A stretch of DNA of 64,000 nt, from the NCBI GenBank assembly GCA_947650365.1, contig OX393557.1, positions 31,960,209-32,024,208 on the forward strand, written 5' to 3'. The first letter of the stretch is position 1. Each line of letters starts with the position of its first letter. A program made the position numbers and the translations under genes. Under the pieces are notes generated by a model. The model saw only the letters and a list, made by a program, of their open reading frames with translations, ran no database searches and was not told the DNA's origin. Shown in pieces: positions 1 to 64,000 of the stretch. Source of the DNA: Chamaelirium japonicum. Lineage: Eukaryota > Streptophyta > Magnoliopsida > Liliales > Melanthiaceae.

Positions 1-171
1 GTGTTTGTGGATGTCCCACCAGTGAGCGGTGTTTGTTCGTTGCCAATTGTGGCATCTCTTCTCCCCCCTTTCTTTGGAGTCCCCCGCCTGTGTGCGGTGT
101 TCCCATCCCCGCCGGAGTGGCGGTTTCGTTTGTTGCGCCAGCATGTGGCGCCTCCCGGAGGTCCGATTGTG

Positions 172-202
<31 letters not shown>

Positions 203-226
203 TATGACCCAAAAAAAAAAAAAAAA
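1..226 (+). mobile_element. 3' end of a poly(A)-tailed retroposon
   Basis: The stretch ends in a long C run (about 177-202), a short TATGACCC and an A tract (about 209-228). The part before the C run (GTGGCGCC followed by GGAGGTCCGATTGTGA) matches the 3' end of the minus-strand element at 39159-39894, which also ends in an A-rich tail. It is therefore the 3' end of a second copy, cut by the window edge. The open frames across it are composition artefacts. The C and A runs may be imprecise in the assembly. Confidence 0.55.
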
Positions 227-438
227 AATCAGAATCAACAACACTTCATTGCTTCTTCAACACACCATCCTTTACAGTGAGTTTTTTTTTTTCGGTGCTG
301 AACTTGCATATGATAAAACAGGCGGAACTGAATTCCTCCCACCTGAAACTCACTTCACCGAGGTTACGTGAGCGTTAATCGTGAAGGTATTGCAACAACG
401 AATCGAAGACGGTATTTAATCGAACCAGCAGCTTCTAT

Positions 439-3400
439 TTACAACGGTTGGAGCTCTTGCTCTGGAACCACGGCATCCACTGGCCTGTACGTGCCTGGCC
501 CAATCTGTTTATGCCTCCAACCGTACCATACTAGGAGAGTCGAAAAACCGAGCATCACGGCCACCGAAACCACCGCCAGTACATGTTGCTGCCACCATGT
601 CCTGCATGCAGAATAATGCCGATAATTAGTTTCGGCCGATCGATCGATCAAAGTACAGAACTTGTGACCGATTGTCAATCCGACGTCAACCGACTAAGAT
701 AGGTGCCGAAAAACCTGACCAATGATACTAAGCAAGAGAGGGTCATGCTGAGAAACCTAAAAGACCAGTTGGCGGGTAGGGAGACCTGCCTTATCGGTTA
801 TGCAATTTAAGCTCATGCAACCAGGGAGCAACCCTCCAAGTTTCCCCTAGTCTAGTAAGTAGTCTAGACGAAGTTGGTAGAAGGCAAGATTTGATATAGG
901 AAAATGAAACACCAGTGAGGTTCTGAATGAGGTTCCGATCCCTCCTGTGATGCCAGAAGTCGTACGATATATGATTCTGCCCGGTTCCTATTTTATTTCT
1001 TATCCCTAATCCGGAAGTCATGTCTGGCATGAATTGGTTTAAGGAACTCAATTCGTTCACGACAGTTTGATGACCAAGAGGTTCCGAGCATTAAAACAAG
1101 GCAACCAAGAGATTGCGAACAAGCCAAAGAGCCAAAACGAAGCACCATTCCCAAAATGGCTAGAATTGGTTTAAGGAACTCAATTCGTTCACGACAGTTT
1201 GATGACCAAGAGGTTCCGAGCATTAAAACAAGGCAACCAAGAGATTGCGAACAAGGTAACGGCTAAATTTTCTTCCACAAGGACAAGCACAGAAGAAATC
1301 AAATGAGGCCAAACTTGCAATATTTTTCATCCAAGCGGCATTAGATTCTGAAGAGAGAAGATTAAAATGGAGCGCTCCAACATAAACCGAAGGGTTGTAT
1401 ACAGCAGTTGAAGGCAAATACGAAAACATATGACGCAAGAATCTTCCTTTTGCCCCTTCTAAAATAGAGCATGAATCTTTTGTTAATGAGGAACCAAAGC
1501 TAGTATGACATAGATGACAAAAATGCAGTATTGATTAGACTATGCGTAATGTTATTCTGATAATAAATAAATTTATTCTATTTTGTGCACGATTTGGCCA
1601 TGGATGACGATACCCGAAACATATGAATCGAGACTAACTAGATGGCATTAATAATATTTCCTACTTTGTCCAAGTTCAGGTAATGTTGAGTGAGATTTAT
1701 GATGAATCAGTTTAATTAGGAAGGCTGGGAATCTCATTTTCTATTTTTATATCCCATATGAGGTTCCTGAGCTAGTCTCGGATCGTAAAAGTTGAGAACC
1801 CAAAACATAAAATCTTAGAGATCGTGCTTTGAACATCCCATTTTAACAGAGGAGGTAAAGACTTGGTGGGGGAATCTCATTTTTCTTTTCTTCTGACTAA
1901 AGAAAAAAGATACATATCTTATTGACTAGGAATAGGGGTGGCAATGGGTCGGGTCAGGTTGAGACATAGGTACAAGGGCAAAACATCCAACCCAAACCCG
2001 ACCCGTTTAATAACGGGTCAAAAACTTAAACCCAAACCGGACCGGCCTAATAAACGAGTTGACCCGACCCGATCTATTTAACCCGTTCAATAAATGGGTC
2101 GGGTGAGGTTGGCTCGGGTTTATTCGGGTCGGGTTGGGCCGACACGACCCATTTGGAAAACATGTCAATTAGGTTATAAGTACAAACGCAAACCCGACCC
2201 ATTAAACGGGTCAATCGGGTCAACCCATTTATGACTGAACCCGTTTAGGCCAAACCCAAACCCGCTAACTTGGGGTCGGGTTGGCGGGTCGCCTCCGCTA
2301 ACTAGAAACATGTTTTTATTGATGTTAGTTCAAACTATGAGTAAAAGTGAATAAACGTATGTTGTATCTGTAATTTCTTAGTGCACTGCTACCTATAATG
2401 ATAAGTTTCTACTTTCTAACGATACTCTTGGGTCTCATTTGACTCCTATACAGATTATTAGATTAGCCAAACAGGAAAGAGGAGGAAATCAACCCATTAA
2501 GTTAGAATTCATAACCTTTTTGATGGAGGCTCAACATTCCATTCAATTAACTGATAGCTTCCAAAATTTTCAGGAAGGCGAACACGGTGTTCAATTAAAC
2601 GAGAAATTATTCCCTGCAAGTAATGAAAAGGACTTGTAAATCTTCTATCCTATAAATCAAAAAGGTCTTTACGTTAATCTCAAAAGCCACATAAAGAAGA
2701 CAGATTACAAAATTACCATTGCCGTTGTATTAGAGATGAAATCAGCAGACCCTGCTGGAAAAATAGCCCACCTTATCATGGAACTACTTACATTACTCGT
2801 AAAATTCTTCAAGTGGACCTGTAATCATTTAAACTTGCAACTTTCAGTTAGCACAGATTTGGAGCACATGTCCACAACCTAGCAACCACCAAGAATCATC
2901 TATAGCCATCAATAGCAAGAAAGTAACAACGTGGAGAAAAGGGCAGGACCGTTAAAGTAACAACGTGGAGAAAGGGCAGGACCAACGGTCCAACCATTAC
3001 AGTTCTCAAATGGCCCCTACTTAGGCTACTGCCATCATCAAAGTCAAGACGTAGACAGAAGATTTCAGCTAGGCTGGGTCTTGTCTTAAAATATCAAAAC
3101 CAGATTAGTAAACTTCACCTGATGTGCATCAATTTCCAACTCATGCGCAATAAGCTTTGCAAGTTCTGTAATGTGAGGTACCAGGTCTACATATGTTACA
3201 TTCAAAGACATATCAAAGGTTATGAGACCAACTTGGAATTGACCTGAGAAGAGAAAATAATGGAAAGAAATATAAGTTTCTGTAGGAAAACTTTCAAGCA
3301 TACTTTTATCTAATCAACTATGCTTATATCACATAAAATTACAAAATAAAAAAACTTAAGATAGCATTTTCTTCCTTACTAACTCTTCAATATAAGTGAT

Positions 3401-6400
3401 TATTCTTAGAAAATAGAACACATACCAGTACGCAATCAGAGTAAGTCTAGAAGAAAAGTGACAAAACCACCAACAAGCTTTATCCAATATTTTTTGTATG
3501 AATCTGACTTCTCTTACTCACTCCTACCAACGGTCATACCCTCTTTTGACATAAACGCATTCAAACCTACTCTTTGTATCTAGTCATTCCTTGGCTTACC
3601 ATTCCTCTTTATAACCGTCGGACAATTATGGGCCCCATTCATAATGGGACATGTAACCTGCTCATGTGTATGACACATCATCGTTGGTTCTTCATCAATT
3701 TTGACTATTTCTAGATGCAATTCCCAAACTAAATGACTGGATCAGAAGATTTTTTTGCTAAAAGAGAAGCAGAGCTACCTTATCAGACTGTTGTGGCTAC
3801 CTTACCTGATTGATATTGTACTCAGGTCTGTTCTAGCTAACCACCCAAACTGGTCTTGATACTGCTTCGACCCCTGGTGCTACCAAAGACCCTTGTGTGC
3901 TTTCAAAAGCTGAGTGCGCTATACCTCTTTTTCAGGGTTGGCACTTCGTTGCTTGTGATCTTTCTGCACACTACTATGTAGCACCAAATATTTTACCCAT
4001 CTAAGCTACTTCAACAACCATAAATATAAACATCATGCCAAATATGGATTGTGCAGTCCAGATCCAGTATACCAAACTTTTGCCCGACCCTCCCTACATC
4101 TAGACCTACCTACCGACCAAGTTTTGACCTGATCTGAAAATCTGAACCTAGTTAAAGACCAAAATGCTCACATGCTGTCCTGAAAATCTGCACCTTCACA
4201 AACCCAAATCTTTTTTTGGGGGCCCCTTCCCCGTCTTGCATCACGCAACCTCCTCAATCTTTGCATGCCCATATTATCTCAATCTATTTTCAACCACTTT
4301 GTCGTCGAAATGGTGGAACTTCTTCCTGGCGTAAGTTTAATTACTATGTTTTATGTTGAAATATTTTTATTGCATCTTCCATATTAGTTATTAGTCATTT
4401 GATCTATATGAATAGTCATGCATAAGTATATTTTATTTTTCATTTGTTTGTTGACCTTGTGGCATGTGTCCTCAAATATAGTTGATGATTAGGTTTTTAA
4501 AGCCAATGATGTAACCAGTGTTGCACAAAAGGTTTGTGTAGTGAGTAGGTGACTAGGTGGGTTACTTGAGTACTCTTTAAGCCTTAACTTCAATCTTTGG
4601 AGCCTGATCTTGCAAAATGTTCACTGTACACAAAATGACAGCAAGTTGATCGAGATTAGATCGACAACAAATGAGGAAAATGTTTAGTTAAGCAAACATT
4701 AAAATGCTTTAAAATTCCTACGGCCATGAAAGGCTTTAAAATTATGCCAAAGGAGGGTACCCATATCAATGTTTAGAAGCCCACAAAAGGCTTTAAAAAT
4801 CCTATGGCCAAGGTGCCCATATCAAATATATCGCCACCCCTTTTAATGTCACCGTACAATAGCCGTATGGTCTCTATTCCATGAGGAGGAAAAAAAGGAT
4901 GCTCGGTCCTTTTCTTTCTCTTTTCCCTTGAGTGAGCGGAAACCGAGATACGTTCCCCTCTCTCTCACACGTTCTCTTTCCGCTCTCTCATGCATGTGGG
5001 TTTCATTCTCTCTTTTCTCTCTTTTGTATTGCCATAGATGGCTACATTCTCCTTTATAAAAAGGATTGAAACCCTAATGAGCATCATATGTTGGATTGAG
5101 ATTGATTCTCTTACGAGTGCCTTAAAGAATGGTGCTTCTTTGTTCGTTGTCAACCTGTGGATTTCTTTCGGCTTCTCGGCTTCTCGGCTTCTTTTTCCTC
5201 GTTGCCATCTACCTCGCACTTCTTCATCCACATCCATAAAGATTTCTTTCGCATCGGAGTTTGCAACCGTCGGTAGTATCATTCTTCGCACTTTGATCTT
5301 TCATAGGCAATCAGTGATATTTTCTTACATCTTTTTATAGCCATATGATCCTCTCCTCAATCGTTGCTCATCTTTGGTTTATTAGTGGCTTGGCTTGATC
5401 ATCGTTGGTATCATACTATCACCATCTATGTTTTTTTTTTTGTCTTTGCATGTTATATTTTATGAATTTATTGCTTGCAACTTCTATTTGAGTCATAATT
5501 TAGTTCTAATGGTTTGCTTTCTTTATTTGTCAAATTATAAGCATACTATATTGATTAGGTTGCTAGATCCTTATTAAAATTTGATTTGTGGATATTTCGT
5601 GTTTGCTAAATTTCATATTTAAATCTCCTAAAAGACCATAATAGCTTCCATCTTTAACTTGGCTTTTACGCATTGTAACCCGGTTTGCATTACTTAGGTT
5701 TAAGGCTAAGTTAAGTATAAGAAAGTTACCCAATTAAAAATGGAAACGCATTCCCGAAACAAAGGTATGTCATAACAAAAGGACACCAAAAAGATTAAGC
5801 ACTAGCTCACTAATAATCCCAATGCGAGCAAAGATGGGCCAGTCAAGGTGTCATCCTCAATACAGAAGAGAGAAGGAAAACAGAGAAGTAGAAGGCCAAT
5901 ACAACTCTACATAAACACAACTCTCCCGAATTTTTGTTGAATAATAAACTGAATACAAAGGCGTCATGGGTCCATCTCTAAATAGACTAATTTAGAACTA
6001 ATCCTAATCCATCTAGGACTTGTATACTAGAAACTAGGGGCACATCTAGATAGAACCATCGAAATAGGACTGGTAATCAACTAAGTTCTTTCTTCAATTT
6101 GTCTTATATCTTTTGCATAATCCACATCCTTATTTATTGATGCCTTTTAGCATATAAAAAGGAAAACAAAGGAATAAAAGAAAGAAAAGAATTTGCATAC
6201 CTAATAGAAAGAATACAAAAAATGAACTCCAATACCTAAGAGGTGGATCATGTGAATTACTGAGTAAATGACCTTTTAGGCTCCTATAGCCTTACGAGAA
6301 AGCCAGGAAGAGAATCAGGTTCGTGAGGGAGGAGCCACGGCCTCCTCTCTCCCTGCAGGAAAAAGAGTCCTTGGGTATAGTATGGTTCCTCTCATAATAC

Positions 6401-9400
6401 CTTATTTGGCCTTCTTAACATTCCCTTAATGTAGATTTATACTCCCCTATTATAGTTGATCCTTGTATTCTTATTATAGATTATTTCCATTATTAGCCAC
6501 CAACCTAAAAGACCAAAAATTCCATAAAATTCCAAAATTACAGTCATTCTAAAATGTAGGAAAAAATCTGAAAAATCCAAAAAGTCTATAAAATGTTAAA
6601 GAAGACCTAAAACCTATAAAATAATTAAAATGACTTCCTAATGACACTTAACAACCTCCAATTAGGTAATCTAACTCATTTTTAGGCACTTAAAGTGCCC
6701 TATGGATGCTCCTGCACCAGAGGGTAGGGAGATTAATGTACTCCAAGGTTCCTTAGACTAGGAAAGAGCCTAGATGAAGAATGTAAAAGATAATATTTGA
6801 TTTAGGGAGTACATTAATCTTTGTGCTACAAATTACAAACCAAAGCACTCAAATGAAACAACAATCGCATGAATAATCCACCAATGCATGTCCCGAGCTC
6901 AAATGGAAAACGTGAGGTAATGTGTTAGGATGACAAACAACAATAGAAAAAGAGCAATTTTAAAGCGGCAACGTAATGCCTAGGCAACCACGTTGCCTAT
7001 GGTGGATAAAAATAAACAATTGCACCATATCGATTTAAATATCACATCTTCATAACCATAACAAATTTGAGTAGTAGAAAGAGCATACTAGAAAAGAACA
7101 AAGGAAAGATGAAAAAAAAGGTAACCAATATTCATTGGAGAAATAAAAAATGAAAATGAAATGGATAGATATATAAGGAGAAAGATCAAGGAGGGGATAG
7201 AAAGAATGATCAGGTAAAGAGAGGGACAGTAGCACAAAAAAAAAAATTGAAAAAAAATGAAGGAAACCTCATAACGGTGATCGTCGGTGGTCATTGGCAA
7301 TTGTCGATAGCTGTTCCTGCTTTGTCTCTGCTCTCTCTGTGAAACAGAAAGAAAGAAGTGCCAACTGATTCCAAACCGAAAGAGAAGAGGGGGTTTTAGT
7401 CAAGCCACCTTCGTAGGTCGTTGCCTAGACGGTCGGGCTCGAAATCGCACGGGCGACGCCTCAACAATAGTAAAAAAGAGGCTCAAACTATAAGATAGAT
7501 TCTAAATCATCGTAGATCAACTTATTATTAAAACTTGAGGAAAATTCTCGAGTGTCATTTACAAAATATGCAGAGTTAATTGAAATGAGGCTATATTGAA
7601 TGCAAAATTGGACTTATGATCAATTTAGAGAATATGGCTTAAAACAAAACTACAAGCAAAATAGGGTATATGGTAATGAAATTATGATGGAAATATAATG
7701 GAATAAGATACTAGAAAAAAATTGGGCCAAGAGAATGGAGGGAAAACGACAACATCTATAAAGCAAACATGTTAGATGAAGTGGAGTGGTCCTTTTGGGT
7801 GTTGAGTTATTGACATATTGTGTCTTTGAGCTTTAGGGTAACTATAGAAAAACGAACATGTGGCATACAATGATTATATTTCAAATGTTGGAGAAAGGTT
7901 TAAAAAACAATCCTAGATAACTAGAATAATGGTTGATGTTTATGGTTATGTCTTTGATTCACAACATGAAGAAAATGTATATTTACCAATTATGTGGAAA
8001 CTTGTGATCTCAACTTATCAACCATGAAAAAGAATCTTTCCTGTTGCAGGTTCCGCAACGAGAGTGGGGACCTAATAAAACATTTACTTGAAGTTTGATA
8101 AAAGATTTTGGAAAAGCTGAAAATGATTGAGGAATGTAGCTCTTTACCAAAGGGAGGTTGGAGAAGGATCTGCTGATATGGGATGCAGCTTGTTGATTAT
8201 GGTTATTACTATGATTTCATAGATAAGAAGAGCACTTATATGCTTATTAAATGGAATGTTTGGTATCAACCTGTCAACCGTATAAAAGAATTTTTTTATC
8301 AAGAACTCATTATCAATTGTCTTGAACAAGAAGTATGGTTAATGGTTGGTGTAACCAGCCATCAAGAGACAGTCTGCATAATCAAATTACAAGACAACCC
8401 AGGAAGAATTTGGAGACGGGAGCACGATAAATATATCTATGGCAAGCATTGGATTACTTAAAATAGACCTCCAAGAGATACATAAGTTTTTTGAGTCGCT
8501 ATCTTGAAGTATATGTTTGCCGAAATTTCAATTATGCAACCAATGCAATTGATGGTTATGTCTTGGTCAAAACCCATTAGATTTCAAACATATTTTGGAA
8601 CTTATCTACTAATTCTACTTGTTTCCAACTAAGGGCAGGTTACTTATAGAACCTTTAGAGCTTATTGTCATGTGCTCTTAATGAAGGGATCAATTCATTT
8701 ATAGAACCATATAAAAAGAGAATAGAGAAGTTAGAGAGATGACTACTTCCGAATGTTAATAGACTTTAAAGTATTTGTAGTGCAGTGAAGGACTACCACA
8801 CAGTATTCTAGTCTTCTAACTTTTCTTTCCATCTTTTTTTGTCTCGATATCCATCTTTGCAGAATCATCTTCAAACTGGTATGGTCCTTGCTCTTAACCA
8901 AGAACTACACGACAACAGTTTATGCAACCAATTTGCATAAAGTTCACACAATGTTTAAATTCCGGTTGTACAGCGAGGACTGATCACACAAGTTTCAAAC
9001 AAGTTATAAGGAAGTTGCTTTGAAATGGGCAGATTATAGACCTGGTAGAAAATTGTCTTGCAGTCCACTAGGAGATATTGTCGGTGACATTTCTACAGTT
9101 GAATTCTGGTCAGAGGAAGTTGAAGGTGCTGGTGAAGGAGCTTGACTAATAGGCAGCCTCTCCCATAACTCAGAACAGTTAGTTTTCCAAAATCCGATCC
9201 TTTGGTTCTGACGATCATACGTTACAAGAGTATCCCGTACAACAATTCCTGTCCAGTGAAAAAATGAATGAATGAGTTGCATGATAAAGTGCCATTTGAA
9301 CATGGAAAAACAAAAGGTTTAATCAGATAGGATGAAGAGGGAGATTAGGCTAGTTCCATTTTTTTTAGTGTACAGCATATAATGATGTAGAAAATAAATA

Positions 9401-12400
9401 AAGCCAACATAACCAAGCATGGTCGAAAATTTACTAAGTGAAGGGAACAATAAAAGCCATGCAGCATACCCCCCAAAAGAGTTGTTGGATCTTTTCCATT
9501 CTGGAAGATTCCCAGACAATAAGCACCACGAACCTTTGAGTGCTTTATGCCAATCAAAAGGGTGAATCAAAGCATGAACACCAAAACCAAAATATAATAA
9601 GCTATCGGTAAAAGAATGCATTCAACTAGAAATCTTATCACCTATCGTTGTTGACTAAGCATAATATTAATTAGCAAATTACCCGGAACAAGTAATTTTC
9701 AGGAGAAAGTGACAGCTTCTGACCATTGCCAAACACCATATCAACTTCAGGGAAGGTCTTAGAAAGTTCGGAAACATCACTGTATAAAGTACTAATGTTA
9801 GTTTAACTTCTTACAAAGGAAAATATGCTTGAATGTTTAAGTTTTCCTGATGTGGCAAGGGCATTACTTTCCAGCACCAGAAAAACAGATATCTTTGTAG
9901 TTTGGATCTGGGCCACGGATTTGTTTGAGAGAATGTAGGTTGTTCATAATCTGCAAAACATAGAAAAGCATTAATGCCAACTGATTAATTGTAACAAAAT
10001 AAAATTATCAGATTTGTTTGAGATACAGATAGGGGTGGCAATTTTTTGTCCAACCCGGTCTGACCTTGAAAAAACCGGGTTCCGAGTCTTCAGACAATAA
10101 TTTCTTGTCCAAAATCTGGGTCAGGGTCTGTCCAAATTATTCGGTTTTAATTCGAGTGCCGGGTTGACCAATTTGGACAAGTCGACCCGGTTCATCCGAA
10201 TAAATATCACAATTTATTCATATTTTTTAATTATAAATTTTATTCATAATATAATAAAATATATGTTTTAAATATATAAACAAGATTGGCATTAACTAAA
10301 TAGTTTCCTCATGCCTTGTTGCTTTTGACTAGACTATTGGCATTAACTAAATAGTTTCCTCATTTGCCTTGGCTTTCAATGTTTAGCTTTTTGTTTTTTT
10401 TTTTTTTTTTTGAGGATTCCTCTATGAGAGAGGGAGTAAGGGGTTAAAACATACCCCAAGCTATATTATTAGATAAAATAAAACAAAGGCAATAAGGATA
10501 GCTAAGCAAATTTACAAAGGATAGGGTTTATCTCCTTACTCCTTAGACATCTTAACAGAGAATCCAGACGGGCCAGAAGACTAACTCTTCAGAAGAGAAA
10601 TGATGGACACCCAAACCATGTGCTACTACATCCTTCCCTAGGAAGATTATTGAGTTCCATTCTCTCCAAATGCCCCAGCAGACACAGATAACGAGGTAGT
10701 CCCAAGCGTGCCTCAACGACTTACTAATTCTGAGGGATCTCCATTTAGTCTAAAGAGAGCAAATGGAACTTGGGTGGCCTCTGAAAGCAAGGCGGTCCTT
10801 CAGTAGTCTCCAAATACCCTTGGAGACTGGGCTATGGAGGAACAGATGATTAACGTCTTATCTACTGGAGCCGCACATGACGAACGATAAATCTGAGATA
10901 CTTGGATTCCTCCTATGCCAGAGGTTTACCCTAGTAGGAAGATGTTCCTTGATAGCTAGCCACATGAAATTGCGTGTCATCAGTGGGGCTGGAGACTTCC
11001 AAAGGTACAACGCGATGGGGTAGACAATTCCTCCAGCATTAAACCTGTAAAAGAATTTTACAAGAAGATTCTAGAGGAGTTCCATTTCCAGTTAGAAGAG
11101 TCGTGTGAAGTGCTAACTGAGAAATTACCCAAGATCGAATAAAGATCTTGGAGCTGCGATTGGAGAGTACTCATAATATTTCTTTGAAATTTCACTAACC
11201 AAGAAATCGTACCCTCTGTAGTCAATATTTGGGAATGAACCGAGGCATTTTGGTCCCAAGTTAGATCGAAGAGGTCAGCGAATAGAGTAGCCGAGATCTG
11301 ATGTAGTCAACGCAATGATCCTACCAAAATGTGATATTAAATCCATCCCCCAGAATAAGGCGAGTGCCGCATTTGTGGGGAACCGCCACCTTTGCATATG
11401 CCTTTCTAGAAGGGGGAGATTTTGCCAACGAGCCAACTTCTAGGTTTAGCCCTTTTACATTATTTTGTGTTAAACCAATATACTTGGACACAATCTTAGG
11501 AAAGATGATCTGACTGGTGATGCCAAAGATAGTCGTCGAGGTAGCTAACGAATGGTAGAGAGCAGCTTAATTAGGTCAAAGCACAACCTGTTGGATTGGA
11601 CCGCAATGTTACTTGGAAGAGGATGATAAGAAAATATGCTCAACATCATTAATGGAAGCAACACAAAAAATTATCAAAGGATCTACAACAAGGCAGTGAG
11701 GTTCACAAAAAAAAGAAAATAGCAACAACTTTATATGATACATATAGATAAACTAACATAAAAGGTGTGAACATTAAGGTGAATGCATGGCAAAACTGAG
11801 TAAGATAATGCACCAACTAAGGATAAAGCGGGGGACAACCGATACAGATAATATGGGTGCAATGAAAATTTGTGGAAGCCCTAGCATGGAAGGGACTCAG
11901 ATTTGTGGTGAAGAGTAATTAAAAGAAAATGGAAGAGCAGAAAACTCATGGATGGAACTGGATAATGTTTATGACAGAGGATTGATCTTAATAAGTTGTG
12001 AAGAATAATTCATAAATCTGATCCCAATTAATGAACTTATTACTTTTTGGTTATAGTAAGAAATTCTTGGGTGAAGCCCAAATCTATCAAAGACCTCTAG
12101 AATCATGTGTGGATCACATATATCTATTAGATATAAGCTTTCATATTTCTTGGTTGTCCTTTCACTCTTCTTATTGCACAAGCCACCTCCAGTTTTCGCT
12201 TGAATGAAGATATCAGCATTAGTTGTGCAAAAATTTAGGACATTATCTGGACTATATGCAGTTGAAGGTTATAAATACTCCCAAGCTCCTATATGATCAT
12301 ATTTAATATGCATTCTACATATTAGATTATTTTTCCAACCATCATAGATACATGTCAGCTCAATCACCCAATTCATGGGCAGGTTATTTTGACAAGCAGA

Positions 12401-15400
12401 GAAAAATTATGCTAGATCAATCACATGTTAAAAAGATTAAATCGTCATTAACTTAAAAATGTGTTTCCTTAAGAATCATCACCAAAATTCAAGATAAATG
12501 AAAAAAAGTGCCACAGAAAACCTTACATCATTTCTAAATGCTATTATACTTCTTCTGGTAGCCTAGCAGGTATGCATACATAATACCACTATTATCCATG
12601 CTTGCTATAAAAAGCTCTTGGATTTGATCTTACAGCATAGGCTAGATAATTCAGATTTCAAAAAGAGTAACCATTTTTCACAGCATACAAGATATGAATT
12701 AAGGATTTTTAAACTTACACCCCAAAACATATATGGCAATTAGTACCCCCCCCCCCCCCACCACCACCATCTCATTTCACCAGTCAATGTTTGATTGTTA
12801 TTCCACCATCCTAGGTTTTTTATTAGATCTTTTTACCCCATGCTATCAAGAAACTCAATCTTGAGGAAAAAGATGAAGAAAATTCATAAATTTGGTATTA
12901 AAAAAAATCGATTCATGAGGAAAATCTTCATCTTCTTCCTCATGGTCACTCACTAGGAGGTTCCTCATTTTGCCCCATTTTGAGGAAGAAGATGAAGAAA
13001 CTTCCCCCTTTTGCCCCATTTTTATTCGTGATGAAGAAATAAAACCCACTTGCGAGAATGTGCCCATTCGGGAGGAAGAAAATGAAACCCATTAGTTAGG
13101 AAGGGACCCATTCGGTAGAAGAAGATGAAACCCATTTGCTACGTAAAACTCAATCTAGAGGAAGAAAATAAAACTCATTCATGAGGAAGGAACTTAGTCG
13201 TAGAAAGAAGAAACCCATTCGTGAGGAATGAACCCATTTGGAAGGAAGAGATGAAACTCATTCCTGAGGAAAGAGATGAAACTCATTCGGGATGAAAGAA
13301 CCCATTAATGAGGAAATATATAAAACCCATTCGGGATGAAGGAACCAATTCATGAGGAAATGATGAAAAACCCATTAATGAGGAAAGATATGAAACACAT
13401 TCGGGATGAAGGAACCAATTCACAAGGAAATGATGAAATGACATTGTAATAAAGGAAAACATTTGGGAGAAAAAAATGAAACCCATTCGTGAGGAAGGAA
13501 TCAATTCTGGAGGAAAATGATGAAACTCATTTGTGAGGAAGGAACGCACAGTCTCACACGAAAGGAAGAAGATGAAGATCTTACCTAAGTCCTCAAATCC
13601 CCAAGATGAAGATCTTTCCCAAATCCTAAAATATCCATTTGGGAGGTACAAGACGAAGGCCTCCCCCAAATCCTCAAATCTCAAAAATTTTAATACCGAC
13701 TTTGGGGGATTTTCTTCATCTTCTTCCTCAAGATTGTATTCTTGACTGCAAGGGGTAAAATGATCCAATAAAAAACCGAGAGTGGAATAGCAATAAACCA
13801 GGTTCGACTGACGGGAAGGGACGGGTTTTTTTGTGTGTGTGAGTGTTGTGTGTGTGTGTGTGTTGGGAGGGGGGAGTCTAAATACAAACAAAATGGGGGA
13901 CTCATACTAATTTTAATTTCTATATATGTTTTAGGGGGGTAATCTAAAAAACCCTAAATTTAAATGCATTTCCTTCAAAACATGTCATCAATATTCAAGA
14001 CAAATGAAATGAAAGAACCATAACTAAAGGAAAGAAATCTTACAGCATCCTTAAACACTATAAATGCTTCTTCCGGTAGGTATGCATATGTGGTGCCACT
14101 ATCCAAGACTGTTCCATGCTTTCTATCAAAGACCCTCGGATCTACTCGCAATGGCGTTCCAGCAACATGCATTTCCTTCAGCTCAATATTGTAGTATGGA
14201 CTGTTGCCATCCCGAAACTAGAGTAAATGTGGGAGATGTATCAAATGTATTTGTAAAGAAAGCCCATACGTTTGATTATTCCTAAGAAGTGATGATCAAC
14301 TATACCTGCGGCCAGGGTCTGAAGTGGAAAATACCATGTCAGGAGGAAGAGATATTCCACCAAGAACCATTGCACCACCACCAATATCCATTCCACCATA
14401 ACATAAAGAAAATGAGTCACTTATTACACCCTTTTCAACAAGTTGATCCATTATACTGAGCTGACCTCGGCCCAGGCCCATTATGCCATCAGCATGTTGG
14501 CTAAACAGATCACCAGTTTCAGAATTTTCACAGCCAAAAACAACTCGTTGTGCCTTGAGTGCACTGCCTTTTCCAAATGACACAACGTCCTCACCAAGCA
14601 CACCACTGCTAGAACTCATTTCGGCATACTGCCTCTCATAAACACATTGAATTTTCTCATTATCGCAGGTGCAATCAGTGCTGCATTTTACTGGTTGATA
14701 GGTGCTTGACAAATCAGGTTGAAACTTTGGATCCTATGCATCAATGAAAATTGCACCCAAGTGAGAAGGCATATAAAAACATGTCTGCAAGGGCACGCAG
14801 AACTTCGAAAATCAGGAAACAAGATACATGGTAAGTTCAAAAGGCAAAAGTATCAGATGTCAAGTCAACCAGGAGCAGAAAATATCATGTCTAAGAAATA
14901 GCAGATATAATAGCAATAATTTCTTGATATTATATGCAATAAATAAATATCACCCCATCTTGTTATGACTTACTTCACCGTGAAAAGATCATGGAACATA
15001 ACAATATAGCTCATATGTGTGTAGCCATGTTCTTCTAAGTATCTTCACATCTATAAACAATATAAGCTAGGGGCATTTCACTGTAGTCGCACACACACAC
15101 ATAGACACGTCTCCCCACGTGTTACTTTTTATTGCGGTTGCGCTAGTAGCCCGTCATGTGCTGACAGTGTCGTGTGCTGGATGGTGTAGTGGCTTGCGCC
15201 ACGGATTCCTCTATGTGGTGACGTTTGGTCTGTGCGAAGTGTGTTTGTTGACGCAGAGCGTGCAGACCTTCCACGTGTCCTCATACCTGATGTGTTGCTC
15301 TGGAACTCTTCGGGGATCTCGGGCTAGTAGCTGCTCTGGGCTACTGTGTTGCTCCGGGACTCTTCGGGGGTCTCTAGCTAGTAGCTGCTTTGGGGCTACT

Positions 15401-16948
15401 CAATGGCGGAGCCAGGAATTCACTACAGTGGGGGCGACCGTTGCTTGGTTTTAAAAGTTTTACCCGATTTCTACCAATAAATTATTTGAATTGACTACAA
15501 AAAATACTTCGCTTTCTGTTCATAAGCACACAAAAAACTTTCATCCAAAAAATATTACACAAAAAATCGTGAATAACTATCTAGAGAGAGAGAGAATAGG
15601 GTTTTGGTCGGCGCTACAGGCGAACCGCACTTGCCGGTCTCGTCACCGGCCGCGGATTTCGAGCAGAGGATGGCTAGAGTGGACAGGGACGGAGTCTCGG
15701 AGAATATTATTTGAGCTGTGAGATTGTGCGAGGCTACCGCTAGGTAGTCGTGAGACGAACAAGAGAGATAAACGCCGATTTTTTTTAAGTAAACTACACT
15801 TTACCCATTTAAAATTAGGTCAAAAACACTTAAACCCCTTAGTTTAATATATTCCAAATAGCTCCCTAAAGTTTGAAATGTTAGCACAATACACCCTTTT
15901 GTCAACTACTTAATTTCCACATTTGGTAGTCTTTATCTGATCAAAACTGAATTGAAAGGGGTAAAATGTAGGTTTTAAACTATAGAGGGGTTAAGTGTCT
16001 TTTAGCTAAACTTCAGGGGGCCAAAGTATACTATATTTACTGGGTTTTTTTTTCTGACAAACCAGACCCATGAAGTGGGGGCGGGGCCTAGTGCTTGGTG
16101 TGACGGCTGATGCACTAAGCCCACCTCCACTTCATTGGTTTACATTGTCAATGTGTTTGTTGACTAAGATTGTACAAATAACATTACTTTTTTTTATAAA
16201 AAAAAATCTCAGTGGGAGCAGCTACCCCCACTGGGCCTATGTTGGCTCTGCCCCTGGGGCTACTATCCTGCTCCGGGACTCTTCGGGGATCTCGGGCTAG
16301 TGGCTCGAGTTCTCCATCATGCATTGCGTTTAGTGACCTCATTGCGCTAGCCCATCCTTGTCCCTCAATTTGTCGAGGCACCGAGCGAGGGTGAATATTT
16401 TACGCACCCACCATACACCTCGGGGAGTGGTTCATCTTCAACATTCATTGAATCGTTTAAGTAGTTGACTTAGTTCAATCATACACCTCAAAGAGTGATG
16501 GTTGTTCAACCTAAAGTCAAAACATTTAATGCTTACAAGATTAAACACTGAATTATTCAACACTTCCATTATACATTTTAGGGAGTAGTGATTGTTCAAC
16601 ATGCATTAACCGTTTAAGTGGTTGACTAAGTTGTTAAATCATACACTCGGGGAGTGATGGTTGTTCAAACTTCAAAGTGTAAAGACTGTAAACACTAGAT
16701 GAATTAAAAGACTACACACCAAATTGTTCAATCAAACACCTCATGATTGTTCAACTTCACATCAAGGTAAATAACGTCTAGAACTACGAAGTATAAACCC
16801 ATAAACTCATTTAGTTAAGACTTGAAAGTTTAAAAACAGTTATATTTTTTTCCCGAATATGTCTTATTTTTTATTTTTTATTTTTTTATTTTATTTTATC
16901 ATTCCATTAACTAGATGACTACAAAACAACGAGAGAGAGTGAGTGAGT

Positions 16949-17011
<63 letters not shown>

Positions 17012-17473
17012 CAAAGACCGGCGTGCCTGATGATTGCCACATTGGTCGCAGGTGGCGCACGGGACGTATGTGACGGTACTCCCGGAATCGACGATCAGGG
17101 CGAATTCCTGAGGGGGCGTCCCGATGTAGAGACGAGTGGTGTAGTACCTGCAAAGAAGCATCGGATCCAGTAAAACGATAGCAGATCTAGATCAAGAAGG
17201 GGGAAGGAGGGGGGAGTACCCATTGGTGAGGAGATCGTCGTGGAGCCTCATGCGGGCGTCAGCAGTCAAGGGCGCCTCCTCCTTGTGCAGCTGGCGGCGG
17301 CGGAAATGGTACACCTCGGTGGACCGTCTAGTGGAGTTGGCGGGGGAGAGGAAGAGCGGCAGCACCATCTGCGGGGCACCGCCGGCGGCTGAGGATCCGA
17401 CGAAGAGGAGGAGGAGGAGGAGGAGGTGGAGAAGGAGGGCGGTGGGGCTGATCGGATCCCTGACGCGAGCCAT
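439..17473 (-). CDS. Membrane-anchored A1 aspartyl protease, 12 exons
   Basis: Pepsin-family endopeptidase of the plant class with an N-terminal signal peptide and a C-terminal membrane anchor, so it should act in the secretory system or at the cell surface. Coding exons in transcript order: 17473-17220, 17147-17027, 14733-14306, 14200-14044, 9950-9868, 9779-9683, 9542-9470, 9248-9042, 3243-3119, 2818-2717, 2613-2516, 601-439. They join in phase into 1908 nt (635 residues plus stop), the usual length for this subfamily. Residues 1-32 are a Leu-rich signal peptide. Catalytic motifs are DSGST (D105) and DSGTT (D301). The family signatures YIGTPPQ, GIMGLGRG and KDICFSGAG are present. The Ser/Pro-rich linker at about 435-470 is followed by a conserved C-terminal domain (ITFDMSLNVTY, IRWAIFPAG). 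A membrane helix lies at about 590-612, and the tail ends in VPEQELQPL. The Met at 17473 is chosen because the codon two upstream is GTG. Intron 2 appears to have a GC donor. Introns 2, 4, 8 and 11 exceed 1.9 kb and carry transposons. No frame break is seen, so it is probably functional. The substrate is unknown. Confidence 0.93.
1031..1255. repeat. 93-bp identical direct repeat in protease intron 11
   Basis: Positions 1031-1123 and 1163-1255 are identical as read, with a 39-bp spacer (period 132). The perfect identity suggests a recent local duplication. It lies in the last intron of the aspartyl protease and has no coding meaning. Confidence 0.9.
1933..2300. mobile_element. hAT-like MITE with GGGTCGGGT-type core
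   Basis: It begins TAGGGGTGGCAAT and ends in a decayed inverted copy (TCGCCTCCGCTA). The flanks form an 8-bp target duplication with one mismatch: ACTAGGAA at 1925-1932 and ACTAGAAA at 2301-2308. The interior is made of short GGGTCGGGT and AACCCGACCC motifs in both orientations. 368 bp, same family as 41028-41493 and 58255-58769. It lies in intron 11 of the protease gene. Confidence 0.75.
3244..9041. other. Protease intron 8 (5.8 kb), no gene seen
   Basis: This is the largest intron of the aspartyl protease. It is AT-rich, with several short open frames on both strands (for example near 5038-5340 and 8183-8461). None shows a domain I recognise, and the translations around 7880-8800 are broken by stops in every frame. 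No bounded transposon could be delimited here, although decayed ones may be present. Confidence 0.6.
10030..10200. mobile_element. Truncated TAGGGGTGGCAA-type repeat
   Basis: It opens with TAGGGGTGGCAAT and continues with CCGGGT- and GACCCGG-type motifs like the hAT-like MITEs elsewhere in the window. No inverted right terminus and no target duplication was found, so this is probably one end only. It lies in intron 4 of the protease. Confidence 0.5.
10288..10360. repeat. Short direct repeat in protease intron 4
   Basis: A 25-bp stretch beginning GGCATTAACTAAATAG occurs at about 10288-10312 and again at about 10336-10360. It lies just beyond the poly(A) end of the neighbouring LINE fragment. 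Confidence 0.75.
10394..11600 (-). mobile_element. 5'-truncated LINE, C-terminal zf-RVT region
   Basis: On the plus strand it starts with 18 T residues (10394-10411), which is the poly(A) tail of a minus-strand element. Reverse-strand translation gives, in order, RLILGDGFNITFW near 11290-11360, then FMWLAIKEHLPTRVNLWHRR near 10910-10985, followed by a Cys/His-type zf-RVT region and HAWDYLVICVCWGIWREWN. Stops and frameshifts break it, and the reverse transcriptase core is missing. It sits in intron 4 of the protease in the same orientation as the gene. The right boundary is uncertain. Confidence 0.75.
12702..13955. mobile_element. Long-TIR element with minisatellite core
   Basis: The two ends are imperfect inverted copies of each other over roughly 150-200 bp. 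CCAAAACATATATGGCAATT (about 12722) pairs with the reverse of 13915-13940, and the block with TTTTTTATTAGATC and TCTTGAGGAAAAAGATG (about 12815-12880) pairs with 13700-13790. Between them lies a degenerate minisatellite built from GAGGAAG, ATGAAACCCATTCG and similar words (about 12880-13640). No clear target duplication was found. It is in intron 4 of the protease. The long open frame 13283-13891 on the minus strand is just this repeat. Confidence 0.6.
15401..16254. mobile_element. MULE-like nonautonomous element
   Basis: It is flanked by a perfect 10-bp direct repeat TGGGGCTACT (15391-15400 and 16255-16264). The ends are imperfect inverted repeats: GGCGGAGCCAGG with CAGTGGGGGC on the left, and CCCCCACTGG with TTGGCTCTGCC on the right. 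A 9-10 bp duplication fits a Mutator-like element, though the superfamily is my inference. A second MITE (15788-16042) is nested inside. The uninterrupted neighbouring tandem unit shows the pre-insertion site. Confidence 0.65.
15788..16042. mobile_element. 255-bp MITE, copy A
   Basis: The terminal inverted repeats are AGTAAACTACACTTTACCC on the left and the reverse of AGTAAATATAGTATACTTTG on the right. The same sequence lies in the opposite orientation at about 26383-26628, sharing words such as GGGGTTAAGTG, TTTCAAACTTTAGGG and GAAATTAAGTAGTTGAC. Confidence 0.7.
16396..16770. repeat. Degenerate repeats around CACCTCGGGGAGTG
   Basis: Words such as ATACACCTCGGGGAGTG, GTTGTTCAAC and GTTTAAGTAGTTGACT recur four or five times with drift, at a spacing of about 80-160 bp. 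They lie in intron 2 of the protease and no open frame is supported. Confidence 0.5.
16937..17008. repeat. (GAGT)n/(GA)n microsatellite
   Basis: A few GAGT units are followed by about 30 GA repeats. On the transcribed strand of the protease it is a CT-rich tract starting about 20 nt inside intron 2, just downstream of the unusual GC donor. Confidence 0.9.
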
Positions 17474-17704
17474 GGGCACCGCCCGCGAAGGCGTCGGATT
17501 TCGAGTTGCGGGGCCAAAGGTGGGTCGGGATGGATGTGCTCGCCGTCTCGAAGTCTACGTGGAGCCCTATTGGGTTATGATTGCAGGTTCAGAGTTCCCG
17601 ACTTCGTCTCAAAGGGACGGGGGTCTGGGACCCACGGCACCAACTGACGAGTTCACCCACCTGATCGGAGTCGTGCTCGGCACTCGGCAATAGCCGGTAG
17701 GTAC
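17474..17704 (-). promoter_or_regulatory. 5' leader/promoter-proximal region of the protease
   Basis: This is the GC-rich, CpG-rich stretch upstream of the protease ATG, up to the boundary of a MITE. I see no convincing TATA box here. The start codon context is CCCATGG, with the purine-poor -3 position offset by G at +4. Regulation cannot be read from the sequence. Confidence 0.35.
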
Positions 17705-18057
17705 TAGGGATGGTAACCGTGCTGTTTCGGCATTTTTTAAAAAAAAATCAAAACCGTACCATAACACCGAACCATACCGAACCAATATATGGAAATCTTA
17801 CCACACCGTAATGATGTATCATTATATAAAATCAAAATTGCACCATACGGTACGGTATGATACAGTGCACCACAGTTTATTATTATAATATCCTAAACAA
17901 TATGATTTTATGCGATTTTAGTCAAAATCGTAACCGCACCGCTATACCGAAATCAAAACCACACCGTGATGGTTTTATATTTTGGCAAACCAAAACCACA
18001 CCATGCGGTGTGGTTTATCGTGGTTTCCGATTTTATACCGCACCACCACCATCTCTA
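17705..18057. mobile_element. hAT-like MITE next to the protease promoter
   Basis: It starts TAGGGATGGTAACCG and ends with the inverse-like ACCACCATCTCTA. The interior alternates ACCGCACC, ACCATAC and GTGCGGTGTGG words. Flanks GTAGGTAC (17697-17704) and GTAGTTGG (18058-18065) share 5 of 8 bases, so the target duplication is decayed or doubtful. The left end is only about 230 bp from the protease start codon. Confidence 0.55.
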
Positions 18058-18094
18058 GTAGTTGGACATCATGACTGGCCCGACTGAGTGTTGC

Positions 18095-18095
<1 letters not shown>

Positions 18096-18145
<50 letters not shown>
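18096..18145. repeat. (TA)n(GA)n microsatellite
   Basis: About a dozen TA repeats run directly into about 12 GA repeats, bordering the left arm of the foldback element. Confidence 0.9.
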
Positions 18146-18953
<808 letters not shown>

Positions 18954-19307
18954 AGACCTAATCTTAAGTTCTTTTAGCGTATGCTATATTTGCTGAAGGA
19001 CAAGCAATGTTTCAATATCGTACAAGGCCCTCTGAAAAAAAACATGTGCAAGAGTAAGTGGGTATTTGGCATCATTCCGGAGCCGTCCATTTCTATTTCC
19101 AGTTCTATATTTTAAAACTAACGGATAGTATTTGTTCTGGTGGAATGAAGGACTTGGGAACGATATTTCATCACTCCGTGTGTTTTATGCTAACCGGAAT
19201 GCTAAACCATCAAATTATATTAGAAATAGTAATTGATGAAAATACCCTCTTCTAGATGAGGATTAAGCGGAACAATTATTCCTCGTGCCAAACACCCCAT
19301 AAATTTT

Positions 19308-19790
19308 CCACATTTTTTTCCTTTCAAATAACAAAATTGTCCCTCCATGAACCCTCCAACAAAGATATGCATTTGTTACCCACGAGGGGATTGGAGAGTT
19401 GGCAAAGCAACTGATGCTTTGGTGATGAGGTTGTGGGTTCAACTCTTCCTCCCCTCGATTTACCTAGGAGTGAAGTGGGAATTGCCAAGTGGGTCGGGCT
19501 TCACTCCCGGAGGGATTAGTCCGAACCTGAAGTGGGCCATTGCCCGAAAGGTTTCGGGACACCCGCCGATGTTTCCAACAAGAGTATCAATTCTTCGGTT
19601 GACACTGTGATTTCACTGTAGCTGCTATAGTAATTTCACTGTAGCGCACATGCTACATTAAGTCCCCACCATTTTTTTCCCTTCAAATGATAAAATTGTC
19701 CCTCCATAACACCTCCATCAAAGAGTATCCATTCGTCTCCAGTAAGAGTATCAATTCACCGATTGACACTGTGATTTCACTGTAGCTGCT
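19308..19790. repeat. Imperfect duplication flanking a SINE
   Basis: The block running from CCTTTCAAATAACAAAATTG to AAGAGTATCAATTC and GACACTGTGATTTCACTG occurs at about 19320-19620 with the SINE inside. It recurs at about 19678-19790 (CTTCAAATGATAAAATTG onward) without it. The second copy is thus a paralogous empty site. Confidence 0.7.
19378..19572 (+). mobile_element. tRNA-derived SINE (Au-like), copy 1
   Basis: About 195 bp with a tRNA-like 5' part. An A-box-like GTTGGCAAAGCAACTG lies near 19399, and a B-box-like GGGTTCAACTC lies at 19435-19445. The body contains GGGCTTCACTCCCGGAGGG and ends GCCCGAAAGGTTTCGGGACA. It is nearly identical to the copy at 59101-59304. The name Au is from memory of the widespread angiosperm SINE family and is an inference. 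Confidence 0.75.
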
Positions 19791-20036
19791 ACATTAATTT
19801 TCATTATAGCTGCTACAGTGAAATACGCAGATGTAACAGTGAAATCACTGTAGCAAGAGTATTGATTCAGCTAATTGGTACTCTTACCAAACCAAATTGA
19901 TATTGTTGCTACAATGATTTTCATTATGGCTGATACAATGAAATCAATGTGCAAGAGTATCAATTCAACTAATTGATATTGTTGCTACAATGATTTCACT
20001 GTAGCTGCTACAGTGAATTCACTGTAGCATGAGTAT
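19600..20036. repeat. TTCACTGTAGC/GCTACAGTGAA repeat cluster
   Basis: The near-palindrome CACTGTAGCTGCTACAGTG and its variants (TTCACTGTAGC, GCTACAGTGAAATCACTG, AAGAGTATCAATTCA) occur many times in both orientations over about 430 bp. It is noncoding with local hairpin potential. Confidence 0.75.
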
Positions 20037-20463
20037 CAAGTCAATAGTGATAGGTGAATCACACTCAATCCCGGATTTTGGGCTTCCTATCCGCCTACAT
20101 CCACGGCTAGGTATGATTTACCCTTCACTGTTGAGTGCATTGGGTGGTTGTGTAATATGTTTGACTACAGCAGGTACAACCCTAGTTATCAGAACCGGAC
20201 TGGCCGGTCAAACCAGTGAAACGATGACATGGGGTCCGAACAATCTTATTAGACTATTTGGATCAAAAATATATTGCATCCCTAATTAATCGCTCAAACC
20301 AACTGGGTTTCGATGAACACGTTGACTCGATCATTTCGGTAAAACCGATGGGTTTATATGGCAGCCAAAATGACCACTTTGTGCCTCGATCTCTATTAGT
20401 GGAAGGGGGTAACATTTTATTCAGTACTTGATTCATACCAAACAAAAGCGAAGATGTATCTAT

Positions 20464-21132
20464 TAGGGCTGCAACCCGGGCGGGTTGAGGGGTCAACCAA
20501 TGCCCAACCCAAGAGGTTGAATCCGCTGCCCAAGCCCAACCCAACCTAAGGTCGAGTTGAACTTCCTTAGCCCAACCCAACCCAACCAAAGGTCCGGTTG
20601 AACTTCATTAGCCCAAGCCCAACTCATCAGGTTGATCAAGTTGTGCGGGCGGGTTGGTCGGTTTCAACATGATAAAGGAGAAATAGTCAATATATAACAG
20701 TTCCTTTGCGATAATACAATACATAAAGAAATTATTTATATTTTTATATAGGTGATGGTTCATCATTGGATGGATAAATACTCATCCAACAATGGCCATT
20801 AGAAAGCCGGATAAATATCTATCAAAGTTCCACCACAGTGCGACCTCAACTTGTATTCAACATATGGATTTTGATTGGACATATTCAATATTATATTATA
20901 TTATATTTACTAAATGGTCGGTTTCAGGTTGGGTCGGGTTGCGGGTTGCCCGAAGCCTCTGTCCAAGCCTAACCCGAATTGAGGTCGGGTTGGAATTTTC
21001 CAACATGAATTGAGGGGTTGGGATTTTCCAACCCATGCCCAACCCATACAAGTAAAATCCCAACCTAGGCCCGCCCAAATTCAGGTTGGTCTCGGGTTGG
21101 GCTCGGGTTGGCCCGCCCAAGTTGCAGCCCTA
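20464..21132. mobile_element. hAT-like MITE, perfect 8-bp target duplication
   Basis: The terminal inverted repeats are TAGGGCTGCAAC and GTTGCAGCCCTA. The perfect target duplication is GTATCTAT at 20456-20463 and 21133-21140. Both subterminal parts are rich in GGTTGGGTCGGG-type words, while the centre (about 20670-20915) is AT-rich. 669 bp, noncoding. Confidence 0.85.
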
Positions 21133-21479
21133 GTATCTATGAGAAATGGAAAAAAAGAGGCGTGCAAATCAAGCAACAGGTGGAGTATTAAGGTGGAACT
21201 GATACTCCAAATGTAATTATCATATTAACTATATAAGAAAAACCTAAATTTTTTAAAAAACAAAAGAAGAGTCTTAATGAAGAAAGGAACGAGGGAAGAT
21301 ATTTAATGCGAGAAACATTTTGACTGGGGGAGGCGATTAAAACCAAAAAGTGACGATCTGCCTATATGAATTAAATCACATTATATATATATAGTGACTA
21401 GTATATTACTATTTGTGATATACCATGTTGTATTTATATATAAGTAATGCATGTACCTATCGGCATGCAAAAGATTTCA

Positions 21480-21660
21480 AGACCAGTGACAATATTTTAA
21501 GAAATGTGACAATATTTCAAAGTTGACAAAAAAATATTTGGAGAATGGCGATAATATTTCAAGGGAGTAAGCAATATTTCGAAGGTGATAACAATATTTC
21601 ATGAACGGTGATAATATTTTTAGGAACATGACAATATTTTGTTAGCGTTGATAATGCTCG
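21480..21660. repeat. Degenerate GTGACAATATTTCA repeats
   Basis: Words such as GTGACAATATTTCA, GCGATAATATTTCAA and GTGATAACAATATTTC recur about every 25-30 bp, with drift, six to eight times. Confidence 0.6.
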
Positions 21661-21949
21661 TGTATGTCAGCACTCAAATGGGGTGGCAAAATTGTTCGAT
21701 GGTGCCCATAATCGACTGGAGCATTCATATTTGGCTGGAGAGCTCAAACTTGACGAAAACAGCCTAATTCGTTGACGATGCTCACATTCGGAAGAAGTGG
21801 CCACATTTGGAACTGCAACTCCCGCATTTGACGATAAAATACTATACATTCAGTTTGGACAGTAAAAAATCAATTATGGTGTTAACATTCCCACCCACAC
21901 CCATCCATATTCGGTGAGAAAGTCCAAATTCATTGGAGGCACCAATAAT

Positions 21950-22135
21950 ATATGAGGTCGCCATCATATAGCGGTGATGACAAACTTCGATACGGTAAAA
22001 CACAGTTGGCGGCACCGATATTCAGTGTTGGGGCCCATATTTGGCAAGGGTGCCCACATTCAATGTGGGTACCTACATGTAGCGGGGACAACAAAATTTG
22101 GTACGGTAAAACACAGTCGGCCGCCTTCGTCGACC
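21950..22135. repeat. Short imperfect duplication
   Basis: TACGGTAAAACACAGT with its flanking ATAGCGGTGATGACAAA / GTAGCGGGGACAACAAAA occurs twice, about 125 bp apart. No gene is seen in this region. Confidence 0.55.
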
Positions 22136-22159
22136 ACTACAATGCCGAAAAATATGAAA

Positions 22160-22942
22160 AAATTATAGGAGGCGTGAAAATTATATATTACAGCTTACAT
22201 TTGGCTTTACACTTAAAAATAAAATTATTGTGTTTATCTCCCCCCGCCCCAAAAAAAATATAACAAAATTTTTTTCTTGAAAAAATCATGTTGGGATTTG
22301 GTGTTTTTTCTATGTAATATTGGGCTACTATAACATAATCAAATTGATTTTTTTTTAATTGTATGATCTATTGAAATGATATTTCTTATTATTTTTTTTC
22401 TTATCAGAGTTACTGCTGCTTTAGCCAGTGCAAGAAATGAATTCTTGTGAAGATATGATGATTTTGGCTTAAACATATCTTCGGATGGTCTCTTTTTCTA
22501 TATCATCAAAGCTCCTCGGTCCATTTCTCTCAGGGTAACTATCATTCTCTATAGTCACGTCAATACCTAAGAGAGGCAGTAACTTCATATAATTCTGGCA
22601 AGATGCCTCGTTTCACCACTTACCCAAATGATCATTTTATACTACTGAGAGAACTTGTACGTATATTCAAGTAAAGTTCAATTTTACCAATGTTCGGGTC
22701 GCCATAAAAGCAAGTTACGCCCTTCCCATATAGCAACTATGTCGCACTATTCCTCCTTCTGTGCATTAGACCATGCGTATTCGTTGTCAAGCGAAAAGAC
22801 CTCTCCCCATGCGGAACACTATGTATTTAAATTTCCTTCGTGGACTATTTCCATATCATCAGCTCCTTGCCCTTGCTCATTCTCTCCTTATACTCTTTTG
22901 TTGATGTTTTTCTCATTGCCACATTGCTAATTGTATTGCTTC
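22160..22942. other. Intergenic, nothing recognised
   Basis: AT-rich sequence with short open frames only. I see no domain, repeat boundary or RNA gene. Confidence 0.6.
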
Positions 22943-23905
22943 TCAATGTAGCTGAATTTTTCTACGTTTATCATCAATTATGATTTCTATACATCGATCA
23001 TCATTTTCATTGCTCTCAATATCTCCAAAAAGTAGCAATTCGAGCACAAGTAGCTCTTTCTTCCTTCCAACAAAATTGACATTTCGTGAAAACGAAAATT
23101 CCTCCTTGGCCAACTCCTTGCACCTCTTCACCTTCTCTACCACACTGCTCCTTCCCAATCCTATCCCAAGCTGCGCAACCAGATCCAAAATGCAATCTCT
23201 GAAGTTACCCACACTCACCTCCAACCTCGCATTCGTCCGTGAAAAGCCCTTTCACCGTCTCCGACCCACCATTATTTCTCCAATCCTTCATATGTCGACC
23301 AAAGCTTGCCCCCATCTCTCTCCCACAACTCTTCCCTCCTCTCGACGATATCCCTTGCATTGCACTCCTTCAAAAGCCCGAAAGAAGACCAGGAGCAACT
23401 TCCTCCGCTCCAAAAACACCATCATCTCCTTGATGTTATACGGGTTTGAAAAGGATCCCCGCATGACCACCACCACCCCATAGGTGGTCGCATCCATCGC
23501 CGCCCTTGACATGCCATGGGCGTGGGCATCCCCGCACCATCTCCGGTTTGAAAAGAAGCACAACATGCCCTGCATTTCGAGCTCGGCGCAGAGCCACTTG
23601 ACGAAGCGGAGCAGCGACGGATTCCGGCCACACATGTCAAGGTATACGTCGTAGCTTGTCACCCTCGCGTAGAGGGTCACTGCGTCGAGGTGCCTCTTGA
23701 GATCCGAGCTAGCACGGGACCCATGGCCCCAGTTAGGATTTGAAGAATCGGTTTTGGAAATTCCCCCACCCAAGAGGTGCTCGGAGGAAGGCCTAAATAA
23801 GGGGATAGGGTGGGGTGAGGGAACGGGGTCGAGGGACGGGGGAACGGGAAAAATAGTGCTTTTCGATCGGATCGAGGTGGGGATCGACATGTCTAATTCC
23901 GACAA
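22943..23905 (-). pseudogene. TIR-domain gene fragment, XTNX/TNP-like
   Basis: The reverse strand encodes a divergent TIR-like domain (SYDVYLDMCGRNPSLLRF, FVKWLCAELEMQG, DATTYGVVVVMRGSFSNPY). After a break it continues with the linker typical of the plant XTNX group (NFRDCILDLVAQLGIGLGR, EFSFSRNVNFVGRKKELLVL, FGDIES). XTNX proteins are a conserved, small TIR-NB-ARC-TPR class thought to signal through nucleotide-binding switches. The identification is from remembered family patterns. The two open pieces (23905-23288 and 23224-22943) lie in different frames with stops between them. The sequence stops before any P-loop NB-ARC motif, and the TPR part is absent. It is therefore a truncated, frameshifted relic, although an unseen splice structure cannot be fully excluded. 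Confidence 0.6.
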
Positions 23906-23999
23906 TGGAGACTGAGCGGCATAGTGGTAGGAGGTGCAAGATTGAGGACAATGAGGAGGAGGTTAGGGTGATGGGAGCAATAATGGTCATTCGTCGCCC

Positions 24000-25230
24000 G
24001 TCACCGTCGCTATCTACCAGTAATAGTCGTCTGCCGCCTGCTCGTCGTCTTATGGATGGGTGGTAGGGGTTGGTTTTTTTTTTTTTTGATAATCTATCTC
24101 TGGGAATGGTGTAGGGGTTTGGTTTTGAAAGGAGAGAAACCAAGCTATTATAATCATTTTAATTTGAAAACTTGCCTCTAAAAAGCCAATAATAATAAGG
24201 GCACTAAATAGATACTATAGAGAGAAAAGAGGCATTATTTACCTCTTACTTGTCATTCAAAAGAGAATAAGGGACCTTAATTACAGTCATTGATAGCTCT
24301 CAAAGAGAAAAATCAGGTGAAGGAATAAAAATTGAGTCGATTTTAAGAAAAATTAGGATAAGGAATGAATGCAGATTTTAAATGGCATTTTACTTGCCAT
24401 TCAAAAGAGAATAAACCAAGGGACATTAATTAATTACAGCCATTGATGGCTCTTCACGAGGAAAATCAGGTGAAGAGGAGAGGGAGATCGGGTGTGATTG
24501 ACTTCCAATTTGGAGCCGATGGTGTCAATTCCACTCACTGAGGAGTAGGAGGGAAGATGAGAGGGAAATCCGTGGATGGTCAGTTATGTCTCTCTCTCTC
24601 TCTCCTCGCAAAAATGGATACCTCTCTTTCTCTCTCTAGTAATTGGGAAGATCGAGATTTAAGCGGGCTGGTCCGACTGGATGCATTGGATATTTGAGAT
24701 CAGAATATGTTGAGTTGTTTGATGCATTGGACTGTTGAGATCAGAATAGGTTAGAGTCATAGTCTTGCTGATCCGATGATCGTTTCCTTTTTGGGAGATC
24801 CAAATATCAGGATTTCAGATTGTTGGATGCAATGGATGACTGAAATCGGATAGTTTATCCCTCGGGGTGAATGTTCACATGGGTTTAAATCCTAGTCTTT
24901 TATTTTAAATGAATCATGATTGTTGTTTGTACCCCCCATAAAATTGTTCCCTATTATATAGATAGAATCTACAGATTCTACAAACCATGTATTTTAGATT
25001 TTTTAACTTTAGGTATTTTTTTAAAAGAATCACTAATTTTAATATTTTTATATATTATTTATATATAGCACCGGTTCAACCGGTTGACCTAGAAATCAGT
25101 GACCAAGGATCCAAACTTGGTCAACATCTAGTCCTGGTTTGATAACATAGGGTACAAGTGTTTCACTAAATATTTAACACACACACATACCCCGAAAAAA
25201 AAAAACTTCCTTACATTATTTTATGCACCT
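24000..25230. other. Intergenic, short repeats only
   Basis: It holds a TC microsatellite near 24588-24605 and a repeated phrase ATTACAGYCATTGATRGCTCT with GAGAAAAATCAGGTGAAG at about 24280-24330 and 24430-24480. It also holds recurring GGATCAGATTGTTGGATGCATTGGA-like text around 24660-24850. No gene is seen. Confidence 0.5.
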
Positions 25231-25684
25231 TTTGTTAGTTACCTCACTCCACTCCCCAATAGTCCAAAAATATCATAGGTGTCCCTTGGGATTTTTTTAG
25301 AGCAATGCGATGAAACCCGTATATGTGTTACCCCTGTATACTCAAGTAGTGTGGGGGACCCACATGCAAGCGTGCCCCCTACCCCTCCTATAGGGTTAAA
25401 TATCGGTATCATCCTTAAGGATTGCGATTGTGTAACTTGGGTCTAATTCTAAGGATTAAAACAATTAGAGAATGAGAGTTTTGTGATGAATTACAAAATT
25501 AAATAAACTAATATTACGTGATTAAACTAATGAAAAAAATCAAGTAGGGAGAATCTAGAATTGAGAATCCACCGTTAGCTATGAACTAGCCTATTTATGC
25601 CAATTTGGGTTTGTTAATTTCAATAGAGCATTCGATCATTTGTGATTATAAATCATAACGGAATCTCAACGAGAGTTATTACCT

Positions 25685-25905
25685 TTGATGGCATGAATTA
25701 TCTTTGGTTAGCACGATCTGTCCTTTGGGGGCACGGATCATCTTCCTTTGGCATAAGTCATCTCATAGAAGGATAATAATTAGAACAAAATAGATCTTAC
25801 CATCACTCACATGGCATGCGTCATCTTTAGTTTAGCACGATCCGTCTTTTTAGTCACGGACTGCCTTCCTAAACATGGCGCATCTCTTACGAGATGGTAA
25901 GGGAT
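25685..25905. repeat. About 120-bp imperfect tandem duplication
   Basis: GGCATGAATTATCTTTGGTT with TAGCACGATCTGTC and CACGGATCATCTTCCT (about 25690-25770) recurs as GGCATGCGTCATCTTTAGTT with TAGCACGATCCGTC and CACGGACTGCCTTCCT (about 25812-25890). It lies in an unassigned stretch (25230-26330) that may be LTR debris. Confidence 0.65.
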
Positions 25906-26340
25906 ATTAAAATTGAAGCAAGATAAAAATACGATATATTCGATTCCTACGATATGGATTTCACAACAAAAGTATGCAAAACGAAAGAATGAACAACGAA
26001 ATATATAATTAAAATATCTTTGTCCCACTATTACTCCAATTGAAATAATAAAAAACCCTAAAAATACATAGACAAAACTAGAACAAAAGCTAGGGCTTCG
26101 AAGCCCTAGAATGAGTTCAGTCACTCATAGTGGGGGTGATGATGAAGGCATTGATGGGGGACGATGAACGATCCATGATGACTCATCTTCTTCTTCTCTT
26201 TCGATCTTTCTTCCGGAGATGACGATTTTCGAAGCAAAAAATGGATGTGTTTCTTCAATAGAAACACCTATATGTAGGCTCCCAAGCGTAGGCGATTAGT
26301 AGTCAGAGACATAACTACATTCGGACCAAGGGGAGCCATG

Positions 26341-26364
26341 CCCCCCCCCCCCCCCCCCCCCCCC
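26341..26364. repeat. Poly(C) tract
   Basis: A run of about 24 C residues directly precedes the inverted MITE copy. Similar runs occur at 177-202, 12746-12759 and 50262-50286, and a G run at 32779-32800. Exact lengths are uncertain. Confidence 0.9.
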
Positions 26365-26382
26365 TAAATTTTAGATTGGGCA

Positions 26383-26628
26383 TATTATACTTTGCCCCCC
26401 AAAAGTTCAGCTCAAAAACACAACCCCTTTATAGTTTAAAAACTACATTTTCACCCCTTCAATTAAGTTTTAATCATATAAAAATTACCAAATGAGGAAA
26501 TTAAGTAGTTGACCAAAGGGGGTATTGTGCTACCATTTCAAACTTTAGGGTACAATTTGGAACAAATTAAACTAAAGGGGTTAAGTGTTTTTAAGCTAAA
26601 CTTAAGGGGCAACGTGTAATTTGTCCTT
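26383..26628. mobile_element. 255-bp MITE, copy B (inverted)
   Basis: This is the reverse complement of the copy at 15788-16042, with shared words TTAAGTAGTTGAC, ATTTCAAACTTTAGGG and AAAGGGGTTAAGTG. As in copy A, the MITE seems to sit inside another element bounded by GGAGCCA-type sequence. Confidence 0.65.
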
Positions 26629-26899
26629 TTGGATCTCTCTCTCTCTCTTCAAGATAAATTTTTATTATTATTGAATTGGTGGAAAAAAATTGGTTCATGC
26701 TTTGTCCCCCTAAAAAATTATTGAATCATATTTAGGGCGTCGGGGAACTCAGATAGTCATGGCCGATCGATCGGCGTTCGGGCCCGATCAATTGACCGTG
26801 GCGTTCTTACTATCTGCGAAAAAGGTAGCGGTCGATCGATCGGTGGTTGAGATTTCTCTTTCTGCAGGAGTTGTATGTGAGGGTTACCTTTGGAGATGA

Positions 26900-28320
26900 G
26901 TTTTTTCTAGGTTTGCTCTTAGCTTTGCTTCTCATCAAGCTTCACTCGATGTTTCTCTTTTGTTGTGGCTCTTTTCCTAACAATCATGTAAATACAATTA
27001 GTCAGAACACTTTAATACAGAAAAATCATGATTCGGAACATTTTTAGAGGCATGGATATGAAGTGTTTACGCATCGATCACTTATTGATCACGATCTATC
27101 AATACTTGTACTATTGATCTATAGCCAACGCCAGAATCCGACTGAGCACGACAACATTAGACTCGTCAGAATCCCTTGTATATCCTTGTTGACCGTCATA
27201 TCCGAATAGGACCCGAGATTGTCTCGGGTGGATGATGAATAGAACCCGACCCTTACTTGAACCCCCGTTGTAGTTGCCTTTGCTTTAATGGATAGACAAC
27301 TGATATGGATTTGTGTAATTTATCAGACCTCGACCGTGATGATCCAGTCTGAAGAAGAGTAGAGGTCAATTGGCAGGAGTTCGTGCTCATTGATCATGTG
27401 ACATCTACACTTATGTGATATTTAATAGTGTGAAATAGGAATTAAGGGTTGGTGTTCATGACACTGCATGCGGACCCCGCCGGGTTTGTCGCATGCGGTC
27501 AAGTGGACCCCGCCTTGCATGCAAAGTCGTGAGTCCGGTGACGTATGCCTAAAATATTTAATAATAGAATAATAATTATTATTGATTACTTGAACACCTT
27601 AATTAGACTTTCATTTAAATTAAAATAATAATTGAATAAGCAATGATTATCGGGGCCCACTATTCAGAGAGGAGTGTGGCAACCCTGATACACGGGTCAC
27701 ATGATGAGAGTGTTTTTTTTATATTTAATATGATCTGTAGGCTGTGAGTGCGGTGTGAATCTCGGGATAAACTGTTGAAAAAAATTAATCTCTATGTGAT
27801 CTTTTGGTACTTGTATGGATGTGTTAAATTAATAATCTATCTAGTTAGAAGGTAGGGACCCTATGCAGCAAGAGTCGTGAACTACCCTGCATGTACAGCC
27901 GAAGATAAGTAGGTTAGGGGTCACGGGCACAGATTGTGGTAAAGTCAATAAGAGCAGTTCTCGAGTAGGGATTAGCCTAGTAACCCCGTATTGGGATAGT
28001 TGTAATCCCTATAGTAAAGCAAGTTGGACAATAGAGCTTCATCGTAAAAGTCGAAAAACCCTTTATGATCATCTAGGTATTTTGTGCATTGTGGTGATGG
28101 ATGCACGGCGAGAGACATGACCCTCTACATCAAAATAAAAGACCATGTAGTAATACCCAATCGGGAGCAGGATGAACAAAATATCCAAAATTCACATTAG
28201 GGTAGATAACTTTTAATTATTAATTAAGCCTTTTGGAATATTGAATGGACTGTGTGCAAGATAACCTAGTGATAGCTCTTATGTATGCGAATCATGCATA
28301 TCCGCTACAAAAGCATTTTT
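26900..28320 (-). mobile_element. Inverted partial copy of the LTR at 28655-32600
   Basis: Stretches match the reverse complement of the neighbouring LTR. 28130-28190 pairs with 29711-29765 (AATATCC/GGATATT, GTTCATCCTG). 27880-27925 pairs with 29985-30055 (TAACCTACTTA). 27470-27545 pairs with 30365-30455 (GCATGCGG, CCGCCTTGCATGC). 27320-27350 pairs with 30575-30605. It is diverged, with no coding sequence seen. The boundaries are approximate. Confidence 0.65.
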
Positions 28321-28654
28321 CAAAAATTTCTTTCATCAATCTCATTACTAAGTGCATTAGCACGGTGCTAGCGATGCTCGTGTAGCCCACCGCTTCTTTT
28401 TGTTATGATGCGGTCCACTACTAACTCCTCCTTCATTTTTCGGATGACTCTTTCATTATCCTCGTCTAAACCCTAGCCCGGGTTAGGGTTTGGCAGTGTA
28501 GAAGGAGGAAGAGGAAGAGGAGAGGAGGAGGAGGAAGAAGAAGGGGAGGAGAATGCGATGACAACGAACTGAACAAGAACTGATGACGCTTTTGAAGAGG
28601 ATTGAGTCATACGGGACCGGTGACGCCGGACACCATCGGGCAGGAGAGGAAAAG

Positions 28655-31600
28655 TGTCACGCCCCAGAAATTTGAATACCGATCCCTGGGGTGTGAGGTG
28701 AGAAAGGATGAGATTTTGGGTCTAGTCAATTATTTACACCAATTTGGGTTCTCACAAGGCTTCTTCTACGCTCTCTAATATAGAAAACAAGAAGGGAGAA
28801 ATAAAAGGGGAATATTTTAAATTTGATTTTTTGAAAATGTTTTTATTAAAAAGCATAGAAAGATAAATTATCAACAGAGAGAAGATATTATCTAGTCAAG
28901 CTCAACCTACAAAAGTCATATCCTCTCAGTATGAGTGACCTGTCGGTGCCACTACATGCTATATAACAGGAGTCTATCTGAGGGAGCACGAGGCTCAAGC
29001 CTCCTACGGCTAGCCAAGTAGTCTCACCCACTCCCTAACACTCAGGTGCACCAGTCTAGAGTCCCTATCTACAGGGTTAATCAATTTAGTCATTTATATG
29101 TACTTATATTCTGATCATGATCTATCCTAGGTTTGGGGCCTTGAGGAGAGGCCTACCCAAAAGAATTCAGCTGGAACTATTACAACTACAACCATATAAT
29201 ACTAACTAATTAATAAAAACTCTTATTCCAATATAATTACAATGTCTGAAGAGAAAAGACTACAACACTAACGTACTAAGCAGAAAGGTAAAGCTACAGC
29301 TCTAGCACCGCCTCTGGACCCCTACTGCTACTCCTGAGCCTCCGGACCTGCAACTGAGCCTACTCGTGGGAAATAGTAGCCCCCAATGGGAAATTAGGAG
29401 ATTAGCCAAATTAATGACTAGTGACATCCTAATAGTCTTTAATAATATGAGACAACTAATCTAAATAAATTAAGATAAGATCTATCAGTTCTAATAGGAT
29501 CAATATTGCAGAATGATACCTAAACCTATCAGTAGTCTATATTCACATGCAATTCCTACTGTCACTAGGTTATCTAACATAAAGTCCATTCAATGTTCTA
29601 CAGCAAATTAAATAAGACGTTCATCTAAAGTCACAAGGTCGTCATGTAAACAATCATACAATTCTAAATTCATATATAGATAAAACACACACTATTAAAA
29701 TGTGAACCCCGGATATTTTGTTCATCCTGCCCCCGGTCGGGCATTCCTATAGGGCCTTTTATTTCGATGTAGAGGGCCAACTCTCTCGCCGTGCATCCAC
29801 CAACACCATGCACTATTCACACAGATGATCATAAGGGGTTTTCCGTCTTTCACGGTGGAGCTCTACCGCCCAACTTGTTTTACTATGGGGACTTCAACTC
29901 CCCGGGACAGGGTTGCTAGGCCAATCCTTACTCGAGGGCACCTCCTATTGGCCTTACCACAACCCTTACCCGTGACCCCTAACCTACTTAACTTCGGTTG
30001 TACGCGCAGGGTGGTTCACGTCCCTTGCGCGCACGGGGTCCCTACCCTCTAACCAGGTAGATTCGCATATAACATCTTTCAACATATACACTGAAGCTAC
30101 AAAAAGTCTATTTAATGCTTAACAATTTCCAACAATTTATCACTGGTCCCGTACTCCTCTCGCAGCCTATGCGACATAATAAATAAATAAAGTAAGACAC
30201 TCATCCCGGTGACCCGTGTGCTAGGGTTGCCAACTCCTCTCAGGAAGGTGGGCTCCGATAATTATTAGTTATTCAATTTATTGTTTAATTTAAGGGAATC
30301 CTAATTACGATGTCCATACAATCAAAAGCAATCATTATTATTATTATTTTATTAATATTTTAAGCATGCGATGCCGGACTCGCGACTCTGCATGCAAGGC
30401 GGGGTCCACTTGACCACATGCGACGATGCCCGGCGGGACCCGCATGCAGTGTCATGGACACCTACCCTTAGTTATTCTCATTTTCCACTATTAAAGACCA
30501 CGCAAGGGTAATAGATGTCACTTGGTTGTCGATCATACACGACTCCGGCTTGCTAGTTGCTTCTGATCCGTCTCCGCTAGATCACTACGATCAAGGTCTA
30601 ATAATAACTACAGCTCCGTATCACAATTCTATCGATTAAAACAAAAGAATCTACGATGAGGGTTCTATATCAAGGATAGTCATGCACCCTCGATAGGGGA
30701 CCAACATTGAGTCGACAACACGCAAATCCGTGCGACTGAAGAACTAGAACCTAAACAATACTAGGTCAATCAAGTAATTAGAAGCTAAGCCTACTCATCG
30801 AATCGGGCTCGAAGAACCCTTTCCGATGGTTCCAGTTTTGCTGGAATCCGACTTCGGTCGGATGGTTTCGGGTTGAACCACACAGAACTGGTGAAACCAG
30901 TCGCATGGATGGGTCACTAGGGTAGAAGGGGTTATAGGGTTATCCTTTTAGGTTTAATAGGTGGTACTCAATGTTCTGAGCACGATGCCGCTGGTTTTGT
31001 CTGAATCCGAGTTCGGATGATAAAACGGTGGTCAAACCATGATACCACGATAAAGATCGGGCCCAAGGATAAAACAAGGTATTAAACATTATAATTACTG
31101 TGCTAAACTATGGCCAACATGTAGAATTTTTTGAGCTGGTCGAAATGGCGCTGGTTTCATCCAATTCCGAGTTCGGACGGAGAAATGGCAGTCGAACCAA
31201 AATTGACTAGTTCACGGGTCTGGTTCAGGTGAACCAGACCGGTTCACTATGTGGATCGGGTCGGGTCTACAAAGGTTGGGTCGGGTCTGCAGTAGGTCTA
31301 CCAGTTCGGGTCCAGGGTTAAACGGATCGGATCTGGGGTTAAGTCACACTAACCGGGGAAATTATGTATATGCCCCCCCACTCCATCTTCTCCACGAGAC
31401 CAGTGGCAGGCTAGTTCCTACGAGACGGTGACCGAGACCGACAGGAGGGGCGGCCTGGAGCACCGGCGAGCGCTCGGCCGGCCTCTCCCGCACCACCCCC
31501 ACTAGGAGGCACGGGGGGAGGCGGCCGGAGCGGCCGTCGGAGCCCGAGAGCTCGATCGGAGGGGGCTTCACGAGGGGTTGGTCGGAGGTCGGTGGTCGCC

Positions 31601-32600
31601 GGGGAGGGGCTCGGTGCGGCGACGATGTCCGCCCGTATGGGCCGTAGCAAGGGAGGAGGAAGGGGGTCGCAGAGGAGGATGGGAGGAGGAGGGTGGCTGA
31701 CCTGGGGGTGCCGGCACGCTCGTCGATGCTCCGGCGAGGGGTGGGTCGGGGTGCTTGATCCTCTCCCTTGATCTCTTCTCCTTCTCCCTCTCTGCCTCTC
31801 GTTCTCTCTCTCTGCGTCCTGTTCTCTCTCTTTCTCTCCTGTTCTCTCTCTCTTCCTCTCGTTCTCTCTCTATCTCGTTCTCTCCCGTTCTCTCTCTCTC
31901 TCTATATATGTATATATCTCTCTCTCTAGGTCGATAAAGAGATGGGGTGGGGGAATAGGGTCGGCTAAGGCCTTCCGAATAAGGTGGAGGGGATTATTAT
32001 GGGGGAAAGATTCGGCTCGATCCTCTCGAATCAAGCCCGATCCTCCTAACCGAATTTTGGATTTTAAATCCCGGGGAGGCCGATCGAGAGGGTCTAAACC
32101 CAACTAAAGGTTTGGGAGAAAGGTCTAGGGCTGATCGGGCTCGATCCCGAGCCCTGAACCGGGCTTGGTTGGAATCCGGGTGCGATTCGTCCACTAACCG
32201 AGTTAAAAAGAATAATCATCCGTAACTATCAAAGCGCAAGTCGGAATAAAGCTCGAGAGGATTCATTGGAAATGTCTCGTCAACGCGAATGCGTCAGCAT
32301 GTGGTACATAATTTTCTGACCTCTGGATCTCTCGAAAAGAAGAAAAGACTCCAAAACTTAAAATAGCAATAACTATTCAGCCGGGTGTCGGATCGACCCT
32401 AACTCAGGCTCATTGGAAGGCTCTCTCAGAGCCTCATCTAACATATCCTGTTTCGTTATAATCCGATCACCCGATCTCTTGTGGAAAATAAAACGGCTAT
32501 AACTATCGACCAATTATCGCTTTTCTAGGGTTTATCTGTCGGGCTGCCGAAACTGACTGCGCATACACCTAATCGTTGCACAGAACGCACCCTCGTGACA
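28655..32600 (+). mobile_element. Probable solo LTR, about 3.9 kb
   Basis: It begins TGTCACGCCCCAGAAATTTG and ends CACCCTCGTGACA, giving a 7-bp terminal inverted repeat TGTCACG/CGTGACA with the TG...CA ends of LTRs. The TGTCACGCCCC start is common in plant Ty3/gypsy-type LTRs. No primer-binding site, gag/pol or second LTR follows, so a solo LTR is the simplest reading. Flanks (AAAAG, AGCTC) give no 5-bp target duplication, which weakens the claim. It contains a CT-rich tract (31763-31925) and a GC-rich part (31390-31740) whose open frames are not credible genes. Confidence 0.5.
31763..31930. repeat. CT-rich low-complexity tract
   Basis: CTCTCT with interspersed CGTTCTCTCTC and CCTGTTCTCTC words, inside the probable solo LTR. 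Confidence 0.85.
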
Positions 32601-32760
32601 AGCTCAAAATTACAGAGAATATGAACGTAAAACATCTCATAAGTTTATAATCCATTTATCAGGAAAAAGGCCCAAAAAAAAAATCTGACTGTAAGAAGAC
32701 GAAACTAGCCATTGAGGATTTCTATTATTCTCAAATCTAACACCACAGGTGTTACAAAAA

Positions 32761-32764
32761 GTGT

Positions 32765-32795
<31 letters not shown>

Positions 32796-33090
32796 GGGAG
32801 AAGACGATGACAATGAACTGAACATGAATCGATGACATTGGTGTCGAAGTATCTAGGGGACTGATATGATTGGCGGTGGCAAACACCGTCGATAAGGGGA
32901 GGAAGGGGGAGGGGGAGGGAGAGGGAAAAAACGTGGATGGGAAGAGGGGAGGAGAAGACGATGACAATGAACTGAACATGAATCAACAACATTCTTGTCA
33001 AAGTCTACAGGAATTGACATGACCGACGGGATGACGACATACACGGGGCTCCATCGATCAGGGAAGGGATAGAGGAAATTGTTGGGGGAG
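32761..33090. repeat. GT/G run and 152-bp imperfect tandem units
   Basis: A (GT)9 and G(21) run is followed by two units that each begin GAGAAGACGATGACAATGAA (about 32799 and 32951). A related unit (GAGAATGCGATGACAACGAA) lies at about 28549, left of the probable solo LTR. The LTR may therefore have landed in a small tandem array. Confidence 0.65.
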
Positions 33091-33779
33091 ATAGGTCCCT
33101 GATCAAAGAATCAACTGGCCTAAATGATAGACAAAGTGTGATGAAAATACCCCTCTATAGGCGATTGTCTAAACCCTAAATCTATAAATCCTAAAATAAC
33201 CCTTCTGCCCCCTGTGGCTTTTCGTATCCGCTACTCGCCGCCGCCCACCTACATTGCTTGTGCCCACCTTGATTCAACACTGCTGCTCGCGCCCGTATCC
33301 GTCACTGCTGCTCGAGATAGATGGGAGAACGGAGAGGCCGATCGACGAGGATAATTTGGTATGTTCGTATTGTATGTCAGTCTTTTTCACCGAACCGCTT
33401 CTTTGATCGAAGAGCTTAAGTTAATCAATCTTACATCAATCCTTTTCACCATGAACTTTAGGCTAATCATATCTTCTGTCAATAATGTTCACCGAACAAG
33501 CATGTTGTAAACGGAACTTAGCCACACTACCCCCCAAAAACCTTGGACGGGGGAGGCCTTACAGCATATCTATCACCGTACAAGGCCGCACGTGTGAAGC
33601 AGATTGATTTCTACGAAGCGGTACGTTACAGACCGACCATCGCATGTGCGAATCAATTAAACACCAGTTCGACGGGGAAAGTAACCGATCACCTCAGATT
33701 TCTCGAAAGAAGACCAGAAGCGGAAAATCTTTGTCCCGGATCCAGGGGTTTAAACCTCCCTCGATCTCAGGGAGGAAAA

Positions 33780-34439
33780 AAGGTCCAACTCGATCCCCCT
33801 CAATTTCTATTCCCCCCTCCTCCCTCCATCTCCATCTCGCCTCCCTGCAGCTCGAAATCAATTCCTCTTATCCCTTCTCCGATCTGAATTCATCGTCCTG
33901 GTGCTAGGGCTTTGAGTTGAGGGTTGGGGTTAGGGTTAGGTTGGGATGGATGACCGCAGATTTGATCACGATACATAGGGTTGGAATCGTTTACTGCCTT
34001 GAAGTAGAATTTCCATTTCTTGTCGGATGAATTTTCATTTGCTTCGAATTTTCTACAGTATCGTCGTCGCAGCTACTGGAAAGATGTGTTTTTTATTAAA
34101 AAAATGTGAACTTTAAGGCTTTTGATGTTTGATCATGGGTTTGGGCTTTCTTCATGCAAAGGAATATTTTTTGATGCGTCTTGGCATGGGTTTTCCTCTC
34201 TGCCCTCTAGAATTCCTTGAATTCTGATGGATCTGAACAAGGGTTTTTCTTTTTACCGTGCGAGGAAAGATTCATGTGTCGCATTTGCTGTTGCAGGGCA
34301 TCAGCCGTGGGAGGACATAAAACCCCTGATTCTTATCTGCACTGTTGCATGCATTTTGAGAAATGCATTCCTATTTTTTTTTAATTGAGATATCTAATTA
34401 ATCAATCGAATTACGCTTCAGAAAATTGTGAGCATACAA
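33780..34439 (+). promoter_or_regulatory. Probable 5' leader of SPP with an intron
   Basis: A CT-rich stretch (about 33796-33870) of the kind common near plant transcription starts is followed by a possible leader. An acceptor-like TACGCTTCAG at 34413-34422 lies 17 nt before the first ATG, and another (TTGCTGTTGCAG) ends at 34297. A spliced 5' leader is likely, but its exact exon is not determined. The open frames near 33543-33907 have no recognisable content. Confidence 0.4.
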
Positions 34440-37400
34440 ATGTCGCCTGCTGCCGTTGATTCTGACTTGCTGACGATGAAGACCCATGAACGGGTTGCAA
34501 ATCTAGCTCTATTGGGTATGCTTTGTTTGCTCTATCTTGAAGGCTAATGCTTTAGATCGTTGTCTGGGGCTGCAGATAACCTGAGAGCTTTGTCTCCTGT
34601 TAATTAACCTGAGAGCTTTGTTGATGAATGCATTGTTGCTAACTTAAAGAGCTTGTGATAGTTTAAATATCTAAATTACTATTTTGATGTCTTTGTCAAT
34701 AACTAATAAAAAATGAATCAGTCATCTCTTTGATTTAAATTTAGAACTTTTTTAAATTAAATTTAGAACTTAAGTGCAAAGATGGAATTTATGTAATGTG
34801 CATAGGACTAAGATTAGTACATCTGATTGATTAATTAGATTGAATTGCAATTAACAATGTTTTAAAAAACGGAAGGCGGAAGGTAGGCGGTCAAGTGGTT
34901 TCAAGGCGGAAGGCGGAAGGCGGACGACTAGGCGGGCGCCCGGAGAAAAAGGCGGGCGCCCACCTATATAAAATATATTTTATATATTCTATATGTATGT
35001 ATATATATAAATTCATAATTCTATATAAAAAAACAATAATAGAAAGTTTTACATATGCAAACATCAAAACAACCGATCTGAATATAAAAGTTTTATGAAA
35101 AGGAAGGAGGGAATCGGGTGGGGTCAGGGTTAACTGCGAGGCAGGGGAAAGAGAGCAGCTTTTGAGCCTTTGGGATATCTAGGATATCTAGTTATGTAGT
35201 GAAAAGGGAGGAGGGGATCGAGTGGGGTCGGGGTTTTATGAAAAATTATTACTAATCTGCCCGCCTGCCCGGAGCCTACTTGAAACCCGCCTAGGCGGGT
35301 CGGATCCCGCCTAGGCGCTCGCCTTTGTTCAACCCGCCTGCAGTGCCGCTTAATGCTGAAGCGGAGCGGCCAACCCTCTAAAACGCCTAGGCGGCCGCCC
35401 GGACCGCTTTTTAGAACAGTGGCAATTAATTAACAATCTCATTGAAACAATCAATAAGGTATTATATTACAAAGAAGCATATTATAGTAAGTATAAGTAC
35501 CCCACTGCGCCACACACCAAGGCCAGCCTTCCTCGAGTCCTTTTGTTTGGAAACACAATCACACACAACAATCCTGAACAATGCTGAATCTTTGTGCAAC
35601 CCGTACACATTGCTTGTCATGCAGGACAATCTAGTGGACTAGTCTATGTTTTATGATGTGAACTGACCAAAATGATGCAATCAGATTTTAAAATTAGCAA
35701 ATGGAATTTTCACAGTTTCGTATGCAAACAGGCAGATATGATTAAATCCTTGTCTAGTTGTAGGCTAATGCAACTACTATGTAATGTAACTTATGTTCGT
35801 ACATTGTTACTGAGATATGCAATTCCCCGAGCAATTATACCAACAAGCGCAATAAGCTCAGAAAGAAAACATAATAAATTTAAAACTTTCCCTTGGGTCC
35901 CTCAAGTATCTGATAAACTAATAGTTAAGAGCAGAACGCATACTCGATGCAGGTCATGCTTTGTGCTTTGTCATAGGGAAGTCCGCACAGTTCAAGTGTC
36001 AGATCAGGCAAAGTGTAATAAACTAAGACCAACTCTTCTATGTGGATGCAGATCTACAGCGTACTTGATTTGCGTGTTTGCATGATCCTAAGGCTTTCTA
36101 TAGAATACGGATCCTGATGTAGAGATGTGGTGCGTGTGGGCTTGCACGAAAGCAAAGCTTTGAGGGCTATGTGAAGGGTTGTAGGATGTCATAATTCAAG
36201 GTTTGGAATGGGTAATGGTGTGGCTATGTTATAGCTTTGGTACAGAGGGTTTTAATGATTTTTCAGGCTGAGATTAGGGAATTTAAAGATTAAAATCCGA
36301 TCTTAACACAATCAGATCTGATCGTTGTTTGATCAAATTGGCCTTCAATCGGTTATGAATCTTGGGGCTTTTGTGTCTAAAGGCTTTGGATGGATTGGAT
36401 GATGTTTGCGTAAAATTTGTGTAATATGGATGGCTCTATGTCTAGTTATAGTGAGATTTGTGGCAGATTTCACAGGTTTTAAGTTTTTGGACTTGAATTC
36501 GTGAACGATCAGCGACAGAAGCTGATGGATTAAGACGGTGAACGATCATCAACAAAAGATGATGGATTAAAGCGATCTACGACTGGTTTACTTTCAACTG
36601 TCCACGACTTCAGAATATTAACCAAAAACACAAGAAAAAAGAGAAAACATGTTACCAATTAAACCGATAGGTACCGAACCTCCCGTCTCAAAGGTTCTCT
36701 CCCTGGAGGCTCTTGAATCCAAAACACCCTAAAGCGAATTATCCATCGATCTAGAATCGGATTGAACGAAGCAAGCAACCCAAATTAGAAACGAGGGATT
36801 GAACGAAGCAAGCTATCCGAATTAGAACCAAATCATTTGAATCAGATCCGAGTCGATTTAGATTTGAGTTTATGAGTTTTCTTATTTTTAATGTTTTGGC
36901 TGAACAAATTGGCCAAAACCGGGTCTCTTTCTTTTCCCCCTCAAAACACCCATTATATACAATAGGATTACACAAGTTATGAGCCAAACCCAAGAGAATT
37001 TGGAATACTGAAACAGGAAAACCGATCGGCCGGTCGGTTTGCCTCGATCACGTCTACACCGATGCAAGTAGTCAATCCCGATCAATCTACAAGAACTTTA
37101 ACCGATCAACCAGTGAGTCAATTTTTCAGAACCCCAAACTGATCGATCAGTTTTCTAGGTCCGATCGGTCAGCCAGAAAGTTTCTCTAAATCTGAAATTG
37201 AGACACTAAACACCGATTTCTACCCATGTATATATTTTATGTATGACATGATATATCTTGCAAACTACCTGTTTTTCTGCAGGAGAGATGTGACAGATAT
37301 AAACTCCCACCTTCCAGTATAACATATGCTGTATATTTCAACATGTGTGCAATATAGGTTATTATCACATTCTCTGTTTCTGGGTCATGATATTGCAAAC

Positions 37401-40400
37401 AGATATTTGTTTAGAAAGATGTGCGGCATGTGCCCAATGTATCATTTTATTTGTAAGGAGATGTACTGGGAAAACAATTTTTTAATAACCGGGACAAAAC
37501 ATGCAGATCTATTATGTTTGTGTTAGCGAATTCTTACATATGCGGTTCTAAATGTAGTTCTTTGTCAAAAATAATGTCAACAGTGTAACATATTATGTTT
37601 GTGTAGGTATTTAGTCAATATATTTATATGTGGCTCTGAATGTAGTTCTTTTGTCAACAATTACGGCACCACTGTTGAAAGCTGCTATTGGTTTTTGTGT
37701 TTTTTGCATGGACCAACAATGCAGTTAGTTCACTATACTTAAGTGATTCAATTACGTCTATAGCAGAAAAACTTAATATTATATCATGTCCATTTCATAT
37801 TTAAACTTTATTCATTTATGATATTCGACTCAGGTTTATTATTTTACAGCTTTAACCTTGGCACCACTTGTCTTCAAAGTAGATCCCAATTGGAATGTAG
37901 TATTGACGGCATGTCTGACTGTTTATGTCGGTTGCTACCGGTCGGTCAAGCCAACTCCACCATCAGTAAGCACCGATAATCTTCTTACACTGCCTTTGGT
38001 ATTTTTTTATGGTGTAAATTAACTAGCATGTTGCCATTGGGCTTTCTTCTGAAGGTTGCTTGTAATTCATGCAGGAGACGATGTCAAACGAACATGCCAT
38101 GCGCTTTCCTTTGGTCGGGAGTGCAATGCTTTTGTCATTGTTTTTGCTTTTCAAGTTTCTCTCGAAAGATTTAGTCAACGCTGTACTCACATGTTACTTC
38201 TTTGTGCTTGGGATCATCGCCTTTTCGTATGGTCTTCGCCATTGTCTAAGATAATGAGATATTATCTTCTATGTAAATTATTATAATTAGCACTGGACTC
38301 GGTTATTGCAGTGTCTCAACTGTTGGATTTTTATTTGCAGCGCGACGCTGTTACCTGCAATTAAGCGTTTTCTTCCTAAAGATTGGAATGAAGACCTCAT
38401 AATCTGGCACGCGCCATATTTCCGCTGTATGAGAATTATTTATCCCTTATATATATATTTTTTCACCAACTTAGCATTTCAAATATCATATTGTTTGATT
38501 TCTTGTTCTGGGTCTGTCCATCATTTTTGCAGCTACTATCAGCTTTTCACTTCTTGCATTGTTAGTGACCTTAGTTATAGACTTCATGCTAACCTATTAC
38601 AGATGGCTTGCTGATTGATGCCTGGCATTATTTTCTTTTGGTTGGCATTTACCTAGACTCATAATCTTTGATTGTACTAAAGCATCTACTTTTTAGTTTT
38701 TTCTTTTCTTATTTTAGAAATCACATACGGAATTTGATTAGTTAAGCCAATCATACCACTTTGGCAGGACCATATCTCTTGGATGTTAATGTGGATGTTT
38801 AGTTTTGGGTACAGAAACTTGAATAAGTAGGACTTATTTATACATTCGATATGTTATGCATTTTATGCATATTTTCGGTTCTAATCAAGATTATTTAAGT
38901 TTTGTCACTTGACACGTTACGTACAGGGTAATAAAACAAGAGACATCGGTATAAGAGCCGTGGAATACACAGATTTGGCCTTCTTAAGGAGAAGAGGGAC
39001 GGCCTCTACCATTTTTTTTAATTAATTGAATTCTAAGGTAGCAATTCTTGGGAATTCAATTTCCGAGAATCGCAATTGCGAGGAGTTTTAATTTCACAGT
39101 TTGACAAGTGAGAATTCATGTAGGAAATAAAAAATTATGTTCTTTTGATCGTGATAACTTTATTTTTTTGATACATTCAAAGGGGAGGTCACAATCGGAC
39201 CTTCGGAAGGCGCCACAAGCTAGCGCTGCAAGAGAAGTCCACCATCAATGGGGGGAAAACGACACTCGGCGGTAACAAACTCGCCACACAGGTGATGAGA
39301 GGCGCCACGACTGGCACCACAAACAACAAAACAAGCAAAGGAGTCTAGATCCTAGCCGCTGCTTGCAGGCGCGGGGAGAGACCGCACACCGGCGGTGAAA
39401 AAAACCCCAAAACTACAACAAAAGCACAAGCCACCAAAAAACACAAACCAAAAGAGGTGCATCGTCGCCAGATCCAACCGCCAGAGAAATAGTTGAACTC
39501 GAAGCCAAGATCGTCGCTCCGCTGTCGAACTGTTGCCTTCACCGCACCACCGGGATCCTCCACCGTCCAGAAGGGGCGACTCGGAAAACCACCGGCGGAG
39601 AACCACGACGCCGGGGATAGGTTCGACCTCCTTGCTGCATCCAGTGGTAGATCCGGCTCGTCGCCAAGCAGAAACTGTCAACTAGCCGGAGGGGACCGCC
39701 GTGACTTCTTTGTGTCGAAAACAAGAACTTTGGCGATTTGGAGAGCTCCTATCTACAGGGGGAGAAAGGGGTACTAACACACCCTAGAAGCCCAAGCCGA
39801 TCCAAGGCTTGGCCTACCCGCAGCCGCCGACGGTGGCATCCAAGTAGGCCAAGCAACGGCTTCAAGGAACCCTAACCCTAGGCCAAAGAAGGGTGACCGT
39901 GATAACCAAACATAGGCATTCAAATGTCTATGATATAATCTAGTAAAACTAAAAAGGCAAATGAGTGAACATCATGATATATAATAAAAACAACTATCAC
40001 TAGGCTTAAGCAATTAAACAAGTAAAATTAAAATTAAAAGTAGCACATATTGTCTGAACTAACTTATACTTAACGACTCAAAATAATAATTGTCAACAAA
40101 ACAAGACTTAAAACATGATTGCTAAATATACTTTAGCAACCATTTCTTTCTCGTTTCTCTACTAAAGAGAAGAATATGCATGCAAGCCTCTTGTGACTCT
40201 TGTCCTGGACATATTCTATGGCACTAATAATCTCTTCCTCAATTAACCCCAGAGTCTTCATGAGTTCTTACGTTACCCTGTTCGTATCAACGCACATAGA
40301 AAGATCTCATATGCATTTGGCTATATCCTAGAGGTTTGCATTCAAAGCAGACAATGCTTCCTTAGATTTTCGTGTATTCCTCTTCTTCGTTGAGCCTTCG

Positions 40401-43400
40401 ATTACCATTTAAGTTGAAGTGCCTATTGGTGTTGTGGGAAATGGATAAATATCTTAGCTAATCCAATGACATACCCTTCAACGTCTTGCATATTACTCTA
40501 CTGATCAGCCATATCAACCTGAACACCATTCAGGGCACTGGTAGCAGTAGGTAGCCGACAGTCAACTATATAAGAATTCAATGCTTCGAGCATTTCTTTG
40601 GGTCATTCCACCCAAACCCCCTTGTGTTTGTCAAATTGATTTTGGTCATACACCAAGTACGCTATTTTTCAACCTACTCCGTATGTTCTCTTTTTGTCAG
40701 TGTGGGATGGTAACATCTATAGATAGTAATCCAGTGCCTGGGTGTTCAGGTCTGTACATGAGAATTGGTCCATACTGCATTGAGTGTGATGTTGGGACTG
40801 GGGTTCCATTTATTTCCTACTTGATTATTTTAATGGCTACACTTCATCCTACCCTCGAAAAAGGGCAATGGTCTTTGATTTTTGTATCTACTTTATAACT
40901 AAAATATAGTTTGTCAATTGATCTATCTTATGGATACTGGCTACTATCAGAAACCTATTGTCTAGAGCTATTGTTGCTGCATAAATAATACTTTCAGAGG
41001 ATTTATAGTTTAGACGAGAGTTTTAACTAGGGCTGGCAATTTCGGACCCTACACGGCAGACCCGACACGAAGTTAGCGTGTTTGGGTCAGGGCTAAACGG
41101 GTTCGGGTTTTAAACGGGTTGACACGATAGACCCGTTTAATAAACGAGTCGGGTCCGGGTTTAGCGTCTGGACACGGTAGACCCAGGAAGACACGTTTAA
41201 AATTCAACGGGTCGGGTCGGGTCTACCCGCAATCCGATATTGTAATATATAGTATCAGCAGGTCTATCGGGTTAGATCGGGTCGAGTCGGATTGGGTCGG
41301 ATCGGGTCAACTGAATAAACCCATGTGGTAAACGGGTCTTATCAGGTCTACCCGTTTATAAACGGGTCGGGTACGGGTTGAGGATCTAGACACGATTAGT
41401 TAAACGAGTCGTGTCCGGGTCTAGGGGTTTTGGACACAACCCGAAACTAGACCCGACACGACCCCGACCCGACACGACCCATTGCCACCCCTAGTTTTAA
41501 CATACTGGAGTTCTTGGAGAAATTTATGTGCTACCATCTTGCATAAATGGAGTGGATAGAGGGAGGGGGTTCTCTTGTGGGTTTGCGCCGTTTTTTTTTT
41601 CCAATCCTTTTGTCTCAACAAGATTCGTGTATCAAATGTTTCACTTAGATACATCTAATTGCAAAGATTCAGCTTTCTTCTACTTAACTTGAGCAGTTGA
41701 TGAATTGAATATTCCTCGAGTGTTTTGTACAATTCAATAAGAAACTGGGTACCTGGAAGCTCTGTATTTGTGCGTGCTTATGTGAATGTCAGCTACATCA
41801 GTTTCATGTTATAAATGGTGCCAGTCACCTTTAGGAGTTCTAACAAAATCTGATTGTCATGATATATATTTTCCCAATCCTTGCTGCTATTGGGCAGGCT
41901 TAAAACAGTATAAAATCTTTATTGTTTCCCGAGCATTTTGTTTTGGAATGATGTTAGGTTTCAATATTCCTTTGATGCAGCTGCTTCAGTGGAGTTTACC
42001 AGGTCTCAAATTGTTGCGTCAATTCCAGGAACTTTTTTCTGTGTGTGGTATGCTTCACAAAAGCATTGGCTAGCAAACAATATTTTGGGAATTGCATTCT
42101 GCATTCAGGTTCGATTTGCCACTAAATTATAAGTTGATTGTGACAGTTCTGTTTAGTGCAATTCTATTATTTTTCTTTCACCTCCCCTATTAGTATATGG
42201 GATGCTTTCAAATCCTTTTGTGCTTTATTGGAAAATATTAACCGTATAGGAACTCTGCCCGATTAACTTTCGAGTATGGGTTTAGGTACCTCAATATTCA
42301 TATCCGAAACCAGAAACCCGATTGCCCCTCTAACTTGTGTATACTATATGATACAGTTTGACATATATATAGTGTACATATACCCCATATTTGGATCATA
42401 TGTCATTAAAACAAAAGCAAGGAAGTGTTGTATTCTTGCACTTACCATTATGGCCCTACAAAATTTACCAATAAGCCCTTATGCCTTTCAATATTTCATG
42501 TGTCCATATGGACCATACCTTATACTAAAATGGCTATTTTTAATTTGTGTATGGGTTAAAGGATCCATAGATAAGCAAGGGTTGCACGTGCAACACACGT
42601 GCCCAGCGAACTAGTCCTTAGCTTCATTTTTCGTTTAATGTTCCCTTTAAATTTCTGCATCTATAAATTTCTGCACCTATTTTAATTCTTGTTCATAGAT
42701 CTAATCATAAGCCGAGATCCACCAATAAACCCCGCATCAGCCTTCCCAAACCCAACATCTCGGCTACAGATTTTTAATTCTAGAAAATACATACTTTTTG
42801 AATTCCTTCATGAATCCCTTGTTCGGATCATAAAACCCTAGACCTCATCCTTGTTGGTAATAGGCTTCGCCTAGTTAAATTTTTTTCCATCTATGAGCAC
42901 TTCTGTAGTGTAATTTGAGTTAAATTTCAGATCTGATCTTATCTTCCCAATATGAAACTGTCCCAAATCACACCCAATCTCAAAGCCCATCAAGTTCCTT
43001 TCCTTTCTTCAATCATTTTCGTATCAGAGTTCTATCTCTTTGATTCCGCCTGCATCAAAACCCTTGTATAGCTCCTAGTTCCCTATTCCCTACACTTTAG
43101 CCTACCATAGCTAGTTCTCTTTAGAACTTTTCTTGTTTAATACACAACAATCCAACTTTCATATCAACATTATTGTATGAACAAGCAAAAATTTCCCCAC
43201 ACCCTCCCAAACCATCCTAAGAAACTAGCAATATTTTTCGCATAATTATATGCTAATTTTGGTTGCAAAGGCACACATGATAAATGCTGGGAGATGAGGA
43301 TGACGAGTTCGATTTGCGGTTAAACTGGGAAGGATAAATTCAGAATAAAAAAAGAAACCATACGTAGCGTAAAGTTGTTTCGGGCAATGGTTTGGGCGTG

Positions 43401-46400
43401 CGAAGACGACTGGAGGAAGCACCTTTTTTCTTCGGGGGAGGTGGTTGGGGAGGTGGGGGTAGAAGAGTAAGGGGTTGTGGGGTACAGAGCATAAGATTAC
43501 TTGGCTATGTACTGGTAGACATGCCACCCTTCAAAGCAATGGATAATGAATAGGAATATTTTAGACCTTTACCAAACAATCAGCGACTTGGATGATGCAA
43601 AATTACAGGTAGATAGAGGATTGGGTTCAATAAAAGAGCTAGTTTAGGCACTTTGTTTTGGCTGATACAGAAATATAGAGTATAGAGGATTGCTTTCATG
43701 CCAACATTACTTTATTATTTTTAATATTTTGAGGTTATGGATTGAGGTGAGTTTGGTGTTTATATTCTAATTGTTTCCTTGTGTTATCATCTCCTTAATC
43801 AATTTGTTATTGTATAATTTTGATTATTAACTTTGTCATCTTTCTTCTCCTCCCTATTATCTCCTTTAGGTAGATTCCCAGCCAACTGTGAGACATGCTA
43901 GGATCCTTTACAGTTTACACAATCGCGTGAAGGTTGACTTCCATTAGAAAACTCTACCGATCCTTTGGTGCATCATACTTGTCTAGAGTGTGTTCCATAG
44001 GCGTCCAGGTTGTGTTGTTGTAAATTTTGGTCTTAAAGCCATATCTTCTTGATCCTTCGACATCAGACATGCTGTGTATGGGTCCTATGGGATATGCAGT
44101 TGAATCTAGACATCAGACATGCCTCCTATATTCCATTTTTATAATTTATCTTTTGAAAAGATTGGAAACAATTTGTGATCACATCCACGATCCCAATCCT
44201 GGATACAAGAGGTTACATCCAGTATGATTCTTTTAATTTTATTACGAGATCCATCCTCACAACATAGATTTTTGAAACATTGATATCACCATTTCTTTAA
44301 AGTTAGTGAGACTTCTATAATATGCTCATGCCTCCTATATTCCATTTTTTATAATTTATCTCTGGAAAAGATTGGAAACAATTTGTGATCACATCCACAA
44401 TCCCAATCCTGGATACAAGAGGTTACAACCAGTATGATTCTCTCTATGATTTACTACGAGATCCCAATCCTCACAACATAGATTTTTGAAACATTGATGT
44501 CACCTTTCCCTGAAGGTTAGTGTAGTGGTGCTTAGTGGACATGTGTATATACTTGTATCTAAATGTGAGACTTGTATATAGTGTTCCGTACATGCTTATA
44601 CACCCCTTCGTCTGTGTTGTAACCTCTTTATATTTTGAAATTTGTAATTTTTTGTATTTGTCCCTCACCCTAATGCTTGGATTAGAAATTTTCGTCCGTG
44701 CTCGTATCTTTGTGGCCCCAATTTACGTGTATCATGCCATACTAAGACACGACATGCATCGGCATGGAAAATTATGCAAGGCGCTAATTGGTTTGCCATG
44801 ATACAAGAATTTTTTTAATCTTTTTGACATCTGAACTACCTATGTTTTTAATTTTATTGACCACATGAACACAAGTTTTTATGCTCCTATAGAAATTTAA
44901 CATACTATATGCCCTTGTTACTTGTGCATGTTGCTGGTGAACGTGCTTTTAACATGTACGTCACTTTAGTTAAACATATCCAACAAATGAACTAATATTC
45001 TTAAGTAGCATCATTGTTTAACAAATATAGTAGATGATAAATGCATGAACATTGTGGTTCATTTGAGCAAAGTATAGTAAAAAGACATCTATCTCAGATA
45101 GACATGCATATATAATGCAAGTCTTGCATGAGAAAGATAACATAGTTTGCATAACTAGCAAATGATGAATATGAAAATCATATTCTCAAGCCTAACCATG
45201 TATTATTATTAGTCTGTTGGATAATTATATTACTTGTCATCATCCAAGTTTTATCCCATCAAGATGGGGTGAAGTATAAAGGCGATTGTCAAAATTTTTC
45301 GTCTGGCTGTGAACCTGATGTCAACCCTTGGTACCGAAAGCCTGACCATGACAACTTGGCAAAAGAGGGACCTGCCAAGAAACCTGAGAGTCTGATTGGT
45401 GGTAAAGGGTCCTATCTTGTTGAGTAGAATGACAAAAAAAAAGCACAAACGAAATCTTATGTTGTAGGCAATTAAAATAACCCTTTATAAATCCTTCTCA
45501 TAAAGAACCATCTATCCTAATCGTCGATTATTTGGCGTCGGCTTTATAAATCCTTTTGTCCCATTCATTTATAATAAGTGCTATCTTTGTCTCAGTGCCA
45601 TCTTTTCGATATCCTTCTGACAACTTCCATCAACGTTATTTTAGGTCCTCTCTTTCTTAGTCTATCTAAATAATCCTATATGTATGCTTAATGGTTGGTG
45701 ATTTATCTAGCTAAAAGCTTTTAAAGGAATATGGGTAGCTACATAGGTTCCTATTTATTATATATATTATTAATATTCAACTGTTTCCTTTTTGGTTTTC
45801 CTATGTATTGTTTGATTAAATGTTGACGAACTCACATGCATTTTCTTAATATGCACAGATTTACTTACTTGAAGGACGGTTTAACAGTTCGAAATTAGTA
45901 GAGTAGTTGTATGGTAGTTCTATCCTTTGGATATTATTTAACAAACCATTCTATGTTTTGTAGGGAATTGAAATGCTATCATTGGGCTCATTTAAAACTG
46001 GTGCCATTCTTTTGGTAAGAAAAATCTCTATTACAAACACATATGAGCTTGGTTTCATGTCCTTACTGTTTTGTTGTGATGTATTCATCACCATTCACCA
46101 CTGAAATGATATCTGCTGTGTCAACCCGTGGTACATCCTGTCATTTTCAGTATATAATATTATATCAAGCATCATTCATACTTTTATTTCTAGAATTACT
46201 CGTTAAGAGATGTATGTCTTAAGGATTCTTGGAGTTCTAATGGCCAAGTATCTTTGTCAACATCTTGGTCCTAGGGATCCAATTACATATATAAAAATGC
46301 AGAAGATTACTTAATTGTAATTGTTAATTGAGAATACAAAACATTCCATAGATCCCCCTATTCTGTTACTGGAAGAATCAGCTGATTACTACTTCTGGAG

Positions 46401-49400
46401 CAATATTATTGAAGACCCATAATGTACATACAATTCATTTAACTGTTCATAGTAATCTGTCCTTGATTTCCAATGTTCTGTAGTTAAATCAGAGTGTGCT
46501 GGGAAGTGTTGATCTGAAAGTTTTAGGTTCTTTGAGCAAAGCATCTGCATGAAGTGATATGCACTATTCAATAAAATTAAAACATGGTGATTGTAGCCTG
46601 TGTACACACAATGTGTATTGCTACAACTCCCACCGAACTCCCACCGGGTTTCTTGCTGCCCTGTTGTGGATAGCAAATAAGACGTGAGTTCCGTACACCA
46701 ATTGTGCATTCAAAAGGCATAAAAAGGTTGCTAGATCGTAACCCCTTCATCATTTTGTAATATATTGCGAGGGAGTACTTGTCACAAAACATTAGCTACA
46801 TGATTAGATAATCATATACAAGGGTACATTCTTTGAAATTTGACCTCGACACTGTTTATGGTATGTTGTGTGCAAAAGCATCTATGTCATGACTATTGGG
46901 TAAAAGTTACTGATTTAGTGTGTTATGTTAACCGTCTAGTAGCAGACAATGAATTCTTATTGTAGTATTGCATCTTGTCTATATGCAAATCAATCTTTTC
47001 ATGAACCATATGCCTAATTGTATGGTGGTAGTCCTCTGACTGATCAATTACTATGTTTGATGTCTACTTGAATGTGTTGCATTAGCATTACTGGCATTGG
47101 CTAAGTATTACCCCTTATCATACCTAAGGCTAGCATGATTTACATGTAGCACTTTACTGTGCTGATACTAGCGCTCACAAGCCAGGACAGATTTGCGATG
47201 TCGAAGATTCACCAAATGCACTCTATGATACACTGGAAAAACCTTAAATATGGCATCTTGTCTGTCATTAATTATTTTCAGCGGGAAGGTAGTATGCTTT
47301 GAATAATTGTCACGAATTATCCTCTTCTTGAAGCCTCAAAAGTCCAGTTGAATTCACAGACTGTTGGTAATGACAAATGCTAAACACATGCTTTACACTA
47401 TATCATGAATTCTAACCTGTAAACTAATGCAAATTAGTAGACTGCAAGAGAAAGAATTCAGAAAAAGGATAGGTTCCCAACTTATAAAATAAACCTCACT
47501 ACTTTTACTCTTTTATTAGTTTTTATTTAAAAATAATTTTAATGATAAACCTCACTATTTTTCTGCATTCTAAGAAAAGGGTGTCTTCATTTATTTTAAT
47601 GAGACATGGTGATCTTCCTTTTAGCACCTGGTTTTACTTATGGCAATCATTATTGTGATTTGAACTAGAAATGCTGTTTATTTTTTAATTTATTACTATC
47701 TATAAATTGTATGTCTAACTTATCATTGCTTTTGGCTATCTCCAAATATAGGCTGGACTTTTTGTGTATGATATATTCTGGGTATTCTTTACTCCGGTGA
47801 TGGTTAGTGTTGCTAAATCTTTTGATGCTCCTATAAAGGTTAGTTCTTTCATTTAGTAGACAACAATTTTATGTATGTGTAGAATCTGTTTGTCAGCTTT
47901 TGTGCAAACTTTTTGGTGGCTTTTATACCCAATTTACTTGCTATTTTCTATCATGCAGCTTCTATTCCCAACTTCAGATTCTGCACGACCATTCTCCATG
48001 CTTGGGCTTGGTGATATCGTAATTCCTGGTCAGAGTTTTTCTTTTTCCAGTCACATTCAGTTGTGGTTACCTTTCTAATGATTTTCTTCTTTTGATATTC
48101 GTTAAGCCATGATTATTTGGCTCTATTTTATCTATCAATGCAGTTCTGAAATGACTGGCAGGTAGGTGCTGTCAAAATTGTCAAAAGAGAAAGAGGGAGA
48201 AACTGGATTCCACTAGGATCGAGCATACATGGCATAAACCAAGTAAAATGACCAAATTAATGATTAGTTTATACTTTATCGCCCACCTAAAAAAGAAATA
48301 AATATATAAATGAGTAAATAAAGATAAATGGAAAATAAAAGCACATGAAAACACACACGATCATTAATATACCATAAGGACATACATTAGTGAGGCCTAC
48401 ATGGATCTCAGTTGGACTTTTTGAGCTTTATTATAAAAAAACTACATCAATTCTGTTATAGCCTTTTTTTTATGGCCCAAACTAATCAAAAAGTGGTGAG
48501 AATAACCAATTTAACCTTAACAACCTGAGTCTGTGTACACTAGCTTGTCGCCATCTTCCACATATCATATTCCTGTAGATAGAGCAACCTTGCTATTTAT
48601 ACCTCATCCTTTATGCTCTTCTTGATTCAGATTATTTAGGATCTTAGTGATTGACAATGGTGTTTTCCTACATTGTACTCGCCGTAGATTTGTCTGCTAG
48701 ATTCCTATTCGGAATGCAAACATATCAAATCGGTTTCATGTCAAATCTTTTTTTTTTTTGGGGAAGCAGATTACACTAATAAAGGCAAACAACACCACAT
48801 ACAATCACATCTCCGTCACGTTGGAACACAGAAAAACCTGACTAGACTATGTTTCAGATTCAAGCTTCTTTAAGTCTGATTTGATTGGTTTTAGCTTCTG
48901 GTTGACTCCAATTGTAGTATCATGAACCCATATTGGTTAGTAAAATGTGATTACTGCTTCGAAATGGTCGACACTGCAGTTTTTACTTTCAGCCTTTTTT
49001 CGAGTCACATTTGATTGGTGATAGAATGCTGATATTTATTACATGGTTGATTCAAACCAACTGCTGGTGTGCGGTATTAGCAGTACTTCTTTAGCCTTGA
49101 GGTCATCCTTGATTTCAGATTATACAATTGGTGAATGAGGGATCGTTGACGTCTAGGAATTATATACGAAATCATTAAACTGCCTTGGTGAAAAATATAT
49201 AATAGAAATCATTTTAGATGAAGTTGGTTTGTGTGTGTATGTCATGACCCACTGATGAAAAAGGAAGGGATTGACTAACGGAGGGTAATGTACTCAAATG
49301 ATATACTTGACCATTGATACATTCATTGGTCTAGTATATAATGGCTTTTTTCGGTATACATGCAAGTGATACTATGTGGAGTTTAGCATTTTAATATAGC

Positions 49401-50265
49401 CTCTATGTGTTTACATAAAGTGCAATGCTTGTAATATGGACTATGGAGTTTTATGTGATGCTTATAGATCAATGCTTTATTACTTGAAGAGTGCCATGAT
49501 CTTGGAGTTTCTAAAAACACTATTTTATTGTATTTACAAGTAACTATCTAAGAAAAGAATAAATCCTCTCCATGATTCAAATATAGAAAAAAAATTATTA
49601 TACGGAACTTAATTGTAATGATGGAATATGTGCATTATTCATACAAGTAAGAATAATATATCAAATTGACTTAATTAATAGATTTAAGTGCCTTAAGTAA
49701 AGCAAACAGAGGGTAATGTACTGAAATGATATACTTGACCATTGATACATTTATTGGTCTAGTATATAATGGTTTTTTTCGGTATACATGCAAGTGATAC
49801 TATGTGGAGTTTAACGTGTTAATATAGGCTCAATGTGTTTACATAAAGTGCAATGCTTGTAATATGGACTATGGAGTTTTATGTGATGTTTATAGATCAA
49901 TGCTTTATTACTTGAAGAGTGCATGATCTTGGAGTTTCTAAAAACACTATTTTATTGTATTTACAAGTAATTATCTAAGAAAAGAATAAATCCTCTCCAT
50001 AATTCAAATATAGAAAAAAAAAATTATATGGAACTTAATTGTAATGATGGAATATGTGCATTATTCATACGAGTAAGCATAGTTTATCAAATTGACTTAA
50101 TTAATAGATTTAAGTGCCATAAGTAAATTAAACATTTCCACTCAAACATTAGATAAGAAGTCATAATAAAAAAGTAATGCAACAAGTACGATGAAATTAG
50201 TTGATGTATGCATTACTCTTAAACTTTTTATCTGATTTTCTTCTTTGCCTTCTTTTATTGGCCCC

Positions 50266-50296
<31 letters not shown>

Positions 50297-53200
50297 AAAA
50301 AAAAACTCCCACCCCACAACCAAAACAAAACACCCACCAACCCACATTTTAAAAAGAAAAAGGATATTTATGTTAGGTTGATAGCCCATCATTAAATTTT
50401 GCTCAAACATTTTGTGGAGTTCTTTTTATATTCTTTTTAAGTCAAGTTCTAAAGCTGGCTCCATATTGATGAGATGAAATCTAGGATGATGATGATCGTT
50501 AATACATTCAAGAGTTAACAATTGAATCATAAGATTTAGCCATTCAAGTTTAAGTTGCAGTTGTATTCTTTGAAGAACAATGTTTTAAAAAGCGTTAGGT
50601 GGAACTAAGGCGGTAGGGGAGTTCCAAGGCGATAAGGCGGAAGGTGAATTCCTATGAGGCAATGTTCTAAAAAGCGCTAGGCGCTAGTTGGGCGATGGGG
50701 GACCTTCTAGCGCCTAGGCGTTTTTGCGTTTTTTAATTATTTTTATTATTATTTTGATATTATAGATAATGTATATTTTTTAACTTACTACAAATTCAAT
50801 ATTATCCTAACTATTATTTTGTAGCATGTATCATTTGCATAACCATAAACTTAAGATTAACAAGAACAAAAGCAAGCAGGATATTATCTCAGATAATATC
50901 ATAATATCCATAATATTAGAACATTCCATACTATAAATTTATTATCACCAATAATAAAATAGAATCTATACACGTTCTAGTGCCTAGGCCCGCCTAGGCG
51001 GTCGCCTAGCCCCGCTTATTCGAGCTGCTTTTCTGCACCGCCTAGGACTACGTTGGGTGGTGGGGGGACCTTCTAGCGCCTTGGCCGCTTTTTATAATAC
51101 TGCTATGTGGATGCCTAGAGATTAAGGTGCCTAAAATATTATCAAACATTTTTTACTTAGAATTTGCATAACTATTATGTTTATAGTGTCATCCTTTTTT
51201 CAGGAGTTCACAATGGGCCAATGGTGCAACTATTATCATTCTTTCATGTGGTCACAATGAGTCAAGGGATCTACTACACAATAGTGTACTAGTTAAAAAA
51301 AAAGAGAAGACTGAAATGAAGAAACCAAAGGAGACAAATGGGAGAAAGGGAGCTTACGAATGACTGCTTTTGACGATAATATTGATGACCTATCTCTTAT
51401 GGATCAAGAAAAACGGGCTTCAACTTAATGGATGCGGTCTAAGGCAGGAGCCTGAACCGCTTTTTAGAACAATGTTGAAGAGGTACCGGTCATTTCTTCA
51501 ATTCGGTGCAAGTTTAGGTATTATGGGCTGCACATGTGGCAACTTATTTTGTTATAACTAAGTAAGCTTGGTGAATTAAGAGTTATGTGCGATGGTATAA
51601 AGTTTGGTTATTTTGTCGTCGCCGTCGTCGTTATTCTCCTTTCGAGGGTTATGTAGTTGGGGTATGTCGGGTTTAGTAATCTATCAGATCATACGTTTGA
51701 ATTAAAGCCTTTTGATATCTACTTTGCCATCGATAAACTACAATCTATGTTGCCAAATTGGTCTATTTACTATTTGGATTGCTTCATCTTCTGTACCAAG
51801 GATAAAAATATCGGTACATTTCGTGAAAAAGTCTCAAAATATCTTGGTTTCATGAAAGACCGGCACACAATACTATAGGCAGTATCAAACGGTACAAAAA
51901 CTTTGTAGAAGTCACGATATTCGAAATATTGTGCAAAAAACCCAAAACTTGAATGATCGCGATATATCGCACCGATAGGAGGGACCCACACCACGTGGGG
52001 GGGTAGAAGGCGGTGCACCGAAAGCAACCGGAGGACGATATTTCGTGATTTTTCGTGCGAAAATTTTTACATTGCAAGATTATGCGAAATATTGCGCCGA
52101 CGGCAGGGCCCACACCATGTGGTGGCGGCAGAAGACGATGCACTGAAAGCGTTGGAGCAAAATTTTATCAAAATATTGTGATATTTTGCGAAATATCTTG
52201 GTTTCATGAAAGACCGGCACACAATACTATAGGCAGTATCAAACGGTACAAAAACTTTGTAGAAGTCACGATATTTGAAATATTGTGCAAAAAACCCAAA
52301 ACATGAATGATCGCGATATATCGCACCGATAGGAGGGACCCACACCACGTGGGGCGGCAGAAGGCGGTGCACCGAAAGCAACCGAAGGACGATATTCCGT
52401 GATTTTTCGTGCGAAATTTTCATATTGCAAGATTATGCGAAATATCGCGTCGACGGCAGGGCCCACACCATGTGGTGGCGGCAGAAGACGATGCACTGAA
52501 AGCGTTGGAGCACGAGGGTTGGCAAAATTTCATCAAAATATTTTCAAAATATTGCGATATTTCGCGAAAGCTGCTCGAAATTTTGTTGTTTGGCAGTCTG
52601 GCTGTTTTTCGTGGGGTTTCTTCTGGGCAACCACAGTTGTTTGTTAAATTTCGCAAAATTTCGCAAAATTTCATGGAAATCTGGCAGATTTTTCCTATTT
52701 AAAGGTTTGTGTGTGTGCGTGTGCCTTCTGGTTTTGGATTGCTGTTCTCTCTCTCTCTCGCATGATTCATTAACATAAAGATAATGAGTCTGATGATTTA
52801 TCCCAAATTATGGATGGTTATATGAATCCTGCATTTACATTGGTTCTCCGTGGTTAACTCCCTTTTAAGGGGAAGTCGCCGTGAATTATTTTTCACGGCT
52901 TTGATATAGATCTGTTTTGGTCTTCCCTCTTGTTCAAAGATGAATAACACAAGAGATGCATCTTTAGAATCAGAGTAATATGAGATTAATGGACACTCCC
53001 AAGACTAGAATTTGCAATGTTATCTTGGACAGGATAATACCATAGTTTTTTTTTTGTGTTTATGTTTCTGTCTGCTTGTTTGGGAGGATGCTTGGTTAGT
53101 GTTTGTCAAAACGCTTTGTTTGATATTAATTCAACAAGTTCTTTTTTCATCAGTTATATTTTCTTTCCCTATATTGATCAAACACAGTTATTTCTCTTCA

Positions 53201-53866
53201 GGTATTTTTGTTGCATTGGCTTTGCGTTTCGATGTGTCAAGAGGGAAACAAAATCGCTATTTTAATAGTGCGTTCTTTGGGTATACTCTGGGTTTGGTCC
53301 TTACTATAATTGTGATGAATTGGTTTCAAGCTGCACAGGTGAACAAATTGTAGCTGTCATTCTTCTATATCCATGCTTTTGGGGTTATTTTCATACACAG
53401 ATTCAACTTGTGCTTAGCTTCTTTTTTTCCTTTGGCTCTTGCAGCCTGCTCTTCTATACATAGTACCTGGTGTTATTGGATCTGTGGCTGCTCACTGCTT
53501 GTGGAATGGGGAAGTAAAGCCGGTTGGTACTATAACTTGTTTTTTCTATGTTTCATTTTCATGGTTTTATTTTTATAATTTTTTATTCCTTGGAATTTTA
53601 ATTTAAAATATTTAGCTCTTTTAGATAGCAACATGGAAAGGGATTGTGAATATTTAGAATAGTGAAACTGAATAAAACTGCTTGAAAAGAATGAAAGGCA
53701 TCTATATAAATATGTTAGCATAACTTAAGGTTTTTCTGACGTATAAATGGGACTTATTTCTAACATACATAAATATGCTCAAATAGAAAAGAATCATTGG
53801 TTAAAGTGAATCTATTTAAATTCGTCTTTATTTGCACCTTCATCTTTTGAAAATTATTATTCAACA

Positions 53867-53923
<57 letters not shown>

Positions 53924-56751
53924 TAATAATGTGTGTGATGCTTATATGGATCATGATTGTGTTACTCAAGATTTCTTAAAGAAGGCTATATAACACCTTT
54001 TCATTTATTTAGCAATTTTCTGGGTAGATAGAATATGGTCCCCTTGGCCTGCTGCCCGTAGAAGACATACATGCACAACTAATAGATACTGAACAAATTA
54101 TACTAGTACAGTTAAGTGTTATCAGATCCAGAGGATGTTATATTCAATATTTCTATTAATTTCATATGATAATCTGCATGTTTTTAGCATTAGTTGTGTT
54201 GTATGCGAGTAAGTATCCTACTTCATTGCGAGAGTGCATTTCTTTAGTTGGCTTGTAGCGTATCTTTCTGTGAATGCAATTCAACATATTTGAGAACGCA
54301 AGTTTTTGAAAGCATCTTTATGATCTTGATGAAGAAACCTTCTATTCATAAATGCATAACCCACCCACCATCCCCATCCAATAAAAATAATAAGAATTAG
54401 GGTAAATTACACATAGACCCCCTGTAGTTTGACCGATTGTCACTTACACCCCCTCATGTTTAAAACCCTTCAAAAGCCCCCTTATAGTTTGAAAAGCATA
54501 TCACTCGCACCCCCTCCAGGGGTGCCTCCAGAGGGGGTCTATGTGTATGGTTTTTCAAACTATAAGGGGGCATTTGTAGGTTTTTAAACATGAGGGGGTG
54601 TAAGTAATATTCGGTCAAACTACAGGGAGTCTGTAATTTACCCTTATAATTAATAAACATAAGCAAGGTTCTAAAAAGCGCTAGGCGCTAGTCGGGCGGT
54701 GGGGGGCCTCCTAGCGCCTAGGCGGGGCCGCGGGGCCTAGGCGGCGCCTAGGCGTTTTGCCTTTTTTTAATTATTTTAATTATTATTTTGATATTATAAT
54801 ATATATATATATATATGTTTAAAGATTAATATAAGTTCAAGATTATCCCAAACCATTATTTTAAAGAACAAGTATATAACCATAATTCAAGATTGAGTGA
54901 TTAACAAGAACAAAAGCAAACATGGTCTGCCTGGCCAGCCTCAGACCGCCTAGCCCGCCTGGTCCGCCTGGCCCGCCTGGTCAGCCTCAGCCCGCCTGGC
55001 TCGCCTGGTCCGCGGTGTCCGCCTGGCCAGCCTCAGCCCGCCTAGGCGGCCGCCTTGCCCCGCCTAGACCGCCTAGCTCCGCCTGGGAGCTTGGCCGCTT
55101 TTCTGGAGCGCCTAGGGCCTAGGCGAGGCGGTAGGGAGCCGCCTAGCGCCTAGGCGGCCGCCTAGACCGCTTTTTAGAACACTGAACATAAGAACAAAGA
55201 ACAAAAAAGTTTGATGCTTGTCCCATATAATTAGAGGCTGAGATAGATTTCTAATGAGATAAGGAAAAGGAGAGGGACGCCAACTTATTTATGTTGATTG
55301 GTTGGATGCTACTTGTAAATGGTCAATTGACAATTCTGACTTTGGCAATATCAAACAATGTCGGGGATGGTTTTAGTCTTCCATGACATCTGATTGATGT
55401 ATTTCGGAGCTTCTGAAGCACTTGAAGGTCAACAACGAATGCATGGAACATGTTTTTTTTTTGGTAGTCAGCTACAACCTACTGGAAACACAACACTGGT
55501 ACTAACCCCCCGGCCAGGGTTCAAAACTTGTCGAGGCGGGCTATCCATCCTCGACCCGTCAGGATTTTAACTCCTCTCCACAGCAGAAGCGTCGAACGTG
55601 CGACTTCTCACCCGGATTGAGAGGTGCTTTGCCATCTGGGGGTGACCGCAATCATGACAATGAACATGTATGGGTACAACATGTTAGTTAGGGTGACATG
55701 TTTACATTGAAGGGAAGATACAAGTTTGGATTACTCGGTATATGAAGATACAGAGGGAATGACTGTTGGTGGACCCCCCCCTATCAGCTCAGCACATAGC
55801 AGTCTATTTGGGTTACTAATGGGTCTTTGTTTAGATTATGATATTATTTGAAAGCATGGAAGATGGTCAAATGATAGTGTTGGAGACAATGAACAACCTT
55901 TTATTTTTTTGGAAGGGACCAAGTGCTCAGTATGTCACCTGTTAGTGCGTTGGACAAGATAGACCCTGGATCGAATCACAAGATCAAGAGAAATGCAATT
56001 TTTAATAATTTCCCAGGCTGGAATAGTGGAATGGCTCGACACTAAGGCGAGAGGGAGCCACCCCCCCCCTACAGAGCGGGAGAAAATACGTCGCAGTACT
56101 TATATGAACCCTTGACCAAGGCCTCGGATTGCACATGTCGAGTTATTGGGTTTTATCTATTCAAATTTCATAATTGGATATCTATTACAGCATGCTATTT
56201 TCTTTTTATAATTTTATACATCTATTATGATTTTATATTATACAATTGTATGCATGTATATTAGACTCGGGACTTTCCTGTTTGGTTCCATGGAGTTGGA
56301 ACTTGGAACGCATGCAGTCAATACTGCACGTTCCCGCGCATTTGGTTCCGCAAAGTTGCCAAAAACCGATGCAATTGCAACTCCTGCCTGGCCGATTTCC
56401 TATCAAAACTGATGTAGTTGTAACACAGTTTTTTAGCTGCGTGTTCCAACTGCAGCAGTTGCGGCACGCACGTTCCAACAACAATGAACCAAACAGGCTG
56501 TAAGTGTGGTATGTTCTGCATGATGTGTCATCTGCTCCATGATCTTGGATGTTTTTTTTTTCTCTTTGAATTATTTCCCCATAATATTTGCCTTTGATTT
56601 CTTCCCATGGCCTGTAAATTGAACTGATCTCAACATTTTTATCGTCGTGCAGCTGTTGGAATTTGATGAATCCAAGTCTGCGACCGATTCGAGTGGTGGC
56701 AGCTGTTCGTCGCAAGATGGAGACGCCAATCTCGAGAAGAAAGTGGATTAG
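34440..56751 (+). CDS. SPP: Signal peptide peptidase (SPP), 11 coding exons
   Basis: Multi-pass intramembrane aspartyl protease of the ER that cuts leftover signal peptides within the membrane. Coding exons: 34440-34515, 37850-37965, 38075-38226, 38341-38426, 41981-42108, 45964-46014, 47752-47838, 47959-48028, 53202-53338, 53445-53522, 56653-56751. They join in phase into 1080 nt (359 residues plus stop). All introns have GT-AG ends. Catalytic motifs are YD (D210, in LFVYDIFWVFF) and GLGD (D251, in SMLGLGDIVIPG), with the PAL signature at 302-304. The order and spacing match plant SPP. The protein ends in KKVD, a KKxx ER-retrieval signal. Known plant SPPs begin at the Met that is residue 13 here (34476), so the true start may be there, giving 347 residues. 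The frame is intact, so the gene is likely functional despite introns up to 5 kb loaded with transposons. It lies divergent from the aspartyl protease, about 17 kb away. Confidence 0.96.
34855..35421. mobile_element. hAT-like MITE, CCTAGGCGG family, copy 1
   Basis: It starts CAATGTTTTAAAAAACGG and ends CCGCTTTTTAGAACAGTG (inverted repeats). The perfect 8-bp target duplication is GCAATTAA (34847-34854 and 35422-35429). The subterminal GC-rich parts repeat GGCGGAAGG and CCTAGGCGG words, with an AT-rich centre. 567 bp, in SPP intron 1. Confidence 0.85.
35430..37849. other. Rest of SPP intron 1, no gene seen
   Basis: It contains a 138-codon open frame (35672-36085) with no recognisable motif. 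It also contains a stretch around 37018-37190 of CCGATCGGTC/GACCGATCGG-type words, probably transposon debris. Confidence 0.5.
39159..39894 (-). mobile_element. Poly(A)-tailed non-LTR retroposon, 736 bp
   Basis: It is flanked by a 12-bp target duplication with one mismatch: GATCGTGATAAC (39147-39158) and GACCGTGATAAC (39895-39906). On the minus strand it starts ACCCTTCTTTGGCCTAGG and ends in an A-rich tail (plus-strand TTTATTTTTTT). Its 3' part matches positions 1-226. It has a GC-rich body with open frames on both strands but no reverse transcriptase or pol III promoter that I can see. It lies in SPP intron 4. Confidence 0.75.
41028..41493. mobile_element. hAT-like MITE, GGGTCGGGT family
   Basis: It starts TAGGGCTGGCAAT and ends ATTGCCACCCCTA. 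The perfect 8-bp target duplication is GTTTTAAC (41020-41027 and 41494-41501). The interior consists of AAACGGGTCGGGT and GACCCGTTTA-type words in both orientations. 466 bp, in SPP intron 4. Confidence 0.87.
42109..44118. other. SPP intron 5, left part, nothing recognised
   Basis: AT-rich intron sequence with short open frames only. No domain or element boundary is seen. Confidence 0.55.
44119..44536. repeat. 209-bp tandem duplication in SPP intron 5
   Basis: Two copies (44119-44327 and 44328-44536) both begin GCCTCCTATATTCCATTTTT and share AAGATTGGAAACAATTTGTG and CCTGGATACAAGAGGTTACA. There are a few substitutions and small indels. Confidence 0.85.
46015..47751. other. SPP intron 6, nothing recognised
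   Basis: 1.7 kb of AT-rich intron sequence without recognisable coding or repeat structure. Confidence 0.6.
49281..50136. repeat. 428-bp tandem duplication in SPP intron 8
   Basis: Copies 49281-49708 and 49709-50136 are very similar. Both run from GAGGGTAATGTACT through TATACTTGACCATTGATACA and GGACTATGGAGTTTTATGTG to TTAAGTGCC.TAAGTAAA. Divergence is a few percent by eye, so the event is moderately recent. Confidence 0.9.
50262..50304. repeat. Poly(C)-poly(A) tract
   Basis: About 25 C residues are followed by about 18 A residues. Exact lengths may be assembly-sensitive. Confidence 0.9.
50578..51474. mobile_element. hAT-like MITE, CCTAGGCGG family, copy 2 (outer)
   Basis: It starts CAATGTTTTAAAAAGCG and ends CGCTTTTTAGAACAATG. 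The 8-bp target duplication has one mismatch: TTGAAGAA (50570-50577) and TTGAAGAG (51475-51482). It is split by the nested copy at 50660-51102 and lies in SPP intron 8. Confidence 0.8.
50660..51102. mobile_element. hAT-like MITE, CCTAGGCGG family, copy 3 (nested)
   Basis: It starts CAATGTTCTAAAAAGCG and ends CCGCTTTTTATAATACTG. The 8-bp target duplication has one mismatch: CTATGAGG (50652-50659) and CTATGTGG (51103-51110). It has the same GC-rich subterminal words and an AT-rich centre. It inserted into a member of its own family. Confidence 0.83.
51837..52690. repeat. 354-bp tandem repeat with CGATATTTCG words
   Basis: Unit 1 (51837-52190) and unit 2 (52191-about 52545) share AAATATCTTGGTTTCATGAA, GGCAGTATCAAACGGTACAA and GAAGTCACGATATT, plus a block with AGGGACCCACACCACGTGG. 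A further subrepeat within each unit (CCCACACCACGTGG and CCCACACCATGTGG) is in inverted context. Many GATATTTCG/CGAAATATC words suggest a decayed MITE amplified in tandem. It lies in SPP intron 8. Confidence 0.8.
53872..53922. repeat. (TC)n(AC)n microsatellite
   Basis: About 10 TC repeats run into about 16 CA repeats, in SPP intron 10. Confidence 0.95.
54399..54644. mobile_element. Foldback MITE with AGGGTAAATTACA ends
   Basis: The terminal inverted repeat AGGGTAAATTACA/TGTAATTTACCCT extends into arms of about 110 bp. CACTTACACCCCCTCATGTT and CCCTTATAGTTTGAAAA on the left have reverse counterparts on the right. The centre is CTCCAGGGGTGCCTCCAG. No target duplication could be agreed on. It lies in SPP intron 10. 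Confidence 0.75.
54664..55184. mobile_element. hAT-like MITE, CCTAGGCGG family, copy 4
   Basis: It starts CAAGGTTCTAAAAAGCGC and ends CCGCTTTTTAGAACACTG. The perfect 8-bp target duplication is AACATAAG (54656-54663 and 55185-55192). The right subterminal part is an array of CCGCCTGGCC, CAGCCTCAG and CCGCCTAGG words. 521 bp, in SPP intron 10. Confidence 0.87.
55453..55661 (-). mobile_element. tRNA-derived SINE, second family
   Basis: A plus-strand T run at 55453-55462 is its poly(A) tail. Flanks GAACATG (55446-55452 and 55662-55668) form a 7-bp target duplication. Near its 5' end the minus strand has an A-box-like TGGCAAAGCACC and a B-box-like CACGTTCGACGC. It differs from the Au-like SINE and lies in SPP intron 10. 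Confidence 0.65.
56269..56502. mobile_element. MITE with CCTGTTTGGTTC ends
   Basis: The ends are CCTGTTTGGTTC and GAACCAAACAGG, inverted repeats of the kind seen in plant PIF/Harbinger- or hAT-type MITEs. The inner part is partly palindromic (GTTGGAACTTGGAACG against CGTTCCAACAAC). It lies in SPP intron 10, about 150 bp upstream of the last exon. Confidence 0.6.
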
Positions 56752-57185
56752 TGGCTGTAGCCTCGGGTTGTTGAAAGCATTCAGAATTTTTTGCGTAGCT
56801 AACATTGTTGGACTGATGCATCGATCTTTTTTCACACTAACTTATGGGATCACCAGATTTTCTATAGATCACCACAGAACCTATATGGCTCACAAATTCA
56901 TAAATCCACAAAGTCCGCCTTCTAGCGAGCTTTGGCGGAATCCCCGCTAGGGAATGGGGACCAGAAATTGGAAAGCGGTTGTTCTCGTTTTCATTTTTCC
57001 AGGTTTGGGTTCTTGAAATTGTGTCAAATTAGAAAGGGTTTCATGCTCTACTTTTTAAAGAATATGGTGTAGTAGTAGTTCAGAAAAAAAAAAACAATAA
57101 TAGCCTTTTATTGTCTCAATCAGTTGACTTTGTGCATACATTTCATCAAGAATGAAATAAGTTGACTTTATGCTTGAAGCTTTAG
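56752..57185 (+). other. Probable SPP 3' leader-out region
   Basis: This is the stretch after the SPP stop codon. A-rich words near 57086-57100 and AATGAAATAAG near 57151 could serve as 3'-end signals, but the real poly(A) site is not determined. Confidence 0.35.
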
Positions 57186-57370
57186 CAGACCTTGAAAGAT
57201 AGCTTTGGCTTCAATAACCAGTGGTTCATAAGCTCTGAGAAATTCTCCCTCAGAAATGATGCGGGAACCGGAGTTGTCTTGGATGGTGATGCCCGTGTCA
57301 TCGCTGATGGTGAAACACCAAAAGCACCATTGACATTTACCGTAACGCCGCTCCGACTAGGGTTTCTAGG

Positions 57371-57612
57371 GGCCTGTTTGGATATGCCCCAGTTTGATTA
57401 TTCTAGGGTTCTGGAAGCTCAGAATCCCTAAAAATGATAGTCTGTTTGGATATAATCGGATCTCAAAAAGTGTTTCTGCGGAGAGCCCAAAATATACTTC
57501 TGAGAGTCATTTTTCTGAAGCCTAAAATCGAGGTTATGGACTCCAGAGCTTTTATTTTTGGGATTCCGGGCTTCTAGAATCCCAGAATCCGAATCCTATC
57601 CAAACAGGGTCC
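57371..57612. mobile_element. MITE with GGGCCTGTTTGG ends
   Basis: It starts GGGGCCTGTTTGGATA and ends TATCCAAACAGGGTC, with CTAG on both sides (compatible with a short TNA/TAG-type target duplication of PIF/Harbinger elements). Inside, CCAGAATCC and AGAATCCC words are repeated in both orientations. Confidence 0.65.
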
Positions 57613-57734
57613 TAGATCGCCCATGAGGCTCGGTGGAGTGGATCCAGGTGGTAGCGGTGGGCTATTCAAAGGTAGATCAGGGCTTGTTCTTGCGACTCCA
57701 ACAACTATGGCTATGCTTCCGGTGACGGTTCGTC

Positions 57735-57930
57735 TCTTCGGGCACCGGTGAGCTGCGATGCTTTGGTGGGGAGGTTGTGAGTTAAACTACACTGCCCTTG
57801 AGTTACTCAGGAATGCGTAGGGAACTTCCGAGTGGGCAGGTGCGCATTCCGGAGGGATAAGTCCAAGTCCGAAGTGGATCCATTGCCCGAAAGGTTTCGG
57901 GATAACTCCTATCTTACAAAAAAAAAAAAT
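57735..57930 (+). mobile_element. tRNA-derived SINE (Au-like), diverged copy
   Basis: It shares GATGCTTTGGTG, GAGGTTGTG, CCGGAGGGAT and TTGCCCGAAAGGTTTCGGGA with the copies at 19378 and 59101, but with many substitutions. It ends in an A run (57918-57929). Confidence 0.7.
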
Positions 57931-58254
57931 GGAGAGCAAAATATTAGAGGTAATAATGCTGTCTCTAGGATTTGGTCTGACCTGATAAAAAATTTAACCG
58001 GTTCCTTGCTTTCCAAATATTCCAAAGAATTAAGGGTGCAATAGGAAAACATGGACTTTGTTCCTTGTTTAGCTCTATGAAAAAGTTGACCCACTCCTCC
58101 AAAGATCTTCGTGGCCCCTCCATTGGAAGATGCAGGTTCAAACCGAACCAGACTGCTCGAGCAAGAGGGCAAGAAAAGAGAAGATGCTCTATCGACTCCT
58201 CCCCTTAGTCGCATATTGAACAAACCTCATCAATGCTGGGAATGAACCTGCCAA

Positions 58255-58769
58255 TAGGGGTGGCAATCCTTGACCCGACCCGCCAACCCGACCCGAACCC
58301 GACCCAAAGTTAGCGGGTTTGGGTTTGTACTAAACAGGCTCAGGTCATAAACGGGTTGATCCAATTGATCCGTTTATTTAATGGGTCGGGTTCGGGTTTG
58401 TACTGATAACCCGATTGACCCGACTTGACCAGTTTACCAAATGGGTCGTGTCAACCCGACCCGACCCGACCCGAGCCAACCCGATCAAACCCGGCCCAAT
58501 CCGACTTGTCTTGACCCAACCCAACAGGTTTACATGGGTTCTGTTGACCCAATCCGAGCCAACCAACCCGACACGACCCGACCCGTTTAGTAAACGGGTT
58601 AAACGGGTCGGGTCGGGACAACCCGTTTAATAGGCGGGTTGGGTTCGGGTTTAAGTTTTTGACCCGTTTATTAAACGGGTCGGATTCGGGTTGGGTGTTT
58701 TGCCCTTATACTTATGTCTCAACCTGACCCGAACCCGGCCCGACCCGACCCGACCCATTGCCACCCCTA
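58255..58769. mobile_element. hAT-like MITE, GGGTCGGGT family, in a LINE
   Basis: It starts TAGGGGTGGCAAT and ends ATTGCCACCCCTA. The perfect 8-bp target duplication is CCTGCCAA (58247-58254 and 58770-58777). 515 bp of ACCCGACCCG and AAACGGGTCGGGT words. Removing it and one target copy restores the reading of the host LINE zf-RVT region, which supports the boundaries. Confidence 0.9.
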
Positions 58770-59100
58770 CCTGCCAATGCTCTGAGCGGATGAAATACAG
58801 CCTCTAAAAGTTTGAGCCATACGAGTATTTATTGTACAAGGTTTGCACCCACCACAGCTCCTATATGGTATCAAAGCTCCAGGCCATCAACAATCCAGAT
58901 AAGTGGAAGGGCAAATATGTGAGGACCGAACGGGTGGTTCCATTGGCATTGCCGGTTATCGCCACTAGGCTTGTCAATCGAGCTGGATTGGGTCGGTCAA
59001 GGTTTATCTAAACCAAACCTGGTCTGAACTTTAGGTAACTCTTCCAAGCCCGAGCTCGGTCTGAAGTTTTTCTCCAATGTCCCGGCTGAACAAAGTACTC

Positions 59101-59304
59101 CCACCAGGGGATTGGAGAGTTGGCAAAGCAACTGATGCTTTGGTGATGAGGTTGTGGGTTCAACTCTTCCTCCCCTCGATTTATCCAGGAGTGAAGTGGG
59201 AATTGCCGAGTGGGTCGGGCTTCACTCCCGGAGGGATTAGTCCGAGCCTGAAGTGGACCATTGCCCGAAAGGTTTCAGGACACCCGCCGATGTCAAAAAA
59301 AAAA
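59101..59304 (+). mobile_element. tRNA-derived SINE (Au-like), copy 2
   Basis: Nearly identical to 19378-19572. It is flanked by AAAGTACTC (59092-59100 and 59305-59313) as a 9-bp target duplication, with an A run of about 13 at its 3' end. A- and B-box-like words are as in copy 1. High identity and clean flanks suggest recent movement. Confidence 0.82.
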
Positions 59305-59629
59305 AAAGTACTCGAATGAGATAAGTGCACAAGTATCTTGATAGTAAATTTTCATGAATTAAGATTGAATTATTGTTTCTAAAATGGTGCAATTGTTATC
59401 TACATATTTATATGTAGATATGAGTGAACCTAAAATGTTATACGATTTATAGTACTTTGGGTTAGGGACTAGAATGGGCCGAGCTTAATATGGCCTGAGC
59501 TCAACCCAAGCTCACGTTTGGGCCTGAAATCATGTGCAAAGTTGGCCCAAACCAAGCTCAAATGAAGCCCAATCTAAAATTTTTAAGTCGAGCTAGCTCG
59601 ACCTAGTTGACATTCTTGGTCGCAACAAC

Positions 59630-59783
<154 letters not shown>

Positions 59784-60890
59784 GCTGTTTTTTTTTTAGA
59801 ATTCCCTCTCAGTGAATGAGGGGGGGTTCGGCCTAGACCCCAACCAGTTTATTAGGAAAAAGGTGGAATGTCCAGGGGAAGGGATAAGGGGAGAGGACCA
59901 ATTACATCAAGAGATCAGGTGAAGAAGAAAGGCCTTCGAAGTAGGAACGAGGCGCGCCACCCATAGGTGGATCAGAGCCTTAATCGAGTCAGTCACCCGA
60001 TCTATTGGGAGGGATTTGTTTTGGAAGGTCCTATTATGTTCCAGCCAAATCCCTCCATCATATCGCAACTGCAACCAGGTCCCAATCTCTCCGAATCGTT
60101 GGCTTGATTCGTTGTTGCATCCACTAGCCCCAAAGGGAGTTCAGAGAGACCGGATGGGATCTACCACTGATTTTTGAGTGGAAGAGCTTCCAGATCTCTC
60201 TCAAAATGTCACTAGCAGGTGATTGGTGGTCTCCTCGACCAGACCGCAAAGCATGCACTTGACATCAGATATCACAAGGCGATTTCTCTTAAGAAGGTTC
60301 ACCTTTGTGAGGATCCTGTCCTTTATGGCAAGTCGCACAAAGATCTTAACCTTGAGAGGACATTTAGATCTTCAAATCTGTTTAGTCAGGGGGCAAATGA
60401 CACCTCCAAAGTTGATGAACTGCTAGAAGGAGTTCACCGAGAAGAGGCCACTCGAGGTCCATCGCCACGCCGCCACATCAGGCTCTTCCATAAGAGAGAC
60501 TTGCTGAAGGAGATCAAATAATTCACCCTGTTGAGGAATCAGTTCCGTCAGAAAGGGGCCGGAGAATCTAGGCCACCAGGTAGTAAGGGAGCCCCCGATC
60601 AACGCTTGGGATCTTACCGAAGCCATCACGTTGAGTATTGGTCGAAAAGTTGGTGGAACAGGGTGCGAAGCGGGAGCTTCTCGATCCATATGTCATCTCA
60701 AAATCTAACATGCGATCCATTCCTCATCAATAGCTTGCTTTCGTGCCGGTACAAGGGGAAATCTGAGCGATGCCGTTCCAGAACTGGGAAACTATTGCCG
60801 AGATCCTGGATCTGACGTGCATAGGAGAGAATCCCCAGAAGTATCTTTGACAACCAAGATCCAATAGCTAAGAGCCAAGACTCCTGAGGC

Positions 60891-61348
60891 TGTGATGTCA
60901 AGATGGATAAGGTGAGGTGAGGTGTACAAGGACATGAGTTAGTCCCACATCACCTGGAAAAAAGAAGATCATGAGCTACTTATATAATTTTCCCTCCCAA
61001 ACATGGAAGACGCGTTTTAAAACCGTGCGCCGCTACGAATTTTGTAAGAACTCCGTAGTTAAGCGTGCTCGGGCAAAAGTAGTACTAGGATGGGTGATCC
61101 CCCTGGGAAGTCCTCGTGCGAGCACGAACAAAGCGGACAATATCTTGTGTGTTTGGGGCGGATGTTACAAAATGTATCAGAGCCGGTTCTGCTCGGGATG
61201 GGGGGGGGTCTAATCCTACATGAGGATGTGTAGCCCTTAAGGGGGGTGGATTGAGATGACCAAGGGCCAAGACTCCTGAGTCTAAGAAGTCCTCGTGCGA
61301 GCACGGGGAAAATGAACAATATCTTGTGTGTTTGGGGAGGATGTTACA
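60891..61348 (+). mobile_element. Cassandra-like TRIM carrying 5S rRNA sequence
   Basis: The left LTR is about 60891-61169 (TGTGATGTCAAG to GGATGTTACA). It contains the 3' two-thirds of a 5S rRNA gene (about 61036-61120), the hallmark of Cassandra TRIMs. Just after it, TGTATCAGAGCC (61173-61184) matches the initiator-tRNA-Met primer-binding site minus one base. A shortened right LTR (about 61225-61348) repeats GAAGTCCTCGTGCGAGCACG, CAATATCTTGTGTGTTTGGG and GGATGTTACA. No internal genes. No 5-bp target duplication is visible, so the ends may be rearranged. Confidence 0.82.
61036..61120 (+). other. 5S rRNA-derived segment inside the TRIM LTR
   Basis: It matches plant 5S rRNA from AGAACTCCGTAGTTAAGCG through GTAGTACTAGGATGGGTGA to TGGGAAGTCCTCGTG, including the A-box, intermediate element and C-box of the internal pol III promoter. 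The first third of the gene is not recognisable. It is part of a retroelement and not an authentic 5S gene. Confidence 0.82.
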
Positions 61349-62505
61349 ATATCTGCATCTGATGACCTCACTCCAGGAATCCCCGGTCGATTGCTGGATC
61401 CTCCACCACCAGTTACCCAACATAGCCTGGTTAAAGTCCCGAAGGTTGACAATACCCATGCCCCCCTGTAGTATGGATTTACAGGCGGTGCCCCAGTTCA
61501 TAATCGAGTAAGATCCGGTATGGCCGTCAGCACCCCGCCACAAAAAGGTCCATCGTAGCTTGTCAATCCTCTGGATGACCCAATAAGGTAAGGAGAAAAA
61601 GGCTAGAAAGTACAAAGGGATGGTATAGAGGACCGAGTTGATAAGGGTGAGTCTTCCACCTAAGGAGAAATGGTTTCCCTTCCAACTCGAGAGGCATTTA
61701 TCCATTCTCTGAATGAGTTCCATTCAAGCTTCCTTAGGTAGTCGTTTGTTAGAGATTGGAAGGCCCAGGTATTTGAGATGAATATGCATTTGTTGACAAT
61801 TGAGCAGCCTAGCCAAATAAGTTCCCAGCCGAGAGTTGGCTCGAATAAAGTAGAGAGAGGACTTGGGAAATTGATCTTTAGCCCCGAAGATAGCTAGAAA
61901 AAGGATAGGAGAACCTTCAATATGACGATCTCGATCGGATCCGCTACACAGAAAAGAAGCGTGTCATCCGGGAAGTGAAGGTTTGAGACAGTCCAAGGGG
62001 AACTCGAGATCCCCGGAAGAAGTCCCCGAGAGACTACCCGATGGATAAGGGCGTCGAAGATATCAATGACGAGGATAAAGAGGAAGGGCGAGAGGGGGCA
62101 ACCCTGCTTGACATCCCTTCTCGTAGAGAAGGTATTCCCTTTGACGTTGTTGATGAGGCAAGTCAGCTTCGAGGAAGATAGGCCAGTCCAAATCCATTTC
62201 ATCCATTGGCTCGAAAACCCTTTATGCTCTAGGGTAAGCATCAAGAAATGCCAATCCACCTTGTCATAGGCCTTCTCGAAATCCAGCTTAAGGAGGACAA
62301 CCTCCGAATTGGATTCTCGTGGATTCCCAGAGGTGAAAGAATACCTCCTGTGTTGTGGCTACGTTGTCCAGGATATTTCTATCTTTGATGAAAGTAGATT
62401 GCGAGTGGCTAACCAAGTCCAAGATGACACCAGACAACTGAGTAGAAAGTGCATTCGTAACCGCTTTGCAGAGGCAATTCGACAGACTAATGGGCCTGTA
62501 GTCTT

Positions 62506-62730
62506 AAGAAGGGGCAACACATCAACAAGTGGGATGGATTTTCCACCATTCCGCATAAAGTGCACATGGGGTCTGAGACACATGGGTTGTGCCTCTTAAT
62601 GAGGTTAATTTTAGTCAGGATCTTATTCCTGAATGCTAAAAATAAGAAGATCCTAACTTTGAGGGGTGCCTTTGACTTCCAGATGGCCTTTGAGGGAGGA
62701 AAAACCGCCACTATAAGTACCCGATGCTCA
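62506..62730 (-). mobile_element. zf-RVT fragment of another LINE
   Basis: Minus-strand text IWKSKAPLKVRIFLFLAFRN, then KINLIKRH, CTLCGMVENPSHLLMCCPF. This is the C-terminal zf-RVT region, yet it lies upstream of the RT of the next LINE, so it belongs to a different insertion. The junction is at about 62505. Confidence 0.75.
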
Positions 62731-64000
62731 TAGAGTGACTTGATCGATGATGTGATGCCTACTACAGTATATCTTTCTCTTTCAATTAATTAAAAATAAT
62801 TAATGAATTAATAAAATTATTTAAACTAGTAAATGACAAAGACTATCAATCATAATCAACATACAACTTGCAAACAATGATGTATAACGATAATAACATA
62901 AAGGCTTGAAAGAACAATATGTTTTATGTAAAATCAGTCACAAAACAGAATTTAAATAAAATATTTTCAACAAACTACGCGGGAAAACTTCATCTTCGTG
63001 CGGTAAGACGAAGTTCGACCGAAGCCTATGTCTCCGTATGGTAAGACGCAACTTTGAATTCACTATCTCTAAAATATAGAGTTACCTTGACAGATCGAGC
63101 GTAACTTGTACAAACAATCAAAACAAAACATACTAAAGCACCACCGGATATCTCCAACGAGTTAGGAAACCAAAGCATGATGTTTTAGGGCAATTGAGAG
63201 GAGAGGAACTGAATTTCTGCCTGCAGTATTTTCAGGACATCAATGAGAAAGAGGGGTGAATGATCTTTAGATAGAAGAGGTGCAGATCACTAGAAACTGA
63301 AGAAGATCGATAGATACTACCTTGTGATGCGATGGATGATAAGTATGTGTCTTCGAATCTGTACTGATGTTATCTGAATCCTTGCCAAATAACCCGGAAG
63401 TCTAGATGAAGTGGCGAAGAGAGGAGTAGTAGTCAAGAAGATCGAGATACAAAGCCAGGATGAATCGATCTTTCGAAGATAGAACACATCGCACTGATCT
63501 CTCGTGAAGTTATAGAAGAAGTTGTGATGGCGAGGGAGAAACTTGTCAAGAAGAACATAGTGAAGAGGCTTGATAACAGGTAAAGGGAATATGTTTATAA
63601 GAGACGCACTGTCCAAACACTAGGTTTTCAATTCTTCATCAATAGATTCTTTCTAGGGTTTCATATGAGTCATATTTATAAAAGAGGGGAATAAAAGAGA
63701 CGACAAGAAAGGAGGAGAGGTGCGGCGGCTAGGATTTTGGGATGCATCCTCTCGCCCTCAATGTGATATTGGCCCTCCAATGTGAATTAAATCGTGTTTG
63801 ATCTCATTCCTCTAATGGATCATCCAATGATGCTTTATTCTTTTAATTAATAAACCACGTAAGAAAAGTCAGACTAATCCAACTAATAATATGGTACAAA
63901 CAACGTTCACACTTAGGCTTAGCATAAAATAAAAAATCTTAATAACTTTTCAATTATAAGTCGGAATGAGACGAAATAAAACTAAAATTGTTCAGAATTG
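62731..64000. other. Unassigned, AT-rich, no gene seen
   Basis: Only short open frames. A duplicated phrase GCGGTAAGACGAAG / TATGGTAAGACGCAA occurs near 62999 and 63037. The stretch may be LTR or intergenic debris, but I could not delimit an element. Confidence 0.5.

Follow-up and report, generated by a model that had tools for sequence, protein, structure and literature searches.

Four short hAT-like elements, one nested in another, in an apparent signal peptide peptidase gene of Chamaelirium japonicum

As a rule, hAT transposons have short inverted ends in which the second base is A and the fifth is G. In Arabidopsis, the ends of Tag1 begin with CAATGTTTT, and the SIMPLEHAT elements are non-autonomous and of hAT type. 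SIMPLEHAT2 is cited in PMC4081062 as a polIV/polV-dependent 24-nt siRNA locus. For Ac, PMC3260210 describes cooperative binding of the transposase to AAACGG repeats within the outermost 200 bp, with about 200 bp required per end. Certain Ds1 elements are mobile although they lack the hexamers, and maize Ds-like elements that carry hexamers showed no movement when tested, so that such words are not sufficient (PMC3260210). In Hermes, two subterminal repeats are arranged as a quasi-palindrome to which two BED domains bind (PMC10368747); these domains bind the left end only, and their site needs an AT-rich neighbour.

Here, we examined four repeats (A to D) in a window of 64,000 bp of Chamaelirium japonicum DNA. 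We conclude that they very probably belong to one hAT-type family and are its non-autonomous, MITE-like members. Their transposase would be encoded elsewhere, and the GC-rich words are its probable subterminal binding sites. All coordinates refer to the forward strand. Element A (34855 to 35421; 567 bp, GC 0.47) is flanked by a perfect 8-bp duplication, GCAATTAA/GCAATTAA, at 34847-34854 and 35422-35429. Element D (54664 to 55184; 521 bp, GC 0.55) likewise has a perfect duplication, AACATAAG/AACATAAG, at 54656-54663 and 55185-55192. Element B (50578 to 51474) spans 897 bp, or 446 bp after subtracting the nested element C and one copy of the C duplication, and its 8-bp duplication, TTGAAGAA/TTGAAGAG, has one mismatch. 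Element C (50660 to 51102; 443 bp) is inserted in B between CTATGAGG (50652-50659) and CTATGTGG (51103-51110), again 8 bp with one mismatch. The duplications and the nesting show that these repeats were inserted, and B predates C because C sits within it.

The four elements have inverted ends of 17 bp in common. Searching the window for CAATGTTCTAAAAAGCG at up to three mismatches, we obtained eight sites, which are exactly the eight element ends (2, 1, 1, 0, 3, 1, 1 and 1 mismatches in order of position). Only 0.25 sites were expected, and none of 100 shuffles reached eight. The ends start with CA; A stands at base 2 in all eight and G at base 5 in seven, the exception being the right end of C. 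An 8-bp duplication is present at 4/4 insertions (two perfect, two with one mismatch), while 8-mer pairs elsewhere in the window at the same spacing agree within one mismatch in only 0.05-0.10% of cases. The original prediction had named the same four coordinate pairs, the shared ends and this division of the duplications, and all three were borne out by the end search and the flanking 8-mers. Compared by eye with nTnnnnAn, the target preferred by hAT elements, the B duplication matches at both positions and those of A, C and D at one each, four duplications being too few for a preference. End profiles gave no convincing fifth copy in the window; the best match outside the elements covered 20 positions at 29857-29876 (E = 1).

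No hAT domain was found in the 119 window ORFs of at least 80 aa (those of very simple composition were dropped first), nor in the 10 ORFs of A and B, of which 3 are among the 119. The elements measure 443-567 bp (B without C, 446 bp), and no domain was found in them. Captured gene fragments in A or B were considered and rejected; the four weak Pfam matches there, the best with E 0.036 and 14.3 bits against a cut-off of 27.3, are put down to chance. Together with the inverted ends, their A2/G5 form, the 8-bp duplications and the nesting, the lack of visible coding capacity supports the hAT-like family that had been proposed for these repeats. Elsewhere in the window, a coding stretch resembling a plant aspartic protease was placed by eye at 13978-14733 on the reverse strand (Pfam TAXi_N in two and TAXi_C in one of the 119 ORFs), and ORFs resembling LINE-type reverse transcriptase were placed by eye at 61088-62358, also on the reverse strand (one ORF of the 119 matching RVT_1 and one matching zf-RVT).

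Compared with Ac/Ds, which has 11-bp ends and AAACGG arrays, elements A to D have 17-bp ends of another sequence and the GC-rich words AAGGCGG and CCTAGGCGG. We rejected membership of the Ac/Ds family proper, the ends being CAATGTTCTAAAAAGCG-like and different from those of Ac; by eye, A shows one AAACGG at its left end. On the left, A and B begin as the ends of Tag1 do, a lead drawn from the end letters. SIMPLEHAT resembles A to D, by description, in being non-autonomous and of hAT type, which makes it a lead only. The Ds1 and Ds-like elements of the maize Ac family likewise combine short inverted ends with 8-bp duplications, and their subterminal words, also repeated, are read by the transposase (PMC3260210). 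The Hermes site with its AT-rich neighbour is unlike the GC-rich words seen here (PMC10368747). In a survey (PMC3991616), the BraHAT MITEs of Brassica were assigned to hAT by their 8-bp duplications, as A to D are, a likeness by description; 19 of 20 MITE families in that survey exceed 50% A+T, whereas D is 55% GC. Among the papers listed by literature text searches (CCTAGGCG with hAT, ttctaaaaagcg, end and array words, MITE terms), none was seen to describe the family, sequences being seldom printed in main texts. Exact TTCTAAAAAGCGCTAGGCG had no match in viral or in prokaryote contigs, and D with short flanks had no blastn match among plasmids; these are non-plant collections and carry little weight.

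We also scanned the window independently for 8-bp duplications (up to one mismatch) adjoining matching 12-bp ends that start with CA or TA. The scan gave eight matches, namely A, B, D, three elements with TAGGG ends and two doubtful ones (12929-13574 and 54797-56227); C was missed because its three end mismatches put it outside the cut. Six of six windows shuffled in three-base blocks gave no match, though such shuffles destroy repeats too. Offset controls of 12, 20, 33, 50, 77 and 100 gave 1, 0, 1, 0, 2 and 0 matches. At offsets 3 and 7 the counts were 70 and 62; of these, the three matches listed per offset fall in a TA microsatellite at 18.1-18.8 kb. A near-perfect inverted repeat lies at 18364-18673 (154-bp arms, 99% complementary, 2 bp apart), directly followed by a long TA microsatellite. 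The TAGGG(C/G)TG-ended elements (20464-21132, 41028-41493 and 58255-58769) have perfect 8-bp duplications, GTATCTAT, GTTTTAAC and CCTGCCAA, respectively, and are presumably the first hAT-like family of the original prediction. The latter two have ACCCGTTTAATAAACGGGT-type repeats in common. At 12929-13574, an array of CCCATTCGGGAGGAAGA-type repeats has identical CATCTTCTTCCT ends and flanks that match at 7 of 8 positions; it may be another transposon or just a repeat array.

By its sequence, the host gene is a signal peptide peptidase (SPP) gene. One of the 119 ORFs matches Peptidase_A22B in Pfam (E 1.3e-11), and tblastn with an Arabidopsis SPP query placed exon matches in order on the forward strand from 34476 to 56718. 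They begin with a weak match to the first exon (34476-34520, E 1.7) and continue with a strong match from 37852 onward, two exons at 38075-38437, one at 41944-42108 and part of 45868-46014. Strong matches follow at 47752-48030 (two exons), 53201-53338 and 53442-53525, and the last exon is a weak match at 56653-56718 (E 8.6). All four elements had been claimed to lie in SPP introns. For B and C, which are bounded by the strong matches at 47752-48030 and 53201-53338, this is firm. For A and D it is likely, and less firm because one bounding exon of each is weak (the first for A, the last for D); both weak exons are in order and on the correct strand. The intron of B and C also holds tandem duplications at 49277-50134 and 51837-52512, with units of about 427 and 354 bp, whose matched blocks are 92-98% identical.

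GC-rich words are concentrated in the elements. Allowing one mismatch, CCTAGGCGG matches 31 times in the window against 4.94 expected, a count reached in none of 100 shuffles, and 29 of the 31 matches lie within the elements. CTAGGCG occurs 14 times within the elements and never in the remaining 62,015 bases, CGCCTAG 17 times within and once in the remainder, and CGCCTAGGCG is a perfect 10-bp palindrome. In the left arm of A, AAGGCGG words stand in tandem (34903 to 34924; 3.1 copies, 100% matches). The right half of D is a GC-rich array of 9-bp period (54929 to 55084; 16.4 copies, 70% matches), and D also has an array of 46-bp period with 2.5 copies. In 40-base bins, the core of C is down to 7-30% GC and that of D to 5-30%, and part of A has 10-28%. 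The architecture predicted for the whole family, an AT-rich core enclosed by a GC-rich array, describes A, C and D and fails for B without C, which has no CCTAGGCG and no CCTAGGCGG array; its two GGCGG words are both in the left arm, and the five near-matches across the B span all belong to C. The ratio of observed to expected CpG is 1.1 in A, 1.08 in C and 0.9 in D, against 0.58 in B without C and 0.71 in the window. C and D align over 216 bases of their left arm and AT-rich core with 87.5% identity, A and B have a common left end (83% over 65 bases), and the interiors otherwise differ between copies. This pattern hints at two or more subgroups that have their ends in common.

Defining the left arm of an element as its first 130 bases and the right arm as its last 170, we counted 12 GGCGG and no CCGCC in the left arms, and 6 GGCGG and 15 CCGCC in the right arms (Fisher p 5e-5, words within one array not being independent). 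The strand on which GGCGG predominates thus differs between the left and right arms; the left arm of C and the right arm of B contribute neither word. Aligning the arms directly, we found that C and D have a module of about 50 bp close to both ends, which is directly repeated and not inverted. The copies lie at 50677-50725 and 51042-51092 in C and at 54677-54731 and 55107-55161 in D, each right copy in the orientation of the left. The direct alignment scores are 51 for C and 59 for D, against maxima of 31 and 28 in 500 two-base-block shuffles, respectively. The left copies in C and D, folded as short sequences, are predicted to form hairpins. The arms of A have a 21-base direct match (score 32, shuffle maximum 30), and those of B have no direct module match, 248 of 500 shuffles attaining its score. 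In inverted alignment, the score of A was equalled by 8 of 500 shuffles and that of D was 37 against a shuffle maximum of 36; beyond the 17-bp ends, the arms pair poorly in some copies. Three elements were folded whole as single-stranded DNA, and each did better than its 100 shuffles, with z of -6.46 for A, -3.56 for C and -6.42 for D.

Judging by how the ends are built and by the 8-bp length of the duplications, the mover was probably a hAT transposase. Such an enzyme, encoded elsewhere, would recognise the ends and cut and paste the elements, and the AT-rich core would be passenger DNA. The AAGGCGG and CGCCTAGGCG words near the ends are candidate subterminal sites for its DNA-binding domain, by analogy with AAACGG for Ac, and on that analogy the GC-rich words are probably transposase-binding sites. 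The absence of CCTAGGCG from B, the direct rather than inverted module of C and D, and the poor pairing of the arms count against this explanation. So do the maize Ds-like elements that failed to move despite their hexamers and the left-end-only binding in Hermes, although the mobile Ds1 elements that lack hexamers lessen the weight of B. The words might instead have arisen by repeat expansion through slippage and hairpins within ordinary hAT MITEs, which would leave the hAT assignment intact; we consider this a tentative but serious possibility. The 9-bp and 46-bp arrays of D, the tandem AAGGCGG words of A, the folding of A, C and D and the lack of the words in B all fit such expansion. However, A and D have the words in both arms with an opposite-strand bias, which slippage alone does not predict. 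A bolder proposal is that the palindromic CGCCTAGGCG and the hairpin module, present at either end as a direct repeat, constitute a transposase-recognition code, an end architecture distinct among plant hAT elements. We regard this as unlikely; if true, movement would be sensitive to CG methylation.

Since no transposase has been linked to the elements, the superfamily call is drawn solely from the ends and the duplication length, which leaves room for another superfamily such as Mutator. That origin is very improbable, as the duplications are 8 bp at all four sites, whereas in the plant survey Mutator duplications measure 9-10 bp and those of hAT MITEs 5, 6 or 8 bp (PMC3991616), and the ends start with CA and have G at base 5 in seven of eight. 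Alternatively, the repeats could be a non-mobile part of SPP with a regulatory role or a role as structural RNA, given that all four lie in one gene of this window and that strong single-strand folds are seen for A, C and D. The target duplications and the nesting, which show insertion, and the differing interiors make this the remotest of the explanations; no Rfam match reached the gathering score across the window.

In summary, elements A to D probably represent a familiar type of transposon and not something new, and apart from the points that follow they are a matter of routine transposon annotation. One plant gene appears to have been struck several times by a hAT-like family, and the nested pair yields a relative age. 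The GC-rich arrays of A, C and D retain CpG and may therefore offer a testable, candidate case of methylation-sensitive transposase sites.
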